Source: Bacteroidia bacterium (lineage in GTDB: Bacteria > Bacteroidota > Bacteroidia > Cytophagales > Cyclobacteriaceae). From it: a stretch of 64,000 nt of DNA. The notes under the pieces were generated by a model. It worked only from the letters and a program-made list of their open reading frames with translations. It was not told where the DNA came from and did no database searches. Below are positions 1-64,000 of the stretch, piece by piece (the stretch's first letter is position 1; each line of letters begins with the position of its first letter). A program made the translations under genes and the position numbers. The stretch lies in the NCBI GenBank assembly GCA_030432655.1, contig JAUILA010000001.1, positions 62,001 through 126,000 of the forward strand. The letters run 5' to 3'.

Positions 1-247
1 CCAGAAGGCTCACTTCAAACAACGGGTTATCCATATTTTGTCCGATATCCCGGCAGATAAACCGTACTTCAGGAAGCGGTTCTTTTTCCGTCTCCCCGAT
101 GATCAGACTGTCCGGTTCCTCCTGATCTGACCGGACAATGCTGTCTTCCTCAGGAAATTCGTCGGCAGGCTCTTCCCTGTCCGCCGTGGTACAGGCACCC
201 ACTAAAAGGGCAAATAACATCAGGTAAAGGATCGTACTTTTCATAAC
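1..247 (-). CDS. Lipoprotein of unknown function (3' part outside window)
   Basis: The first 82 codons are visible and the C-terminus runs off the window edge. The protein starts MKKSTILYLMLF and has a lipobox ending VGAC with Cys19 as the likely lipidated residue, so it should be a lipoprotein of the cell envelope. After the cysteine comes an acidic linker rich in Glu and Asp (about residues 23-55), then a more ordered segment starting near PEVRFICRDIG. I recognise no domain. The start lies only 5 bases after the dnaE stop, so the two are probably co-transcribed. Function cannot be assigned from this fragment. Confidence 0.75.
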
Positions 248-252
248 AGTTC

Positions 253-3200
253 TCAGGAGATCAGTAACCGGCATTTGACCTCGGGAATTTTTTTCATTTT
301 GTTCAGTAATTCATCACTGGGATCAACTTTGTACCTCCGTGACATTAATTCAACCTGGATATCCTCGGCCGGGTCAACAAGATTTACACGCAGGGTGCAC
401 TGACCCTTATGGGTTGAACAGATATCTTCAATCTGTCCGACTATGTTATCGCTGAGATCCGTCAGGTTCAGCATAAGTTCAACCCCGTGCGCTTTCTTGT
501 CACGCAGGTCATTCAGCAGGTCAATGGACCGAATTTTAAACTCAAGGCGGTTATTACCCCATTTCTGCCTGACCACATGTCCGACAATGTACAGGAACCA
601 TCCCTGCATCATGTATTCCTTGAACTTAAGATAGTCGTCTCCGAACAGAAAAAACGTGAAATTCCCGTTATAATCTTCCATTGTAAGAGTACCGAAGGGT
701 TTACCGCTTTTCGTTGTCCTGTGCGCAAAGGTCGAAACGATCCCGGCCAGCCTGACTTCCTTGCTCTGGAGTTTTTCCAGGTCATTCAGTTCATTTAATT
801 CCGTATTGCAGAAGCTTTGTATTTCCAGCTTGAATTTATCCAGCGGATGCCCGGAGATATACAGGCCGACCACTTCTTTCTCAATGTTCAGTTTTTCAAT
901 TTCACCGTATGGCTCAATACCGATAATCTTCGGCCTGGGGGTTTCCATGCCGGAACTTCCGCCGAACAGGGAGGCCTGGGCACTCTCCGCTTCCAGCTGC
1001 ATCTTATTGGCATACTTGATCACCTTTTCAATCAGTGTTTGCTCGCCTTCAGGAGCCTGCAGGTACTGACGACGGTGAAATTCTTCGAAACAGTCAAAGG
1101 CGCCCGACATTGCCAGGCATTCGAAGGTTTTCTTATTGACCGTTCGCAGGTTGACCCGTTCGGAAAAATCGAATATATCTTTGTATGGACCATTCTCCTC
1201 CCGTTCACGGATGATTTCTTCCACCGCTGCTTCCCCGCTTCCTTTAATAGCTCCCAGCCCAAACCGGATCTCGCCTTCCTTGTTGACCGCGAAGTTTACC
1301 CCTGATTCATTGACGTGCGGACCCAGCACCTTGATTCCGAGGTACCGGCATTCTTCCATAAAGAACGTGATCTTCTCAATATTGCTCTGGTTGTGGGTCA
1401 GCACTGCGGCCATGTATTCCGCAGGATAATGAGCTTTCAGGTAGGCGGTATGATAGGCCACCAGCGAATAGCAGGTGGAGTGGGATTTATTGAACGCGTA
1501 AGCGGCAAACGCTTCCCAGTCCTTCCAGACCTTTTCAAGGATTTCCGGATCGTGACCCCGCTCTTTCCCGCCTTCAATAAATTTCGGTTTGAGTTTTTCC
1601 AGCAGCGCGAATATCTTCTTACCCATGGCCTTCCGAAGCACATCGGCATCACCTTTGGAGAAGCCCGCGAGCTTTTGTGAAAGCAGCATGACCTGCTCCT
1701 GGTAAACCGTAATACCATAGGTTTCTGCCAGGAACTCCTCCATGTCCTGTATATCATAGGTAATCTCCTCGCTGCCGTGCTTCCTGGCAATGAAATTGGG
1801 GATATACTCCATGGGCCCCGGACGGTAGAGGGCGTTCATGGCGATCAGGTCCTCAAACTTGTCAGGACGCAACGACCTGAGGTGTTTTTGCATACCCGGG
1901 GATTCAAACTGGAATGTCCCGTTGGTATCCCCGCGCTGATACAATTCATAAGTGGTCTGGTCATCAAGCGGTATCGTATCGATGTCTATATCCACCCCAT
2001 GCCGTTCTTTCACATTGACAATGGCCGATTTGATTATCGTCAGTGTCTTAAGCCCCAGGAAGTCCATTTTCAGCATCCCTGCATTCTCCACAACACTGTT
2101 GTCAAACTGGGTAATAAGCATGTCTGAATCCCGGGAGGTAGATACAGGAATGAATTTGGTCAGGTCATCGGGAGTGATAATCACACCACAAGCATGGGTA
2201 CCTGTATTTCGAACGGAACCCTCCAGTACTTTGGCTTGCCGTAAAACTTTGCCTTTTAATTCCCCGGATTTGGAAATCTGCAGTAATTCAGGCACTTCCC
2301 TGAATGCTTTGTCCAGAGTGGTGCCCGGCCTTTCCGGGATGAGCTTCGCCAGGTCATTCGCTTCGGGCAGGGGAAGCTCCATGACGCGGGCCGCATCGCG
2401 AATTGATGATTTGGCCGCCATGGTACCATAGGTAATTATCTGGGCGACCTGGTTTTTGCCGTATTTGTCAATTACATACTTGATGACTTTGTCCCTCCCT
2501 TCGTCGTCAAAGTCAATATCAATATCCGGCAGCGATACCCGGTCAGGATTCAGAAAACGCTCAAACAGCAGGTCGTAGGCAATGGGATCCACGTTGGTGA
2601 TCCCGATACAGTATGCGACCGCGGAACCGGCCGCCGAACCACGTCCCGGTCCGACTGATACCCCCATTTCCCTCGCCTTACTGGTGAAATCCTGAACAAT
2701 CAGGAAATAACCGGGGTAGCCGGTGTTTTCAATCGTCTGCAGCTCAAAGTCCAGCCGCTCGCGGATTTCTTCCGTAATTTCCCCATATCGTTCCTCAGCA
2801 CCTTTGTAAGTGAGGTGCCGTAAATAGGCATTCTCCCCGCGCTTACCTCCGTCCTTTTCATCTTCGGGGGACTTGAACTCGTCCGGTATACCGAAGGCCG
2901 GCAGCAGCACGTCCCTGTCCAGTTTGAACGGCTCAATTTTTTCCAGCAATTCGGTGATATTTTCAATGGCCTCGGGAATATCGCTGAAGAGTGTCTTCAT
3001 TTCGTCCTGGGACTTGAAATAATATTCATCGTTAGCAAAACCGTACCTGAACCCTCTTCCCCGTCCGATAGGGGTTGATTTCATTTCTCCTTCCTTCACG
3101 CACAACAACACATCGTGCGCCTCGGCTTCCTCCCGGTCGATGTAATACACTTCGTTGGCAGCCAGCACCTTGATATTATATTTCCTGGCAAAGGATAGCA

Positions 3201-4485
3201 GTACTTCATTTACCCGGTTTTCCTCCTCCAGCTTGTGGCGGATAAGCTCGATATACAGATCATCACCAAATACCTCATGGTACCACTGGAGCGCTTCCTC
3301 GGCCTGGTGTTCGCCGACATTCAGGATCAGGTAGGGAATCTCGCTGGCAAGTCCGCCCGTCAGCGCTATCACATCCGCGCTGTATTCCCTGATGAGGTCC
3401 TTATCTATACGCGGGTATATGCCATACAACCCTTCGGAATAGGCCAGCGAACTTAATTTTGCCAGGTTGTGATAGCCCTGTTTGTTTTTCGCCAGCAATA
3501 CCTGGTTGTAGCGCTTATCCGGATTGTCTTTGGTGAACTTTAGTTTAAGCCGTTCTTCCGCTACGTAAAATTCACAACCAACAATCGGCTTGATATCGTG
3601 GTTCATGGCCTCACGCACAAACTTGAATGCCCCGAACATATTGCCAAGGTCGGTGATCGCCACCGCGGGCATGTTAAGTTCCTTGGCCCGGGCAATCAGT
3701 CCCTTGATGTTTGGTACCGCCTGCAGTACAGAATACTGGGTATGGACATGAAGGTGGACAAACGGATGGTCAATTTGAGCCGCCTTTTCCGCATCACCCC
3801 CAAGCACGATCTTTTTCTTCTTCTGACGATGCGCGAAGTTGGCTGCATCCAGGTCGGGGGCTTCATAAGCAATTTCGGCCACCTCTGTTCCTTCAGCCGG
3901 AGAGACCACGCCTTTCGTAACCAGTCCGAAAAAGGCTTTTGCCGTGGCATCAACGTCATACGCCGCATCATGGGCATCATCAAATGGCTCCCCAAAAAGT
4001 TTTTCATATAATTCGATCAGCTTGGGAGCCTTCAATTTTCCACCGACACCACCACGCAGCTGACAGTATTCCTTGGATACCTCACTGGTATCGATTTGCT
4101 CATGAGCGAGCAACGATTCTCCCAGGGAAGTCTGATCGGTACGGACGAATTCCGCACCGACTATATGGTTGTCAAAATCAACATTGTGCCCGACCACCAC
4201 TTCGGCCCGTTCCATGTCTGCCCGGAACTGATCCAGGACTTCTTTGAGGTCTAGTCCGACTTCCAGCGCCCGCTGGGTGGATATACCGTGTATTTTTTCC
4301 GAATTAAACGGGATGGTGAATCCTTCCGGTTTAACAATCAGGTTGTTGCTCGACAACAGCTTACCCGTGCTGTCATGCAGCTGCCAGGCAATCTGAACCA
4401 GGCGTGGCCAGTTTTCCAAGTCAGTAATAGGGGCACTGTAATTATGAGGAAGACCGGTGGTTTCGGTATCAAAAATCAGGTACAT
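253..4485 (-). CDS. dnaE: DNA polymerase III alpha subunit with fused N-terminal 3'-5' exonuclease
   Basis: This is the replicative polymerase catalytic subunit (1410 aa). Residues 1-190 are a DEDDh exonuclease: D6 and E8 in FDTETTG, HNVDFD at 100-105, and H172 with D177 in HDAAYD. A PHP domain follows (HLHVHTQYSVL at 244-254). The C-family polymerase core has GPGRGSAAGSAVAYCIG and the catalytic aspartates PDIDIDF near residue 650, plus GTHACG. QASLF near residue 1170 looks like the internal beta-clamp binding motif, and an OB fold follows (VRLAGIVSTF). In Escherichia coli proofreading is a separate subunit (DnaQ); here it is fused in one chain, as reported for some Bacteroidota. The start codon gives a direct run into the exonuclease beta strand. 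It is followed closely by a lipoprotein gene. Confidence 0.97.
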   Translation of the reverse strand: MYLIFDTETTGLPHNYSAPITDLENWPRLVQIAWQLHDSTGKLLSSNNLIVKPEGFTIPFNSEKIHGISTQRALEVGLDLKEVLDQFRADMERAEVVVGHNVDFDNHIVGAEFVRTDQTSLGESLLAHEQIDTSEVSKEYCQLRGGVGGKLKAPKLIELYEKLFGEPFDDAHDAAYDVDATAKAFFGLVTKGVVSPAEGTEVAEIAYEAPDLDAANFAHRQKKKKIVLGGDAEKAAQIDHPFVHLHVHTQYSVLQAVPNIKGLIARAKELNMPAVAITDLGNMFGAFKFVREAMNHDIKPIVGCEFYVAEERLKLKFTKDNPDKRYNQVLLAKNKQGYHNLAKLSSLAYSEGLYGIYPRIDKDLIREYSADVIALTGGLASEIPYLILNVGEHQAEEALQWYHEVFGDDLYIELIRHKLEEENRVNEVLLSFARKYNIKVLAANEVYYIDREEAEAHDVLLCVKEGEMKSTPIGRGRGFRYGFANDEYYFKSQDEMKTLFSDIPEAIENITELLEKIEPFKLDRDVLLPAFGIPDEFKSPEDEKDGGKRGENAYLRHLTYKGAEERYGEITEEIRERLDFELQTIENTGYPGYFLIVQDFTSKAREMGVSVGPGRGSAAGSAVAYCIGITNVDPIAYDLLFERFLNPDRVSLPDIDIDFDDEGRDKVIKYVIDKYGKNQVAQIITYGTMAAKSSIRDAARVMELPLPEANDLAKLIPERPGTTLDKAFREVPELLQISKSGELKGKVLRQAKVLEGSVRNTGTHACGVIITPDDLTKFIPVSTSRDSDMLITQFDNSVVENAGMLKMDFLGLKTLTIIKSAIVNVKERHGVDIDIDTIPLDDQTTYELYQRGDTNGTFQFESPGMQKHLRSLRPDKFEDLIAMNALYRPGPMEYIPNFIARKHGSEEITYDIQDMEEFLAETYGITVYQEQVMLLSQKLAGFSKGDADVLRKAMGKKIFALLEKLKPKFIEGGKERGHDPEILEKVWKDWEAFAAYAFNKSHSTCYSLVAYHTAYLKAHYPAEYMAAVLTHNQSNIEKITFFMEECRYLGIKVLGPHVNESGVNFAVNKEGEIRFGLGAIKGSGEAAVEEIIREREENGPYKDIFDFSERVNLRTVNKKTFECLAMSGAFDCFEEFHRRQYLQAPEGEQTLIEKVIKYANKMQLEAESAQASLFGGSSGMETPRPKIIGIEPYGEIEKLNIEKEVVGLYISGHPLDKFKLEIQSFCNTELNELNDLEKLQSKEVRLAGIVSTFAHRTTKSGKPFGTLTMEDYNGNFTFFLFGDDYLKFKEYMMQGWFLYIVGHVVRQKWGNNRLEFKIRSIDLLNDLRDKKAHGVELMLNLTDLSDNIVGQIEDICSTHKGQCTLRVNLVDPAEDIQVELMSRRYKVDPSDELLNKMKKIPEVKCRLLIS

Positions 4486-5073
4486 AAAAGAAGCGTAGTA
4501 GTGGTTGGGAAATCAATCTCCTTCAACTCTCTAATATCGGAAAAGTGGGTGACAGAAGACAGCGAGTTGCGCGAAATATTTATCCCGTATTGATGCGGGA
4601 GAATTGTACTTAATTCATTTTGCCAGGCGGGTATGGAAGTATGATGATTTTGTAAAACGCTGACTGTAAGAAAGAAATAGGCCACTTTATATTGTATTAT
4701 ACGAATAAATTACTATCTTATTACAAACCACCAGTTTTCGGTCAACTCACTAATTCGGGTCAACAGAACAATATCAGCGATCAACCTAAACATCGTAATT
4801 ATGGTTCTGCCTTCGAAAACGCTTTACCAAACTCTGCTTATTATTATGGGGCTTGTGCTTATCGGCACGGTTGTGCTTCTAATTACCATCAATGGATATG
4901 AATTCCTCATGGAGTTGTCTGAGAGTTCAGTCCGCAGTAATCCAATCCAGTAAGCAGGGAGATTCTTCTTATCATTTTATGGCATGCCCTTAATCAGGGC
5001 ACATGGAGATATTTTGCGGCCTTTTCCAATCCGTCCGAAATTTTTTCTATTTTGCACGGAATTTTTCGCTTAA
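4486..5073. other. Long intergenic region between dnaE and the DUF6268 gene
   Basis: This 588-base stretch must hold the dnaE promoter (minus) and that of the 5074 gene (plus). I see no RNA gene or mobile element. It contains one possible 50-codon ORF at 4801-4953, described separately. A small inverted repeat, TCCCG/CGGGA with an 8-base loop, lies near 4581-4602. A TATTTTGC box about 20 bases before the 5074 start resembles a Cytophagales -7 element but does not fully match TAnnTTTG. Confidence 0.5.
4801..4953 (+). CDS. Possible small single-span membrane protein (50 aa)
   Basis: An ATG-started frame encodes 50 residues beginning MVLPSKTLYQ. A strongly hydrophobic stretch (about residues 12-33, with LIIMGLVLIGTVVLL) is followed by a polar tail ending SNPIQ. 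This is the layout of a one-helix membrane protein. The frame stays open back to a stop at 4678-4680, but there is no earlier ATG. No family is recognised and there is no clear promoter or ribosome binding site. It could equally be a chance ORF in a long intergenic region. Confidence 0.28.
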   Translation: MVLPSKTLYQTLLIIMGLVLIGTVVLLITINGYEFLMELSESSVRSNPIQ

Positions 5074-5943
5074 ATGATACGATCCCTACTCGTAGTCTTT
5101 CTTCTTGGCTTATCATCCCTGCCACTTGCCGCCCAGGATTATATTGAACTGGCCCAGCTCGGTTATCGCTATTCATTCCGTACGGATGCGCTCGAAGGGC
5201 AGTCAGAAGGAAGGGTGATTGAGGGTAAGAGGATTAATTTACTGGTGCCGCTTAAAATTTCGGAGAAGACCTATCTGCTGCCCGGAGTGCGCTACTGGCA
5301 GTATAATTTCAACCCGGGCGATAACCTGAACTGGTACCTTATCCAGCTTGGTTTCCAGACGCAATTGTCTGAAAAGACCTCGTGGCAATTCCTCCCGCTT
5401 ATCCGTTCTGGAATGTATGAAGGGGCATCCTTCGGGGAAGGGTTTCAGTTAGGTCTCCTTACTACCGTCAACCGCCAGGTAAATGACCGGTTAATGCTGG
5501 GTTACGGCATTTACACAAACCATGAATTGTTCGGGCAGCTCCTCACTCCGGTACTGGCCATTGACTGGCAGATCAGCGACCGGTGGCGTTTGTTCGGAAA
5601 TTTTCCCATGTTCAATACCTTAGCGTATGATCTCGGGGAAAAATGGAACACTGGTTTGAATTACCTTGGGCTGGTCACCTCATTTCGCGGGAAGGAAACC
5701 TACATAGAAAGAGAGAGTATAGAATTTTCCTGGTTTCTTGAATATTATATTACCAAACAACTCGTTACCCAGGTGCGGTTTGGTTATCCCTTCGGCCGGG
5801 AGTTCGTAGAATACGACAAGGACGACAAGGTGGATTTCTCCCTCAGTCTGATCCGGTTCGGGGACAACCGGGAAGCACTGGCGACATTCGACGATGTGCG
5901 TCCCTTTGTTACCTTTAACCTGTTTTTCAGGATAAAGAAGTGA
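5074..5943 (+). CDS. Outer-membrane beta-barrel protein, DUF6268-like
   Basis: This 289 aa protein starts with a signal peptide (MIRSLLVVFLLGLSSLPLAA, cleavage before QDY). The rest alternates short amphipathic strands with aromatic ends, for example LLPGVRYWQYNF, WYLIQLGFQTQL and ALTFNLFF-like C-terminal strands ending in FRIKK, as expected of an outer-membrane barrel. By overall pattern it resembles the DUF6268 family of Bacteroidota, whose function is unknown; that assignment is from memory of the family and not tested. It is 19 bases upstream of the first DUF6588-type gene and may be co-transcribed with it. Confidence 0.75.
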   Translation: MIRSLLVVFLLGLSSLPLAAQDYIELAQLGYRYSFRTDALEGQSEGRVIEGKRINLLVPLKISEKTYLLPGVRYWQYNFNPGDNLNWYLIQLGFQTQLSEKTSWQFLPLIRSGMYEGASFGEGFQLGLLTTVNRQVNDRLMLGYGIYTNHELFGQLLTPVLAIDWQISDRWRLFGNFPMFNTLAYDLGEKWNTGLNYLGLVTSFRGKETYIERESIEFSWFLEYYITKQLVTQVRFGYPFGREFVEYDKDDKVDFSLSLIRFGDNREALATFDDVRPFVTFNLFFRIKK

Positions 5944-5962
5944 ACCGACCCGGATAAGAGTG

Positions 5963-6994
5963 ATGTACAATAAAATCCTTACGTTTTTTTCAGTACTGGT
6001 ACTGACCATTACTGTTTCCACAAATGCTTATGCACAACCAGACCTGGACGTTTTGCTGCGCTCCGGGGTGGATGATGCAAATAAATTCATGGATGCCTAT
6101 CTGGAACCCCTGGCCAATGCCGCATCCGCCTCCCTGGTGAATGGGTGGTATAATACGGCCCGACCCCATCAAACCCTGGGATTTGATTTTACCATTACCG
6201 CGAATGCCGTCTATATTCCGGATGCGGACCTCACATTTAACGTAAATGACCTGGGTCTTCAGAATACCCGGATCGTCAGCCCTTCAAATGGAATTGTGCC
6301 AACGGTGCTGGGACCGGATGATCTGTCCTCCACGTACGAATATGGCGACGATAATACCGTGGAAGGTACTTTTAGCGGACCGGACGGGTTTGCATTAAAG
6401 GAGAATTTCGGAATGCAGGCAGTTCCGCTTCCGATGGTACAGCTGGGTATTGGTACCGTGGCCGGCACGGATCTGAAATTCAGGATTACCCCAAGGATCA
6501 GGTACGATGATGCCGAATTCCAGATGCTGGGAGGTGCCGTCATGCATAGCATCAGTCAGTATTTTTATGGTACGGACGGTCCGGTGGATATCTCCATTCT
6601 CGCCGGGTATACCCATATTGCGATGGAATACAGCATGGTGGATGCGGGGGTGTCCGAAGTAGAGACAGATAATGGGAAAAGCGAATTGGATATACGTGGT
6701 TGGACAGTCCAGGGAATTGTTTCGAAAGAGTGGGGGGTGATCACCTTGTACAGTGGCCTGGGATATAATTTTGCCTCTTCTGATATGGCCATGCTCGGCG
6801 AATACAGGGTTACGGATGAAGGGGGAAATCTCGAGGAAACGCTTACCGATCCTATCGACCTGTCATTCTCACAGAACAGTCCGCGAGCCTCCCTGGGATT
6901 TCGTCTGAAGCTCTCCGTTATCACCCTTCATGCCGATTATACCTTGCAGAAATACAATACCCTCAGTGCTGGACTGGGAGTGACGGTGAGGTAA
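5963..6994 (+). CDS. Envelope protein, DUF6588-like (copy 1)
   Basis: The likely start is the ATG at 5963 (343 aa); a GTG three bases earlier is also in frame. A signal peptide (about residues 1-24, ending NAYAQ) is followed by PDLDVLLRSGVDDANKFMDAY, then a barrel-like region with repeated beta strands ending TLHADYTLQKYNTLSAGLGV. The pattern fits the DUF6588 family of Bacteroidota, probable outer-membrane proteins of unknown role. The next gene is a close paralogue, sharing the N-terminal NGWYxTAR motif, the STYE/STYT region and the C-terminal TLHADYT.QKYN block. Together they form a tandem duplication. Confidence 0.8.
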   Translation: MYNKILTFFSVLVLTITVSTNAYAQPDLDVLLRSGVDDANKFMDAYLEPLANAASASLVNGWYNTARPHQTLGFDFTITANAVYIPDADLTFNVNDLGLQNTRIVSPSNGIVPTVLGPDDLSSTYEYGDDNTVEGTFSGPDGFALKENFGMQAVPLPMVQLGIGTVAGTDLKFRITPRIRYDDAEFQMLGGAVMHSISQYFYGTDGPVDISILAGYTHIAMEYSMVDAGVSEVETDNGKSELDIRGWTVQGIVSKEWGVITLYSGLGYNFASSDMAMLGEYRVTDEGGNLEETLTDPIDLSFSQNSPRASLGFRLKLSVITLHADYTLQKYNTLSAGLGVTVR

Positions 6995-7138
6995 GGCATT
7001 TCAATAGGCACACCAGGATACTAAAGGGAACCAGCGCAGAGAATTCCTGATACAAAGAATTAAAATGATTCCTTTCGTTTCAGGAACTATTTATACTGAC
7101 ATTTGTCTATTATCCTGATACGCAGAGAATAGGAATTC

Positions 7139-8179
7139 ATGTGTTACCGGTTTTTTCTAGTGGTGCTATTTATTTTTACCTCCTTACCAATGGTCCAGGC
7201 CCAGCCTGACCTTGGTAAATACCTGCGGGCCGGGGCAGCTGATGCCGAAAAACTCCTCAACCCCTACATGGAACCCCTGGGCCGGGGAATGAGTGCGGCA
7301 ATGACCAATGGCTGGTACCACACAGCCAGGACGCACAAACCTTTCCGGTTTGATTTGGTACTGATGGCGAGTTGTGTCTACATGCCCGATGACCTGCTTT
7401 CCTTTGCCCCTTCAGACCTGGGCCTGGAGAATACTACACTCACTGAACCGGCAGACGGACAAGTCCCGACCATTATTGGAAGTGAAGACATCAGTTCTAC
7501 TTATACCTGGGAATACGAAGGCAGCCAGGGCACATTCGCCGGTCCGCCGGGGCTTGATGCAGAAGACAAGTTCAACATGCAGGCGGTTCCTGTACCGTTG
7601 CTTCAGCTGGGGATCGGTACCATTAAGAATACCGACATTAAGATTCGTCTGTCTCCCAAATTCCGCTATGAGAATGTCCGCTACCAGGCGTACGGGGTAG
7701 CCGTAATGCACAGCCTTTCCCAGTATTTCACAACTGGTTTTCTGACGAAGTACGATTGGTCCTTCCTGGCTGGTTATACTACGGCCGACATGGTATATGA
7801 CCTGAAAAATTCAGAACTGGAGAATGTGGAAACACTGGACGGGGAGGGTATACTGCGAAGTTCCGGGTGGACGGTGCAGACGCTTATTTCCAGGTACATC
7901 CATGGTATAACCGTATATGCCGGTGCCGGGTATTACAAGGCTTCCACGGATATGGACCTTAATGGCTCCTATACACTCTTTGATGACAACGGGGAGGAAC
8001 TTGAGCAGCTCCGTGATCCGGTCTCGCTGGGGTACGGACAAAACGGACCCCGGTTCACCGCCGGCATCCAGCTTGAATTTGCCGTAATAACGCTTCATGC
8101 GGATTATACCTTTCAGAAATATAATTCACTGACAATTGGATTGGGTATTCTGGCAGAATGGAAGGAAAAAGAACATTGA
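7139..8179 (+). CDS. Envelope protein, DUF6588-like (copy 2)
   Basis: A 346 aa paralogue of the preceding gene. It has a signal peptide (MCYRFFLVVLFIFTSLPMVQA), then QPDLGKYLRAGAADAEKLL, NGWYHTARTH, a QAVPVPLLQLGIGT strand and the C-terminal TLHADYTFQKYNSL. Differences are spread along the protein, so the duplication is not recent. The 144-base gap to copy 1 contains no visible terminator, so read-through is possible. The function of this family is unknown. After the stop comes a cluster of CATTCCCGGG repeats that separates it from the convergent rsmG. Confidence 0.8.
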   Translation: MCYRFFLVVLFIFTSLPMVQAQPDLGKYLRAGAADAEKLLNPYMEPLGRGMSAAMTNGWYHTARTHKPFRFDLVLMASCVYMPDDLLSFAPSDLGLENTTLTEPADGQVPTIIGSEDISSTYTWEYEGSQGTFAGPPGLDAEDKFNMQAVPVPLLQLGIGTIKNTDIKIRLSPKFRYENVRYQAYGVAVMHSLSQYFTTGFLTKYDWSFLAGYTTADMVYDLKNSELENVETLDGEGILRSSGWTVQTLISRYIHGITVYAGAGYYKASTDMDLNGSYTLFDDNGEELEQLRDPVSLGYGQNGPRFTAGIQLEFAVITLHADYTFQKYNSLTIGLGILAEWKEKEH

Positions 8180-8201
8180 GCAGATGTTTCGTCAATCTCG
8201 G

Positions 8202-8297
8202 CCTCCTGTCATTCCCGGGCATTTTCCTCCTGTCATTCCCGGGCGTTTTTCCTCCTGTCATTCTCGGGCAGTGAACGAAGTGAACTGAACCGGGAAT
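8202..8297. repeat. Three tandem CCTCCTGTCATTCCCGGGC units ending in a hairpin
   Basis: Unit 1 begins at 8202, unit 2 at 8226 and unit 3 at 8251, with a period of 24-25 bases. Each contains CCTCCTGTCATTCCCGGGC; the third has CATTCTCGGG. The last unit pairs with CCGGGAAT at 8290-8297 (ATTCTCGG at 8260-8267), giving an 8-bp stem with one G-U pair around GTGAACGAAGTGAAC. The cluster lies between two convergent genes and may act as a terminator or be a dispersed intergenic repeat. A related core occurs at 52301. Confidence 0.7.
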
Positions 8298-8324
8298 CCG
8301 GCAACCATGAAAGACAGAACCCAA

Positions 8325-8951
8325 TTACATCTCCACATGCACAACCACCTTGGTTTCGAAGAATTCTTCCTCAAACCAACCGGAAAGCGGGTAGATGGTA
8401 TGGGGCCGCCTTATTTCATTCAGCTCGGCCGACAGGTCACCCCCTTTTAAGTAAAGGACCCCGTTTGGCAAGTGATTAACTGATTCAGCACCAATGTTTT
8501 TACGGATCCATTGCAGAAATGGCTTCATCCGGGTGACCGCCCGGCTGACCACGAAATCGTATTTCCCCCGGACTTGTTCCGCCCGGATCTGTTCCGCTTC
8601 AACATTCTCCAGCGAAAGCGCTTCCGCCACCTCATTGACCACCCGGATCTTTTTTCCGATCGAATCCACCAGGTGAAAGTCCGTATCCGGGAAAAGGATC
8701 GCCAGAGGTATTCCGGGGAAACCACCACCGGTTCCTATATCCAGCACCTGTGTTCCGGGGGTAAATTGTATGACTTTGGCAATACCCAGCGAATGCAGTA
8801 CATGACGTTCATAAAAATGATCCATATCCTTCCGGCTGATCACATTGATCTTTGCATTCCAGTCGGAATAGATCCCTTCCAGCGCTTCGAGCTGGCTTTT
8901 CTGGGTGGCGGTAAGGCCGGGGAAATATTTTTCAATCAGCTGGTATGCCAT
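8325..8951 (-). CDS. rsmG: 16S rRNA (guanine527-N7)-methyltransferase
   Basis: RsmG (formerly GidB) uses S-adenosylmethionine to methylate N7 of G527 in 16S rRNA. The 208 aa length is normal for the family. The SAM-binding loop VLDIGTGGGFPG lies at residues 69-80, followed by the acidic LVDSIGKKIRVV strand and the VSRAVTRMKPFLQW segment typical of RsmG. It starts 1 base after the nadE stop, so it is the last gene of the acpP-fabF-rnc-nadE-rsmG run. A stop TAA at 8325 lies next to the repeat cluster. Confidence 0.95.
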   Translation of the reverse strand: MAYQLIEKYFPGLTATQKSQLEALEGIYSDWNAKINVISRKDMDHFYERHVLHSLGIAKVIQFTPGTQVLDIGTGGGFPGIPLAILFPDTDFHLVDSIGKKIRVVNEVAEALSLENVEAEQIRAEQVRGKYDFVVSRAVTRMKPFLQWIRKNIGAESVNHLPNGVLYLKGGDLSAELNEIRRPHTIYPLSGWFEEEFFETKVVVHVEM

Positions 8952-8952
8952 A

Positions 8953-10830
8953 CTAATCCATCGATTCCAGTTCCATTAATTCTTCTGAAAATCCGGATGA
9001 CAGGATCGGGAAACGGCACCAGGACCGCGGATCCACATTGAATTCGTCCAGGTGAAAGGAGGGTGCGATCCGTTCTCTTTTCCATTGATTCCTGCTCCAA
9101 AGCCGGAAAAACCTCGTGATGTGCAATTTGAGCAGGTCAGCTGGTTCCAGCTCTTTTTTCTTCAGCATCGTATAGATTTCAGCGGGAGAATAGCGCTTCT
9201 GGATGGCCAGTATTTCGATTTCGAGGAGAACGGGGAAGGGCATCAGGTCGCCTTCATCCGTCTGTGCATTTTCACGCGGGCGCAGTTCGGCTGTGGGTTG
9301 AAGGTTGTTTACGTAACTCAGCGCCGAATACCCCAGTGATTCTTCCGCCCATCTCAACCATTTTATAATGAACGTTTTTGAAACGCCGGCTATTGGCGCA
9401 ATGCTGCCGCTGGTGTCTCCGTCCATCGTGGCATAGCCCACGTCTCCTTCACTACGGTTGGAGGTGGTAAGCAACAGGCTGTTGCGGATATTGGCCAGCA
9501 TCCAGATGATTGGCGATCTGGCCCGCGCCTGGATATTCTGAAGGGTAATGTCATCCTGTTCCCAGGTCAGCGGCCGTCCGATCGCCTTTTCGATTTTCCC
9601 GGTGTAGGTGCTGACTTCTTCGTCAATCTGCCAGCGGTAATAGGTGGCACCCAGCTGGGAAGCCAGCTCTCGTGCAGAAGCCTCCGTTTCATCCGAAGAA
9701 TTATTCGTTGCCTGGTAGGCGGTGACCAGCAGATGTGACATAATGTTAGAGATGACGTCATCCGGGCCTTCGGCCCATTCCTCCGGCAGGTGGGATTTTT
9801 CAAAAAAGCGTTTTTCACCAAGCTCTTCCATCGCCCGGCGGACTGACTCACGAACGAGCACTGCCAGTGTGGAAGAGTCCGCACCACCGCTGAGCGAAAG
9901 CACAAATCCTTTGCTATGGCTTTTTCTCAGGTAGTCAAACAAGGCCAGTGAGGTGGCTTTGACGAATTGTGTTTTTGTGTCTTTGTCATATTCAGCTGCC
10001 GCCGGAAAGCTTTGATCGTTGTTCGCAAAATCCACATCCGCATATACGAGGTTTACGTCCTGAAAGGATAACCAGTCATTTCGCTGGATCAGCTTCCCCT
10101 GCCGCGCAATAAGGATCTCGCCGTCATAGATCATTCTCCCGGCCTCATTGCCCAGCAAATTGGCAAAGACATATGTGCAGTCAAATTCTTTTGAACTGCT
10201 GACCACCAGGTCTTCACGAAGCTGGCACTTGTGAAAGGCAAAATGGCTTGCACTCGGATTCAGGATGAGGTCCACTCCGCGGCTGGCACAGCGGTACGCG
10301 GGCCGGACACCTTCGCCTTCGCGCCAGGCATCCTCGCAGATTTCAAATCCGATCTTGATCCCCTTATGTTCAATGATGATGTCGCCGGCGGGGTAATACG
10401 TATCATAAAGCTGAATACCACTTACTTCTCCTGCTTCCCAGGGTTCAAACCAGCGGGGTTCATAATGGACCCCGTCCAGGGCCATGAACTGCTTTATATA
10501 GAAACCCAGGATCTGACCGTCGCGCACCAGGCAGGTGGCATTGTAATGCGTACGTTTATGATTGACCACCCCCATTAGAGGCACACCTATGGCCACCAGG
10601 ATATCCTGACAATGAGGTAGGATTTTGTATAATTCTTCCAGCGACTTTTTGTAGATCCAGTCGGCCAGGAAAAGGTCCTCACAGCCGTATCCGGTAATGC
10701 AAAGCTCAGGCAGGCACAGGATTTCCACCTTATTCTCCCGGCCTTTATCAATTGCCTCCAGGATATGTTTCCTGTTTCCCTCCCAGTCGATGGGGGTCTG
10801 GTTGACCGTAGCACCTCCAATCCGGATCAT
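8953..10830 (-). CDS. nadE: Glutamine-hydrolysing NAD+ synthase
   Basis: This enzyme makes NAD+ from deamido-NAD+ with ATP and glutamine as ammonia donor (625 aa). The N-terminal nitrilase-fold glutaminase has the Glu-Lys-Cys triad: E42 in LPELCITGYG, K113 in GFYIKQF, and C165 in GFEICEDAW. The C-terminal synthetase has the pyrophosphatase-type loop SGGADSS at 313-319. The two-domain form means it can use glutamine directly. Its ATG shares one base with the stop of rnc (TAATG), suggesting translational coupling. Confidence 0.96.
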   Translation of the reverse strand: MIRIGGATVNQTPIDWEGNRKHILEAIDKGRENKVEILCLPELCITGYGCEDLFLADWIYKKSLEELYKILPHCQDILVAIGVPLMGVVNHKRTHYNATCLVRDGQILGFYIKQFMALDGVHYEPRWFEPWEAGEVSGIQLYDTYYPAGDIIIEHKGIKIGFEICEDAWREGEGVRPAYRCASRGVDLILNPSASHFAFHKCQLREDLVVSSSKEFDCTYVFANLLGNEAGRMIYDGEILIARQGKLIQRNDWLSFQDVNLVYADVDFANNDQSFPAAAEYDKDTKTQFVKATSLALFDYLRKSHSKGFVLSLSGGADSSTLAVLVRESVRRAMEELGEKRFFEKSHLPEEWAEGPDDVISNIMSHLLVTAYQATNNSSDETEASARELASQLGATYYRWQIDEEVSTYTGKIEKAIGRPLTWEQDDITLQNIQARARSPIIWMLANIRNSLLLTTSNRSEGDVGYATMDGDTSGSIAPIAGVSKTFIIKWLRWAEESLGYSALSYVNNLQPTAELRPRENAQTDEGDLMPFPVLLEIEILAIQKRYSPAEIYTMLKKKELEPADLLKLHITRFFRLWSRNQWKRERIAPSFHLDEFNVDPRSWCRFPILSSGFSEELMELESMD

Positions 10831-11579
10831 TATGCGTCAATTAGTTTTAGTGATAAACATGATTTCCAGGCAGCATCCTGTTCCGCCTTCTTCTTGCTGT
10901 AACCGTGACCGGTGCCATAAGGTTGCCCGTCAACCAGTACCTGTGCCGTAAATTCCCGGTGCTGTTCGATGTTTTTGATATCAATAATCCTGAATTCGAT
11001 CTCTTTGTTCTCTTTCTGAGACCACTCAATGAGTGTGCTTTTGTAGTTGGGATTGAGCCGGATGACATCGTCGATATTGAAATAGGGCTGAATCAACCGG
11101 GTGAGAATAAAGTGATTGCATTTTTTAAACCCGTGATCCAGGTAGACCGCTCCGATCAGGGCTTCCAGGGTATCCCCGTACAGGGATTTGTGCGACATCC
11201 GGCCCTTCTTTCGTCGGTCAAATTTGACCAGCTCGTTCACCCCGACTTTCTTTCCCAGCAAATTCAGCGCCTCCCGGTTAACGAGCCGGGAACGGATTTC
11301 GGTCAGGAATCCTTCGTCTTTGAACGGAAATTTCTTAAAAAGGAATTCGGCCACACAAGCCCCCAGGACCGCATCTCCCAGGTATTCCAGCCGTTCGTTT
11401 GATTCTTTCAGTCCGCTGCTGTGCTGTCGGGCGATCGAACTGTGGATAAGCGATAATTTATACAAGCGAAGCTGTACAGGAGAATATCCCGTAATTGTCC
11501 GGATTGCACGGATGAGTTCCTTGTCGCTTTCAGATCTGAGACGGAAGAGATTCTGCAATCTTCGGACCGTCCGGATCAC
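10830..11579 (-). CDS. rnc: Ribonuclease III
   Basis: RNase III cuts double-stranded RNA in rRNA maturation and mRNA turnover. The catalytic domain carries ERLEYLGDA at 62-70 with metal-binding E62, E65 and D69, and a second acidic site in DTLEALIGAVYLD. The double-stranded RNA-binding domain occupies about residues 175-245, ending KKKAEQDAAWKSCL. The start is GTG, overlapping the fabF stop by one base (TAGTG); no ATG lies near the N-terminus. The pairing of rnc with fabF and acpP is a common Bacteroidota arrangement. Confidence 0.95.
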   Translation of the reverse strand: MIRTVRRLQNLFRLRSESDKELIRAIRTITGYSPVQLRLYKLSLIHSSIARQHSSGLKESNERLEYLGDAVLGACVAEFLFKKFPFKDEGFLTEIRSRLVNREALNLLGKKVGVNELVKFDRRKKGRMSHKSLYGDTLEALIGAVYLDHGFKKCNHFILTRLIQPYFNIDDVIRLNPNYKSTLIEWSQKENKEIEFRIIDIKNIEQHREFTAQVLVDGQPYGTGHGYSKKKAEQDAAWKSCLSLKLIDA

Positions 11580-12832
11580 TATTCAGCTAATTTTCTGAAA
11601 ATAATGGAGGTATTGTGACCGCCGAAACCAAATGTATTGCTCAGCACCACGTTAAGTTCTTTTTCCTGGGCCTTGTTGAATGTAAAATTCAGCTTGTTAT
11701 CCAGCCCTTCATCATCTGTAAAGTGATTGATGGTCGGTGGTACGACATTGTTCTGCAACGCCATGATACAGGCAGCCGCCTCAATGGCACCTGCCGCTCC
11801 CAGCAAGTGTCCGGTCATGGATTTGGTCGAACTGATATTCAGGTCATAGGCATGATCGCCGAACACTTTTTTAATAGCCAGTGTTTCGCTGATATCACCC
11901 AGCGGCGTGGATGTCCCGTGGACATTGATATAATCAACCTCGTCAGGAGTTATATTAGCATCTTTCAGTGCATTGACCATCACATTGGTTGCCCCTAGTC
12001 CTTCCGGATGCGGTGCAGTGATGTGGTGCGCATCAGCCGACATGCCGCCGCCTATCAGTTCCGCATAAATTTTTGCACCCCGTGCCTTGGCATGTTCGTA
12101 TTCTTCAAGAATGAGTCCGGCAGCTCCTTCACCGAGAACAAAACCGTCCCGGTCCTTGTCAAACGGCCTGGAAGCCGTTTCGGGCGAATCATTCCGTTCG
12201 GATAATGCTTTCATCGCGTTAAAACCGCCAATTCCTGCTTCAGTAACCGCTGCTTCACTACCGCCGGTGATTGCAATATCCATGTGACCCAGCCTGATGT
12301 AATTCATCGCATCAATAATGGCGTTGGTCGCAGACGCACAGGCAGAAACGGTGACAAAATTTGGCCCGTGAAAACCATATTTTATCGAAATATACCCGGC
12401 GCTGATGTCAGCGATCATTTTCGGGATGAAGAAAGGGTTAAACCTTGGTGTAAAATCATTCAAGGTATAACTCTTTACTTCATCCTGAAATGTTTTCAGT
12501 CCACCAATACCGCTGCCCCAGATCACACCGGCCTTGTTCAGGTCGATCTTTTCCAGGTCCAGCCCTGAATCATTCATGGCCTCCTCGGCAACAACCATAG
12601 CATATTGCGTGAAGGGGTCCATTTTCCTGGCCTCTTTACGATCGAGATAATTCTCAACGTCAAAATTCTTTACCTCACAGGCAAACTGTGTCCGGAATTT
12701 TGCCGCATCAAACCTGGTTATGGGAGCAGCGCCACTGACCCCGTTCTTCAGTCCTTCCCAGTATTCCTGGGCAGTATTACCGATGGGTGTTAGTGCGCCT
12801 AATCCTGTAACAACAACTCTTCGTAATGCCAT
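11579..12832 (-). CDS. fabF: 3-oxoacyl-[acyl-carrier-protein] synthase II
   Basis: FabF condenses malonyl-ACP with acyl-ACP in fatty-acid elongation. The 417 aa length matches the family. The catalytic triad is C165 in VSACASATN, H305 in INVHGTSTP and H342 in MTGHLLGAAGA, with K337 also conserved. It follows acpP by 56 bases and is probably on the same transcript. Its TAG stop overlaps the rnc start. Confidence 0.97.
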   Translation of the reverse strand: MALRRVVVTGLGALTPIGNTAQEYWEGLKNGVSGAAPITRFDAAKFRTQFACEVKNFDVENYLDRKEARKMDPFTQYAMVVAEEAMNDSGLDLEKIDLNKAGVIWGSGIGGLKTFQDEVKSYTLNDFTPRFNPFFIPKMIADISAGYISIKYGFHGPNFVTVSACASATNAIIDAMNYIRLGHMDIAITGGSEAAVTEAGIGGFNAMKALSERNDSPETASRPFDKDRDGFVLGEGAAGLILEEYEHAKARGAKIYAELIGGGMSADAHHITAPHPEGLGATNVMVNALKDANITPDEVDYINVHGTSTPLGDISETLAIKKVFGDHAYDLNISSTKSMTGHLLGAAGAIEAAACIMALQNNVVPPTINHFTDDEGLDNKLNFTFNKAQEKELNVVLSNTFGFGGHNTSIIFRKLAE

Positions 12833-12888
12833 AAATGATGGTTAGGTGGAGTGCTTAATATTGTGTTGGTGGGAATGGTAAGGGGAAC

Positions 12889-13128
12889 TTATCCCTTTAC
12901 ATTTTCTTCCAGGTAAGAAATCGCCTGACCGACAGTCCCGATGTTCTCAGCCTGATCGTCTGGAATAGAAATATTGAATTCTTTTTCAAATTCCATTATC
13001 AGTTCCACTGTGTCAAGTGAATCCGCTCCGAGATCATTGGTGAAACTAGCTTCCGGAGTAACTTCTGATTCCTCAACTCCCAGTTTATCAATGATAATTG
13101 ATTTTACTTTTTGTGCTATTTCAGACAT
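12889..13128 (-). CDS. acpP: Acyl carrier protein
   Basis: A 79 aa acidic carrier protein of type II fatty-acid synthesis. S37 in [10 protein letters not shown] is the 4'-phosphopantetheine attachment site. The four-helix layout and length are standard. It is the first gene of the minus-strand run continuing with fabF, rnc, nadE and rsmG, and faces the IPExxxVDY gene across a 140-base divergent intergenic region with a candidate promoter. Confidence 0.98.
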
Positions 13129-13162
13129 ACTAGTAAGTTTTAAATGTTAAAATATCTGCAAA

Positions 13163-13194
13163 GAAATGTATTCTGCTTAATAAAGTCAAACAAA
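13163..13194 (-). promoter_or_regulatory. Candidate promoter for acpP
   Basis: On the minus strand TTTG (13194-13191) and TACATTTC (13170-13163) are separated by 20 bases. This matches the Bacteroidota primary sigma pattern TTTG-N19/21-TAnnTTTG at 11 of the 12 positions outside nn (TTTC replaces TTTG). The expected transcript start is about 25-30 bases before the acpP ATG. Confidence 0.45.
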
Positions 13195-13268
13195 TTTGAT
13201 TTTCTTGACCGACCGCAAATTTCGCTCTTTTTCTGCTATAAAACCCCATATATGACTAACTTTATTCC

Positions 13269-13685
13269 ATGAAGAAAACGCGGCTGGTCATTGATTATGA
13301 TTACGATTTTGCCCTCCTGGGGATTACATCCTCGGTTAAATTTTACAAACTGGCGTGGTCTGTCAACCAGGCGCTCCAAATAAGTCTGATCCGTATCAGT
13401 GACTACGAACTGCCCCTGAAAGATGAAACCCGGCAGTTTGGTTGCTACGTTTTCGAAAAGGATGATCCGCAAATCTGGCTCTTCAGAAATCGTTCCCTGG
13501 AGAATGACAAACACTACCTGGCGCCCGAGATTTCACACTTCGACTACATTCTGAAAATTCCCGGAAATTCGCAATCGTTTGCAAAAAAAGAAATTCTCAA
13601 AGACTTAAGGGAAATAAAATGTATTGAATATATTGGCGCCATTGATTTGGACGCTCTTAAGTCCAAAACTAACTTCTTGGATTGA
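13269..13685 (+). CDS. IPExxxVDY family protein
   Basis: A 138 aa protein of a Bacteroidota-specific family named for an IPExxxVDY motif; here the motif reads APEISHFDY (about residues 94-102). No catalytic residues are evident, there is no signal peptide, and the function is unknown. Its place between acpP (divergent) and pyk (12 bases downstream) is a recurring arrangement in Bacteroidota, which supports the assignment. It starts MKKTRLVIDYDYDF. An antisense ORF at 13236-13514 is a shadow. Confidence 0.85.
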   Translation: MKKTRLVIDYDYDFALLGITSSVKFYKLAWSVNQALQISLIRISDYELPLKDETRQFGCYVFEKDDPQIWLFRNRSLENDKHYLAPEISHFDYILKIPGNSQSFAKKEILKDLREIKCIEYIGAIDLDALKSKTNFLD

Positions 13686-13697
13686 AACCACCACTTT

Positions 13698-15116
13698 ATG
13701 AGCTTCAACAGAACTAAGATTATTGCCACCGTCGGACCAGCTTCTAACAGCAAGGATATGCTCCGTCAACTGATGGTCGCAGGGGTGAATATTTTTCGTC
13801 TTAATTTTTCACACGGTACGCACGCCGATCACCGGAAGGTGGTGGAGTACGTACGCGAACTGAATGTCGAGCTTGACATGCATGTCAGCCTGCTTCAGGA
13901 TTTGCAGGGACCAAAGATCCGGGTCGGTGAAATGGAAAAAGGAAGCAAAATAAAACCTGGTGACCGTTTTATCATTACCACAGATGAAATGGTGGGTAAT
14001 TCTGAAAAGGCCAGTACGGTTTATACAGAATTGCCTAATGATGTGCAACCCGGCGATGTAGTGCTTATAGATGATGGCAAGCTGGAGCTTAAAGTGGAAG
14101 AGGTGAAAGGTAATGAGGTGCATTGCCTGGTCGTGTACGGGGGGAAGCTCAAATCACGAAAGGGGATCAACCTCCCGAAAACGCATGTATCTGCTCCGTC
14201 ACTTACAGAAAAAGACCTTAAAGACCTTGAATTTGGCCTTGAGGAGGATGTGGACTGGATTGCTCTTTCATTTGTCCGCAAAGCGGAAGATATTCATGAC
14301 CTGAGGCGGCGAATTAATGCTGCGGGGCGGGACTGCAGAATCATCGCCAAGGTGGAGAAGCCTGAAGCCATCGACAATATTGATGATATCATCGAGGCGT
14401 CCGATGCCGTTATGGTGGCCAGGGGAGACCTCGGTGTGGAAATCCTCATGGAGGATGTTCCGATCATTCAGAAAATGATCGTGAAGAAATGTAATTTCGC
14501 GGCTAAGCCGGTCATCATTGCTACCCAGATGATGGAAAGCATGATTGATGCCCCACGTCCGACACGGGCCGAAACCAATGACGTGGCTAACGCCGTCATG
14601 GACGGGGCTGATACCCTGATGTTGTCGGCAGAAACAGCTGCCGGTGAATATCCCGTGGAAGTAATTGAAAGTATGAAGCGTATCATTCTCAGTGTGGAAG
14701 ATGATGCGGATGTATATAATAAAAACCACGTACCTGACAAGGACGATCCTTTATTTTACAACGACAGTATTGTGCTTGCATCCTGCCGGCTATCAGAGAC
14801 AGCGCGGGCACGTGCTATCATTGGAATGACTGCATCGGGTTATACGGCATTCAAACTGGCATCTCATCGCCCAAGGGCACATATCTTCATATTTACTCAT
14901 AACCGAAGGTTATTGCCTATAATCAACCTGATCTGGGGTGTCCGGGGATTCTATTACAATAGTGATGTATCTACTGATAAGACATTTGCAGACATCGAAC
15001 AAATTCTAAAGGATAAAGGGCACATTCACCCTGGTGAGGTATTCGTTTCCACCGCAAGTATGCCGCTGCATGAACGCGGCCGCACCAATGCGATGAAACT
15101 GAATATTGTAAAGTAA
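13698..15116 (+). CDS. pyk: Pyruvate kinase
   Basis: Pyruvate kinase converts phosphoenolpyruvate and ADP to pyruvate and ATP, the last step of glycolysis. The 472 aa length fits the family. Visible motifs are TKIIATVGPAS at the N-terminus, LNFSHGTH, the substrate region IIAKVEKPEAI, the metal site VMVARGDLGVE and ATQMMESMI with TRAETNDVANA. The C-terminal regulatory domain is present. It is co-directional with the IPExxxVDY gene. The stop lies 2 bases before the convergent rqcH-like stop, so no separate terminator fits between them. Confidence 0.97.
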   Translation: MSFNRTKIIATVGPASNSKDMLRQLMVAGVNIFRLNFSHGTHADHRKVVEYVRELNVELDMHVSLLQDLQGPKIRVGEMEKGSKIKPGDRFIITTDEMVGNSEKASTVYTELPNDVQPGDVVLIDDGKLELKVEEVKGNEVHCLVVYGGKLKSRKGINLPKTHVSAPSLTEKDLKDLEFGLEEDVDWIALSFVRKAEDIHDLRRRINAAGRDCRIIAKVEKPEAIDNIDDIIEASDAVMVARGDLGVEILMEDVPIIQKMIVKKCNFAAKPVIIATQMMESMIDAPRPTRAETNDVANAVMDGADTLMLSAETAAGEYPVEVIESMKRIILSVEDDADVYNKNHVPDKDDPLFYNDSIVLASCRLSETARARAIIGMTASGYTAFKLASHRPRAHIFIFTHNRRLLPIINLIWGVRGFYYNSDVSTDKTFADIEQILKDKGHIHPGEVFVSTASMPLHERGRTNAMKLNIVK

Positions 15117-15118
15117 TC

Positions 15119-16672
15119 CTAAAGGTCTTCCGGCACGACAAGGAGAACTTTCTCTTCCCGGTCCACTACTACCAGGCCGGCAGGATCTCCTTTGCGCTTG
15201 CGTACATATTTCCGCGGTGTTACGATGACCGGGCATAAGGAATCATTCTTTCTTTTGGAATAGTAAGCGGCCAGGGATGCCGCTTTTTCAATGACCGGTG
15301 CCGGAATTGTCTTTCCCGGCTGATGTTTTATCAGGACGTGTGAACCGGAAACATCTTTTGCATGTAACCAGATATCTTCCTTATAGCTGTGCTTCTGCAG
15401 CATCTCGTCGTTCCCTTTGGCACTTCGCCCAATCCGGACCACAAAACCGGAAATGGTAAGCTCCCTGTAGGGTAATTTTTGTTCTTGCCGCCCTGTGCGG
15501 ACCTTCGTTAATCCGGCGTCTTCCAGGTATTTCCGGAGCTCACGGATGCCATCTGTTTCTCCAATCAGTTCCAGGTGTTTACGGGCGGCACTGAGTGCTG
15601 CTTCCTTACTGGCAATATTCCTTTCAGCCTGTTCTACCTCGAGGTGCTGGTTTTTTGCTTTCTGGTATAAATGAGTAGCATTATCCTGAATACTCAGGCG
15701 CGGATTAAGGGTAATTTCAACTAGTTTCTCCGGATTGTAAAAGTCGGGCAGCACAACTTTTTTTTCACCTTTATTTAAATCATGTAAATGCGCCATCAGT
15801 AAATCGGCTTGTTGCCGGTACGAATTGCCGCTGGTAAGATCATCCAGTTTTGCGTATACCTTTTTGAGATATTTTTCAGCCCCGGATATTTGTTTCTCCA
15901 GTTGCCTGACGATGGCCGATTTTTCCTTTTGAAGCAGGCCGGTCATGAAATAGTGCTGGAAGAAATAATTAAGGGCTTTGACCGGATCCCTGAAATGACT
16001 GCTGCTGCCGTCCGGCAACAAGGTAAGGTGAATGTCGTCAGACTCCGTAACGTAAAAATCAGGCTGTTCAAGGAGTGTAAGTGTTTCCTGGATCAGGCTC
16101 CATTGCTCATCAATATTTTTATTCCCGTATTCCCGGTTTTCAAGAAACTGTCTTACGCGTATCCCAAAGGTGGGGAATAACTTTTTGTAATTTCCCCCTG
16201 CCTGCCTGAATTGATCGAATTCCTGGTTAATCGGACGGTCCAGGTTGCGGGTCAGTGTAAAATCATTTTTCAACTCACTTCTGAATACCTCAATAATGTC
16301 CTCACCCTTAAAGAGAACCAGGTTTGATTTATTTCCGAATAATTTAAAGGTCAGCTGGTATCCCTCATCAAACTCAAAGGCAAACGCACGTTCATTCTCA
16401 AACAAACGGATATTTCGTATCACGCTGTTCTCCAGGGCATCAAACAGGTTCATACTGTTTCTGCGCGCCCGGTGATGCTGGTCCGGAAAAGTAAGACAGC
16501 AGAAGGAGGGTTGAAAATGAGCTTTGATGAATAGTTCGGACCTGTTTTCGTCGACTGCATGAATGATCAGTTCGTTCTTTTCCTGGGTATAAATGTCCAG
16601 GATACGGGCCCCTGTCCATACAGGTTTTATGGCACGGGTCAGGTGTTTAAGAAAATGGTAATTATTGTGCAC
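15119..16672 (-). CDS. rqcH: NFACT-family ribosome quality control protein (RqcH/Rqc2-like)
   Basis: This 517 aa protein has an NFACT-N domain (from residue 1, with HRARRNSMNLFDALE around residues 65-80), a central coiled-coil region (about 250-370, including VEQAERNIASKEAAL), and a C-terminal NFACT-R/DUF814 domain with KGNDEMLQKHSYKEDIWLHA and DVSGSHVLIK. In Bacillus subtilis RqcH binds stalled 50S subunits and adds C-terminal alanine tails that mark the nascent chain for degradation. The same role is inferred here. It lies one base after the MBL phosphodiesterase start, in the same direction. Confidence 0.85.
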   Translation of the reverse strand: MHNNYHFLKHLTRAIKPVWTGARILDIYTQEKNELIIHAVDENRSELFIKAHFQPSFCCLTFPDQHHRARRNSMNLFDALENSVIRNIRLFENERAFAFEFDEGYQLTFKLFGNKSNLVLFKGEDIIEVFRSELKNDFTLTRNLDRPINQEFDQFRQAGGNYKKLFPTFGIRVRQFLENREYGNKNIDEQWSLIQETLTLLEQPDFYVTESDDIHLTLLPDGSSSHFRDPVKALNYFFQHYFMTGLLQKEKSAIVRQLEKQISGAEKYLKKVYAKLDDLTSGNSYRQQADLLMAHLHDLNKGEKKVVLPDFYNPEKLVEITLNPRLSIQDNATHLYQKAKNQHLEVEQAERNIASKEAALSAARKHLELIGETDGIRELRKYLEDAGLTKVRTGRQEQKLPYRELTISGFVVRIGRSAKGNDEMLQKHSYKEDIWLHAKDVSGSHVLIKHQPGKTIPAPVIEKAASLAAYYSKRKNDSLCPVIVTPRKYVRKRKGDPAGLVVVDREEKVLLVVPEDL

Positions 16673-16673
16673 T

Positions 16674-17435
16674 TCAGAGCGAGAGTGTTAGTCCGTCGTA
16701 TGCAAAATAGACATTCTCCGGCAATTCAGGTTCCACATCTGCGTGCCGCCCCATTCGGTGACTCATGTGTGTGAAATAGGTTGTCTCTGCCCCGATCGTA
16801 CCGGCAACATCAATGGCTTCTGCCAGGGTGAAGTGGGATATATGATCCTGTTTCTGCAGCGCATTCAGGACCACTACTTTGCTTCCCCTGACGGCCGAAA
16901 AGGTTTCAGGGGAAATACTGTTGGCATCTGTGATGTAACTGAAGTCCCCGATGCGGAATCCGAATACCGGTAATTTGTAGTGCATGACTTCCAAAGGGAT
17001 GATCCGGACTCCGTTGATCTCAAATGGATTGCCGTCCAGTTCGTGTACCCTGATCCTCGGAACTCCCGGGTATTTGTGTTCCGCAAAAGCATAGCTGAAT
17101 TCCTTTTCCAGTTGCCGGACCACTTGTGGACGGGCGTACAGCGGAATATCTGTGCCCTGGCGAAAATTAAAAGCGCGCACGTCGTCAAGTCCGGCTGTGT
17201 GATCCTTGTGTTCATGAGTAAAGATAATGGCATCCAGGTGATCTACCTGCTCGCGCAGCATTTGCTGACGAAAATCCGGACCCGTATCAATCACCAGGCT
17301 CACCCCGTCGACTTTAATGTGCACCGAGGTTCGAGTTCGCTTATCCCTGAAGTCCAGGGAACGGCATACGTCACAGGTACAGGCGATTACAGGTACCCCC
17401 TGCGAGGTGCCGGTGCCTAAAAAGGTGACCTTCAA
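16674..17435 (-). CDS. MBL-fold phosphodiesterase, PhnP-like
   Basis: A 253 aa metallo-beta-lactamase-fold enzyme. It begins MKVTFLGTGTSQGVP and has CTCDVCRS (a cysteine-rich loop seen in PhnP-type enzymes) at 19-26, the metal motif THEHKDH at 73-79 (H74, H76, D78, H79), and later His residues in EVMHYKLPV and FTHMSHRM. Relatives hydrolyse cyclic phosphodiesters such as 5-phosphoribosyl 1,2-cyclic phosphate, but no phosphonate genes are nearby, so the natural substrate is unclear. It overlaps the upstream small gene by 4 bases (ATGA). Confidence 0.85.
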   Translation of the reverse strand: MKVTFLGTGTSQGVPVIACTCDVCRSLDFRDKRTRTSVHIKVDGVSLVIDTGPDFRQQMLREQVDHLDAIIFTHEHKDHTAGLDDVRAFNFRQGTDIPLYARPQVVRQLEKEFSYAFAEHKYPGVPRIRVHELDGNPFEINGVRIIPLEVMHYKLPVFGFRIGDFSYITDANSISPETFSAVRGSKVVVLNALQKQDHISHFTLAEAIDVAGTIGAETTYFTHMSHRMGRHADVEPELPENVYFAYDGLTLSL

Positions 17436-17707
17436 AGCTCCAGTTCGGTTTGGGCCAGTTCTGAATAGAAATTTTTGTTTTTGGAAGTGAGCCGTTCGGT
17501 ATCGATATCAATGGTTTTGATAATATCGAGCAGGCAGTTGATCTTACCGTCTACCGCATAATATTTATTTACCACAATAACTTGGTGCTCATTGAGAATA
17601 CACCAGCCACTGCGGAAGTTTCCTTTCTCATACCGTAGGGTATATGTCGTTTCAGACAGGAGGTCTTCCAGCTTTCGCAAAAAATGGTTGGAGTATTTGA
17701 TGGTCAT
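17432..17707 (-). CDS. Small conserved-looking protein of unknown function
   Basis: A 91 aa protein, MTIKYSNHFLRKLEDLLS at the start and FYSELAQTELEL at the end. The middle looks like a beta-rich domain (RSGWCILNEHQVIVVNKYY) with flanking helices. There is no signal peptide and no known motif. Four-base overlaps with both neighbours (the receiver upstream and the MBL enzyme downstream) argue that it is a real translated gene in one operon. I do not recognise the family. Confidence 0.75.
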   Translation of the reverse strand: MTIKYSNHFLRKLEDLLSETTYTLRYEKGNFRSGWCILNEHQVIVVNKYYAVDGKINCLLDIIKTIDIDTERLTSKNKNFYSELAQTELEL

Positions 17708-18075
17708 TCAATATACTTTTTTACTGTGTTGACAAGCTGGTCGTAATTCAGGGGTTTTATGAGAAAAGCGGTGATCCCTGCTTCCGCAAAATCAGAGGCG
17801 CTGTAATTTTTGTAATTTCCGGAGACGGCAATGATCGGAATGGAAGCCTTTTTACCATCCTCCAGTTGCCGTATCTGACGGGCAATTTCCATCCCGTTGG
17901 CATCTGGCAGAATTATATCAAGTATGAGTACATCAAAGTCATTCTCCCGAATCACTTCCACGACATTCATACCTGATTTGGTGCCCTTAAATTCATAACC
18001 CTGATTCTGAAAAATCTTTTTTGACAGACTCTGGATTACCGGGCTGTCATCAGCCATTAAAATTCTTTTCGCCAT
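17704..18075 (-). CDS. Stand-alone response regulator receiver (CheY-like)
   Basis: A 123 aa single-domain receiver. The acidic pocket D9/D10 (MADDS), the phosphoacceptor D53 (ILDIILPD), the switch residue in IIAVSGN and the lysine in FLIKPLN are all present, so it should be phosphorylatable. It has no output domain and probably acts through protein contacts or as a shuttle to the Hpt protein encoded just upstream. Its start lies 26 bases inside the Hpt gene, and its stop overlaps the next gene by 4 bases. Confidence 0.93.
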   Translation of the reverse strand: MAKRILMADDSPVIQSLSKKIFQNQGYEFKGTKSGMNVVEVIRENDFDVLILDIILPDANGMEIARQIRQLEDGKKASIPIIAVSGNYKNYSASDFAEAGITAFLIKPLNYDQLVNTVKKYIE

Positions 18076-18745
18076 TTGAACGTTTATTTTCCCACTCTAT
18101 ACTTTCGTAACGGAAATACTCCAGGAGCATTCGTAACAAATTTAATTCCATTGTGAAAACCGCCTCGTCAAATTCAGACTCACGACGATCCTCAATTAAT
18201 TTAGTTGCACGGCTCATTTGCCTGGCCCCGATAGTTCCTGAACTACCCTTTAAAGTATGCAATACTTTTGTCACTTCCTCTATTTTATGCCCATTCTTCG
18301 CCAATTCCATCTCTCGCAGGTACCTCGTGGCAGACTTCAAAAATTTCCCGCGTCCTATTCTCAGAACATCCGGGCCTGCAAGCCTTTCCAACGATTCGGT
18401 CGTATATTTGTCCACCACCGGAATGTCCGTTAAGTCCAGGTCCGAGGCCAGGCACCGTATGTCAATCCAGCGTTCGAACACACCCATTGCTTCGCCCGCG
18501 GTCATTTCATCAGTGACCATATCGCAGCAAAGCTGATCCGGATATTTATCTGTCCGGAGAACCGGTATACAGGATGCATGTACGTCCCCACGGCCAACCG
18601 TGAAGATGATATCCGCCTCCGTTATTTCTTCCGGATTTGAAAAATCAAGGATTTTCGCACCTTTGCGGGAAAGCGTTTTAACCGCCTCCGGCCATTGATT
18701 TTTTAATTCAATATCCCAGTAAATTCTTTTCGTCTGCCAATCCAA
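18050..18745 (-). CDS. Hpt phosphotransfer protein with an unusual N-terminal domain
   Basis: A 231 aa protein. The C-terminal Hpt domain (about residues 125-220) carries the phosphorylatable H163 in VLHTLKGSSGTIGA. The first 100 residues look like an alpha/beta domain (strands KRIYWDI and ADIIFTVG) without the acidic pocket of an active receiver; it may be a degenerate receiver, but this is an inference from the pattern. No histidine kinase is encoded nearby, so the donor is elsewhere. The gene overlaps the CheY-like gene by 26 bases, which strongly suggests the two work as a pair. Confidence 0.85.
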   Translation of the reverse strand: MDWQTKRIYWDIELKNQWPEAVKTLSRKGAKILDFSNPEEITEADIIFTVGRGDVHASCIPVLRTDKYPDQLCCDMVTDEMTAGEAMGVFERWIDIRCLASDLDLTDIPVVDKYTTESLERLAGPDVLRIGRGKFLKSATRYLREMELAKNGHKIEEVTKVLHTLKGSSGTIGARQMSRATKLIEDRRESEFDEAVFTMELNLLRMLLEYFRYESIEWENKRSNGEKNFNG

Positions 18746-18839
18746 TCGCTACCTTTTGTATCAATACTTAATTAAACCCCAAATATAATTTACTCGTTAC
18801 AATTTTATATTTTTCTTTGGTGCAAATTTTGATAAATCT

Positions 18840-19733
18840 GTGATAAAGAAATGCTTAATAGTGCTAGGTGGTCCTACGGCGGTTGGAAAAACTTCGGTAG
18901 CCCTGAAATTAGCGGAATCTCTGGGGACGGAGATTCTTTCCGCTGACAGCCGGCAGTGCTACCGTGAACTTAATATCGGTACTGCGAAGCCCGATGCAGC
19001 CGAGCTCCAGCGTGTTCATCACCATTTCATCAATTCACATTCGATTCGCGAAACCGTTTCTGCTGGTGATTACTACCGGTATGCCAGGGAGGTAATGGCC
19101 CGGGTTTTTTCGGAGAATGACCACCTGGTGATGGCGGGCGGGACGGGTCTTTATGTCCGGGCTGCACTGGAAGGTATTGACGAAATGCCTCAGCCAGTCC
19201 CCGAACTTCGCCATGAATTAAATAATTGGCCATTGCAGAAACTTCAGAAAGAACTGCGTACGCTTGACCCGGATTACGCTGCCAAGGTGGATATGAATAA
19301 CCCCCAGCGGCTGGTAAGGGCACTGGAAATCTGTAAAAGCAGCGGACAACCCTACAGTTCGTTTCTGAACCAGCCAAAAGACACACTTCCTTATGAGGTG
19401 GTCAGAATTGCGCTGGATATGGACCGCGGCGAGTTGTATACGCGTATCAATCGGCGGGTGGACGAAATGGTGCAAAAGGGTCTCGTGGATGAAGTAAGAT
19501 CGGTGCAGGACTTTCGGGATCATTATGCCCTTAAAACAGTCGGATACAGCGAAATCTTTAATTACCTTGACGGTCGCTGCACCCTGGAGGAAGCGGTTGT
19601 GGCGATAAAACAAAATACGCGGAGATATGCCAAGCGACAATTGACCTGGTTCAGAAAAAATGATGAATACACCTGGTTTCACCCGGAAAATGGCAGGGAA
19701 ATTGTTCAATTTGTTAAGGAAAACTCACATTGA
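18840..19733 (+). CDS. miaA: tRNA dimethylallyltransferase
   Basis: MiaA adds a dimethylallyl group to N6 of A37 in tRNAs reading codons that begin with U. The 297 aa length is typical. The P-loop is GGPTAVGKTS at 10-19, followed by SADSRQCYRELNIGTAKP and later MAGGTGLYVRA and NTRRYAKRQLTWFR. The start is GTG, chosen because no ATG lies upstream and the P-loop would be damaged by later starts. The stop overlaps the reading of the next gene's upstream region only. Confidence 0.95.
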   Translation: MIKKCLIVLGGPTAVGKTSVALKLAESLGTEILSADSRQCYRELNIGTAKPDAAELQRVHHHFINSHSIRETVSAGDYYRYAREVMARVFSENDHLVMAGGTGLYVRAALEGIDEMPQPVPELRHELNNWPLQKLQKELRTLDPDYAAKVDMNNPQRLVRALEICKSSGQPYSSFLNQPKDTLPYEVVRIALDMDRGELYTRINRRVDEMVQKGLVDEVRSVQDFRDHYALKTVGYSEIFNYLDGRCTLEEAVVAIKQNTRRYAKRQLTWFRKNDEYTWFHPENGREIVQFVKENSH

Positions 19734-19795
19734 CGGGACAGTCTGGGAATTTTTTTGAATATTCGAAACGTTATAAAATCCAAATGGATCTTTAT

Positions 19796-20320
19796 ATGAG
19801 AAACATATCGGCAGGTATTTTTTTAGTTGCGGTCTTTCTGCTACCGGCAACTTTGCTCGCGCAGAAAGCCGATTCAAGGGTGGAATGGATGACATTTGAA
19901 GAAGCCGTGGAGCGTTCTAAAACAGAAAAGAAGAAAATTTTTATCGATGTATATACCGACTGGTGCGGCTGGTGTAAAGTGATGGATAAGAATACGTTCA
20001 ATGACCCTGAAATCGCTGCTTACCTGAACGATAATTTCTATAATGTAAAGTTTAACGCAGAACAGAAGGACCCGGTCGTATTTCGCGATCACACATTTGA
20101 ATATATTGCTTCTGGCAGCCGCGGGTATCATGAGCTGGCAGCATCACTTCTGAATAACAAACTCAGCTACCCCACCGTGGTATTTCTGGACGAAGATTTT
20201 AATATGCTTTCCCCCGTGCCGGGCTATCATAAACCGCCTTTTTTTGAAAAGGTGGTAAAGTATTTCGGCGGTGAAATATACAAGGAGAAATCCTGGAAAG
20301 AGTGGGAAAGCAGCTTCTGA
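19796..20320 (+). CDS. Secreted thioredoxin-like protein
   Basis: The chosen start (MRNISAGIFLVAVFLLPATLLAQ) gives a good signal peptide; an ATG 12 bases earlier is also possible. The mature protein has a thioredoxin fold with the active site WCGWC (C57, C60 from this start), preceded by IFIDVYTD and followed by a conserved SYPTVVFLD segment containing the cis-proline. Such proteins act as disulfide reductases or isomerases in the periplasm. Length 174 aa. The stop lies 3 bases from the convergent TRIC-family stop. Confidence 0.88.
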   Translation: MRNISAGIFLVAVFLLPATLLAQKADSRVEWMTFEEAVERSKTEKKKIFIDVYTDWCGWCKVMDKNTFNDPEIAAYLNDNFYNVKFNAEQKDPVVFRDHTFEYIASGSRGYHELAASLLNNKLSYPTVVFLDEDFNMLSPVPGYHKPPFFEKVVKYFGGEIYKEKSWKEWESSF

Positions 20321-20323
20321 CCT

Positions 20324-20947
20324 TCATTTCATTTTAGGAAAAGACAGATTTTTCCGTATCGAAATGACCCGTATACCAATGATAATGGCAGTAGTAATCA
20401 TGTAATTTACGTTGGTCGGGCTTCCGGCCACCTGCAGCCAGTAATACACCAGCGCTCCTGTAAAACAAGCCATCGCATATATTTCCTTTCTGAAAATAAG
20501 GGGGATTTCATTACAGAGTATATCCCTGATAACACCACCGACCACGGCAGAGATCACACCCATTCCCATGGCTAACCCAGGGTGAATACCCAGGTCAAGT
20601 GCTTTCTGCATTCCGCTGATCGTAAACAGGGCAATCCCAATGGTGTCAAATATGAAAAACGTCCTGTGCATGTAGATCAGGTACTTCCGGAAAATATAAG
20701 TAAATGGTACAGCAATAAGCACCAGGAGAGCAAAGGTGGGATTCTCAATCCAGGCGACCGGGTGACTGTCAAGGATCACGTCCCGTGTTGTGCCGCCTCC
20801 TAAAGCGGTTACAAAACCAATGACCGCCGCCCCGAATAAATCCATTTCTTTTTTGGCGGCCAGCCGTATCCCGCTAATGGCAAATACAAAGGTACCTATG
20901 AGTTCCAGCAGGTACAGGACGTTAAAATCAAATCGCAAAAGATCCAT
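20324..20947 (-). CDS. TRIC-family (UPF0126) membrane channel protein
   Basis: A 207 aa integral membrane protein with about seven hydrophobic helices. Two repeats each carry a glycine-rich segment: TALGGGTTRDVIL (near residue 50) and SAVVGGVIRDILC (near 135). These are the signatures of the trimeric intracellular cation channel family, represented in Escherichia coli by YadS/YicG. Prokaryotic members conduct potassium ions, though the physiological role here is inferred. Single-gene unit. Confidence 0.88.
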   Translation of the reverse strand: MDLLRFDFNVLYLLELIGTFVFAISGIRLAAKKEMDLFGAAVIGFVTALGGGTTRDVILDSHPVAWIENPTFALLVLIAVPFTYIFRKYLIYMHRTFFIFDTIGIALFTISGMQKALDLGIHPGLAMGMGVISAVVGGVIRDILCNEIPLIFRKEIYAMACFTGALVYYWLQVAGSPTNVNYMITTAIIIGIRVISIRKNLSFPKMK

Positions 20948-21064
20948 GGCACGTAATTACAAATAAGCAGGTGAAAATAAAAAGAAGGCGGCCAAATTAG
21001 CGTTATAATGCCTTTCAATGGGGAAGTAAGTAGGGATAGATTTTCATTCAGGTATATGATTACG

Positions 21065-21072
21065 TACCTTTG
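21065..21072 (+). promoter_or_regulatory. -7 promoter element for the FKBP gene
   Basis: TACCTTTG is an exact match to the Bacteroidota -7 consensus TAnnTTTG. A T-rich stretch (TTTTC at 21041) sits about 20 bases upstream in place of a clear TTTG. Transcription would begin near 21079, leaving a leader of roughly 40 bases. Confidence 0.55.
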
Positions 21073-21121
21073 CGTATCCTTGAGAATCAAGGCAGGAAAT
21101 AGAAAATTAAATTAAGTGAAT

Positions 21122-21550
21122 ATGGCTGAAGCTAAAAAAGGGGACAGGGTCAAAGTACACTACACCGGAAAACTGAAAGACGGTTCTGTATTTGATTCTT
21201 CCCGTGAAAGAGAACCGCTGGAATTCGAACTGGGCGGCGGAATGATGATCAAGGGTTTTGATACTGCTGTTACAGGAATGCAGGTTGGAGAATCCAAAAC
21301 CGCGGAGATTGCAGCAGAACAGGCATACGGAGAACATAATGATGAGATGGTGATCGAGGTGCCTAAATCGCAGCTCCCGCCGGATCTGAAACCTGAAGTG
21401 GGACAGCAACTTGGTATGCAACAGCCGAACGGACAGTCAGTGCCTGTCCGTGTGACCAAAGTTCTTGATGAAAGTATTGAAATTGACGCTAATCACCCAC
21501 TTGCCGGTAAAGACCTGGTCTTTGAACTGGAATTGATGGAGATCAGCTGA
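21122..21550 (+). CDS. FKBP-type peptidyl-prolyl cis-trans isomerase, SlyD-like
   Basis: A 142 aa cytoplasmic prolyl isomerase. FKBP strands VKVHYTGKLKDGSVFDSS and MIKGFDTAVTGMQVGESKT are clear, and the insert-in-flap region (EHNDEMVIEVPKSQLP to QSVPVRVTKV) matches SlyD-type proteins that combine isomerase and chaperone roles. There is no histidine-rich metal-binding tail. The ATG at 21122 is preferred over an in-frame GTG 6 bases earlier. It ends NHPLAGKDLVFELELMEIS, a typical SlyD finish, and is followed by a strong terminator. Confidence 0.93.
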   Translation: MAEAKKGDRVKVHYTGKLKDGSVFDSSREREPLEFELGGGMMIKGFDTAVTGMQVGESKTAEIAAEQAYGEHNDEMVIEVPKSQLPPDLKPEVGQQLGMQQPNGQSVPVRVTKVLDESIEIDANHPLAGKDLVFELELMEIS

Positions 21551-21572
21551 TCAGTATAAAATCAGATTTAAC

Positions 21573-21598
21573 AGCCATCCCCCGGATGGCTTTTTTTT
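21573..21598 (+). terminator. Intrinsic terminator of the FKBP gene
   Basis: AGCCATCC (21573-21580) pairs perfectly with GGATGGCT (21584-21591) around a CCC loop, followed by a run of eight T residues starting at 21591. It lies 22 bases after the stop codon. Confidence 0.9.
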
Positions 21599-21605
21599 AT
21601 GCACA

Positions 21606-21637
21606 AAAAAAACCCGGTCCGGCCGGGTTTTAGTTTT
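21606..21637 (-). terminator. Intrinsic terminator for the 41-residue membrane protein gene
   Basis: AACCCGG (21611-21617) pairs with CCGGGTT (21623-21629) with a five-base loop. It is flanked by an A run (21605-21612) and T-rich sequence on the other side, so it can work in both directions. For the minus-strand gene it lies about 20 bases after the stop. Confidence 0.75.
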
Positions 21638-21652
21638 TTAATAAGGAACGGA

Positions 21653-21778
21653 TCAGTCGTTTGGCCCTTCCTCTTTTGACTTTCGGAAATCAATGGCACC
21701 GAGGGCAGCAGCAAATCCAATGATACATGCCACTATGATAATAAAGAGATTTGCTCCGTCTCCAACATATTGTTCCAT
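21653..21778 (-). CDS. Small single-span membrane protein (41 aa)
   Basis: A 41-codon frame starts MEQYVGDGANLFIII and has one hydrophobic helix (about residues 11-29, with FIIIVACIIGFAAALG), then a charged tail FRKSKEEGPND. The gene has all expected parts: an exact TAGATTTG -7 element 31 bases upstream, and an intrinsic terminator after the stop. Because it is isolated between terminators, it is more likely a real gene than a chance ORF. Function unknown; the layout resembles small membrane proteins that modulate larger complexes. Confidence 0.65.
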   Translation of the reverse strand: MEQYVGDGANLFIIIVACIIGFAAALGAIDFRKSKEEGPND

Positions 21779-21808
21779 ATTCGTGTGCTTTTAGGATTGT
21801 TAACGCAG

Positions 21809-21816
21809 CAAATCTA
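21809..21816 (-). promoter_or_regulatory. -7 promoter element for the 41-residue protein gene
   Basis: On the minus strand the sequence reads TAGATTTG, an exact match to TAnnTTTG. The transcript would start near 21802 with a leader of about 24 bases. No clear TTTG is seen at -33. Confidence 0.45.
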
Positions 21817-21844
21817 TAAGATATTCCTTAAAAATGATAGTAAT

Positions 21845-22399
21845 CTATTCTCCGTTTCTCAATTCATCGGGAATTGCGTCACAACCCTGCAGTACATCGA
21901 CGATAAACCGGATATGTTCGTTTAGATCAACGCCCAGCTTTTCAACGCCCGCCTGAATCTCTTCACGTTCCACTTTTGCCGCAAAGCTTTTTTGCCGGAG
22001 CTTTTTCCGGACACTTTTTGCTGTAAGTCCGTTCAGCCCCTGAGGCCGGACCCTGGCACAGGCGATGATAAACCCGGTCAGTTCATCCGAGGCAAGCAGG
22101 GTCTTATCCAGCTTCGACCGGGCTTCATTATTCCATTTTGTGTAGTGACAGGATATAGCATAGGCTATTTCTTCTTCCTTATTCTCCCGCAACCTGGATA
22201 CTATGATATTGGGATGTTCTCCAGGATGCTCTTCATAATCCGCATCATGAAGCAGCCCGGTACAGAACCACTGATCCTCATCTTCCCCGAATTTTCTTGC
22301 ATAGGCCTCCATTACACATGCCACCGTTTCCGCATGCAGTCGCAGGCTTTCGGTAAAGGTCATGCTATGTAATAGGTCACGTGCTTCCGATTTATTCAT
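21845..22399 (-). CDS. HD-domain phosphohydrolase family protein
   Basis: A 184 aa cytoplasmic protein with an HD-type metal site: an early histidine in LRLHAETVACVMEAYA, the HD pair in GLLHDADYEEHPGEHP (about residues 49-64), then CHYTKWN and a later Asp in LASDELTG. HD proteins hydrolyse phosphate esters, often of nucleotides; this substrate is unknown. It is separated by 21 bases from the flavin reductase gene upstream and may be co-transcribed. Confidence 0.82.
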   Translation of the reverse strand: MNKSEARDLLHSMTFTESLRLHAETVACVMEAYARKFGEDEDQWFCTGLLHDADYEEHPGEHPNIIVSRLRENKEEEIAYAISCHYTKWNNEARSKLDKTLLASDELTGFIIACARVRPQGLNGLTAKSVRKKLRQKSFAAKVEREEIQAGVEKLGVDLNEHIRFIVDVLQGCDAIPDELRNGE

Positions 22400-22420
22400 T
22401 TTAGCCGTTTTGATACCAAT

Positions 22421-23062
22421 TTACGCTTTTTTCCTGACCGGCAGGTCCGGCTTGGCGTATTCGTATCTGGCCAGAGGAACCGGCTCATAATAGGCGTCCA
22501 GGCCCGCACAGGCTACAAGCCCCGCTTCTGACAGCTCCACAAACCCGTCCTCTTCAATCAACTCTTCCGGAAGGTATAATTCAGCGACTTTACCGATTAC
22601 AAGGAAGGTCCCGTTGGCACGGATCGGGAGAATTTCCTCCAGGTGCAGTCCGAACCGGACCGGCGATTCCGCCACATACGGAGCCCCGATCTTTTCCCCG
22701 TATACCGGCGTAAGCCCGGTAGCCGTAAACTCTGATACATCAGGTGCATAACGCGCTGAGGTTTGATGTGCCTGCTCCGTCATGTCTTTCGAGATCAGGT
22801 TGATCGTGTAGGAGCCGGTCGCCTGGATATTGGTGAATGTTTGCTTGGGAACCGTAACCGGCCGGTGGATAAAGCCAATTAAAGGCGGACTGGCCCCGAC
22901 GTGCACAATTGAATTGAATACAGCCAGGTTGGTATGCCCGTCGGCACGCGCCGTCCCGACCAGGGCCGCATTCTTAAACCCTTCAATGGTGTTCATAAAA
23001 TATCTTCGGAACATGGACTCCCTGCCCATGATGTCTTCCAGGTCAAATCGTATCTCAGCCAT
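22421..23062 (-). CDS. Flavin reductase family protein
   Basis: A 213 aa FMN-binding split-barrel protein. GFKNAALVGTARADGHTNLAVF near the N-terminus, then SPPLIGFIHRPVT and SYTINLISKD form the flavin site pattern of the NADH-FMN oxidoreductase (RutF/DIM6) family. Relatives supply reduced FMN to monooxygenases, but no monooxygenase is encoded nearby. It diverges from the DNA exonuclease gene with only 50 bases between starts. Confidence 0.87.
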   Translation of the reverse strand: MAEIRFDLEDIMGRESMFRRYFMNTIEGFKNAALVGTARADGHTNLAVFNSIVHVGASPPLIGFIHRPVTVPKQTFTNIQATGSYTINLISKDMTEQAHQTSARYAPDVSEFTATGLTPVYGEKIGAPYVAESPVRFGLHLEEILPIRANGTFLVIGKVAELYLPEELIEEDGFVELSEAGLVACAGLDAYYEPVPLARYEYAKPDLPVRKKA

Positions 23063-23112
23063 TCAAATCTTTTACTCAGTAACATTCGGAATCCTGTCTT
23101 GTTCTTCATTGT

Positions 23113-24129
23113 ATGGCTCTGCTGGAATTTAACGAAAACGGGATATTCTGTCCACCGGCCTCGGTATACATCGATCCGTGGCGACCGGTGCGCAACGCAT
23201 TGATCACCCATGGCCATGCCGATCACAGCCGCCGAGGGCATCAGCATTACCTCTGCACCGAGTCGGCTGCACCAGTTATTCGTTACAGGCTGGGCGAGGA
23301 TATCAGCCTGGAAACCATTAAATATGGCGAGCCGCGCGTCATAAACGGGGTCAGGTTTTCCTTTCACCCGGCAGGTCATATTCTCGGCAGTGCCCAGATA
23401 AGGGTGGAATATAAAGGTGAGATCTGGGTGGTGTCCGGTGATTATAAGCTGGAAAATGATGGGATATCTGAGGCATTTGAGCCGGTAAGATGCCATACCT
23501 TTATTTCCGAATGCACCTTCGGACTTCCTGTATACAACTGGCCCGACCAGCATGACGTGTACGCAGACATCGTCCGCTGGTGGAAGCGCAACCGGGAAGA
23601 GGGAAAGACAAGTGTGATCACCGCCTATGCATTGGGTAAGGCGCAACGCCTGCTCAGGAATTTGCCGGAAAATGAAGGTCCGGTTTTTACTCATGGTGCT
23701 GTGGAGAATGTTAATGAAGTGATACGCAGGCAGGGAATTCAGCTGCCGGATACCATCCGGGTCACCCCCGAACAGGACCGGAAAGCATACCAGGGAGCAC
23801 TGGTAATTGCCACGCCATCAGCGTTGGGATCTCCCTGGATGAAGAAATTCAGGCCGTATTCAACCGCCATGGCTTCTGGCTGGATGGCCATTCGTGGAAC
23901 ACGACGGAGAAGATCGGCCGACCGGGGGTTTGTGTTGTCCGATCACGCGGACTGGGGTGGCCTGAACCAGGCGATTGAGCAGACCGGTGCTGAAAAGATC
24001 TTTGTTACGCATGGGTACACATCCATTTACGGTAACTGGCTGAAAGATCAGGGCTACGACGCCAGGGAAGTAAAAACTGATTTTTCAGGTGAGTCAGATG
24101 ATGCGGATTCAACGGGAGGGGATGCATGA
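23113..24129 (+). CDS. Ligase-associated DNA exonuclease (MBL fold)
   Basis: A 338 aa metallo-beta-lactamase/beta-CASP-type nuclease. The metal motif is THGHADHSRRG with H33, H35, D37 and H38; GDYKLENDGISEAFEPV and FVLSDHADW are further metal-site segments. It is the first gene of a four-part repair set (exonuclease, ligase, Lhr helicase, PdeM) known in many bacteria and thought to act on damaged DNA ends. Its stop overlaps the ligase start by 4 bases (ATGA), so the two are translationally coupled. Confidence 0.92.
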   Translation: MALLEFNENGIFCPPASVYIDPWRPVRNALITHGHADHSRRGHQHYLCTESAAPVIRYRLGEDISLETIKYGEPRVINGVRFSFHPAGHILGSAQIRVEYKGEIWVVSGDYKLENDGISEAFEPVRCHTFISECTFGLPVYNWPDQHDVYADIVRWWKRNREEGKTSVITAYALGKAQRLLRNLPENEGPVFTHGAVENVNEVIRRQGIQLPDTIRVTPEQDRKAYQGALVIATPSALGSPWMKKFRPYSTAMASGWMAIRGTRRRRSADRGFVLSDHADWGGLNQAIEQTGAEKIFVTHGYTSIYGNWLKDQGYDAREVKTDFSGESDDADSTGGDA

Positions 24130-25712
24130 AACAGTTTACTAAGTTATTCTCTGAGCTTGACGGGACAACCAAAACCAATCCGAAGGTAGATGCTCTGAGC
24201 GACTATTTTGATAAGGCGCCAGAGTATGATAAACTCTGGACCATAGCCTTGTTATCTCATCGAAGGCCAAAAAGGGCGGTAAACGCTACACGAATGAAAG
24301 AATGGGCAGCGGAAATTGCGGGATTGCCCTTCTGGCTGGTAGATGAGTCGCACCATGTGGTGGGTGATCTGGCCGAGACCATAGCACTTATTCTCCCGGA
24401 TCATGAAAATGAATCCTCGGAGAGTCTTACCCACTGGATGGAGTTTATAATCGGATTGCGGAACCTGGAGGAAAATGAACGGAAGAGTGAAATGGCCCGC
24501 GCCTGGAGTATGCTTAGCCGGCAGCAGCGATTTGTCTTTAATAAGCTGATAACAGGAGGGTTTCGCATGGGCGTTTCCCAAAAACTCATGGTGCGGGCGC
24601 TCGCAGCGGCTACCGGAATCGAGGAGAATCTATTGGCACACCGGCTTATGGGTGACTGGACCCCTGCTTCAACCACGTTTGAAGAGCTGGTCCTTTCGGA
24701 GGATAAAGACGAGAAGGATTCCAGGCCTTATCCGTTTTACCTGGCATATCCCCTTGAACAGCCTCCCGGTGAGTTGGGAACACCGGCCGAATGGCAGGCA
24801 GAAATGAAATGGGACGGAATCCGCGGTCAGATAATTGTCCGGAATCAGCAATTGTTCGTCTGGTCCCGGGGCGAAGAGCTGGTCACCGATAAATATCCGG
24901 AGTATGAGGTTCTTACCGGATTTCTTCCGGACGGAACGGTGCTCGATGGGGAAATAATGCCGTTCCGGGATGGCTTGCCTCTGCCGTTCACGTTACTTCA
25001 GAAACGAATAGGAAGAAAAAAGGTCGGTCCTTCCTTGCTTAAAAAAGTGCCGGTAATTTTTATGGCCTATGACCTGCTGGAATCAGGTGGGGAGGATATC
25101 CGGCAGTTGCCGTTAAATGAACGCAGGAAAAAACTGGAAATGGTGGTTGCCGAGGCTCCGGAAATCCTTCGTCTCTCCGAGACTGTTTCCTTTGACACCT
25201 GGGAGGAACTGGCTGATGTTCGTAGTGACGCCCGGTCAAGACAGACGGAAGGAATAATGCTGAAGAATCAGGCCTCTGCTTATCGGGTGGGCAGAAAGCG
25301 GGGAGACTGGTGGAAGTGGAAGGTTGATCCGCTTACGATTGATGCCGTCATGATTTATGCCATGAGGGGACATGGACGCAGGGCCAACCTGTATACAGAT
25401 TATACTTTTGCCGTCAGGGACGGGGAGAATCTTGTGCCTTTTGCCAAAGCCTATTCCGGGCTGACCGATAAGGAGATTGCCCGGGTAGACCGCTTTGTAA
25501 AGCAAAATACGCTGGAACGATTTGGGCCGGTCCGCAGTGTACGGCCCGAGCTGGTGTTTGAGATCGCTTTTGAAGGAATTAACAAGTCTTCACGCCACAA
25601 ATCGGGCGTTGCACTTCGCTTTCCGCGGATCAGCAGGTGGAGGGAAGATAAACCCGCCTCAGAAATTAATACCCTGGATGACCTGCACCGCATGATGGAC
25701 CTGTATGGCTGA
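24126..25712 (+). CDS. ATP-dependent DNA ligase (ligase-associated repair set)
   Basis: A 528 aa ATP-dependent ligase. An N-terminal DNA-binding domain (about residues 1-200) is followed by the nucleotidyltransferase core. The adenylated lysine is K228 in MKWDGIRGQ; then come DGEIMPF, KVPVIFMAYDLLE, EGIMLKN and WWKWKVDP, and a C-terminal OB fold with SRHKSGVALRFPRI. It joins nicked or broken DNA in repair; it is not the NAD+-dependent replicative ligase. It is coupled to the exonuclease and followed by a possible terminator. Confidence 0.95.
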   Translation: MKQFTKLFSELDGTTKTNPKVDALSDYFDKAPEYDKLWTIALLSHRRPKRAVNATRMKEWAAEIAGLPFWLVDESHHVVGDLAETIALILPDHENESSESLTHWMEFIIGLRNLEENERKSEMARAWSMLSRQQRFVFNKLITGGFRMGVSQKLMVRALAAATGIEENLLAHRLMGDWTPASTTFEELVLSEDKDEKDSRPYPFYLAYPLEQPPGELGTPAEWQAEMKWDGIRGQIIVRNQQLFVWSRGEELVTDKYPEYEVLTGFLPDGTVLDGEIMPFRDGLPLPFTLLQKRIGRKKVGPSLLKKVPVIFMAYDLLESGGEDIRQLPLNERRKKLEMVVAEAPEILRLSETVSFDTWEELADVRSDARSRQTEGIMLKNQASAYRVGRKRGDWWKWKVDPLTIDAVMIYAMRGHGRRANLYTDYTFAVRDGENLVPFAKAYSGLTDKEIARVDRFVKQNTLERFGPVRSVRPELVFEIAFEGINKSSRHKSGVALRFPRISRWREDKPASEINTLDDLHRMMDLYG

Positions 25713-25759
25713 ATGGATCCGCCTTGGTGTAAAGCCCGTTACAGCCATAATTCTTTTTT
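25704..25759 (+). terminator. Possible terminator after the ligase gene
   Basis: TATGGCTG (25704-25711, overlapping the ligase stop) pairs perfectly with CAGCCATA (25742-25749), followed by ATTCTTTTTTATT. The 30-base loop is long for an intrinsic terminator, so this is tentative. If real it would split the repair cluster into separate transcripts. Confidence 0.3.
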
Positions 25760-25777
25760 ATTATATTGGTATATAAT
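25760..25777. promoter_or_regulatory. Inverted repeat upstream of the SRPBCC gene
   Basis: ATTATAT (25760-25766) and ATATAAT (25771-25777) form a perfect 7-base inverted repeat with a TGGT spacer, 45 bases before the SRPBCC start. It could be an operator, but it is AT-only in the arms and could arise by chance. Confidence 0.25.
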
Positions 25778-25821
25778 TCCAGGGCGAACGACTATACGTC
25801 TGAATAACAACAACATGACTT

Positions 25822-26256
25822 ATGAAATACACCTGTTCCGTTGATATTGATCAGCCGCTTCAAAAGGTGATCGATTTGTTTGACAATCCGGATAATATGA
25901 AACACTGGCAACCCGGTCTGTTAAGTTTTGAACATTTATCAGGAGACCCGGGTGAGCCGGGCGCAAAATCAAGGCTTCACTATAAAATGGGGAAACGTGA
26001 TATAGAAATGACAGAAACCATTATTGAGCGGGATCTTCCCAGGATGTTCAGCAGTACATACGAAGCAAACGGAGTGCTCAATATTCAGAAAAATACCTTC
26101 GTACCTGTTGATGAACAAACCACGCGCTACGTGAGTGAAAATGAATTCAGGTTTTCCGGATTTATGAAGATCATGGGCTGGCTGATGCCCGGGGCCTTTA
26201 AAAAACAAAGCCAGAAATATATGGATCAGTTCAAGGAATTTGCGGAATCAAAATAG
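25822..26256 (+). CDS. SRPBCC (START-like) family protein
   Basis: A 144 aa soluble protein with the START-like fold pattern: MKYTCSVDIDQPLQKVIDLFDNP at the start, DNMKHWQPGL, then long strands (GAKSRLHYKMGKRDIEMTETI) and a final helix KKQSQKYMDQFKEFAES. Such proteins bind hydrophobic ligands in a deep cavity; no ligand can be predicted. It interrupts the ligase-associated repair cluster. The DUF1801 gene follows by 7 bases. Confidence 0.83.
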   Translation: MKYTCSVDIDQPLQKVIDLFDNPDNMKHWQPGLLSFEHLSGDPGEPGAKSRLHYKMGKRDIEMTETIIERDLPRMFSSTYEANGVLNIQKNTFVPVDEQTTRYVSENEFRFSGFMKIMGWLMPGAFKKQSQKYMDQFKEFAESK

Positions 26257-26263
26257 CGAAACC

Positions 26264-26674
26264 ATGGCATTAAAAACACAGCCGCATGATGGTTCAGTCA
26301 GTGAATTTCTGGACACGTTGGATGAGAAGAAAAAAGCAGACTGTAAAGAGCTGCTGACGATAATGAAGGAGCTTACAGAAGAGGAGCCCAGGATGTGGGG
26401 TCCTTCCATTGTCGGATTTGGGAAGTACCACTATGTATACGAATCCGGAACGGAGGGTGATTGGTTTCTTACCGGGTTTTCACCCCGTAAAAGAAATTTT
26501 TCCGTCTATGTCATGGATGGATTTAAAAAGCATGCGTCGTTGCTCGAAAAATTGGGTAAACATAAAACCAGTGTTTCCTGTCTTTATTTTAACCGGCTGG
26601 AGGATCTTGATAAGGGAGTCCTGAAAAAGCTACTCCGGGCGTCCATCCGAAACATTCAAAAAAAATACTGCTGA
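26264..26674 (+). CDS. DUF1801 domain protein
   Basis: The ATG at 26264 (MALKTQPHDGSV, 136 aa) is preferred over an upstream TTG that would overlap the SRPBCC gene. The motifs MWGPSIVGFGKYHYVY, FLTGFSPRKRNFSVYV and LGKHKTSVSCLYFNRLEDLD are characteristic of DUF1801, a frataxin-like fold found in small cytoplasmic proteins. The function is unknown. It is sandwiched between the SRPBCC and PAS genes within the repair cluster. Confidence 0.85.
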   Translation: MALKTQPHDGSVSEFLDTLDEKKKADCKELLTIMKELTEEEPRMWGPSIVGFGKYHYVYESGTEGDWFLTGFSPRKRNFSVYVMDGFKKHASLLEKLGKHKTSVSCLYFNRLEDLDKGVLKKLLRASIRNIQKKYC

Positions 26675-26686
26675 AATCACACCTTT

Positions 26687-27316
26687 ATGGAAGAAAAATC
26701 TAAGTCCGGATCAAGAAGTTTCATCAAGTCAGTTATTGAGGTTTCACATATCGAATTCAGTTCATACGACATAAAAAATCATGCGCTGACCTACTCGTCA
26801 GGCCTGGCCAGTAAAATTCTCGGGTATACCGAAGAGGAAATGCGCGATTTCAGCCAGGATTATAATCGCCGGATAATCCATCCCGATGACCTGCAAACCG
26901 TAAATGAACAACTGGAAACACTTATGGCTTCAAAACCGGGCCAGATTGTGGAAATGATCGTTCGTTACCGGCGCCATGACGGCAGGTACATCTGGGGGTA
27001 TACCCGGAAAATGGTGACTGACCGGGATGAAAACGGTACGCCTACGCGAATGACCATTGTTGCGGAGGATATTACCGAACTGGTTTCATTGCAGGAAGAG
27101 CTGGAAGCACGGGTTGCCGAACTGGAAAAGGTCTCCTTCCGCAATCATCATGAGTTGAAAGGTCCGGTCGCATCAATACTGGGGCTCACAAATATGATCC
27201 GTGACAAGGACATGATTGCGGAATACAACAGGGAAATCATGCAGCATTTGTGCCGGACCGTAGCGAAACTGGATACTGTTGTGAGTGAGATTGCCGGTGA
27301 AGAAGAGGATCTCTGA
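26687..27316 (+). CDS. PAS domain protein with a histidine-kinase dimerisation helix but no ATPase domain
   Basis: A 209 aa cytoplasmic protein. A PAS_3-type domain covers about residues 18-130 (GYTEEEMRDF, IHPDDLQTV, YRRHDGRYIWGYT, VAEDITEL). A coiled-coil linker leads into a DHp-like segment (about 145-200) with NHHELKGPVASILGLTNMIRD, where a histidine stands at the usual phosphoacceptor place. The frame then stops after EIAGEEEDL, so there is no HATPase domain. It cannot phosphorylate itself and may be a phosphoacceptor, a dimerisation partner for another kinase, or a plain sensor. It lies 42 bases before the helicase start. Confidence 0.82.
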   Translation: MEEKSKSGSRSFIKSVIEVSHIEFSSYDIKNHALTYSSGLASKILGYTEEEMRDFSQDYNRRIIHPDDLQTVNEQLETLMASKPGQIVEMIVRYRRHDGRYIWGYTRKMVTDRDENGTPTRMTIVAEDITELVSLQEELEARVAELEKVSFRNHHELKGPVASILGLTNMIRDKDMIAEYNREIMQHLCRTVAKLDTVVSEIAGEEEDL

Positions 27317-27357
27317 ATTATCCGTATTTCTGCCTACATTTATTGGTCCGTAATCCT

Positions 27358-29817
27358 ATGGACCAGTCCCGAAAGCATGAATTAATCCGTACCGCCCGTG
27401 AATGGTTTGAAAACCGCGGGTGGTCGCCTTTTCCTTTCCAGGAAGAGGCCTGGAATGCCTATTTTGACGGGATGGACGGCCTGGTGAATGCCCCTACCGG
27501 AAGTGGCAAAACCTATTCGCTCGTAATCCCGGTGATGCTGGGCGCGGTCCGTGAAGAAAGGAACAAAAAACCTGAGCTGAAGGCCATCTGGATCACCCCG
27601 ATAAAAGCCCTGGCCAAGGAGATATTTCTGGCGGCTGAAAGGGCCGCAGAAGGTCTCGGGCTGGACTGGACGGTTGCGCTGAGGACCGGCGATACGTCCG
27701 CCAAAGATCGTCAGAAATTACGCACGTCACCCCCGGACTTGCTGATCACCACGCCGGAAAGCCTCCATCTGATGCTGGCCCAAAAGAATTATCCGAAATT
27801 TTTCAGGTCGCTGGAGGCGATCATTTGCGACGAATGGCATGAACTGCTTGGTTCAAAAAGAGGCGTTCAGATGGAACTGGCCATTTCACGCCTGAAAGGA
27901 ATCTGTCCTGCTCTGAAGGTATGGGGAATCTCCGCGACGATCGGAAATATGGATATCGCCATGGAAGCCTTGTTGGGAGCAGATTATTCGTCCAGGGCGA
28001 CTACAATGATCAGGGCGGATATTAAGAAACAGATCGAAGTAGTGTCCGTTCTCCCGGACGAACTGGATAAACTACCATGGGCAGGACATCTCGGGGCCAA
28101 CCTGATCGACAAGGTGGTACCGATTATAAAAAACAGCACAAGCACACTGATATTTACTAACACCAGGTCCTTCGCCGAAATATGGTATCAGAAATTGCTG
28201 GCCAGGGCTCCGGAGCTGGCAGGAGTGATAGCCATGCATCACGGCAGTATCAGTCGGGAACTGCGCGACTGGGTGGAGGATGCACTTCACGAAGCAAAGC
28301 TTAAAGCAGTGGTATGCACCTCAAGCCTTGATTTGGGTGTCGATTTCCGGCCCGTGGAAACGATCATCCAGGTGGGCAGCCCGAAAGGAGTGGCTCGTTT
28401 TATGCAACGGGCCGGACGGAGCGGGCATCAGCCGGGTGCCCTCAGCCGGATCTACTTTGTACCCACTCATTCACTCGAGCTGATAGAGAGTGCTGCCTTA
28501 CGGGAAGCGGTTCGTACCGGACTGGTGGAAGACCGGATTCCTTACATCCGGTCGTTCGATGTCCTGGCGCAATACCTCGTTACTCTGGCCGTGTCGGACG
28601 GGTTCCGGCCTGCTGAAATATTCCGCGAAGTCAAAAGCACGTTCAGCTACAATAGTATATCAGAAGAAGAGTGGCAATGGATGTTGCGGTTCATTACGAC
28701 AGGCGGACAGGCCCTCACCGCTTATGACGAGTACCGGAAGGTGGAGGTAGAAGAGGGAATTTATAAGGTAACGGAACGACGGATTGCCCTGCGCCACCGG
28801 CTTTCTATCGGGACGATCGTGAGTGATTCTTCCATCAAAGTCAAATACCTGTCCGGTAAATATATCGGTACGATAGAAGAATGGTTCATTTCCCGTCTGA
28901 GTCCGGGGGATGTGTTCTGGTTTGCCGGTCGTAACCTCGAATTGATTCGCATCAAGGATATGACCGCTCAGGTCCGTAATTCAAAAAGAAAATCGGGGAA
29001 GGTCCCTTCCTGGCAGGGGGGGAGAATGCCGCTTTCATCCCAGATGTCAAAAATGCTGCGTGATAAATTGCATGATATTGCGGTGGGCAACCGGACGGGC
29101 TATGATCCTGAACTCGAATTTCTTGAGCCGCTCACAGAATTACAGCGCAGGCGGTCTCATTTACCTGACCGCAATGAGTTTCTCGTCGAATGCTTTGAGT
29201 CCCGCGAGGGCCACCATGTAGTCATGTACCCGTTCGAGGGCCGCCTTGTTCATGAGGGAATTGCTGCCTTGGTGGCTCACCGGATTGCCGCTATCACCCC
29301 GATCACATTCAGCATCGCCATGAACGATTATGGCTTTGAGCTGCTTTCAGACCAGGAAATCCCTGTCATGGAAGCACTGGAAACAAATGTGCTGGGCACG
29401 GAAAATCTTTACCAGGATATCCAGGCAAGTATTAATTCGGTTGAAATGGCACGAAGGCGCTTCAGGGATATTGCGGCCATTGCAGGACTGGTCTTCAAAG
29501 GCTATCCCGGACGCCAGATCAAGGACCGCCACCTGCAGTCATCGTCACAATTATTCTTTGAAGTTTTTCACGATTATGATCCGGAAAACCTGCTCCTGGT
29601 TCAGGCCTACGAGGAGGTGATGGATTTTCAGCTGGAGGAAGCAAGGATGCGAAAAGCCCTGGAACGCATCAACCGGCAGAAGATCATTGTGAAATACCCG
29701 GATAAGCCTACACCATTTGCCTTCCCGATCATGGTCGACAGGCTTAGCCGTGATAAGCTGACCTCGGAAAAACTGGAGGACCGTATCCGTAAAATGAAAC
29801 TTCAGTTTGACGACTAG
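27358..29817 (+). CDS. Ligase-associated DEXH-box helicase (Lhr-like)
   Basis: An 819 aa superfamily 2 helicase using the ATG at 27358; a TTG 15 bases earlier is a weaker choice. Motifs: Q-motif region FPFQEEAW, Walker A APTGSGKT (45-52), DEWH box (158-161), SATIG, and the arginine finger QRAGRSGHQPG. The C-terminal part is the Lhr-specific region. It is the third member of the exonuclease-ligase-helicase-PdeM repair set and is expected to translocate on DNA. The next gene, pdeM, follows in 23 bases. Confidence 0.95.
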   Translation: MDQSRKHELIRTAREWFENRGWSPFPFQEEAWNAYFDGMDGLVNAPTGSGKTYSLVIPVMLGAVREERNKKPELKAIWITPIKALAKEIFLAAERAAEGLGLDWTVALRTGDTSAKDRQKLRTSPPDLLITTPESLHLMLAQKNYPKFFRSLEAIICDEWHELLGSKRGVQMELAISRLKGICPALKVWGISATIGNMDIAMEALLGADYSSRATTMIRADIKKQIEVVSVLPDELDKLPWAGHLGANLIDKVVPIIKNSTSTLIFTNTRSFAEIWYQKLLARAPELAGVIAMHHGSISRELRDWVEDALHEAKLKAVVCTSSLDLGVDFRPVETIIQVGSPKGVARFMQRAGRSGHQPGALSRIYFVPTHSLELIESAALREAVRTGLVEDRIPYIRSFDVLAQYLVTLAVSDGFRPAEIFREVKSTFSYNSISEEEWQWMLRFITTGGQALTAYDEYRKVEVEEGIYKVTERRIALRHRLSIGTIVSDSSIKVKYLSGKYIGTIEEWFISRLSPGDVFWFAGRNLELIRIKDMTAQVRNSKRKSGKVPSWQGGRMPLSSQMSKMLRDKLHDIAVGNRTGYDPELEFLEPLTELQRRRSHLPDRNEFLVECFESREGHHVVMYPFEGRLVHEGIAALVAHRIAAITPITFSIAMNDYGFELLSDQEIPVMEALETNVLGTENLYQDIQASINSVEMARRRFRDIAAIAGLVFKGYPGRQIKDRHLQSSSQLFFEVFHDYDPENLLLVQAYEEVMDFQLEEARMRKALERINRQKIIVKYPDKPTPFAFPIMVDRLSRDKLTSEKLEDRIRKMKLQFDD

Positions 29818-29840
29818 AAAGCTCTCATGTATTTTTGCTT

Positions 29841-30482
29841 ATGGCCGAGATTACGCTGGAGAATGAAACACTGGAGCTGTATGCAGAAAAAGCTGTCTTC
29901 TGGAAGCAGCGAAAGGCACTGCTGCTGGCAGACCTGCACCTGGGCAAAGTCAATCACTTCCGCCGGGCCGGCATCCCCGTATCTTCCCGTCCGAATGACC
30001 AGAACCTGGAACGGTTGATCGACCTCATCCGGAAAACCCGTCCGGAGCGGGTACTTTTCCTGGGAGATCTCTTTCACAGTGCCTATAATTCCGAATGGGA
30101 AGTGTTCGGCCAGACCTTGTCCTATTTTCCGGAAATATCTTTTGAACTCATCCTGGGAAATCACGATGTGATGAGTGACTATCAATACCTTAAACACCGC
30201 CTGGTGCTTCATAAGGAGCCGATTGAAGAGGGTCCTTTCATCCTCAGCCACGAACCACTCGGGCAGCAGCCGGGTAAGTACAACCTGGCTGGTCATATTC
30301 ATCCGGGTGTTCGCCTCACCGGGAAAGGAAGGCAACGACTGGTGCTGCCCTGCTTTCATTTCGGACAAGAGACAGGTATTCTCCCCGCCTTTGGCGTCTT
30401 CACCGGCTTGTATAAAATGCCTGTGAAATCCCGCGACAGGATCTTTGTGGTAGCAGAAAATGAAGTTTTAAGCCTGAAATAG
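29841..30482 (+). CDS. pdeM: Ligase-associated endonuclease PdeM (metallophosphoesterase)
   Basis: A 213 aa calcineurin-type phosphoesterase. Metal motifs are LLADLHLGK (D31, H33), FLGDLFH (G75-D76), LGNHD (106-109), a histidine in LSHEPLG and GHIHPG. In the four-gene repair set PdeM acts as an endonuclease. The ATG at 29841 is chosen over the TTG 6 bases earlier. It follows the helicase closely and closes the repair cluster; a weak hairpin with a T run lies just after the stop. Confidence 0.92.
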   Translation: MAEITLENETLELYAEKAVFWKQRKALLLADLHLGKVNHFRRAGIPVSSRPNDQNLERLIDLIRKTRPERVLFLGDLFHSAYNSEWEVFGQTLSYFPEISFELILGNHDVMSDYQYLKHRLVLHKEPIEEGPFILSHEPLGQQPGKYNLAGHIHPGVRLTGKGRQRLVLPCFHFGQETGILPAFGVFTGLYKMPVKSRDRIFVVAENEVLSLK

Positions 30483-30507
30483 AGGGCTTTATAAATTTTT
30501 TTACTTT
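30470..30507 (+). terminator. Weak terminator after pdeM
   Basis: AAGCC (30470-30474) pairs with GGCTT (30485-30489), followed by ATAAATTTTTTTAC. The five-base stem is short, so this may not be efficient. Confidence 0.3.
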
Positions 30508-30521
30508 TTTATTCTCCCGTC

Positions 30522-30547
30522 TGTAACATCCGTGCAGGCCGCTCGTC
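30522..30547 (+). promoter_or_regulatory. ECF-type promoter upstream of the sigma factor gene
   Basis: TGTAAC (30522-30527) and CGTC (30544-30547) are separated by 16 bases. This is the typical -35 AAC / -10 CGTC geometry of ECF sigma promoters, lying 13 bases before the ATG. It suggests that the sigma factor activates its own operon. Confidence 0.55.
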
Positions 30548-30560
30548 TTAAAGTTGAATC

Positions 30561-31079
30561 ATGACCCTGGAAGAGTTTACGAATGAGGTTTTACCCCTGA
30601 AGAACAAACTGCATCGTTTTGCTGTCCGTTTTTTAGGAGATGATATGGAGGCCCAGGATGTGGTTCAGGAGGTCCTGATTAAAGTATGGCACAGAAGGGA
30701 GGAACTTGATCGTGTGGACAATATGGAAGCATGGTGTATGACGGTCACCAGAAATCTTTCTCTCGATAAACTGAAATCAACAAAACGAAAAAACACAGTA
30801 CAAATGCCGGACGGACTGGATGTTAGTGAGGATCACAAGAGGACACCGTTCCACAGTACTGCTGCAGGAGATATGATGAATAATATTGACAAACTCATGA
30901 TATCACTTCCGGAGAAACAACGACAGGTCATGCAGTTACGGGATATCGAAGGGTTCAGCTATAAGGAAATCAGTGAGATCCTTACCCTGGACCTGAACCA
31001 GGTGAAGGTTAATCTTTTCCGGGCAAGAAAATTCATAAGGGAAAAGTTGTTCGAAATGAACGCATATGGACTACAATAG
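30561..31079 (+). CDS. ECF RNA polymerase sigma factor
   Basis: A 172 aa ECF sigma factor. Region 2 (residues 15-85) has FLGDDMEAQDVVQEVLIKVW; region 4 (120-165) has LPEKQRQVMQLRDIEGFSYKE and LNQVKVNLFRARKFIRE. It directs transcription of stress or envelope genes; the probable targets include its own operon, given the ECF-type promoter upstream. Its stop overlaps the next gene by 14 bases, so the membrane partner is translationally coupled and is the likely anti-sigma factor. Confidence 0.95.
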   Translation: MTLEEFTNEVLPLKNKLHRFAVRFLGDDMEAQDVVQEVLIKVWHRREELDRVDNMEAWCMTVTRNLSLDKLKSTKRKNTVQMPDGLDVSEDHKRTPFHSTAAGDMMNNIDKLMISLPEKQRQVMQLRDIEGFSYKEISEILTLDLNQVKVNLFRARKFIREKLFEMNAYGLQ

Positions 31080-31611
31080 AATTGACATACTGCTAAATAA
31101 ATACTGGGATTGTGAAACAACCCTGGAAGAAGAGCAAGAACTGAGAGCGTTCTTCTCCTCCCGGCAGGACGATGCCAGGTGGGCTAAGGAAGCAGCACTG
31201 TTCCGCTACTTTGAGGAATCGCGAAATAATAGTCCGCTTGGAGAATTTTTTGATCACCGGATTCTTGAGGAGATCGGGAAGTCTGAAAAACCTGCAGGCA
31301 AAGTGAGGAGTTTGTGGATGAATATCGGAAAAGTGGCTGCCGTGATCCTGGTACTGGTTTCTGCGGTCTATTTCTCTGTGGAGGATTTCAGATCAGAACC
31401 TAAAATCAGTCAGGAACTTGGAACCTATGAAGATCCTAAAAAAGCCTTTGAAGAAACTAAAAAAGCGCTCCTGATGCTTTCCGGTTCAATGAACTCGGGC
31501 AAGGAGCAGGTTCAGAAAGTGTCCATTTTCAATGAGGCCCAGGAAACGATTAAGGATGGGACGGATCAGGGAGATGACAAAGAGAAAAAAGAAAGTAAAG
31601 ACAATAAATAA
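31066..31611 (+). CDS. Probable anti-sigma factor, membrane-anchored
   Basis: A 181 aa protein with one transmembrane helix at about residues 85-104 (MNIGKVAAVILVLVSAVYFS). The N-terminal cytoplasmic part (1-84) is helical with a short acidic region like other anti-sigma factors, though no zinc motif is seen. The C-terminal part is periplasmic, charged and low complexity (DGTDQGDDKEKKESKDNK). Overlap with the sigma factor is the main evidence for its role. It precedes the DUF4252 genes. Confidence 0.72.
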   Translation: MDYNRIDILLNKYWDCETTLEEEQELRAFFSSRQDDARWAKEAALFRYFEESRNNSPLGEFFDHRILEEIGKSEKPAGKVRSLWMNIGKVAAVILVLVSAVYFSVEDFRSEPKISQELGTYEDPKKAFEETKKALLMLSGSMNSGKEQVQKVSIFNEAQETIKDGTDQGDDKEKKESKDNK

Positions 31612-31615
31612 TACC

Positions 31616-32131
31616 ATGAAGAAGATACTGTTCATAGCGATTTTAAGCAGCCTGGCCTGGAACATTCAGGCGCAGGACGCTATCTCAAAATTCTTTAGCA
31701 AGTATGAGAATGATATGGACTTCGTCCACGTATCCATGACGAGCCGGATGTTCGGACTCATGTCCAACCTCGAGCTGGAAGACCCGGAAGATCAGGCAAT
31801 CAGTGATGCGATCAGTAAACTCACCGGGCTGAAGATCCTGGCTAAGGAAGACACCGACCAGGCCAAAGCACTCTACCAGGAGGCATTCAGACTTATACCG
31901 GCTTCAGAGTACGATGAACTTATGTCCGTCAGGTCAGAGGACAAGAATATGAAGTTCATGATCAAGGAAAGAGGCGGAACAATCAATGAACTGCTGATGG
32001 TGATGGGAGGTGACCAGGAATTCTTTATCCTCAGTATTGTCGGGGATATTGACCTGGAGCAAATCGCCAAACTGAGCAAGGCCCTGGATATCGACGGGCT
32101 CGATAACCTGGAACAACTGGATAAAGATTAG
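31616..32131 (+). CDS. DUF4252 protein, copy 1
   Basis: The ATG at 31616 gives MKKILFIAILSSLAWNIQAQ, a clear signal peptide, and a mature domain of about 150 aa. Family motifs include FFSKYENDMDFVHVSMTS, YDELMSVRSEDKNMKFMIKE and FFILSIVGDIDLEQIAKL. DUF4252 proteins are secreted, probably envelope-located, and of unknown function. It is the first of three paralogues and starts 4 bases after the anti-sigma stop. Confidence 0.87.
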   Translation: MKKILFIAILSSLAWNIQAQDAISKFFSKYENDMDFVHVSMTSRMFGLMSNLELEDPEDQAISDAISKLTGLKILAKEDTDQAKALYQEAFRLIPASEYDELMSVRSEDKNMKFMIKERGGTINELLMVMGGDQEFFILSIVGDIDLEQIAKLSKALDIDGLDNLEQLDKD

Positions 32132-32188
32132 GATAACACACTTCAAGGAATCAAATACAACTAACTCAAATAATAAAATAACAACACA

Positions 32189-32704
32189 ATGAAAAATCTA
32201 ATAATAACACTCGTATTACTGGGATTCGCGGGAATGGCCGCAGCACAAAGCAAATCGGTCGAAGCTTTCCGGGATAAATATCAGGATGACCGCGACGCCA
32301 AGGTTGTCACCATGAACGGCAGCATGTTTGAATTGCTTTCCTCTATTGCAGAGAATATGGATGAAAGCGAAGATTCAGAAGCCATTTCCAGGATTGCCAA
32401 AGGAATTAAATCCATGCAGGTCCTTGCCATACCCGTTTTCCGCTCCGGCTTGCAGCCGGAAGAAATCGATAAGCTTCATTCAGACTTGAAGAAGGAAAAG
32501 TATGAAGAACTTATGCAGGTTCGCGACAAAGACCAGAAGATCTACTTCATGGCACAGGGCGATGAAAATGAACTTCGTAATATGGTTGTCCTGGTGCGTG
32601 AGGATGAGGAGTTTATCATGTTCAATATTGATGGCACCCTGAATATGAAGGATCTTGCGTATATTGTCGATAATCACAAAAACCTTGACATCGACGTAGA
32701 TTAA
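32189..32704 (+). CDS. DUF4252 protein, copy 2
   Basis: A 171 aa paralogue of copy 1, with a signal peptide (MKNLIITLVLLGFAGMAAAQ) and the blocks EAFRDKYQDDRDAKVVTMNGS, YEELMQVRDKDQKIYFMAQ and FIMFNIDGTLNMKDLAYI. The 57-base gap from copy 1 contains no visible terminator. Unknown function. Confidence 0.87.
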   Translation: MKNLIITLVLLGFAGMAAAQSKSVEAFRDKYQDDRDAKVVTMNGSMFELLSSIAENMDESEDSEAISRIAKGIKSMQVLAIPVFRSGLQPEEIDKLHSDLKKEKYEELMQVRDKDQKIYFMAQGDENELRNMVVLVREDEEFIMFNIDGTLNMKDLAYIVDNHKNLDIDVD

Positions 32705-32720
32705 GGTATCAGCAGAAAAT

Positions 32721-33212
32721 ATGAGTTTAAAAGCTTTCTTAACAGGGATATTCCTTACCGGAATATTCCTTTCTGCACATGCGCAGACCGATACAACCCA
32801 GGATTTTCATGAGCGCCATGAGGAGGCATTCACCTTGTTCTTTTATAAGAATTCACTGAGAATGCTTAATATGGCAGATAATGAGGCCTTTGCAGAGCTG
32901 ATCCGGGATATCGATAAAATGAAATTCGTGCGGATCGATAAATCGGCGGAAAACTTTTCCAGGTCTGAATACAACGACCTGGTTGAAAGGTATCACGGGG
33001 AATCTTTTGATGACCTGATGACCATGCGCAGCAACGGAGCAAACCTGAATGTGTTTATCAAGGAAAAGAATAACACCACGCACGGACTGGTCATTCTGAT
33101 GGAAGATGAGGAGAATTTTTCCATCGTCGATATTATCGGAGCGGTCCCTTTACAGCGCATCGCCGAGCTTGTATCAAAAATTCAATCCACCGATTCCTTC
33201 GAGTGGGATTAA
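32721..33212 (+). CDS. DUF4252 protein, copy 3
   Basis: A 163 aa paralogue, the most divergent of the three, with a signal peptide (MSLKAFLTGIFLTGIFLSAHAQ) and FHERHEEAFTLFFYKN, FDDLMTMRSNGANLNVFIKE and FSIVDIIGAVPLQRIAELV. It ends 16 bases before the ABC ATPase start, so the ABC transporter is likely in the same transcript. Unknown function. Confidence 0.85.
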   Translation: MSLKAFLTGIFLTGIFLSAHAQTDTTQDFHERHEEAFTLFFYKNSLRMLNMADNEAFAELIRDIDKMKFVRIDKSAENFSRSEYNDLVERYHGESFDDLMTMRSNGANLNVFIKEKNNTTHGLVILMEDEENFSIVDIIGAVPLQRIAELVSKIQSTDSFEWD

Positions 33213-33228
33213 TATAAAGCAAAAAATT

Positions 33229-34128
33229 TTGGAAACTGTTTTAAGAATTGAACACCTCGTCAAGAAGTATGGCCGGATAACTGCGGTAAATGACTTGTCC
33301 CTGGAGGTGCCTGCCGGTACCGTGTTTGGAATCCTTGGTCCCAACGGCAGTGGTAAAACCACTACCCTCGGGATCATCCTTGACGTTATTAACCGGACAG
33401 GCGGAGAGTATTACTGGTTTGAAAAAAAGCCTGATAAGAGTATACGCAAACGAATCGGCGCCATTCTTGAAACTCCCATTTTTTACCCGTACCTGACCGC
33501 TGTTCAGAATCTTAAAATTGTCGCTCAGATCAAGGATCTGCCTGATCCCGATATTAACGGCGTGCTGAAAAAGGTGGAACTGTATGACCGCCGGCATGAC
33601 CGGTTCAAGACCTATTCGCTGGGAATGAAGCAGCGCCTGTCCATTGCTTCTGCGCTTCTTTGTAATCCGGATGTAATGATCCTGGATGAGCCGACCAATG
33701 GCCTGGACCCGCAGGGGATTGCAGAAATACGAGAACTTATCAAGCAAATTGCCCTCGACGGTAAAACAATAATCCTCGCCAGTCACCTGCTGGACGAGGT
33801 ACAAAAGGTCTGTACAGACTTTTGTGTACTTAAACAAGGCTCAATGATCTACAGCGGGAAAGTGGAAGATGTTTCCTCCGGCGTAGCCATGGTGGAAGTC
33901 CGTGTACCCTCAGGCGATATCGGTGAGGTTCTTTCAGGATTTGAGGGTGCAACGAAAGTAGAACGGGACATCCATGGCTACCTGGTAACCATGCAACCCG
34001 AAAAATCGGCAGTGGACCTTAACAAATATCTGTTTGAACAAGGGATTACTGTATCGCATCTGCTCACCCAGAAGAAGAGCCTTGAAAAACAATTCCTCGA
34101 ACTTTTAGCCGAATCGGACCATGCTTAA
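33229..34128 (+). CDS. ABC transporter ATP-binding protein
   Basis: A 299 aa ATPase starting at TTG 33229 (reading METVLRIEHLVKKYG). The upstream in-frame extension would overlap the DUF4252 gene and adds no domain, so it is rejected. Walker A is GPNGSGKT, signature YSLGMKQRLSIASAL, Walker B MILDEPTNGLD, H-loop ASHLLDEV. The C-terminal extension is typical of ABC-2 export ATPases. It partners the permease encoded next, which overlaps by 8 bases. The substrate is unknown. Confidence 0.92.
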   Translation: METVLRIEHLVKKYGRITAVNDLSLEVPAGTVFGILGPNGSGKTTTLGIILDVINRTGGEYYWFEKKPDKSIRKRIGAILETPIFYPYLTAVQNLKIVAQIKDLPDPDINGVLKKVELYDRRHDRFKTYSLGMKQRLSIASALLCNPDVMILDEPTNGLDPQGIAEIRELIKQIALDGKTIILASHLLDEVQKVCTDFCVLKQGSMIYSGKVEDVSSGVAMVEVRVPSGDIGEVLSGFEGATKVERDIHGYLVTMQPEKSAVDLNKYLFEQGITVSHLLTQKKSLEKQFLELLAESDHA

Positions 34129-34930
34129 ATTATTACGACTGGATTATCTGAAAGTAAAGAATTACAGGCCGTTCTGGGTACTGAACATCCTGTATATGTT
34201 CCTGGTCGTGAGTGTTCCGATCTCACTGCTGGAGTTCCTCAAGTGGCTTAAAATGAAAGGGGCGGAATTTGAAGGATTTGACCCTATGAAAATCCCCATT
34301 CTTTTCTTTCCGGATATCTGGCAGAATATCACTTATTTTTACACCCTGCCCATTTTTCTCATTTTCCTGGGCATTGTGGTCATTATTACCATCTCAAATG
34401 AATTCTCCTATAAAACGGTAAGACAGAATATTATTGACGGACTCGACCGGACTGATTTTATTAAGTCAAAACTGCTGATGATCGGAGTGCTGGCCCTGGC
34501 CTCTACGCTTGTCGTATTTGTGACCTGCTTGATTTCCGGCCTGATTTATACCCCTGACCTTGATATGGGGGATGTCTTTAACGGAATGGAATTCATATTC
34601 GCCTATTTCCTGTACGTCATACTGTACCTGGTACTGGCCTTTCTGCTAACTGTCTACCTGCGGCGATCTGCCCTTACAATCTTCCTTCTCATGCTGTACC
34701 GTCCGATCGAAGGGGTGCTGATTGCCATTGCCACAAAGTACGATGTGGATTTCATTACTGACTACCTGCCGCTTCAGGCAGCAAGCAGAATGATTGAAGT
34801 GCCTTTCCCCCGGTACTGGTTCCAGGAAATCACGGATTATGTTCCCCTGGTTCCGACCCTGGTGGTTTGTGCGTATATAGTCCTGTTTGTTTACCTTATT
34901 TCCCTGCGACTGAAAAAATCAGACCTCTGA
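34121..34930 (+). CDS. ABC-2 type transporter permease
   Basis: A 269 aa membrane protein with about six helices, including WVLNILYMFLVVSVPISLL near residue 20, FLIFLGIVVIITIS, and a last helix VVCAYIVLFVYLI. SNEFSYKTVRQNIIDGLDR is a characteristic cytoplasmic loop of ABC-2 permeases. It overlaps the ATPase gene by 8 bases. The TGA stop abuts the CDF gene stop as TGATCA, leaving no intergenic base. Confidence 0.9.
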   Translation: MLKLLRLDYLKVKNYRPFWVLNILYMFLVVSVPISLLEFLKWLKMKGAEFEGFDPMKIPILFFPDIWQNITYFYTLPIFLIFLGIVVIITISNEFSYKTVRQNIIDGLDRTDFIKSKLLMIGVLALASTLVVFVTCLISGLIYTPDLDMGDVFNGMEFIFAYFLYVILYLVLAFLLTVYLRRSALTIFLLMLYRPIEGVLIAIATKYDVDFITDYLPLQAASRMIEVPFPRYWFQEITDYVPLVPTLVVCAYIVLFVYLISLRLKKSDL

Positions 34931-35815
34931 TCACTCATGGTCCGCGCCTTCCGGCTCAATGTGGATAAGGACATCGCGGATTTCAGGAAACTGATTAAGC
35001 AGGTGATCCTTAAGTTCGTGTGATATTTCGTGTCCTTTCAGGACCGGGATATCGGCTTTCACGATAGCGTGCAGATCCACGAAATAATTCATTCCGGTTT
35101 TGCGTACAAAGCATTTCTCCGTATCAAGGATCCCTTCAACTTTCAGCGATTCTGCACGAATCTCTTCAATGAAATCATGATAGGTGTGCTCGTCCATGAT
35201 CTCCCCCAGCGCAGGACGGAAAATCCTGTATGCGTTGTACAGGATGATCACAGCAGCCACCAGGGCGGCCCAGTCATCAGCGCTTTCATATCCTTCTCCG
35301 AAAATAAGCGCAATGGATATTCCTACAAAGGCCGAAAGCGACGTTATTGCATCGCTCCGGTGATGCCAGGCATCGGCCTTGACGATCGAACTTCTGGTTT
35401 CCCTGCCTTTCCTGGACATCACCCTGTAGAATATCTCCTTTAAGAGGATGATTAATCCCAGGACCACAAGTGTATAACTTTCGGGAACCTCATGCGGGGT
35501 ACGGATATGGTCTATACTCTGATAGGCAATGCCGAAAGCTGCGCCGACCAGGAAAAGGACGATCAGAAAAGTAATCAGTGGTTCAGCCCTGCCGTGACCA
35601 TAGGGATGATTGTGATCCGGTGGACGGTTGGCGTAGCGGATCCCAAGCAGGGCAAGGAAGGAAGAGAATATATCCGTGGTGGATTCAATAGCATCGGCAA
35701 TCAGTGCATAGGAGTTTCCGAGGATGCCTGTTACTGCCTTGATAAGGGCAAGAAGTACATTGCCTGCAATGCTGAAATAGGTGGCCCTTACCGCTTTCTG
35801 TGTCCTGTCCTGCAT
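34931..35815 (-). CDS. Cation diffusion facilitator (CDF) transporter
   Basis: A metal-ion/proton antiporter, 294 aa with the start at 35815 (MQDRTQKAVRATYF); an upstream ATG adds 23 residues without a helix and is less likely. Metal-binding pairs are D41/D48 in LIADAIESTTDIF and H151/D155 in AWHHRSDAITS. HNHPYGHGRAE is a conserved loop. Six hydrophobic helices precede a C-terminal cytoplasmic domain with VDLHAIVKADIPV. Probably exports zinc, iron or manganese. The plus-strand M20 peptidase gene diverges from it. Confidence 0.92.
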   Translation of the reverse strand: MQDRTQKAVRATYFSIAGNVLLALIKAVTGILGNSYALIADAIESTTDIFSSFLALLGIRYANRPPDHNHPYGHGRAEPLITFLIVLFLVGAAFGIAYQSIDHIRTPHEVPESYTLVVLGLIILLKEIFYRVMSRKGRETRSSIVKADAWHHRSDAITSLSAFVGISIALIFGEGYESADDWAALVAAVIILYNAYRIFRPALGEIMDEHTYHDFIEEIRAESLKVEGILDTEKCFVRKTGMNYFVDLHAIVKADIPVLKGHEISHELKDHLLNQFPEIRDVLIHIEPEGADHE

Positions 35816-35919
35816 GGCCGGCAAATATACAAAGTGACTTTGACAGCATCGGGAGAATGCCTGTCTTTTTACATGTGCTGCCAATCTGTTATATTCGTTG
35901 CTGAACCAAAATTTCCGAG

Positions 35920-37215
35920 ATGAAAAGACTGTTACTTCCCCTGATGATTGTTTGCCTTCTTGTATCTTCCGGCGTTACCGCCCAGGAATCGTTATATAAA
36001 AATGTTGAGAAAGGAATCAGTGAGCTGGAGCCAAAGGTGATTGCCTGGAGAAGGGATATCCATGAACATCCAGAGCTTAGTAACCGGGAATTTAAAACGG
36101 CCGAAAAGGTCGCCGAACACCTGCGTTCCCTGGGCCTTGAAGTGGAAACCGGTATCGCCCACACCGGTGTCATCGGGATTTTGAAAGGAGGGAAACCGGG
36201 TCCCACAGTAGCCCTTCGTGCCGATATGGACGGTCTTCCGGTAGTCGAACAAGCTGATGTGCCATTTGCGTCCAGGGAAATCAGCGAATATGAAGGCAGG
36301 GAAGTAGGGGTAATGCATGCATGCGGACATGACACGCACGTGGCAATCCTGATGGGTGTCGCCGAATTGCTGTCAGGTATGCAGAAAGATATTAAGGGGA
36401 CTGTCAAGTTTATCTTTCAACCGGCTGAGGAAGGGGCGCCACAGGGAGAAGAAGGAGGTGCCGACCTGATGGTGAAGGAAGGTGTTATGGAAGGGGTGGA
36501 TGCCGTTTTCGGTTTGCATATTAATTCCAAGACAGAAGCCGGCAAAATTGCCTATAAGCCGGGAGGAACTATGGCAAGTGCCACCCGTTATATGATCAAG
36601 GTAAAGGGTCAGCAGGTACACGGGGCCTATCCGTGGGATGGTACCGATCCGATCGTGACCGCGGCCCAGATCATCAACGGGCTTCAGACCATTGTGAGCC
36701 GTAAAATGGAACTGGTTAATGAAGCGGCAGTAGTGAGCGTAGGCAGCATTCATGGCGGAGTCAGAAATAACATCATTCCCAATGAAGTAGTAATGGACGG
36801 AACTTTCCGGGCCCTTGATGAAGAAATGAGAGTGGAAATTGGAGAACAGATCAGGTTGAAAGCAGTCAAGATCGCGGAAAGTATGGGTGCTGAGGCAGAA
36901 GTGACGATTTTTGATGCAACCCCGGTAACCTACAATGACCCGTCCCTTACAAATAATATGCTTCCGGCACTGGAAGCCGCCGCTGGCGACGGAAATGTTT
37001 TATTAAGAAAAGCAGTTACCGGGGCAGAAGACTTTTCCTTTTTTGCACAGGAAGCTCCCGGTTTTTATTTCTTTCTGGGCGGGATGCCTGCAGGAACCGA
37101 CCCGGCAGATGCACCGGCTCATCACACACCGGAATTCTATGTCTCTGAAGACGGTCTGATGGTAGGCGTAAAGGCCCTGGCCTTTTGTGCATTAAAATAC
37201 CTGGGGGAAAAATGA
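35920..37215 (+). CDS. Secreted M20-family amidohydrolase
   Basis: A 431 aa protein with a signal peptide (MKRLLLPLMIVCLLVSSGVTA, cleavage near residue 21), so it acts outside the cytoplasm. Metal and catalytic residues include C135 and H137 in ACGHDTHVA, E170/E171 in PAEEGAP, a His in GLHINSK and TGAEDFSFF near the C-terminus. Relatives cleave N-acyl amino acids or small peptides. The stop overlaps the next gene's start (ATGA). Confidence 0.92.
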   Translation: MKRLLLPLMIVCLLVSSGVTAQESLYKNVEKGISELEPKVIAWRRDIHEHPELSNREFKTAEKVAEHLRSLGLEVETGIAHTGVIGILKGGKPGPTVALRADMDGLPVVEQADVPFASREISEYEGREVGVMHACGHDTHVAILMGVAELLSGMQKDIKGTVKFIFQPAEEGAPQGEEGGADLMVKEGVMEGVDAVFGLHINSKTEAGKIAYKPGGTMASATRYMIKVKGQQVHGAYPWDGTDPIVTAAQIINGLQTIVSRKMELVNEAAVVSVGSIHGGVRNNIIPNEVVMDGTFRALDEEMRVEIGEQIRLKAVKIAESMGAEAEVTIFDATPVTYNDPSLTNNMLPALEAAAGDGNVLLRKAVTGAEDFSFFAQEAPGFYFFLGGMPAGTDPADAPAHHTPEFYVSEDGLMVGVKALAFCALKYLGEK

Positions 37216-37649
37216 AAAAAATTCTGATCATCTTTCTTCTTGTCACGTCAATAAGTATTCCGGCTTTTTCTCAATTGTCTGTCGGATACCATCAGAGTGC
37301 ATTGCCATTTGCTGAAGTAGCCTATGAGATTAATGAAAAAATTGTCCCGTCTGCCAGACTGGGCATGAATACCGAATTTGGTGATCTGGTACTCGAACTG
37401 GCCGGACTCTACCAATTCTCCGAAAAGGATGACTATGAGATTTATGCAGGTGCAGGACTGCGGTTTGGTTATGGTCTTACGACTGATGATGGATTATTCA
37501 TAGTCCTGCCGGTGGGGGTGAACTTTTTTCCGTTTCCGCGCAAAGGATTTGGTTTTCATATTGAAGCAGCTCCTATGCTGGGTGAGGATTCCGTGCTGCG
37601 GGGAAGTTTTGGAATCCGTTACAGATTTAATAAGCAGGAGGATAATTGA
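37212..37649 (+). CDS. Small outer-membrane beta-barrel-like protein
   Basis: A 145 aa protein starting at the ATG that overlaps the peptidase stop (MKKILIIFLLVTSISIPAFSQ, a signal peptide). The rest is alternating beta strands (LELAGLYQFS, IYAGAGLRFGYGL, GSFGIRYRF) as in small outer-membrane barrels. It is probably co-translated with the M20 enzyme. No family is named. The TGA stop abuts the stop of the convergent Nudix gene. Confidence 0.75.
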   Translation: MKKILIIFLLVTSISIPAFSQLSVGYHQSALPFAEVAYEINEKIVPSARLGMNTEFGDLVLELAGLYQFSEKDDYEIYAGAGLRFGYGLTTDDGLFIVLPVGVNFFPFPRKGFGFHIEAAPMLGEDSVLRGSFGIRYRFNKQEDN

Positions 37650-38393
37650 TTACCAGCGGTTACTCAATCCGTCTTTGAGGGCTTTTTCGTAAGCAGATTT
37701 CTTGAATTTGTAAAGCCGGGGGGCTTTGTGAGCCATGCCTGTCCGGTGCTCATCCAGTTTTTCGACGATCCCGTAGCTCATCACCCTCCGGGAGAAGTTT
37801 CTGCGGTCCAGCTCTTTGTCAAGAATCGCTTCGTACAACGCCTGTAATTCGGGCATCGTAAACTTTTTCGGGAGAAGGTTTTGTCCGACCGGGTGATACT
37901 GAAGGTCCAGTCTCACCTCTTCAAGCGCCTCTTCCAGAATGGCGCGATGATCGTAAAGAAGTTCCGGAACCGCATCAAGCGGATGCCAGGCACATTCTTC
38001 TGATAAATAATCCGGTGCAGGCTTTACTATGTTGTGATTGGTCAATGCATAGTACCCGAGAGAAATGAAACGGCTGGTGAAATACTCGCGGGCATTTTCA
38101 TCAATGATACCTTTTCGAAGCAGCTCCTGCACATGAACCTTGGTGCGGTCCGGATGAGTGAAGGTCTTGAATTGCTGAAGGAAGAGGTCGCTTACCCCGG
38201 TTCTTTCCTTCAATACACGTAAGGCAGCATCATCCCCGTGCTCGTCGGTTTTGATAAATCCGCCTGGCAGCGCCCATTCATCAAACCCGCGTAACCTGAG
38301 AAGAAGTACATTAAGTCGGGACCCGTCAAATCCAAAAATCACACAGTCCAGCGATACCCCGGGAATAAAATCGGTTGGATCAAAGGTCTTCAT
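37650..38393 (-). CDS. Nudix-fold transcriptional regulator, NrtR-like
   Basis: A 247 aa protein. The Nudix box region is GGFIKTDEHGDDAALRVLKE (44-63), followed by RTGV. Compared with the consensus GX5EX7REUXEEXGU, V and R replace two of the catalytic glutamates, so hydrolase activity is probably lost. The C-terminal part (about 175-247) looks like a winged helix with KKFTMPELQALYEAIL and RRNFSRRVMSYG. Such proteins (NrtR, and sugar-responsive regulators in Bacteroidota) bind a nucleotide or sugar signal and DNA. A cluster of inverted repeats lies just upstream, suggesting autoregulation. Confidence 0.85.
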   Translation of the reverse strand: MKTFDPTDFIPGVSLDCVIFGFDGSRLNVLLLRLRGFDEWALPGGFIKTDEHGDDAALRVLKERTGVSDLFLQQFKTFTHPDRTKVHVQELLRKGIIDENAREYFTSRFISLGYYALTNHNIVKPAPDYLSEECAWHPLDAVPELLYDHRAILEEALEEVRLDLQYHPVGQNLLPKKFTMPELQALYEAILDKELDRRNFSRRVMSYGIVEKLDEHRTGMAHKAPRLYKFKKSAYEKALKDGLSNRW

Positions 38394-38401
38394 AGCTTTA
38401 G

Positions 38402-38497
38402 ATTACAGAAAATGCTTTGTTATTACAATTAAACGAAATATATTGTGTTTAATTGACACATCAATTACATATAACGTTGTAATGGTGTAATATTACA
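38402..38497. promoter_or_regulatory. Inverted-repeat cluster, candidate operators for the Nudix regulator
   Basis: CAATTAAAC (38426-38434) and GTTTAATTG (38447-38455) form a perfect 9-base inverted repeat with a 12-base spacer. TAATTG (38450-38455) also pairs with CAATTA (38462-38467). TGTAATATTACA (38486-38497) is a perfect 12-base palindrome. The half-site ATTACA/TGTAAT recurs at 38402, 38422, 38464, 38478 and 38492. The stretch is 9-104 bases upstream of the regulator start and contains no gene. Confidence 0.55.
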
Positions 38498-38591
38498 TGT
38501 CGGTTTGCTTTAAGGCAAATTAAAAATCTTAAAGATGCTGACCCTTATTGTCGATTGTCAAGGAACCCTCTGCCTTTACCAGGTTCCAAAT

Positions 38592-38625
38592 AAAAAAAGG
38601 GATGCTGACTGCATCCCCTTTTTTT
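38592..38625 (-). terminator. Bidirectional terminator after trxA
   Basis: GGGATGC (38599-38605) pairs with GCATCCC (38611-38617) with loop TGACT. A seven-A run precedes and a seven-T run follows, so it can terminate either strand. It lies 18 bases after the trxA stop. Confidence 0.85.
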
Positions 38626-38642
38626 ATTCTTATTTCAAATAT

Positions 38643-38966
38643 TTATGCCAATTGGGCATCCAGTTTCTGGGATAGTACCCCTTTAGGTACTGCGCCAACC
38701 TGCTTGTCTACAATTTCCCCGTTCTTGAATACCAAAAGCGTAGGTATGCTGCGAATACCAAATTTGGCTGATACGCCGGGATTTTCATCAACATTAACTT
38801 TGCCGATTACCGCTTTACCGTCATAATCTCCGGCAAGTTCTTCGACAACAGGTCCGATCATTTTACAAGGACCACACCATTCCGCCCAGAAGTCCACAAG
38901 GACAGGCTTTTCGCTGTTGATGATTTCTTCGAAATTGGCGTCAGTGATTTCCAATGGTTTACTCAT
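38643..38966 (-). CDS. trxA: Thioredoxin
   Basis: A 107 aa cytoplasmic thioredoxin, the general disulfide reductase and electron donor. Active site WAEWCGPCK with C31 and C34; the cis-proline is in IRSIPTLLVF; the C-terminal KNGEIVDKQVGAVPKGVL is typical. It is a single-gene unit with a perfect -7 promoter element upstream and a bidirectional terminator downstream. Confidence 0.97.
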   Translation of the reverse strand: MSKPLEITDANFEEIINSEKPVLVDFWAEWCGPCKMIGPVVEELAGDYDGKAVIGKVNVDENPGVSAKFGIRSIPTLLVFKNGEIVDKQVGAVPKGVLSQKLDAQLA

Positions 38967-39002
38967 TGCTGTTCTTTATTTAAATTCTCTTGAATCAGAA
39001 CG

Positions 39003-39010
39003 CAAATATA
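39003..39010 (-). promoter_or_regulatory. -7 promoter element of trxA
   Basis: The minus strand reads TATATTTG, an exact match to TAnnTTTG, 37 bases before the trxA start. No clear TTTG is seen 19-21 bases further upstream. Confidence 0.55.
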
Positions 39011-39082
39011 CTAACTTTTGGTTCCTGCCCGGTTAGTGGTCTTAATAATTAATATCAATGGTAAGATAGGGTTCATTGATGA

Positions 39083-39814
39083 TCAGAGTACCACTCCAAA
39101 ACTGATTGCATTCAATGAGGGTCCTTTGCCCTCTTTGAACAGGTCATTCAGGTCATAATTGATGAAGATGTCAAATTCCCGAATACCTGCCTGAAAACGC
39201 AGTCCGTATCGCCAGTCATTCAGGTAGAAGTTGTCATGGTCTTTATCTTTGTCCTTGCCGTCGTCCTTAATGACGGTTTTGGTTTTGCTACCCAACCGGT
39301 AGCCTGCATATGCCCCGATTCCAATACGGAACCCTCCTGTACGACCAACGTGGAATTCGTCATGCTTCCACCCGTAGTGCCGGTGCTTCCTGCCGAAATG
39401 TAGCATTGGAACGGCGCTGACATTCAGGAATGACGCGTTGAGCTTGCTTTTATGGGCGTTGGGAATGCTTTCCTGCATAAAGTCCAGACCATCATCGGCC
39501 ATGACCAGGCGGACTGAGGGATCTTCAAACTTAAACGTATACCAGCTGATATCGCCGCCCCAGTGGAGGTGCAGCTTACCGTCAATGTGGGTATCATTAA
39601 TCGATTTCAGGGCAATGTACCATGATCCCCAGGGTTTAACCGCCCAGGGTGCATCGGAATCGACGCTTTTCCCATCTTGCAGGTAATTATTCATACCCAG
39701 ATCGATCATAAAGTCGTTGTGGGTGCCGTAATTGGCTTTCGTTTTTTCTTCATCCTGGGCAAACAGGGAACCTCCCGCCAGGAGAAATACAAGTAATAGA
39801 AGTGTTGTTCTCAT
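39083..39814 (-). CDS. Envelope protein, tandem paralogue 2 of the second ECF locus
   Basis: The start at 39814 (MRTTLLLLVFLLAGGSLFAQ, signal peptide) gives 243 aa; the in-frame extension upstream would reach back into the neighbouring gene. The mature part is beta-rich with LGMNNYLQDG, VKPWGSWYIAL, SWYTFKFED, GIGAYAGYRLG and the C-terminal FDIFINYDLNDLFKEGKGPS. These blocks match the next gene upstream, showing a tandem duplication. It is probably an outer-membrane barrel and is expressed with the ECF sigma gene. No function known. Confidence 0.78.
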   Translation of the reverse strand: MRTTLLLLVFLLAGGSLFAQDEEKTKANYGTHNDFMIDLGMNNYLQDGKSVDSDAPWAVKPWGSWYIALKSINDTHIDGKLHLHWGGDISWYTFKFEDPSVRLVMADDGLDFMQESIPNAHKSKLNASFLNVSAVPMLHFGRKHRHYGWKHDEFHVGRTGGFRIGIGAYAGYRLGSKTKTVIKDDGKDKDKDHDNFYLNDWRYGLRFQAGIREFDIFINYDLNDLFKEGKGPSLNAISFGVVL

Positions 39815-39863
39815 GATTATTTTGAGTTTAAAATGAATAGTTATTTGGGTTGTTGTTATTGTA

Positions 39864-40826
39864 TCAGAATATGATGCCGAAGCTGAAGGCATTCAGAGAC
39901 GGCCCGCGATTATCCCGGAACAGTTCGTTTAAATCATAATTAAAGAAGAGGTCCGTTCCGCGGTATCCGGTCTGAAGGCGTATTCCGTAACGGAAGTCAT
40001 TCAGGTAAAACGGATCGTGATTTTTCTTTTTGTGACCGTCGCCGTCATTGTATTTCACCTTCATATAACTTCCGATCCGGTAACCTGCATACATTCCCAG
40101 TCCCGCACGGAAGCCGTTACTGCCTTTGCCAAAATTGAATACCGGAACCAGTGAGGCATTTATATACGCTACGGTCAGTTTGCTTTTCTTAAAACTTGCA
40201 TCCAGATTTTCCGGATTGTTAATAAATTCCACCCCTTCATCACCCCGGATAACATAGGTGTCATCATCCTGGAACTTGAAGTTGTACCAGCTCACATTGA
40301 TGCCCGCTTCCAGTCCGAATGACCGGGACAGGTTGAATTTATTGACTGAACCAAGTGCAACGTACCAGGACCCCCAGGGACGTACGTTGTAGGCGGCATT
40401 GGAGGAAGGAGTTGATCCGTTTTCCAGGTAGTTGTTCATGCCAAGCTCAATATTGAAGAAATGCCTGAACTTGTCGTAGTTAACTTCAATGACATCCGTA
40501 TCAATTTGAGTTACCTCTGGCTCATCCGGGTCTTCCATGTCCGGCTCGTCCAGGCTGGGTTCGTCAGGAGTATCAGGTGTTTCCGGGATATCAGAAAGCG
40601 ATAATACAATCACTGAATCTGCGCCCTGCCTGCCTTCCAGCCGTTGCATGATCTTATTCAGGTCATAATTCTTAATCTTTTCTATGTCCTCCAGGCTGTT
40701 GACGATAAACATCAGCTTACTTTTACCCACCTCAATGATCAGGGTGTCTCCTTTTTCAGGAGCCTGGGCATTTGCCAGGTTTGCCATCAGCAGGATCCCG
40801 GCGAACGTTAACAGTATTCGTTTCAT
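39864..40826 (-). CDS. Envelope protein, tandem paralogue 1 of the second ECF locus
   Basis: With the start at 40826 (MKRILLTFAGILLMANLANAQ, signal peptide) the protein has 320 aa. It differs from paralogue 2 by an extra N-terminal domain (about residues 22-90, with LEDIEKIKNYDLNKIMQRLEG) and an acidic Pro/Asp/Glu linker (about 80-110, PETPDTPDEPSLDEPD). The shared beta-barrel part has LGMNNYLENG, VRPWGSWYVAL, SWYNFKFQD and FFNYDLNELF. It starts 1 base after the anti-sigma-like gene ends, so it is in the same operon. Confidence 0.8.
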   Translation of the reverse strand: MKRILLTFAGILLMANLANAQAPEKGDTLIIEVGKSKLMFIVNSLEDIEKIKNYDLNKIMQRLEGRQGADSVIVLSLSDIPETPDTPDEPSLDEPDMEDPDEPEVTQIDTDVIEVNYDKFRHFFNIELGMNNYLENGSTPSSNAAYNVRPWGSWYVALGSVNKFNLSRSFGLEAGINVSWYNFKFQDDDTYVIRGDEGVEFINNPENLDASFKKSKLTVAYINASLVPVFNFGKGSNGFRAGLGMYAGYRIGSYMKVKYNDGDGHKKKNHDPFYLNDFRYGIRLQTGYRGTDLFFNYDLNELFRDNRGPSLNAFSFGIIF

Positions 40827-40827
40827 T

Positions 40828-41628
40828 TTACTCAGTGTCTTCTTTGTTGAAGGATAGTAATTCGTTTTTGGCTTCACGGAGATCCCCGAATCCGTTTTCA
40901 ATACTTGAAGGGGCCTTTTTCACCGCAGCCCATAGTTTTTTCAATCCGCTGGATTCCGCGGATGAACTGTCAGCGACAGGTTTCTCATCAGCCAGCAAGG
41001 CCTCGTCAAATTCTTCAATGGAGATCCGCAGCGTTGCATTTTCCTCTTTATTATCCGTGGTATTTACCGCTTCATTACTGGCGACGATTTCTGTCCCGGG
41101 TAATTCCTCGCTGACCGGATCAACCGGGTTGACAGGGTTGACCGGATCTGCGACTGCCAGCTGTACATCATTGCTTACTTCCTGAACCGGCTCGTTATGC
41201 GAATTATTATTAGTGGTTTCTTCCGGTGACTTCCTGTCACCTTGTTGATTATTTTCATTTGATTTCGACCCTGCCTGCGCTTCGGCAACCAGCTGTTCCT
41301 CCTGGGGTTCTTCCATCGGAACTTCCAGCTCATCTTCTTCTGCGATTGACTCATTTTTAGGCTCAATTTCCCGGGTTACTGACGGCTGATCTTCCGGTGC
41401 GGTTTCTTCAGCTATCTGCGTATTGGCGCCGGGGGTCAGCACCAGGTATCCGGCGACCAGTAACAGAAGAACGGCCGCGGCAATATACCATAAGCGGAAG
41501 CCTGACGCTTTCTTCTCACCAGGCAGTGAATCGGAAAGGCGCTCCCAGGCATTGTCCGATGGTTTTTCGGTATGGTCCTGCAGCTTATTTCTGAACAGAC
41601 TGTCTAATTCTTCCTTGCTCATGGTCAT
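40828..41628 (-). CDS. Probable anti-sigma factor with a long periplasmic acidic region
   Basis: A 266 aa single-pass membrane protein. The cytoplasmic part (1-45, SKEELDSLFRNKL and NAWERLSDSLPG) resembles the short motif region of Bacteroidota anti-sigma factors. The helix is about 46-64 (LWYIAAAVLLLLVAGYLV). The periplasmic part is very acidic with a DPVNPVNPVDPV repeat near residue 165 and ends in a helix (LLSFNKEDTE). The start directly follows the sigma stop. Its role as anti-sigma is inferred from position and layout; no zinc motif is seen. Confidence 0.72.
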   Translation of the reverse strand: MTMSKEELDSLFRNKLQDHTEKPSDNAWERLSDSLPGEKKASGFRLWYIAAAVLLLLVAGYLVLTPGANTQIAEETAPEDQPSVTREIEPKNESIAEEDELEVPMEEPQEEQLVAEAQAGSKSNENNQQGDRKSPEETTNNNSHNEPVQEVSNDVQLAVADPVNPVNPVDPVSEELPGTEIVASNEAVNTTDNKEENATLRISIEEFDEALLADEKPVADSSSAESSGLKKLWAAVKKAPSSIENGFGDLREAKNELLSFNKEDTE

Positions 41629-42192
41629 TCAATTTTTGTTAAGTGCTTTTTCCGTTTGCAGCAAATTTTTCTGAAGCAGGGCTCGTGCCCGGCTCAGCTG
41701 TGACTTGCTTGTATTCTCCGAGATGCCAAGGTCTTCAGCAATTTCTTTGTGGGAGAATCCTTCAATGGCGTACATGTTAAAAACCGTACGATAACCTGTC
41801 GGCAGCTGTGCGATCAGTTTCATCAGATCTTCTGCATGCAGGTGATTGTCGAGTACCGCGTAATCCGGTTCGCGGTGAGCCTCATCAATATCCACTTCCA
41901 GGTACATCGCCTTATTCTTTCTTATATAGGACAAAGACTCATTTACCATGATCCTCCGGATCCAGCCTTCGAAACTTCCCTCGTGTTTAAACTGGTCCAG
42001 TTTGCTGAAAACTTTTACAAATCCTGAGATCATCACATCTTCCGCTTCGCTCCGGTCAGCGATATACCGGCTGCAAACTGCAAGCATAAGACCGGAAAAC
42101 CGGTCATATAATGATTGCTGTGCTTTGCGCCGGCCTTTTCGGCATTGCTCTATCAGCTCTGTTTCGGTATCGCTGTGAACGCGGAGTTTCAT
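41629..42192 (-). CDS. ECF RNA polymerase sigma factor (second locus)
   Basis: 187 aa with the start MKLRVHSDTETELIEQC at 42192. An upstream in-frame ATG at 42234 is less likely, because a candidate promoter (TTG-N18-TATTTTGC) lies inside the extra segment. Region 2 has AQQSLYDRFSGLMLAV and AEDVMISGFVKVFSKLDQF; region 4 has LPTGYRTVFNMYAIEGFSHKEIAE and the recognition helix NTSKSQLSRARALL. It drives genes probably including the two envelope proteins downstream. Confidence 0.93.
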   Translation of the reverse strand: MKLRVHSDTETELIEQCRKGRRKAQQSLYDRFSGLMLAVCSRYIADRSEAEDVMISGFVKVFSKLDQFKHEGSFEGWIRRIMVNESLSYIRKNKAMYLEVDIDEAHREPDYAVLDNHLHAEDLMKLIAQLPTGYRTVFNMYAIEGFSHKEIAEDLGISENTSKSQLSRARALLQKNLLQTEKALNKN

Positions 42193-42209
42193 TGTTTCAT
42201 TGCTTAGAT

Positions 42210-42238
42210 GCAAAATATCCAAATCAGGTTGCATCCAA
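42210..42238 (-). promoter_or_regulatory. Candidate promoter for the second ECF sigma gene
   Basis: On the minus strand TTG (42238-42236), an 18-base spacer and TATTTTGC (42217-42210) resemble the Bacteroidota promoter (TTG-N19-TAnnTTTG). It lies 18 bases before the chosen ATG, which would put that ATG in a short leader. Confidence 0.35.
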
Positions 42239-42284
42239 TAAAAAAGTTTTTAAAACATGACGGGAATTGTAGCTTTGTGAGGCT

Positions 42285-42623
42285 ATGAAACGTATTCTTC
42301 GTGCATTTAAATATTCCTGGGAAGGGCTGGTGAGCTGCTATCGCCACGAGGCGGCATTCCGCCAGGAGCTTTTCGTATTTCTGCTGGCAGTACCGCTGGC
42401 ACTGTGGCAGGGTGAAGATGCGGTGGAGAAACTCCTTATGATTGGTTCGATCGTACTGGTACTTATCGTTGAGCTCCTCAATTCATCTGTGGAAAGTGTG
42501 AATGACCGGGTATCTACAGATTATCACGAATTGTCCAAACAGGCCAAGGATCAGAGCTCGGGTGCGGTGTTGCTGACTATTCTCCTGGCAGCAGGCGTAT
42601 GGCTGACTTTGTTGCTGAACTGA
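42285..42623 (+). CDS. dgkA: Diacylglycerol kinase (DgkA family)
   Basis: A 112 aa membrane enzyme that phosphorylates diacylglycerol or undecaprenol in lipid recycling. Three hydrophobic helices, with the signature ELLNSSVESVNDRVS (about 65-79) and AKDQSSGAVLL (about 87-97). The length is normal. The TGA stop abuts the stop of the next gene as TGATCA. Confidence 0.93.
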   Translation: MKRILRAFKYSWEGLVSCYRHEAAFRQELFVFLLAVPLALWQGEDAVEKLLMIGSIVLVLIVELLNSSVESVNDRVSTDYHELSKQAKDQSSGAVLLTILLAAGVWLTLLLN

Positions 42624-43064
42624 TCAGAAGACGGCTTTGTAATTGATCTCGATGGTGATTTCCGAATAATCATTCTCCGGCACCTCCACCGGATTTACAT
42701 TTCCTTCCGAATCAAACGAACTGGCAAAATAGCCGTTATCTTCCTTTGTAAATACAGAATACCTGCCGGGAGGAAGCCCGACTCTGAACACTCCGTTTTC
42801 ATCTGATTCGACGGTTGCCACCGGGTTAACAGGCAAATCCGGGTACAAACCGTCAGAAAGTGCCGGCAGTTCATCCATTTTTACCAGGGGCGTGATGACC
42901 ACTTCACGACTGACTTCCGACGGATCAGGCAATTCCTGATCCGGGCCCGGCATCCGGTCGCCCTCCAGCCAGACCGTCTTTCCTTCAATCCCCTGGTTGT
43001 AGCTTTCCGATACTGTGGCACAGGCAGCCAAAAAACCAAGCGTAACGAAAATAATATATTTCAT
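42624..43064 (-). CDS. Lipoprotein with a carboxypeptidase-regulatory-like fold
   Basis: A 146 aa protein with a lipobox ending LAAC (Cys15), so it should be lipid-anchored. The middle segment DENGVFRVGLPPGRYSVFTKEDN resembles the strand pattern of carboxypeptidase regulatory-like domains. The function is unknown. It follows the PspC/GIN gene on the same strand, 24 bases after it. Confidence 0.78.
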   Translation of the reverse strand: MKYIIFVTLGFLAACATVSESYNQGIEGKTVWLEGDRMPGPDQELPDPSEVSREVVITPLVKMDELPALSDGLYPDLPVNPVATVESDENGVFRVGLPPGRYSVFTKEDNGYFASSFDSEGNVNPVEVPENDYSEITIEINYKAVF

Positions 43065-43088
43065 TTACGCTAAAATAGGAAATATTAA

Positions 43089-45506
43089 TCAGTCACGGTC
43101 ATCCCGGTTGACGTAGTTTGCTTCCCCCTGGTAATCAATTTTGGAACCCAGGCTTTTGTCCACGATGATCTCTCCATTGGCGGTAATTTCAGCCTTACTG
43201 CGTCCGCGGCCGGTAATTTCGGCATTGTCCGTTTCAAAATCATACGCTTCGAGGATGGACATGCCCCGCAGTTCTGCCATCAGAATATTACCATTCCCAT
43301 GCAATTGCAGGGTTGATTCATCTTCCATGTCAAGATGGAGCTCGGCAATATCCAGGTCGGCGGTCACTTCCGCGTCCCCTTCAAGTTCCATATCCATAAA
43401 ATCCTGGTTGAAGTCGGAGATGTATATCACTGATCCCCTGTCCGCTTTGAGTCGTTCCAAGGAAGGAGTGTAGAGGACGAACGTTACCGGTTCGTCCTCA
43501 TTGTTCCGTAAATTCAGCCGTATCCCGTCCGAATCCATTTCCAGTCCTTCCTTTGGCGTACCCTTCGCAAACAGAATGCGGGTGGTGGTGCCGTAAAAAA
43601 CAGACGCATTTACCGCACCGTCTATTTCCAGCTCCCTGAAGTCGGAGATAACCTGGGCACTGTCGTAGTCATCGCTGTCTGCCGGTATCACTACATTCTC
43701 ACGTTCCTCTTCCTCTTCTTCTTCAGGCTCCGGGCACGTCGAGCAGGTAAGTCCCCTGTCTGGAACTATTACCCAGATGGTTTCGGGATAGTCATTGTAC
43801 CTGAGGTCGAAATGATAGAGGCCATGACGGAGAATGTACCGCAGGTCGTAATCCAGAATAAATGGAACACCGTACGGAATATACATGGTCACATTCACAT
43901 CCTGCGCCCTGAATTTTGCATTGTCAAGGAAAGAGATGTTTGAATCAAATGTGAAGACCGAATCTTCGACAGTATATTCGTAGCTGATCATTTTGGCATT
44001 CTCGATCGCCTCAAGCCTGGATGCACCCTGTGATTCGTAGTTTACCACCACCTGGATGGTTGAATCTTCGGTTCCGGCCAGTCTCAGGTCAACGCCTTCA
44101 TAATCCTGCATGCCCGTTTCCTTCATGTTGAGTACCAGGGTGGAACCTGTATAATCGTAACTGGTGGTTTCGTCAAACCTGCCATGTTCGCGGAACTGGT
44201 AAGCAATTCCGGGAATGTTGATGCTCAGGAAGACGGCACTGATGAGAAACAGGGCGAATAATGACCAGCCTGCCGTGGCATTAAAGATAATACGTTTGGC
44301 AATGACTGAAATACCCAAAAGGATCAGCAGCAGGGCAGGTACCATGACTGCGACAAAGGCAGCCACACTGGTGATGGCCGGGAAGGTTTCCGCAATGACA
44401 CTCCAGGGTATGGAAACATCGGAAAACCAGATCATCTGATCGCCAAAGCCATTGGTGTAAAGACCAATAACGGCCCCGAAAGCCACAAGACCGGCAAAGG
44501 CCAGCGAAATACCTGTTATGACCAGTACCACACCGATCAGGATGCGTATGGCTTCCACCAGGAAGAGAAAGACAGGCCCCAGTATTTTACCGAGGGCCTC
44601 GACCAGCAGGGCAATAAGGCGGAAAGGAAAGAGAAGTATCTTGACCAGGATATTCTCCTCTTTATCACCTTCTACACTAAGGTTTTTTTTTATACTGGTT
44701 TCAATGTTGGAAAGCGTGACCGGATCACCCTTCATCTGCATTTTTTCAGAAATGGTACGTGCCTCCGGGAGAATGATCCAGAGTACGATATAAAGGATAA
44801 TTCCAAATCCACCGAAGACAGTCAGCAATACAAACAGCAGCTGCATTACGATGGTGTCTACGCCAAAGTAGGAAGCCAATCCGGAAGAAACCCCGCCAAG
44901 AACACGGTTGTCCGGATCACGGTACATTTTCTTGTAGCTTTTTTGCTCCGGCAGTTCGGAATTTCCCGGAAGGAAAATCCATAGCAGGATGTACGGGATA
45001 AGGCCGATGCCGTAAAACACAAGAAGGATTACTGCCAGCAGGCGAACCCAGACCGGGTTGATGCTGAAATAATAGGCCAGCCCGGAACAGACACCGCCGA
45101 TGATCTTGCGCGAATCATCCCGGAAAAGCTTTCGTTCGCTCTCCGGTGCAGGACCTGCCGAGGAGGTGCCTGAAGAATAACTTTGCTGCGATGAGGAGTA
45201 GTTCTGTGAGGATTCCTGACCTGCGCCCGTCAATTCGTCTTCGACCGCCTGAAAATCTTTCACGTCGCCCATAGTCGCGATGAGCGACCGGACATCTTCA
45301 TCCGTTATGACCTGTTTTTCATCCGAGAGCTTAGCGAGAAAAATTTCAGCGATACGGCTTTCAATATCTGCCACGATCTCATCGCTGTCCTCGAAGGAAG
45401 CAAAGTACCGGCTGATATTCTGAAGATAGCCGCGCAGCTGTTCATACGCGTCCTCCTCAATATGAAAGATGATGCCGCTTATATTTATGCTAATATTCTT
45501 TTTCAT
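43089..45506 (-). CDS. Large membrane protein with two PspC domains and a GIN domain
   Basis: An 805 aa envelope protein. Residues 1-110 are cytoplasmic with helices (ISINISGIIFHIEEDAYEQL). Two PspC domains follow, one near 125-185 (KIIGGVCSGLAYYFSINP) and one near 195-250 (RVLGGVSSGLASYFGVD). About five more helices occupy roughly 285-430. The C-terminal half (about 620-805) has FRELEIDGAVNASVFYG and repeating strands, matching GIN/DUF2807 beta-helix domains. The gene is probably controlled by the PadR regulator upstream. PspC proteins elsewhere respond to membrane stress. Confidence 0.85.
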   Translation of the reverse strand: MKKNISINISGIIFHIEEDAYEQLRGYLQNISRYFASFEDSDEIVADIESRIAEIFLAKLSDEKQVITDEDVRSLIATMGDVKDFQAVEDELTGAGQESSQNYSSSQQSYSSGTSSAGPAPESERKLFRDDSRKIIGGVCSGLAYYFSINPVWVRLLAVILLVFYGIGLIPYILLWIFLPGNSELPEQKSYKKMYRDPDNRVLGGVSSGLASYFGVDTIVMQLLFVLLTVFGGFGIILYIVLWIILPEARTISEKMQMKGDPVTLSNIETSIKKNLSVEGDKEENILVKILLFPFRLIALLVEALGKILGPVFLFLVEAIRILIGVVLVITGISLAFAGLVAFGAVIGLYTNGFGDQMIWFSDVSIPWSVIAETFPAITSVAAFVAVMVPALLLILLGISVIAKRIIFNATAGWSLFALFLISAVFLSINIPGIAYQFREHGRFDETTSYDYTGSTLVLNMKETGMQDYEGVDLRLAGTEDSTIQVVVNYESQGASRLEAIENAKMISYEYTVEDSVFTFDSNISFLDNAKFRAQDVNVTMYIPYGVPFILDYDLRYILRHGLYHFDLRYNDYPETIWVIVPDRGLTCSTCPEPEEEEEEERENVVIPADSDDYDSAQVISDFRELEIDGAVNASVFYGTTTRILFAKGTPKEGLEMDSDGIRLNLRNNEDEPVTFVLYTPSLERLKADRGSVIYISDFNQDFMDMELEGDAEVTADLDIAELHLDMEDESTLQLHGNGNILMAELRGMSILEAYDFETDNAEITGRGRSKAEITANGEIIVDKSLGSKIDYQGEANYVNRDDRD

Positions 45507-45554
45507 TGTTTTGAGATTTTGATCTGTTGTTGTTGTTCGATTGAATTAGTTGTT

Positions 45555-45902
45555 TCACTTCTCACCGGATTGTTGCTCGATCGCGGTGATCTGTTGTGTG
45601 GATTCTACCAATTCTTTCCAGGTGTGATCCAGGCTTTCGAGAAATTCAGCTCCCTGACCGGTGAGCGTGTAGTACTTTCTCGGCGGACCGGCATTCGATT
45701 CGACCCATTTGTATTCGACCAGACCTGCTTTCCGCAGCCGGGTAAGGAGCGGATACAGCGTGCCTTCCACCACCATGATTTTGGCGGAGGTAAGTTCCAG
45801 CAGCATGTCCGAGGCATAAACCTCCCCACGCGATATGATGTGCAGAATACAGTATTCTAAAATACCCTTTCGCATCTGCACTTGTGTATTCTCAAGATTC
45901 AT
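45555..45902 (-). CDS. PadR-family transcriptional regulator
   Basis: A 115 aa winged-helix regulator. The DNA-binding part has GILEYCILHIISRGEVYASDM and EGTLYPLLTRLRKAGLVEY; the dimerisation helix ends the protein. It is 48 bases upstream of the PspC/GIN gene, an arrangement seen often in Bacteroidota, and likely represses that operon and itself. TATAC/GTATA arms lie in its own upstream region. Confidence 0.93.
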   Translation of the reverse strand: MNLENTQVQMRKGILEYCILHIISRGEVYASDMLLELTSAKIMVVEGTLYPLLTRLRKAGLVEYKWVESNAGPPRKYYTLTGQGAEFLESLDHTWKELVESTQQITAIEQQSGEK

Positions 45903-45927
45903 ACATACTTATTTTTTGTTTTTGACC

Positions 45928-45939
45928 TATACAAGTATA
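45928..45939. promoter_or_regulatory. Candidate PadR operator
   Basis: TATAC (45928-45932) and GTATA (45935-45939) are perfect inverted arms around AA, 26 bases upstream of the padR start. PadR proteins often bind such short ATAC/GTAT-type repeats, so autoregulation is plausible. Confidence 0.4.
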
Positions 45940-46144
45940 CGGGAAACTACTATGCATGGCCAAGTACTAAGTAAAAAAAATTAGCTTGTAATGAAAATTA
46001 ATTGATAATTAATATATAAAATTAGATAAGTACAATAAAATGATGGATTTTATCCCCCTTTTTACAGGAACAAATGAAGTGGCCTGCCATCTTTGAAAGG
46101 CTTGCGTTACTGTTTTTTCTGCTTAATTGTCGCCGACTTATCTC

Positions 46145-46173
46145 TTGTCATCACACAATAATTAATATATTTA
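46145..46173 (+). promoter_or_regulatory. Candidate promoter for the porV-like gene
   Basis: TTG (46145-46147) and TATATTTA (46166-46173) are separated by 18 bases, close to TTTG-N19/21-TAnnTTTG. The expected start of transcription is about 15 bases before the ATG at 46194. Confidence 0.4.
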
Positions 46174-46193
46174 CAGGATGTACCTGATTTTGG

Positions 46194-47264
46194 ATGACTA
46201 GATATTTCGCGATACTGTGCTGCCTGTTTTCTGTCTCGGTCATGGCCCAGAGTACCGCGCCGAAATACAGCAATGAGTTTCTTGCCATCGGGGTGGGGGC
46301 CAGGGGGCTGGCCATGTCCGGGAGCCAGACCGCGATAACCGGCGATGTAACATCAGCCTACTGGAACCCGGCAGGGTTGATGGACATGGAATCTCCTTAC
46401 CAGTTCTCCCTCATGCATGCGGAATATTTTGCCGGCATCGCCAAATATGACTATGGTGGTTTTGCCATGCAGGTAGACAGTACGGCCGTGCTTGCGTTAT
46501 CAGTTATGCGCTTTGCGGTGGATGATATCCCCGATACACGTTTTCTCTACGATGCCAACGGAGCTATTAACTATGATAATATCCGGTTCTTTTCGGCGGC
46601 GGACTATGCGTTTTTGCTGAGCTACGCCCGAAGGATACCGCAATGGAACAATTTGAAAGCCGGTGCCAATTTCAAGGTAGTGCACCGCAAGGCCGGCGAA
46701 TTTGCCACGGCCTGGGGCTTCGGTCTGGATGCCGGAATCCAATATGAACCAGGTAAATGGAAACTGGGACTCATGCTGCGGGATATTACCGGGACATGGA
46801 ATGCATGGAGCCACAACCCGGAAATGGTTTCGGACATTTACACACAGACGGGCAACGATATTCCGGAGAATTCCGTGGAGATCACTCTTCCCAGGATGAT
46901 TCTGGGAGGTGCTTATCAGTTTGTTCTTCCATCAGATTTCGGGCTGTTGTTGTCGCTGGACCTGATCACCACCTTTGACGGAAAACGAAACACAGTGATA
47001 AAAACAGATTTATTTTCCGTAGAACCAGCCTTCGGACTTGAGATCGACTATAAGGAAATTGCCTACCTGCGGGGGGGAATTGGGAATATACAGGAAATCA
47101 AGGATTTTGACGGATCTGTTCAAAGTGAATTCCAGCCTAATTTCGGCGTGGGTATTAAACTGAAGCAGGTGAACATTGATTACGCCATGACCGATATTGG
47201 AGACCAGTCCGAATCGCTCTATTCACATGTTTTTTCATTGACCGTATCTCTCGATAAAAGATGA
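46194..47264 (+). CDS. PorV/PorQ-family outer-membrane beta-barrel
   Basis: A 356 aa protein with a signal peptide (MTRYFAILCCLFSVSVMAQ) and the family pattern YSNEFLAIGVGARGLAMSGSQTA followed by AYWNPAGLM. In the type IX secretion system, PorV shuttles cargo to the PorU sortase and PorQ works with PorZ. The ATG at 46194 is the only start that gives a signal peptide. It overlaps the C25 protease gene by 4 bases (ATGA), which strongly suggests they form a pair. Confidence 0.88.
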   Translation: MTRYFAILCCLFSVSVMAQSTAPKYSNEFLAIGVGARGLAMSGSQTAITGDVTSAYWNPAGLMDMESPYQFSLMHAEYFAGIAKYDYGGFAMQVDSTAVLALSVMRFAVDDIPDTRFLYDANGAINYDNIRFFSAADYAFLLSYARRIPQWNNLKAGANFKVVHRKAGEFATAWGFGLDAGIQYEPGKWKLGLMLRDITGTWNAWSHNPEMVSDIYTQTGNDIPENSVEITLPRMILGGAYQFVLPSDFGLLLSLDLITTFDGKRNTVIKTDLFSVEPAFGLEIDYKEIAYLRGGIGNIQEIKDFDGSVQSEFQPNFGVGIKLKQVNIDYAMTDIGDQSESLYSHVFSLTVSLDKR

Positions 47265-50200
47265 AAAGGATAATTCTGATCATATTTTTATTAACACTGG
47301 GCCTTTCCTCCAGGGCACAATACGGCAACGAATGGATTGATTATAATAAGTCATACTATAAAATTGAGACCGCCCGGGACGGGATATACAGAATTTCCTA
47401 TGCCGACCTGGTTAGCGTTGGCTTCCCGGTAAATAGTGTGGATCCCAGACGGATTCAGCTCTTTTACCGTGGCAATGAAGTGGCCATTCACATTCAGGGC
47501 CAGGGAGATGCAGTCTTTAATCCGAATGACTACATTGAGTTTTACGGGAGAAAAAATGAAGGATTGCGGGATCAGCAGTTATATCAGCCGGCTGCTTCCC
47601 AGCCACATCCGTATTACAACCTGTTTACCGATACCACGGCTTTTTTCCTGACATACCATCTCACACCCGCAACAGGCAGGCGAATGGATTCCTATTTCAG
47701 GAACAATGTTGATAATATACCGCCGGAATCATCGCACAGACAGGATATTCTCCGGCTTAATACAGACCAGTATGCCCTGGGCAAGAGTTTTAGCATTGAT
47801 GATGTAACCCAGTATACCTATTTTGATGAAGGGGAGGGGTGGACCGGCCTCAGGTTTCAGGAAGGACAGAACAGGAGTTATCAATTAACAGGCGTCACTG
47901 ATATAATTGGCGGGGGTAATCTTGAACTTGAAGTACTACTGACGGGCCGTGATGACCTGCCACATAACGCAACGATTCTGGCTGGGCCTGATGCGGCATC
48001 TCTTCGTGAACTGGGGGTTGTCTCGTGGAGCGAGTATGAATCAACCCTTTTTACCTCAAGTCTTAACAATACTGATATTGCCGGCGATGGTACTGTGCAG
48101 GTTCGTATTGTTTGTAACGGTGTTTCCGGTGGGAATGACCTGATCAGCGTTGGATACGTAAGGATAACTTTTGATCAGGGTTTTTCAGCGCGAAATTCGA
48201 CGGCCGAATTCAATATAGAAGCGACTACCGGATTCCCGGATGCCTTTCTGGAGCTTACTGATATTCCGGCGGGTGCCCTTCTTTACGATATATCGGATAT
48301 TTCTGCAGTCGAGCGTGTTGGATATGTTAGCAACGGCACAAATGGTTCGGCGGTGGTCAGGGATGCCGGAGCAGGAGTTAAACTAATGCTTACTGCAGAA
48401 TTTCTTGTTCCTTCCGTGTCACGGGCTTCCATGCGCAGGGTCGATCTGACATCGGCGAATTTTCTGATTATCAGTCATAAGCATCTGCGGAAACCAACCG
48501 GAAATTCCCAGGATCCCGTCAGGGATTATGCTGCCTACCGTGCCTCGGCAGATGGAGGCGGTTATGATACCCTCACCGTAAATGTGGATGAATTGTTCGA
48601 CCAGTTTAACTATGGCGAAACTTCACCGCTTGCCGTTTACAATTTTCTTGAGAAAGCGGTGGCAGAAGGGGATTTCAGTTATTTGTTTCTGATTGGAAAA
48701 GGCATGGACGCCAGTGTGAATTTTCACCGCAATCCACAGGGATATATTGAGGAGGACGTTTTCGGAACAACCTACCGGATGCGGGACCTTGTCCCGAGTG
48801 CAGGGATGCCGGGTTCAGATATGCATTTCACCGCCGGTCTTGGTGGTCAGCCGCACGTTCCGGCAATCCCAACAGGCCGCATACCTGCCGTCAATGCCGG
48901 TCAGGTACTTGCTTACCTGAACAAGGTGCGGTCAATGGAATCCCAGCCGTTTGATGATCTGTACAGAAAAGATCTGCTGCACCTTTCTGGTGGACTTTCC
49001 TCACTTGAACTTGTGGTATTTAACCGGTACATGAATGATTTTGCGGACATAGCGGAGAATATTTATTTCGGAGGTGAGGTAGCCACCGTGCGAAAGGACA
49101 ATACGGAGGAGGTTCAGTTAATTAACATCAGTGACGAAGTCAACGATGGCCTGAACCTGGTTACGTTTTTCGGACATTCTGCACCTTTTATAACAGATAT
49201 TGACATTGGGTATGTAAGTGACCCGTCCATGGGGTATAACAACCCGGATAAGTATCCGATGTTCCTTGTTAATGGCTGCCAGGCCGGGCAGTTCTTTTCA
49301 GAATCAGTTGTTTTTGGTGAGGACTGGACCCTTGCCCAGAATAAGGGGTCAGTCGGATTTATTGCCCACAGTTCATTCGGATTCTCTTCCTCGCTTCGCC
49401 GGTATACCGAGATGTTTTATGAAACACTTTACGGGGATTCCGTATTCCTAACCAAAGGCGTGGGAGACATTCAGAAGGAGGTAGCCCGACTTTATATCAA
49501 CCAGGTGGGCAATGCAGCGGTGAATGTGGCCCAGGTTGAGCAGATGGTGCTTCTCGGTGATCCTGCTGTTCCGGTTTTTGGTGCCCCGCTTCCTGATTAT
49601 GAGACCAACAGCAATCAGCTGTTCATAACGACACCAAATGACGAGCCCATCACCAATCAGCTGGAGGAAATTTTTATGAATGTGATTGTCCGGAATTTTG
49701 GACAAGCACGAAATGACAGCCTGCGGATAGAGGTAACGCGAACCCTGCGGGACAATACGATGGAGACCTTCGACTCGGTATTTTACCAGGTGTATTACCG
49801 TGATACCCTCCAGGTAAGGATACCCATGGACGCGAATGCATTCGGCAACAATCAGTTTCAGGTGCTGATCGATCCTGAAAATGATCGCGAAGAGCTTAAT
49901 GAAAATAATAACTCGGGTATTCTGAATTTCTTTATACCCAGCAACGCTACCCAAAATCTGTTTCCCGCGAATTTCGGAATTGTGAATAGTCAGACCGTCA
50001 CGCTCACCACCAGTTCCACCAGCCCGTTCAGTCAGAACAGGTCATATACGTTCGAGATTGATACAAGTTCCGTATTCAACAGTCCGGTGCGTCAAACCAC
50101 CACGGTGCAGGGAAATGCCCTTGCATCGTGGCAAGTCACCCTGTTATCATCCGGGGCTGCCGACAGTGCCGTTTACTACTGGCGCACACGATACACTGAT

Positions 50201-52261
50201 CCGGGCGAAGGTGAAAGTGAAGAATGGCAAACCACATCATTTGCCTACATTGAAAACGGACCTGAAGGGTGGACCCAGCGTGAATTTCCGCAATTTGTTC
50301 AGAACCGGTATGCCGGTCTGGAGCCGGATGCGGACAGGAGGATACTCAAATTTGCCGAGACGCCTGTCGACGTAACCGTTTACACGGGTGGTTCTTCATC
50401 CGATGTTACCAATCAGGACGTTTCACTGCGTGTTGGGGGAGCCGAATACATCATTTTTGGACAGGAATGTGCCGATAATACCTTTAACATTGTTGCATTT
50501 GACCGAACCACAGCGGTGCCCTACCTGGCACTGCCTTTTCAGGTTGCGGATCCCAGGACTTGCGGAAGACAGCCGCAGATCATAAACACTTATACCAATG
50601 CCTCCATTGCCTCGGGTTCCGGTGACTTGTTTGCCTATATTGATGCCGTCGATATCGGTGACCCGGTGCTGGCATTCACTATCGGCTACCCTGGTTTTGC
50701 AGGATGGTCGGCTGCCCTCAGAAACAAACTTACGTTGATCGGGCTCGCGGCGGATGAGATTGACAACTGGACGCCGGGCGAACCGGTAATTATCATTGGA
50801 CGGAAAGGAAGTGCCCCCGGGACCGCCAGCATAATACGCTCCGAGGGCATTCCTCTGGAAGAACAGGACCTGACCCTGATCGAAACGATCATTGGCTATC
50901 AGACATCGGCAATACTGGAAAGTACGCTGATCGGACCAGCATCAGAATGGGGAGAATTGCTCTTTCACATCAGCCGGGAAATAAACGATGATGTAAAACT
51001 TGACCTGCTTGGAGTCGGTCTTCATGGGGCAGAAACAGAAATCCGAACTGATATTACCAGCGGCAGCGAAGATTTATCAGCCATTGATCCCGTTCAGTAT
51101 CCCTACCTTCGACTCAGGCTGGCGGTTGCTGACGAAACTGATTTTACCGCACCGGTGGTTAATGACTGGCTGGTGAGCTACGAGACTGTTCCGGAAGGAA
51201 TCATCCTGGCATCATCAGTTGCCCCGCCTCAGGTGGTACTTGATGAAGGAGAAACCATTGAAAATGAATTTAAATTCGTCAACATAGGAGATAAGGAATT
51301 CACAGATTCTCTAGCGGTAACCTATGAGTTATTCAACCGCACCACACGTACGATGCTGGAAGATGAATTCAGGATCAGTGCCCCGGCCCCGGGTGACACA
51401 ACCCGTTTCAGCGTGCTGACTGAGACCAGTGACAATGCCGGTACCATCGACTACCAGGTGTTTGTGAATCCGTTCATTCTCCCGGAACAATATTATGATA
51501 ACAATGTCATTGACCTGGGTGCCTACCTGCAGGTGAATGCCGATAATATAAATCCGGTTATTGATGTCGTTTTTGACGGAGAATATATCATGGACGGTGA
51601 TATTGTATCGCCAACGCCGCTGATTACTGCCCGGATGATGGACAATAATGATTTTCTTCTGAAACAGGATACGACCGGAGTCAACCTGCTTTTTAAAGAA
51701 AACTGCCAGGGTTGTACCTTCCGGCGAATTCCTTTCAGTTCGCCATTACTCACCTGGTACGCGGCCGGGGATGACGAACCTTATCGTATTGAGTTCCGGC
51801 CGGAACGACTTGAAAATGGATTATATTCCCTTCAGCTGCAGGCAGAAGATGCCAGTGGCAACAAGGCAGGAGAAGAGCCCTACGAGATTAATTTTGAGGT
51901 GATCAATGAATCGACCATCACAAATTTTTATCCCTATCCGAATCCTTTTTCCACCAGTACTCGTTTTGTATTTACGCTGACCGGCGCCGAAATACCGTCG
52001 GGAATAAAGATCCAGATCATGACGGTCACGGGCAAGGTGGTCCGGGAGATTACGCAGGACGAACTTGGGCCGGTGCACATTGGTAACAACATTACTGATT
52101 ATGCCTGGGACGGAACCGATGAATTCGGGGATCAGCTGGCCAACGGGGTATACCTGTACAGGGTGTTGCTTCGCCAGACCGGGGAGGCCTTTGAACACAG
52201 ATCGACCGGTGGTGATGCCGCCTTTGACAAAGGGGTAGGTAAATTGTATATTCTGAGATAG
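47261..52261 (+). CDS. C25 (gingipain-type) protease, PorU2-like
   Basis: A 1666 aa secreted protease. Signal peptide MKRIILIIFLLTLGLSSRAQ. The first 400 residues are beta-rich (pro-like). The C25 domain begins near residue 415. The catalytic dyad is H639 (FFGHSAPF) and C673 (VNGCQAGQ), 34 residues apart, close to the 33 reported for gingipain RgpB. Ig-like modules follow, then a C-terminal sorting-like domain (about 1570-1666) with FYPYPNPF and NGVYLYRVLL. PorU is the sortase that cleaves type IX signals; PorU2-type proteins are longer relatives of less certain role. Coupled to the PorV/PorQ-like gene. Confidence 0.85.
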   Translation: MKRIILIIFLLTLGLSSRAQYGNEWIDYNKSYYKIETARDGIYRISYADLVSVGFPVNSVDPRRIQLFYRGNEVAIHIQGQGDAVFNPNDYIEFYGRKNEGLRDQQLYQPAASQPHPYYNLFTDTTAFFLTYHLTPATGRRMDSYFRNNVDNIPPESSHRQDILRLNTDQYALGKSFSIDDVTQYTYFDEGEGWTGLRFQEGQNRSYQLTGVTDIIGGGNLELEVLLTGRDDLPHNATILAGPDAASLRELGVVSWSEYESTLFTSSLNNTDIAGDGTVQVRIVCNGVSGGNDLISVGYVRITFDQGFSARNSTAEFNIEATTGFPDAFLELTDIPAGALLYDISDISAVERVGYVSNGTNGSAVVRDAGAGVKLMLTAEFLVPSVSRASMRRVDLTSANFLIISHKHLRKPTGNSQDPVRDYAAYRASADGGGYDTLTVNVDELFDQFNYGETSPLAVYNFLEKAVAEGDFSYLFLIGKGMDASVNFHRNPQGYIEEDVFGTTYRMRDLVPSAGMPGSDMHFTAGLGGQPHVPAIPTGRIPAVNAGQVLAYLNKVRSMESQPFDDLYRKDLLHLSGGLSSLELVVFNRYMNDFADIAENIYFGGEVATVRKDNTEEVQLINISDEVNDGLNLVTFFGHSAPFITDIDIGYVSDPSMGYNNPDKYPMFLVNGCQAGQFFSESVVFGEDWTLAQNKGSVGFIAHSSFGFSSSLRRYTEMFYETLYGDSVFLTKGVGDIQKEVARLYINQVGNAAVNVAQVEQMVLLGDPAVPVFGAPLPDYETNSNQLFITTPNDEPITNQLEEIFMNVIVRNFGQARNDSLRIEVTRTLRDNTMETFDSVFYQVYYRDTLQVRIPMDANAFGNNQFQVLIDPENDREELNENNNSGILNFFIPSNATQNLFPANFGIVNSQTVTLTTSSTSPFSQNRSYTFEIDTSSVFNSPVRQTTTVQGNALASWQVTLLSSGAADSAVYYWRTRYTDPGEGESEEWQTTSFAYIENGPEGWTQREFPQFVQNRYAGLEPDADRRILKFAETPVDVTVYTGGSSSDVTNQDVSLRVGGAEYIIFGQECADNTFNIVAFDRTTAVPYLALPFQVADPRTCGRQPQIINTYTNASIASGSGDLFAYIDAVDIGDPVLAFTIGYPGFAGWSAALRNKLTLIGLAADEIDNWTPGEPVIIIGRKGSAPGTASIIRSEGIPLEEQDLTLIETIIGYQTSAILESTLIGPASEWGELLFHISREINDDVKLDLLGVGLHGAETEIRTDITSGSEDLSAIDPVQYPYLRLRLAVADETDFTAPVVNDWLVSYETVPEGIILASSVAPPQVVLDEGETIENEFKFVNIGDKEFTDSLAVTYELFNRTTRTMLEDEFRISAPAPGDTTRFSVLTETSDNAGTIDYQVFVNPFILPEQYYDNNVIDLGAYLQVNADNINPVIDVVFDGEYIMDGDIVSPTPLITARMMDNNDFLLKQDTTGVNLLFKENCQGCTFRRIPFSSPLLTWYAAGDDEPYRIEFRPERLENGLYSLQLQAEDASGNKAGEEPYEINFEVINESTITNFYPYPNPFSTSTRFVFTLTGAEIPSGIKIQIMTVTGKVVREITQDELGPVHIGNNITDYAWDGTDEFGDQLANGVYLYRVLLRQTGEAFEHRSTGGDAAFDKGVGKLYILR

Positions 52262-52298
52262 AATCCCCCAATATGGGTGATAGTTTATAAAACATTAT

Positions 52299-52319
52299 TT
52301 TCATTCCCGGGGAATGAAA
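52299..52319 (+). promoter_or_regulatory. Hairpin covering the start codon of the sensor kinase gene
   Basis: TTTCATTCC (52299-52307) and GGAATGAAA (52311-52319) form a perfect 9-base stem with a CGG loop. The ATG of the kinase (52314-52316) lies inside the right arm. In RNA this could limit translation initiation. The core TCATTCCCGGG matches the 8202-8297 repeats. Confidence 0.5.
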
Positions 52320-55300
52320 TTACAGAGCACCATATTTTTTACACTATTCGGCCTTCTCGTCGCATTCAGCGCTGGAGGACAGTCTTATAATTTCGTTAAT
52401 TACTCGATCAGTGACGGCCTGGTTCATGACCGGATAGTGGACTTATGTACCGATCATTACGGGAACCTGTGGGCAGCCACCCTTGGAGGGGGAATTTCGA
52501 GGTTTAACGGTGAGTCTTTTGAGAACATTACCATAAAGGACGGACTGGCCTCTAATTATGTCCGAACCGTTATGGTAGACCGGCGCGGACGACTGTGGGC
52601 AGCCACTGCGGAAGGCATATCCATATACGACGGTTCAGAGTTTACCAATTTCCGGGTGTCCATGGAAGACGATCATAATTCGGTCCATACCCTTTTTGAG
52701 GATAGTAATGGAAACATCTGGTTCTCCTCCTTCGGAGGAAACCTGGGCAGGATCAGCCGTGACGGTCAGCGTATCGACTTTCTGGATTTTCCGAAAATTT
52801 CAGATAATGACAATATCATCGATATTGAAGAAGACAGCCACGGTCGGATCTGGCTTGTATCCTCCATCCAGGGGATGATCGTTTATGAGGACGACACCTT
52901 CCGGACAGTGCTCGAAAATAAGGAATTCGGAGGGTTCCTCCTTTCTATCCAGAACCGTCGTGACACACTGTGGCTGGGTACCAATAAAGGAATAATCCGA
53001 TATCTTCCCGAACAAACCGAGCATCCTGTTGAATTCCTGAACGGCATGCGCAACATGTTCATCAAGTCGATTCACGTGATCGACCGCAATAACTTCTGGG
53101 CAGTTTCAGCCACAGGTATCTATAATTACAGGAACGGGCAACTGCGCATGTTCGGATCGGACCAGGGGTTTACCGATGAGGGGGTTAATGTGATCCTTTG
53201 TGACCGGGAGAATAATTTGTGGTTTGGGACAGACGGGGACGGACTGTACCAGCTCAACAGTGAATTGTTTCTTCATTATAACGAAGATCACGGACTTACC
53301 CGTGAGGCGGTGACATCCATTATCCGGGATAGTGAAAACAACTACTGGTTCGGTACTTTCGGTGACGGGTTGTACCAGTTAAGCGGTGATGGCATACGGT
53401 CTTTTAATGATAACCCGCTGGTCCATAATAAATATGTTTCCAGCAGTATCATGGACAAGGAAAAACGCATCTGGTTCGGACTGCAGCTGGAGGGACTTTT
53501 AGTCTATGAAGAAGGGACTTTCCGGAATATTGGAGAAGAGGACGGGTTTATGTTTACCGGGGTACGGTCGTTGTTTTGCGATAGCGACGGAAGGATATGG
53601 ATAGGTACCGTACAGGGGCTGGCAATGTATGACGGGCAGCAGTTTCATCATTTTACGGTGGCTGACGGTCTGTTTGATAATATAATCTGGGGGATTTCGG
53701 AGCCGGAACACGGACGTGTCATGATTGTCACAAGGGAAGGATTCAATTATTTCCAGGACGATCGTCTGACCGAAGGGTATTACCATCCTGAAGTTTTTAA
53801 TAAACGGATCAATGTAGCCATTCAGGACAATTACGGTAATTTCTGGATTGGGTATTCCGGACATGGCATCATCCGGATCAATGAGGAGACGGGAAATTAC
53901 GAATACATCACAGATGAAAACGGTCTGCACTCAAACCTGATCTATAATCTGATGATAGAAGAAAAGACAGGAGATATTATAGTGGGCACGGAACGCGGAG
54001 TGCTTCGGTTATCGCTGGATTCCAGTGGGCAGATTGAACATATAAAAAACTACATGAGCAACGAAGTCTTTTCAGACCTTCAGACATTGCCTCATTCAAT
54101 ATACCAGGAGGCGGACGGGAGCCTCTGGTTCGGGACCGAGCAGGGTGTTTTTAAATATCAGCCTGAATATTACCGGATTAACGAACACGAGCCCATCGTG
54201 TACGTTTCAGATGTCAAACTGGATTACCACGAAGTGGACTGGAACGAATACGCGGATTCCGTAACCACATGGCATAAGCTTCCTTACGACTTAGACCTGT
54301 CGTACAAGGAAAACAACATAATTGTCCGTTATTTCGGAAACAGCCTGAAGAATCCCGACCAGGTGCGGTATAAATTCCGCCTGGTAGGCCTGGATGATCA
54401 ATGGTCGCCGGAAACTGTTTCGTCAGAGGCTGCATTTACCAACCTGTCTCCCGGAGATTACCGGTTTGAGGTCATAGCCGCCAACAGTGACGGAATCTGG
54501 AATGAGGAGCCCGCCACTTTTGCATTCTCCATCATACCTCCGTTCTGGCAACGCCCTTGGTTCTTTGTAGCGCTGCTTGTGTACTTTATTATCATGATCA
54601 CGCTGTATAATAATTACCGCGTACGATCAAATCTGAATAAGATCCTTACCATTGAAAAAATACGACAGGAGGAGCAGGGCAAAGTGCGGAAAAGAATGGC
54701 ACGTGATTTTCATGATAATATGGGAAACCAGCTGGCCAGTATTACCATGTTTACCAACCTGATCAGTTTAAAACTCAAGGACCGGACGGAGGAGGTGGAT
54801 CAGCTTTTAAAAAATATTGAAAAGCATTCTAAATCTCTTTTTACAGGCACCAAAGATTTTATCTGGTCCATAGATCCGGAAAGTGATAACCTGGATAACC
54901 TGTATACCTATATCAAGGATTTCGGCGAAGAACTGTTTGAGAATACTGAGATTGCTTTTTACTCGGATATTCTTGGCGATTTACGGGAGGGGATTGACCT
55001 TCCGTCAGGATGGAGCCGGCAGCTTGTGCTCATTTTTAAGGAAGCCATGACAAACACCCTGAAGCATGGCGGAGCCACAGAAGTCTATTTTCATCTCGAA
55101 CTTAACGACACCGGTTTCGTACTAATATTAGAGGATAACGGGAACGGATTCGATATGGAGGAGGTCTCCAAAGGCAACGGGTTGCGAAATATGCGAAGCC
55201 GGGCCGATCAGATCGGTGGTGAATTCGTGATCTCATCCACTCCGGGTACCGGAACACGTATTCGCTTTACCGGACAACTAGCCAAAGCAACATTGAAAAA

Positions 55301-55340
55301 TAAGGTCAAAAATATGTTAAACAAAAAACAACAATCATGA
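52314..55340 (+). CDS. Membrane sensor histidine kinase with two-component propeller domain
   Basis: A 1008 aa sensor. Signal/anchor near the N-terminus, then two beta-propeller regions formed by repeats of the LWAATLGGGI / IWFSSFGGN / NLWFGTDGDGLY type (about 30-620) in the periplasm, a Y_Y_Y domain (about 650-745), one helix (FFVALLVYFIIMITLY), and a HisKA_3 domain with H800 in RDFHDNMGNQL. The HATPase part has FKEAMTNTLKHGG, EDNGNGF and NGLRNMRSRADQIGG. Stop and next gene start overlap by 4 bases. It should phosphorylate the NarL-type regulator that follows. Confidence 0.93.
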   Translation: MKLQSTIFFTLFGLLVAFSAGGQSYNFVNYSISDGLVHDRIVDLCTDHYGNLWAATLGGGISRFNGESFENITIKDGLASNYVRTVMVDRRGRLWAATAEGISIYDGSEFTNFRVSMEDDHNSVHTLFEDSNGNIWFSSFGGNLGRISRDGQRIDFLDFPKISDNDNIIDIEEDSHGRIWLVSSIQGMIVYEDDTFRTVLENKEFGGFLLSIQNRRDTLWLGTNKGIIRYLPEQTEHPVEFLNGMRNMFIKSIHVIDRNNFWAVSATGIYNYRNGQLRMFGSDQGFTDEGVNVILCDRENNLWFGTDGDGLYQLNSELFLHYNEDHGLTREAVTSIIRDSENNYWFGTFGDGLYQLSGDGIRSFNDNPLVHNKYVSSSIMDKEKRIWFGLQLEGLLVYEEGTFRNIGEEDGFMFTGVRSLFCDSDGRIWIGTVQGLAMYDGQQFHHFTVADGLFDNIIWGISEPEHGRVMIVTREGFNYFQDDRLTEGYYHPEVFNKRINVAIQDNYGNFWIGYSGHGIIRINEETGNYEYITDENGLHSNLIYNLMIEEKTGDIIVGTERGVLRLSLDSSGQIEHIKNYMSNEVFSDLQTLPHSIYQEADGSLWFGTEQGVFKYQPEYYRINEHEPIVYVSDVKLDYHEVDWNEYADSVTTWHKLPYDLDLSYKENNIIVRYFGNSLKNPDQVRYKFRLVGLDDQWSPETVSSEAAFTNLSPGDYRFEVIAANSDGIWNEEPATFAFSIIPPFWQRPWFFVALLVYFIIMITLYNNYRVRSNLNKILTIEKIRQEEQGKVRKRMARDFHDNMGNQLASITMFTNLISLKLKDRTEEVDQLLKNIEKHSKSLFTGTKDFIWSIDPESDNLDNLYTYIKDFGEELFENTEIAFYSDILGDLREGIDLPSGWSRQLVLIFKEAMTNTLKHGGATEVYFHLELNDTGFVLILEDNGNGFDMEEVSKGNGLRNMRSRADQIGGEFVISSTPGTGTRIRFTGQLAKATLKNKVKNMLNKKQQS

Positions 55341-55966
55341 ATTACTTCAGATCCAGAATAGTTATTGTGGAAGATAATGACGCGGTCAGGGAAGGATTTT
55401 CGCTGATCATAAACAGTATCAGTAATTACTATGTCGTCAGCACCTATGATAATGCGGAGGATGCTATAGATGGATTAAAGAAAGACAAGCCCGAAATTAT
55501 CATCATGGATCTCGAATTGCCGGGAATGAGCGGGATTGAAGCGATCACTGCCATTAAAAAACTCAATCCGGGTATTGAGATCCTGGTAAACACCATTTAT
55601 GAAAACAGCGAACTGGTTTTCCAGGCCTTATGTGCAGGGGCTTCCGGGTACATCACCAAAAACACGAATCACACAGAATTGCTTACGGCAATCAAAGAAG
55701 TAATACAGGGAGGGGCACCGATGACCTCGAATATCGCCAAAATGGTGGTAAAGTCATTTCAGCGAAATCCTAACTCCCCCATATCCGCCCGGGAGACCGA
55801 GGTGCTTGAATTACTGGCCAAGGGTAAAAGCTACAGTATGATTGCCAAGGACTTATTTATTACTAAAGAAACCGCAAAAAGCCATATAAAAAACATCTAC
55901 GCTAAACTCCAGGTAAACAGTAAATCAGAAGCAATTGCCAAAGCAACCCGGGATAAACTGATCTGA
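55337..55966 (+). CDS. NarL/LuxR-type response regulator
   Basis: A 209 aa regulator. Receiver: acidic pair E12-D13, phosphoacceptor D58 in IIMDLELPG, lysine in GYITKNT. The C-terminal helix-turn-helix (about 145-205) has SARETEVLELLAKGKSYSMIAKD and KSHIKNIYAKL. It is translationally coupled to the propeller sensor upstream. Its likely targets are the SusC/SusD genes that follow; a terminator separates them. Confidence 0.94.
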   Translation: MNYFRSRIVIVEDNDAVREGFSLIINSISNYYVVSTYDNAEDAIDGLKKDKPEIIIMDLELPGMSGIEAITAIKKLNPGIEILVNTIYENSELVFQALCAGASGYITKNTNHTELLTAIKEVIQGGAPMTSNIAKMVVKSFQRNPNSPISARETEVLELLAKGKSYSMIAKDLFITKETAKSHIKNIYAKLQVNSKSEAIAKATRDKLI

Positions 55967-55989
55967 CTGTACCCCTAAACAGGTGATGA

Positions 55990-56025
55990 CCCGTGTTAAT
56001 ATTTCAGGTAATACGGGGGATTTTT
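55990..56025 (+). terminator. Intrinsic terminator after the response regulator
   Basis: CCCGTGTTA (55990-55998) pairs with TAATACGGG (56009-56017); the only deviation is one G-U pair. The 10-base loop is followed by GGATTTTTA. It lies 24 bases after the stop. Confidence 0.7.
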
Positions 56026-56046
56026 ATGCGCATTCATATGAGGAAC

Positions 56047-56081
56047 TTAGTTAGAAGGGAAATAACCCCATTTCTAACTAA
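56047..56081 (+). promoter_or_regulatory. Perfect inverted repeat in the leader of the first susC
   Basis: TTAGTTAGAA (56047-56056) and TTCTAACTAA (56072-56081) are perfect 10-base arms with a 15-base spacer, ending 11 bases before the susC ATG. It could be an operator for the adjacent NarL-type regulator or an RNA hairpin in the leader. Confidence 0.5.
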
Positions 56082-56092
56082 CCAGATCTCAT

Positions 56093-59000
56093 ATGAAACA
56101 CTTTTTACTTCTTTTATTATTTAGTACCGGTGCTTTTATGGCACAGGCACAGAACCGAACAATTTCCGGTACGGTAACTGACCAGGAATCGGACGAACCG
56201 CTTCCCGGGGTAAACGTGATCCTTCAGGGGACCACAATTGGTACCGTTACAGATATAGACGGGAATTACCAGCTTGAAATAAGCGGCGATAACCCCGTAC
56301 TACTGTTTTCTTACGTGGGGTACATCACCCAGGAAATCCCTGTTGATGCAAGGACGAATATCAATGTCGGGCTGTCCCAGGATATAACCCAGCTTAATGA
56401 GGTGGTGGTTGTCGGGTACGGTACCCAGATTAAAAGGAACCTTACCGGCAACATCGCCCAGGTAGATGGGAAGGATATTGAAAACATCCCTACCACGAGC
56501 ATTGAGAATACACTCCAGGGACGCACTGCCGGAGTTTTCATCCAGCAGGGGAGTGGGAAACCAGGACAGGCGATTAAAATGCGTGTACGTGGTTCTTCAT
56601 CCATTACGGCGAGTAACCAGCCATTATTTGTGGTGGACGGAATTCCCATTACCAGTGAAAACCAGGGGATTACCAATAATGAGCCGACTAACCCGCTGGC
56701 AGATATCAATTTCAATGATGTGGAATCCATTGAAGTACTCAAAGATGCTTCGGCAGCGGCAATCTACGGTTCCCGTGCCGCGAACGGAGTGGTGATTATT
56801 ACTACCAAATCCGGACGCTCCGGAAAGACGCAGTTTAACGTGGATTATTCGCTTGGTTACAGCGAACCCAGTAATAAAAGAGACTGGCTGAACGGAGAGC
56901 AATACAATGAATTATTTGATGAAGCATATAACAACTCAAAAGAAGATTTCGGATTTGAACCGGCCGAATTCTTCGGTTTATCCAACCTGGAAGAACTGAA
57001 GGATGCCGCCATTCCGGGATGGAGAGATAATAACAACACCGACTGGCAGGACGAAGCTTTCCGTACCGGCCGGATCAATCAATTAAATGTTTCGGCATCA
57101 GGCGGCGATGATAAAACACGCTTCTACTTCGGTGGTTCTTTCACCGACCAGGAGGGGATTCTCATAGGAAATGATTTTAATCGCCTGAGCGGACGGCTTA
57201 ACCTGGACCATAAGGTCTCGGACCGTTTTTCCTTTTCGAGTAATTTTAACCTGGTGCGTACACAGCTTGATCGGGTGGCCAATGACAATGCCTTTGCCAC
57301 CCCGTTGCAGCTGGTCGCACTCCCGCCGGTCCAGCCGAAAATTGATCCGGAAACCGGCCGTCTGAATACCAATACAGTCTATTACAACGGATTGATCCAG
57401 CATCGTGATGCAACCGCCAATACGGTCATTTACCGTACCCTGGCCAATGCACAGGGAAATTTCAAAATTACCAATAACCTGTTGTTCACTTCCAAGTTTG
57501 GACTGGATCTGCTTAACCAGATTGAGGATAATTACCAGGGGCGTGAGACCCAGGACGGTGCTCCGGCAGGTCAGGGCGAGTTCAGATCGGTTCGGGTGGT
57601 GAATTACACGGTAGACAACTACCTGACCTATACCCCTGTCATATCGGAAACGAATACACTCGAAGTGGTGGCAGGTCTCAGTTATCAGCAATCGGACCGG
57701 ATACTTGGGTCCATCCAGGCCCGGGGATTTCCCAGTGACGCTTTTAAAAAGATCGCGAGTGCCGCGGAAGCCGAGGCTTTCACCTCGCTGGGATCGCGAT
57801 TTTCCTATACGTCGGTTTTTGCCCGAGCCAACATGCAATTCTTTGACAAGCTGCTGGTTTCCCTGAGCGGACGGGTGGACGGGTCCTCCCGATTCGGGGA
57901 AGATAACCGTTACGGATTTTTCCCGGCGGTATCTGCAGGATGGATCGTGACACAGGAACCATTCCTTGGAGGCAGTAACCTGGTAAGCTTCCTGAAACTG
58001 CGGGCCAGCTACGGTCTTACGGGTAATTCCGAGATCGGTAATTTTGATGCCCTCGGACTATACCAGGGGACAAGTTATGGCGGATTATCAGGAACCAGGC
58101 CCATCAGCGTGCCGAGCCCGGACCTGAAGTGGGAAACAACCCGGCAGATTGATATCGGAATTGATTTTGGGTTGTTCGATGACCGCATAACCGGTGAAAT
58201 TGATTACTATCTCAAGAAAACAGATGATCTCCTTCTGGATGTTAATGTTCCGGCCACCAGTGGTTTCGGGGTCGTAACACAGAATATTGGTAAACTGGAG
58301 AATGAGGGCTTTGAATTTGTTCTGAATACACAGAATCTTACCGGTCCGCTTTCGTGGTCGACCAGCCTGAATCTTGCTTACAATACGAACGTAATAACCG
58401 ACCTGGAAGGACAGATCATCACTTCTGGTATCAACCGGGCGGAAGAAGGGTATCCGATAGGGGTATTCTATATGGTCAAATATGCAGGCGTTAACCCGGA
58501 GACGGGAGATGCTATGTTTGAACTGGGAGATGGCAGCGGCGAACTTACCAACGATTATTCAGCTGCCATGGAACAACATGTCGGATCCCCTTTTCCTGAC
58601 TGGATCGGGGGGATGACAAACACCTTGTCGTATAAAGGATTTGAGTTGTCATTCCTGTTCCAGTTTGTTACGGGCAACCAGATCTTTAATGATGCCGGAA
58701 GTTTCCAGACATCCGGATTTGATTTCTTTGATAACCAGACAGCCGATCAGCTTGACCGCTGGCAACAACCCGGTGATGTGACCGATGTGCCGGAAGTACG
58801 TTTTCTAGGCGGAAACGGGGTGGATAACTCAACCAGGTACCTGTATGACGGTGACTATCTTCGACTGAGAACCATGACACTTGCCTATGAGTTGCCCGAT
58901 CGCTGGCTGACACCACTCAGTTTGAGAAACGTTCGTGTGTATTTAACGGGGCAGAACCTGCTAACCTTCACAGGTTATGAAGGATGGGATCCTGAAGTGA

Positions 59001-59113
59001 ATTTCGATGGCACAAACCCCGCTAATCAGACGAATAATATCCGCGGCGGCCGTGATTTCTACACCGCGCCTCAGCCGCGCTCACTCATTTTCGGAGTTAA
59101 GTTTGGTTTTTAA
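56093..59113 (+). CDS. SusC/RagA TonB-dependent outer-membrane receptor (pair 1)
   Basis: A 1006 aa receptor importing a macromolecule or oligomer across the outer membrane. Signal peptide MKHFLLLLLFSTGAFMAQAQ; a carboxypeptidase regulatory-like domain (TISGTVTDQES to GNYQLEISG) at about 24-95; plug domain with EVVVVGYGTQIKRNLTG and VRGSSSITASNQPLFVVDG; then the 22-stranded barrel ending SLIFGVKFGF. There is no visible FecR/sigma or glycan enzyme gene, so the substrate is unknown. The SusD partner follows by 11 bases. Confidence 0.95.
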   Translation: MKHFLLLLLFSTGAFMAQAQNRTISGTVTDQESDEPLPGVNVILQGTTIGTVTDIDGNYQLEISGDNPVLLFSYVGYITQEIPVDARTNINVGLSQDITQLNEVVVVGYGTQIKRNLTGNIAQVDGKDIENIPTTSIENTLQGRTAGVFIQQGSGKPGQAIKMRVRGSSSITASNQPLFVVDGIPITSENQGITNNEPTNPLADINFNDVESIEVLKDASAAAIYGSRAANGVVIITTKSGRSGKTQFNVDYSLGYSEPSNKRDWLNGEQYNELFDEAYNNSKEDFGFEPAEFFGLSNLEELKDAAIPGWRDNNNTDWQDEAFRTGRINQLNVSASGGDDKTRFYFGGSFTDQEGILIGNDFNRLSGRLNLDHKVSDRFSFSSNFNLVRTQLDRVANDNAFATPLQLVALPPVQPKIDPETGRLNTNTVYYNGLIQHRDATANTVIYRTLANAQGNFKITNNLLFTSKFGLDLLNQIEDNYQGRETQDGAPAGQGEFRSVRVVNYTVDNYLTYTPVISETNTLEVVAGLSYQQSDRILGSIQARGFPSDAFKKIASAAEAEAFTSLGSRFSYTSVFARANMQFFDKLLVSLSGRVDGSSRFGEDNRYGFFPAVSAGWIVTQEPFLGGSNLVSFLKLRASYGLTGNSEIGNFDALGLYQGTSYGGLSGTRPISVPSPDLKWETTRQIDIGIDFGLFDDRITGEIDYYLKKTDDLLLDVNVPATSGFGVVTQNIGKLENEGFEFVLNTQNLTGPLSWSTSLNLAYNTNVITDLEGQIITSGINRAEEGYPIGVFYMVKYAGVNPETGDAMFELGDGSGELTNDYSAAMEQHVGSPFPDWIGGMTNTLSYKGFELSFLFQFVTGNQIFNDAGSFQTSGFDFFDNQTADQLDRWQQPGDVTDVPEVRFLGGNGVDNSTRYLYDGDYLRLRTMTLAYELPDRWLTPLSLRNVRVYLTGQNLLTFTGYEGWDPEVNFDGTNPANQTNNIRGGRDFYTAPQPRSLIFGVKFGF

Positions 59114-59124
59114 TAATGATACAG

Positions 59125-60516
59125 ATGAAAAAAATATATATAGCAATAACGACACTGGCAGTATTTCTGGGTCTTCCGGCCTGTGATAATAAACTGGATG
59201 TCGAACCACAGCAGTCAATCAGCTCCGATGTGGCGCTTAGCAGCTCGGAGAATGTCGTAAACGTACTGATCTCGGGATATAGCGAGATAGGCGGGCAATT
59301 CGGGACCGCATCTGACGGCCGGCCGGAAGGCGGCGAACTTTTTGGTGCCGATTTTAACCTCTTCAGTGAATTGATGGGCAATGACGGGGAAATTACCTGG
59401 AACGGCACCTTTGATACCTATGAAGATGTGTTTGACAAGGACCTCATCGATGATAATGCCTTGGCCCGGGACAACTGGATGCGGGCGTACAATACCATCA
59501 ATATCGCAAATACGGTTCTTGATAATATTGATATCGTTGATGAGGGAATCCGGTCACAGGTACGGGGAGAAGCCTTGTGGCTTCGTGGGACCCTTTTATT
59601 TGAACTGGTCAGGGTGTATGCACTTCCATACGAAGCCGGGGAGGCCAATGACCAGCCCGGGGTCCCGATCGTACTGACCGGAACCACCCAGATTGATGAG
59701 AGCGCATTTGTAAGCCGGGCCACAGTGGCAGAGGTCTACCAGCAGGTGCTGGAAGATCTTACCACCGCTGAAACCCTGATGGAAGAGCGCAATGGATTCT
59801 TTGCCAATACCTATGTGGCCACCGCCACACTTTCCCGCGTGTATCTTCAGCAGGAGAATTACGCGGCAGCAAGGGACGCGGCAAACCGGGTGATCACCGA
59901 AGGAGGTTACCAGCTGGTAAGTACCTATGCGGATGTATTCAACAACGCATCGAATACTTCTGAAGATATCTTTGCGGTTCAGCAAAACTCCACGTTTAAT
60001 GCAGGTACATCCAATTCCGGACTCCAGACCTTTTACGCCAACCTGCCGGGAGTGGGCCGTGACGGAGATATTGATATTCTCCAGAAACATCTTGACCTGT
60101 ATGAAGACGGAGATGAACGTCTGGAGCTGTTCTACGTTGGCGAAGACGGACAACCGAAGACCGGTAAATGGGCTTCCAACGGCACAAATATCCAGGTGAT
60201 GCGGCTGGCAGAAATGTATCTGACCAGGGCCGAGGCTAATTATCGTCTCGGAACGACGGTAGGAGCCACCCCCCTGGAAGACATCAACCTGATACGTGAC
60301 CGTGCCGGGCTGTCTGATCTGGGATCTGCAGACCTCGACGATATTTTGCTGGAACGGAGAAGGGAACTGGCATTTGAGGGCCAGCGACTGCACGACCTGA
60401 AACGTACGAAGCAGGATGTAAACGGATTTCCCTATAACTCCGATGATATGGTGTTTCCTATTCCGAGACGTGAAACAGATGTAAATCCAAATCTGGAACA
60501 GAATCCCAAATACTGA
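59125..60516 (+). CDS. SusD/RagB nutrient-binding lipoprotein (pair 1)
   Basis: 463 aa from the start MKKIYIAITTLAVFLGLPACDN at 59125; an ATG 9 bases upstream is an alternative. The lipobox ends LPAC, so the protein is lipid-anchored and sits on the SusC barrel as its lid. SusD features include RGEALWLRGTLLFELVRVYALPY (tetratricopeptide-like helix), MRLAEMYLTRAEANYRLG and ERRRELAFEGQRLHDLKR, ending NPNLEQNPKY. It is co-transcribed with susC and followed by a terminator. Confidence 0.95.
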   Translation: MKKIYIAITTLAVFLGLPACDNKLDVEPQQSISSDVALSSSENVVNVLISGYSEIGGQFGTASDGRPEGGELFGADFNLFSELMGNDGEITWNGTFDTYEDVFDKDLIDDNALARDNWMRAYNTINIANTVLDNIDIVDEGIRSQVRGEALWLRGTLLFELVRVYALPYEAGEANDQPGVPIVLTGTTQIDESAFVSRATVAEVYQQVLEDLTTAETLMEERNGFFANTYVATATLSRVYLQQENYAAARDAANRVITEGGYQLVSTYADVFNNASNTSEDIFAVQQNSTFNAGTSNSGLQTFYANLPGVGRDGDIDILQKHLDLYEDGDERLELFYVGEDGQPKTGKWASNGTNIQVMRLAEMYLTRAEANYRLGTTVGATPLEDINLIRDRAGLSDLGSADLDDILLERRRELAFEGQRLHDLKRTKQDVNGFPYNSDDMVFPIPRRETDVNPNLEQNPKY

Positions 60517-60537
60517 GGTAACCTAAAAAGGGGGAAG

Positions 60538-60560
60538 GGGGATGCAAATCCCCTTTTTTT
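60538..60560 (+). terminator. Intrinsic terminator after susD 1
   Basis: GGGGAT (60538-60543) pairs perfectly with ATCCCC (60548-60553) around GCAA, followed by seven T residues. It ends the first SusC/SusD transcript. The remaining stretch to 60717 holds no gene; it must contain the promoter for pair 2. Confidence 0.88.
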
Positions 60561-60717
60561 ATGCCTTTTTTCTAAATACCGCCATTTTTTTCATTCGATT
60601 TGGGGGATTCATCCCGCAAGGCAAATCGGCAACTTTGGGGTAAGGTGGATTTTTTATTTGTGTGGTGATAATGCGCTGCAACCCACTGAGTCATTTTTCA
60701 TTTCAAAACAAATTTAT

Positions 60718-63700
60718 ATGAAGAAGTTTTTACGAATTTGCTTCCTCGTTCTGTTCCTGGCCCCTGGGGTTGTTCTGGCACAAACGGAAGTTTCTGGAAA
60801 GGTGACCTCCGCTGATGACGGATCTTCTTTGCCAGGTGTAAACGTAGTAGTCAAGGGAACCGCCCAGGGTACGGTTACAGATATCGATGGCAATTACCGG
60901 ATTAATGTACCCGACGGCAATGCCACCCTGGTATTTTCATTTATTGGTCTTAGTACCCAGGAGATAACCGTCGGAGACCGTACATCCATTGATGTTACGA
61001 TGACCACGGATACCAAACAACTCGGTGAGGTGATCGTGACTGCTGCCGGGATTGAGCGTGAACAACGCGCTCTGGGATACAGTGTGCAGGAAGTGGACGG
61101 ACAGGATCTGTCGCAGAAAAGCACGAATAATGTATTTGAATCATTACAGGGAAAAGTTGCCGGCCTTAACATCAATCAGAATTCAGGTGCCCCGGGTGGT
61201 GGAACCACTATACTTATCCGGGGGGCGACCTCACTGGCTGGTAACAGCAGGAATTCACCGCTGATCATTGTTGATGGTATTCCGATCGACAACGATTTTG
61301 TGCGTGGTGATGTAGGGTCCGGGTCGGCTGAAGTATTCGGAAGCGGATCTATTGGCGGAGGCCGCGGATTCGATATCAATCCGGAAGACATAGAGGATAT
61401 TACGGTACTGAAAGGGCCGGCCGCGGCTGCCTTGTATGGTATCCGTGCCGCCAACGGGGCTATCGTGATCACAACAAAAAGACCCTCCAATCTGCGTGGT
61501 ACATCAGTTACCGTTTCTTCATCGTTCAACCTGTCGCGGGTCAATATTCTCCCGCAGTACCAGAATGAATACGGCCAGGGATTGTCATTCCGCCACCATT
61601 CTCCCGTTTCATCCAATTCATGGGGAAGGCCATTTGGCGCTATTCCCAATGATTCCATCACGGATCATAACGGAAACCGGGTGCCGTATGTGGCGTACCC
61701 TGATAACGTTCGTGATTTCTTTAACGATGGCTACCTGTGGACCAATAATGTGGAACTTGCCGGCAGCAACGGGGCTTCCGGGTTTATCGTATCGCTTGGG
61801 CGAACAGACCAGAGCGGGATTATTCCGGAGTCTGATCTTCAGCGTACCAATATCAGGCTGGCAGGGAGCACCCAGCTGCTCGATAAACTGCTTTTAAGCG
61901 GTAGTTTTCAGTATATCAATACACAGCTTCAGGGCTCACCCCAGGGAAATAACGGATCATCCGTATTCTTTATCATGCCAAGTATTCCCCGGAGTTATGA
62001 CCTGAATGGTCGTCCGTATGAGATCAACGGGCAGCAGAATTTCTATTCGTCCAATGATCATCCGTTGTGGTCAGCGATCAATAACCCGTCGACTAATAAA
62101 ATTGATCGTTTTCTGGGAAATGTGAAACTGGGATATGATTTCAATGACTGGTTATCCTTGAATTACCAGTTCGGGTTTGACGTGAACAGCGAAAACCGTA
62201 AGGAAGTTTATGCGCGCGGAAGTGCCCGTTTCAATGATGGTCTGATCATTCAGGATGAACTGTCTTTCCAGCTGTACGAGTCTACACTCCTGCTGACTGC
62301 CGACAAGGATTTGAGCGAGGATTTCAATCTGAATGTGACCCTCGGACATAACCTCAACAGTACCCGGCGTGACCGGTTTATTGTACAAGGCACAGGTATT
62401 ACCACGCCGGGTATCAATAATATCCTTAACACGGAAAATGTCATTGTTGACACAAGGAATGGCGTTTGGTTTAACCGCCGCCTGATGGGCGTATTTGCGG
62501 ATGTAACCCTCGGGTACCGTGACTGGGCTTTCCTGAACGTGACCGGGCGTAATGACTGGTCTTCCACTTTGCCGCTGGACAACAACAGTTTCTTTTACCC
62601 GAGTATCAGCGGTACCCTCATCTTTACGGATGCCCTGAACATGGACAGTGATATACTCTCCTTCGGAAAACTGAAGGCAGCATACGCAACCGTGGGTAAT
62701 GATGCGCCTCCGTTCCTGACAACCACGACCTACGTTGTACCAAGTCTGGGAAACAATACGGGAGGCGTTAATTTTCCATTCCTTGGGAATGCGGCATTTA
62801 CGCAGAGTAATATCCTGGGCAACGATAACCTGAAGCCGGAGGAAACCTCGTCCCTTGAATTTGGGATCAACCTGGGCCTTTTCAATAATCGGTTCAACGT
62901 GGATGTTACGTACTACGACCAGGAAACTAAAGACCAGATATTGTTTCTCCAGTTACCTGTTACCACCGGATATACACAGTTTGTAACCAATGCCGGGTCG
63001 ATCACCAACAAAGGGTGGGAAGCTGTCGTGACCGCTGAAATCCTGAATCGTGGTGCCATCCAGTGGGATGCAATTGTGAACTTTTCCCGGAACAGGAACC
63101 AGGTGAATGAACTTGCTGAAGGTCTTGATGCAACGTTCCTTTCCGGATTTACCGGGGCGGAATCAAGCGCTGTAGTTGGTGAACCGCTGGGTGTATTCAG
63201 GGGTACTCCATACGCAACAGATCCCGAAACAGGCCAGTTGCTGGTGTTAGGCAACGGACCCAACCGGGGAACGCTTTTCAACAGCACCGAGTATGAGGTA
63301 GTCGGAGATCCGAACCCGGACTGGAATGCCTCGCTGATCAATCGTCTTTCCTGGAAAGGCCTGAGACTTGGTGTTCAGTTTGATATACAATACGGCGGCG
63401 ACATCTGGTCCAACACTATTGGTTTTGCCAGTGTGCTTGGGTCTATTGAGGAAACTGCCGTTGACCGTGAGGCACCGCGCGTGATCCCCGGATATCTTGT
63501 GGATGCTTCCGGAGAATTCATCCTGGATGACGCCGGAGAAAAAGTGACCAACAATATTCAGGTTGATGCCCAGACTTACTGGAGAAGTGTCAGCGGATCT
63601 TTCTTTGAAGGTTCGGTATTTGATGCCTCCTATGTCAGGTTGCGGGAAATAACCATTGGGTACACATTTCCTTCGGCACTGGTCGACAAAACACCGTTCA

Positions 63701-63873
63701 ACTCATTTGACGTATCGTTTTCAGGACGGAACCTCTGGACCTACGCGCCCAATTTGGGCGGACACATTGATCCCGAAGTTGCCAATGCGCCAGGTGCACT
63801 CGCACGGGGTCTGGAATGGAATTCATCACCCGGACTGGTCAACTACGGATTCAATATCAAATTCACATTTTAA
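60718..63873 (+). CDS. SusC/RagA TonB-dependent outer-membrane receptor (pair 2)
   Basis: The ATG at 60718 (MKKFLRICFLVLFLAPGVVLAQ, a signal peptide) gives 1051 aa; the upstream in-frame extension has no secretion signal. CarboxypepD-like domain (VSGKVTSADDG to GNYRINVP), plug with LGEVIVTAAGIEREQRALGYS and LIRGATSLAGNSRNSPLIIVDG, and a glycine-serine insertion in the plug (VGSGSAEVFGSGSIGGGRG). The barrel ends LVNYGFNIKFTF. It differs clearly from the first SusC, so it probably has a different substrate. SusD 2 begins 3 bases later. Confidence 0.95.
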   Translation: MKKFLRICFLVLFLAPGVVLAQTEVSGKVTSADDGSSLPGVNVVVKGTAQGTVTDIDGNYRINVPDGNATLVFSFIGLSTQEITVGDRTSIDVTMTTDTKQLGEVIVTAAGIEREQRALGYSVQEVDGQDLSQKSTNNVFESLQGKVAGLNINQNSGAPGGGTTILIRGATSLAGNSRNSPLIIVDGIPIDNDFVRGDVGSGSAEVFGSGSIGGGRGFDINPEDIEDITVLKGPAAAALYGIRAANGAIVITTKRPSNLRGTSVTVSSSFNLSRVNILPQYQNEYGQGLSFRHHSPVSSNSWGRPFGAIPNDSITDHNGNRVPYVAYPDNVRDFFNDGYLWTNNVELAGSNGASGFIVSLGRTDQSGIIPESDLQRTNIRLAGSTQLLDKLLLSGSFQYINTQLQGSPQGNNGSSVFFIMPSIPRSYDLNGRPYEINGQQNFYSSNDHPLWSAINNPSTNKIDRFLGNVKLGYDFNDWLSLNYQFGFDVNSENRKEVYARGSARFNDGLIIQDELSFQLYESTLLLTADKDLSEDFNLNVTLGHNLNSTRRDRFIVQGTGITTPGINNILNTENVIVDTRNGVWFNRRLMGVFADVTLGYRDWAFLNVTGRNDWSSTLPLDNNSFFYPSISGTLIFTDALNMDSDILSFGKLKAAYATVGNDAPPFLTTTTYVVPSLGNNTGGVNFPFLGNAAFTQSNILGNDNLKPEETSSLEFGINLGLFNNRFNVDVTYYDQETKDQILFLQLPVTTGYTQFVTNAGSITNKGWEAVVTAEILNRGAIQWDAIVNFSRNRNQVNELAEGLDATFLSGFTGAESSAVVGEPLGVFRGTPYATDPETGQLLVLGNGPNRGTLFNSTEYEVVGDPNPDWNASLINRLSWKGLRLGVQFDIQYGGDIWSNTIGFASVLGSIEETAVDREAPRVIPGYLVDASGEFILDDAGEKVTNNIQVDAQTYWRSVSGSFFEGSVFDASYVRLREITIGYTFPSALVDKTPFNSFDVSFSGRNLWTYAPNLGGHIDPEVANAPGALARGLEWNSSPGLVNYGFNIKFTF

Positions 63874-63876
63874 GAC

Positions 63877-64000
63877 ATGAATACAATGAAAAGTAACTAT
63901 ATATTTCTATTGGTCAGTCTTCTTCTGTTCACAGGATGTGAAGACTGGCTGGATATAAACAACGATCCGAATAACCCGGTCGATGTTTCGCCGGACAGGA
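63877..64000 (+). CDS. SusD-like nutrient-binding lipoprotein (pair 2, 3' part outside window)
   Basis: Only 41 codons are visible. The signal peptide and lipobox read MNTMKSNYIFLLVSLLLFTGC, followed by EDWLDINNDPNNPVDVSPDR. The DWLDINNDPNNP motif is typical of SusD-like_2 proteins, a branch distinct from classic SusD. It is the partner of the preceding SusC. Confidence 0.88.
   Translation, partial: MNTMKSNYIFLLVSLLLFTGCEDWLDINNDPNNPVDVSPDR

Follow-up and report, generated by a model that had tools for sequence, protein, structure and literature searches.

The window, meaning the whole 64,000-nucleotide stretch of DNA that was analysed, comes from the genome of a Cytophagales bacterium. A check of its open reading frames (ORFs) placed seven of them exactly where an initial annotation had put them, and the locus is laid out as follows.

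43089..45506, minus strand: envelope-stress protein with HAAS, two PspC, LiaI-LiaF-TM, toastrack and DUF2807 domains (Pfam), divergent from porV2
45555..45902, minus strand: PadR-family regulator gene (PF03551, 65.6 bits)
45935..45975, no strand: putative palindromic PadR operator of the AGTACTATGTATGGCCAAGTACT type, core GGCCAAGTACTAAG at 45958
46194..47264, plus strand: porV2, PorV/PorQ-family outer-membrane barrel, 356 aa (NF052325)
47261..52261, plus strand: porU2, C25-family type IX secretion system (T9SS) sortase-like protease, 1666 aa (NF052324)
52263..52281, no strand: operator-like palindrome ATCCCCCAATATGGGTGAT in the porU2–kinase gap (matrix scan and motif discovery)
52314..55340, plus strand: HTCS-like sensor histidine kinase, 1008 aa (Pfam: Reg_prop, Y_Y_Y, HisKA_3, HATPase)
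55337..55966, plus strand: NarL/LuxR-type response regulator, 209 aa (Response_reg 93 bits, GerE 62 bits)
55969..56021, no strand: two weaker operator-like sites upstream of susC1 (12.6 bits at 55969, 10.3 bits at 56003)
56093..59113, plus strand: susC1, TonB-dependent importer (TIGR04056, 865 bits)
59116..60516, plus strand: susD1, surface lipoprotein (SusD_RagB, 98 bits)
60531..60560, plus strand: terminator-like hairpin after susD1 (13-pair stem, then a T run)
60590..60608, no strand: operator-like site upstream of susC2 (13.8 bits)
60718..63873, plus strand (ORF 60658-63873): susC2, TonB-dependent importer (TIGR04056, 638 bits)

The porV2 and porU2 ORFs share a 4-nt overlap, as do those of the kinase and the regulator. 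The true start of susC2 is probably the ATG at 60718 rather than the ORF start at 60658. Two SusC/SusD pairs had been annotated initially; both SusC genes and susD1 lie in the window, whereas susD2 starts at 63877 and is almost entirely outside it (L003:1877-3307; SusD-like_2, 261 bits). Profile searches recovered the SusC–SusD tandem by which polysaccharide utilization loci (PULs) are recognized, and no carbohydrate-active enzymes among the proteins scanned to ~9 kb downstream, in line with the earlier statement that glycoside hydrolases are missing. An Rfam search of 45000-64000 gave no match, so known RNA elements do not account for the gaps. A perfect 10-nt inverted repeat (TTAGTTAGAA/TTCTAACTAA, 56047-56081) directly precedes susC1, and a perfect palindrome at 52299-52319 spans the kinase start codon, where a hairpin could possibly block kinase translation. 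Downstream of pspC on the minus strand (39083-43064) are an ECF sigma gene, genes of unknown kind and a barrel gene.

PorU2 matched the PorU_rel_Nterm model NF052324 with 976 bits (cut-off 450) over positions 3-879 of the 879-position domain and Peptidase_C25 with 197 bits, and PorV2 matched PorVQ2 (NF052325) with 547 bits (cut-off 325). Both fell short of the canonical models, PorU2 with 223.6 bits for PorU (NF033707, cut-off 420) and PorV2 with 31.6 bits for PorV (NF033710, cut-off 250). The C25 His/Cys dyad, H639 and C673, is where the initial annotation had placed it and is invariant across the sequences of 22 relatives, as is PNPF at 1560-1563 in the FlgD-like/CTD-like C-terminal domain; the description of a PorV/PorQ-like barrel overlapping a PorU2-like C25 protease was therefore accurate. 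The same genome carries a canonical porU–porV pair on contig C47; a third member of the PorV family, on contig C36, is probably PorQ. Sequence searches of the PDB with PorU2 and PorV2 returned no match, and PorU2 is not named in the literature that we searched. Given its family, its dyad and its pairing with a PorV-like barrel, PorU2 most likely acts as a second sortase.

The closest named PorU2 proteins are from Fulvivirga (49–51% identical). PorU2 was above cut-off in 34 of 39 relatives and in 28 of 296 genomes drawn evenly across the phylum. PorV2 passed its cut-off in 28 of the 39 relatives, 27 of which also had PorU2 above cut-off, the exception being an 83% complete genome; at named loci, porV2 accompanied porU2 in 51 of 74 cases. 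PorU2 was present with no PorV2 detected in G013, G015, G017, G019, G024, G033 and G034, the last of which has two PorU2 genes. The porV2–porU2 pair is thus widespread in Cytophagales, and it is already named in NCBIfam.

The constant neighbour of this pair is the divergent upstream unit of padR and the HAAS–PspC–toastrack–DUF2807 gene, found at 59 of 67 loci (those of the 80 named PorU2 loci whose upstream sequence extends 4.5 kb or more); padR itself was present at 63 of the 80. In the window the unit comprises the toastrack protein, whose HAAS match is below the Pfam cut-off (21.2 versus 27 bits), and the stand-alone PadR gene. Of 63 padR genes, 40 had a GTAC...GTACY pattern in the preceding 400 nt, compared with 35 of 1440 control windows. 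The palindrome at 45935-45975, in the padR–porV2 gap, is kept across Cytophagales and is the probable PadR operator. Toastrack/PspC proteins with PadR have been described as an envelope-stress signalling unit in work that mentions neither PorU nor type IX secretion (PMC11237479), and our literature search for the T9SS together with PspC gave nothing relevant. The conserved neighbour of porV2–porU2 is this unit, not the sensor, and the order-wide linkage offers a testable lead on the second T9SS sortase pair.

As the initial annotation had it, a sensor with a propeller (Reg_prop/Y_Y_Y) comes next in the window, followed by its Response_reg–GerE partner; a HisKA_3 kinase with such a partner makes this a NarL/LuxR-type system. 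Conservation of this order is restricted; at other loci different genes lie downstream of the protease pair. Among 33 relatives, porV2–porU2 was found at most loci and a downstream sensor and regulator at one; a kinase lay downstream of porU2 at 8 of 62 named loci. Direct passage from porU2 to kinase and regulator was seen in the window and at eight named loci, of which seven are Fulvivirga-type and one (L161) comes from a more distant metagenome-assembled genome with a degenerate kinase beside the regulator. In the PorU2 tree these seven and the window form one group (SH-aLRT 97), together with one further member whose downstream sequence is absent. SusC2–SusD2 follows the regulator at five of the seven; the F. 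marina junction lacks it and keeps the FabH gene that lies beyond it at the window locus. Several Fulvivirga-type loci also keep the ECF sigma and barrel genes beyond pspC, so the clade retains gene order generally and order alone shows no functional link. At L140, a 47%-identical regulator lies ~1 kb downstream of porU2. The kinase remnant at L161 (15133-16356) has 407 aa, lacks the propeller and has a degenerate ATPase with no recognizable HATPase; the regulator alongside is 80% identical to that of the window.

Regulator orthologues occurred in 11 relatives (52–80% identical, 52–86% with named loci included), and porU2 adjoined only in G011. Kinase, regulator, SusC2 and SusD2 stood together apart from porU2 in G004, G012, G013, G015 and G024, and the same set minus the kinase did so in G009 and G016. 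In G004, G009, G015, G016 and G024 the regulator-linked SusC was the best match to SusC2 in its genome. A short lipoprotein-like gene lies 3' of SusD2 in the window locus and the loci inspected. With occurrences apart from porU2 in five genera, the kinase–regulator–SusC2–SusD2 set is a module in its own right.

On reading the intergenic gaps, we saw a palindrome of a C run and a G run recur, with the form ATCCCCC-N5-GGGTGAT (7-5-7). Motif discovery returned TCCCCC-N5-GGGTGAT from the regions upstream of the kinases (log-likelihood 127.0 versus 50–57 for shuffled sequences) and AATCCCCCAAATT-type motifs from those upstream of regulator-linked SusC genes (107.7 versus 48–54). Using a scan matrix trained solely on the kinase-upstream sites, the regulator-linked SusC upstream regions outranked 661 control regions (p = 1.3e-9). 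For those SusC1 orthologues that are unlinked to the regulator, upstream enrichment was marginal (p = 0.037). With the same matrix, regions upstream of porV2 showed no enrichment (Mann–Whitney p = 0.67), and an operator shared with porV2 was rejected on this ground.

The matrix scan covered 122 kb of the window's own contig, in which the site at 52263 ranked first (26.6 bits), the site in the susC2 gap second, and those in the susC1 gap among the leaders. Whole-genome site searches were pattern searches, and 52263 was the only zero-mismatch copy in the window's genome. The susC1 and susC2 sites are half-palindromes, weak when taken singly, with ~3–5% of control regions scoring as high. A 10.9-bit site at 46052, 123 nt upstream of porV2, is not conserved in relatives. 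At two loci outside the training set, a site preceded the kinase or regulator (L124, 23.5 bits; L118, 22.0 bits). Sites lie 18–48 nt before most linked kinases and 137–145 nt before unlinked SusC2-type genes. A few one-mismatch sites occur in relatives without the regulator as well, and G004, although regulator-bearing, has zero sites at one mismatch. In G013 there are ~24 scattered copies of ATCCCCCTTTGGGGGTAAT, an apparently unrelated repeat.

Sites unlinked to the regulator also recur upstream of importers. On contig C21 of the window's genome, a third SusC–SusD pair (L239:4066-8583, G000:C21) sits behind lepA–folD–OmpA genes and has a one-mismatch site 90 nt upstream; at the corresponding Fulvivirga locus the operator is retained and the SusC gene belongs to another subfamily. 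Sites precede susC2-like/susD2-like pairs by 145 nt in G016 and 137 nt in G028; the regulator gene of G028 has a site upstream as well. We chose 12 strong, AT-centred sites by eye in four Fulvivirga genomes (F. marina, sp. M361, kasyanovii and imtechensis) and read their context afterwards; orthologous sites among them are not independent. Four of the 12 lie 36–141 nt upstream of a SusC gene, comprising the lepA–folD counterpart of the C21 locus in three genomes (138–141 nt) and one other SusC (36 nt). Another four, one in each genome, lie 88–94 nt upstream of a double retropepsin-like aspartyl protease with a PDZ domain. In G034 and G012 a member of this protease family is the immediate neighbour of the regulator, and in G011 a shorter one follows a perfect site. 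In two related Fulvivirga genomes, a site falls between serine dehydratase and aminotransferase genes. The window's genome has further operator-like sites near XdhC, MobA-like and MoCoBD molybdenum-hydroxylase genes (L238:7194 on C11 and L240:5376 on C40).

For the substrate, PDB sequence searches with SusD1 and SusD2 gave generic SusD-like matches with no substrate indicated. Around ten SusC1 orthologues, no common catabolic gene appeared among the neighbours scanned, which encoded an Mrp-type antiporter, DNA ligase, gyrase, FtsH and similar proteins and hence gave no substrate hint. The operator-bearing protease in some genomes and the lack of carbohydrate-active enzymes nearby favour peptides as the imported substrate. 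The original guess of peptide import thus gains some support from the retropepsin-like protease, which bears the operator in Fulvivirga or stands beside the regulator in two genomes, with the substrate itself deduced from this context.

Taken together, we favour, with a probability of about two in three, a reading in which two modules lie head to tail: padR–pspC with porV2–porU2, and a self-regulating sensor that controls importers through the palindrome. PorV2 and PorU2 would most likely function in the manner of the T9SS attachment pair PorV/PorU, as a second sortase or processing pair serving a subset of its cargo. The propeller kinase would sense a periplasmic ligand and phosphorylate the NarL/LuxR-type regulator, which would bind ATCCCCC-N5-GGGTGAT and, in whichever direction, control its own operon from the porU2–kinase gap, SusC/SusD pairs both adjacent and unlinked and, in Fulvivirga, the retropepsin-like aspartyl protease. 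The importers would take up the degradation products of some non-glycan polymer, peptides being the most probable. Autoregulation of the sensor is probable, and control of several SusC/SusD pairs and, in some genomes, probably also of a protease is the best reading of the recurring sites and is consistent with peptide scavenging.

The initial annotation had put the protease and the importers under one sensor, coupling surface proteolysis to uptake of the products. The palindrome supports the part of this claim that concerns sensor and importers; control of the T9SS-type protease pair by the same sensor is not supported. The modules do share a strand and adjoin across a 52-nt porU2–kinase gap, an arrangement held in the window and seven Fulvivirga-type loci although the PorU2 proteins are only ~50% identical, which leaves room for a functional link; the regulator orthologues near porU2 in L161 and L140 and the weak site at 46052 point the same way. 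However, the modules are apart outside this lineage (L161 excepted), the retained ECF sigma and barrel genes reflect a generally stable order, and the palindrome lacks enrichment upstream of porV2 and instead lies between porU2 and the kinase, which leaves the sensor with a control region to itself, for which reason we see the sensor as separately controlled. We consider a single regulatory unit unlikely; the sequence evidence speaks for two modules under separate control that came to lie side by side in a single lineage.

Less probable again is that PorU2/PorV2 is a surface nutrient protease feeding the importers directly, rather than a secretion-system component. The C25 family includes the gingipains, the CTD-like C-terminal domain suggests a surface location, and importers adjoin this porU2 locus; yet the best match is to the PorU2/PorU architecture over 880 residues, PorV2 almost always travels with PorU2, and the conserved neighbours are not importers. 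The least probable of these alternatives holds that the genes are chance neighbours, with the palindrome bound by another factor or an unrelated repeat and the SusC adjacency a reflection of SusC abundance. SusC/SusD importers rank among the most numerous Bacteroidota genes, with dozens of SusC genes per genome here (~50 first-look candidates in the window's genome), and C-rich repeats such as that of G013 occur in some genomes, but near-constant site spacing, recurrence outside the training set and scores above shuffles and controls all argue against chance.

The reading of two modules can be set beside several known systems. Like PorU–PorV of Porphyromonas gingivalis (PG0026/PG27), the window pair combines a C25 Cys/His dyad and CTD-like C terminus with an adjacent PorV-family barrel. 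It differs in its porV2–porU2 gene order and divergent padR–pspC neighbour, and PorU2 is ~540 residues longer than canonical PorU and ~23% identical to the PorU of its own genome. The HAAS–PadR/PspC/toastrack systems described previously (PMC11237479) have the same domain set in one gene with a stand-alone PadR, whereas here the unit is the conserved divergent neighbour of porV2–porU2.

The importers resemble RagAB, the peptide-importing type of SusCD, in pairing SusC and SusD without glycoside hydrolases, although SusD2 is SusD-like_2. To our knowledge, neither a regulator nor a substrate has been assigned to most Cytophagales SusC/SusD importers. PULs are known to be regulated by SusR, hybrid two-component systems (HTCS) and ECF sigma/anti-sigma pairs. 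The window shares with the HTCS of Bacteroides PULs a periplasmic Reg_prop/Y_Y_Y propeller kinase beside SusC/SusD; HTCS fuse a receiver and AraC domain to the kinase, whereas here a separate regulator gene has a LuxR (GerE) output domain. Reported SusR-like and HTCS regulator motifs consist of direct repeats separated by long spacers (PMC3878776), in contrast to the short palindrome and split kinase/regulator architecture found here. Our literature search for LuxR/NarL-regulated SusCD gave nothing relevant. We propose, tentatively and at somewhat less than even odds, that SusR, HTCS and sigma/anti-sigma are joined by one more class of SusC/SusD regulator, in which a split propeller kinase and NarL-type regulator may act through a 7-5-7 palindrome. 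In Cytophagales its dispersed regulon would comprise several SusC/SusD pairs and a retropepsin-like protease with a PDZ domain and would serve to acquire peptides; in the Fulvivirga lineage its control genes would be fixed behind a second T9SS sortase pair. With a concrete operator sequence, such a regulon can be read from genomes and tested.
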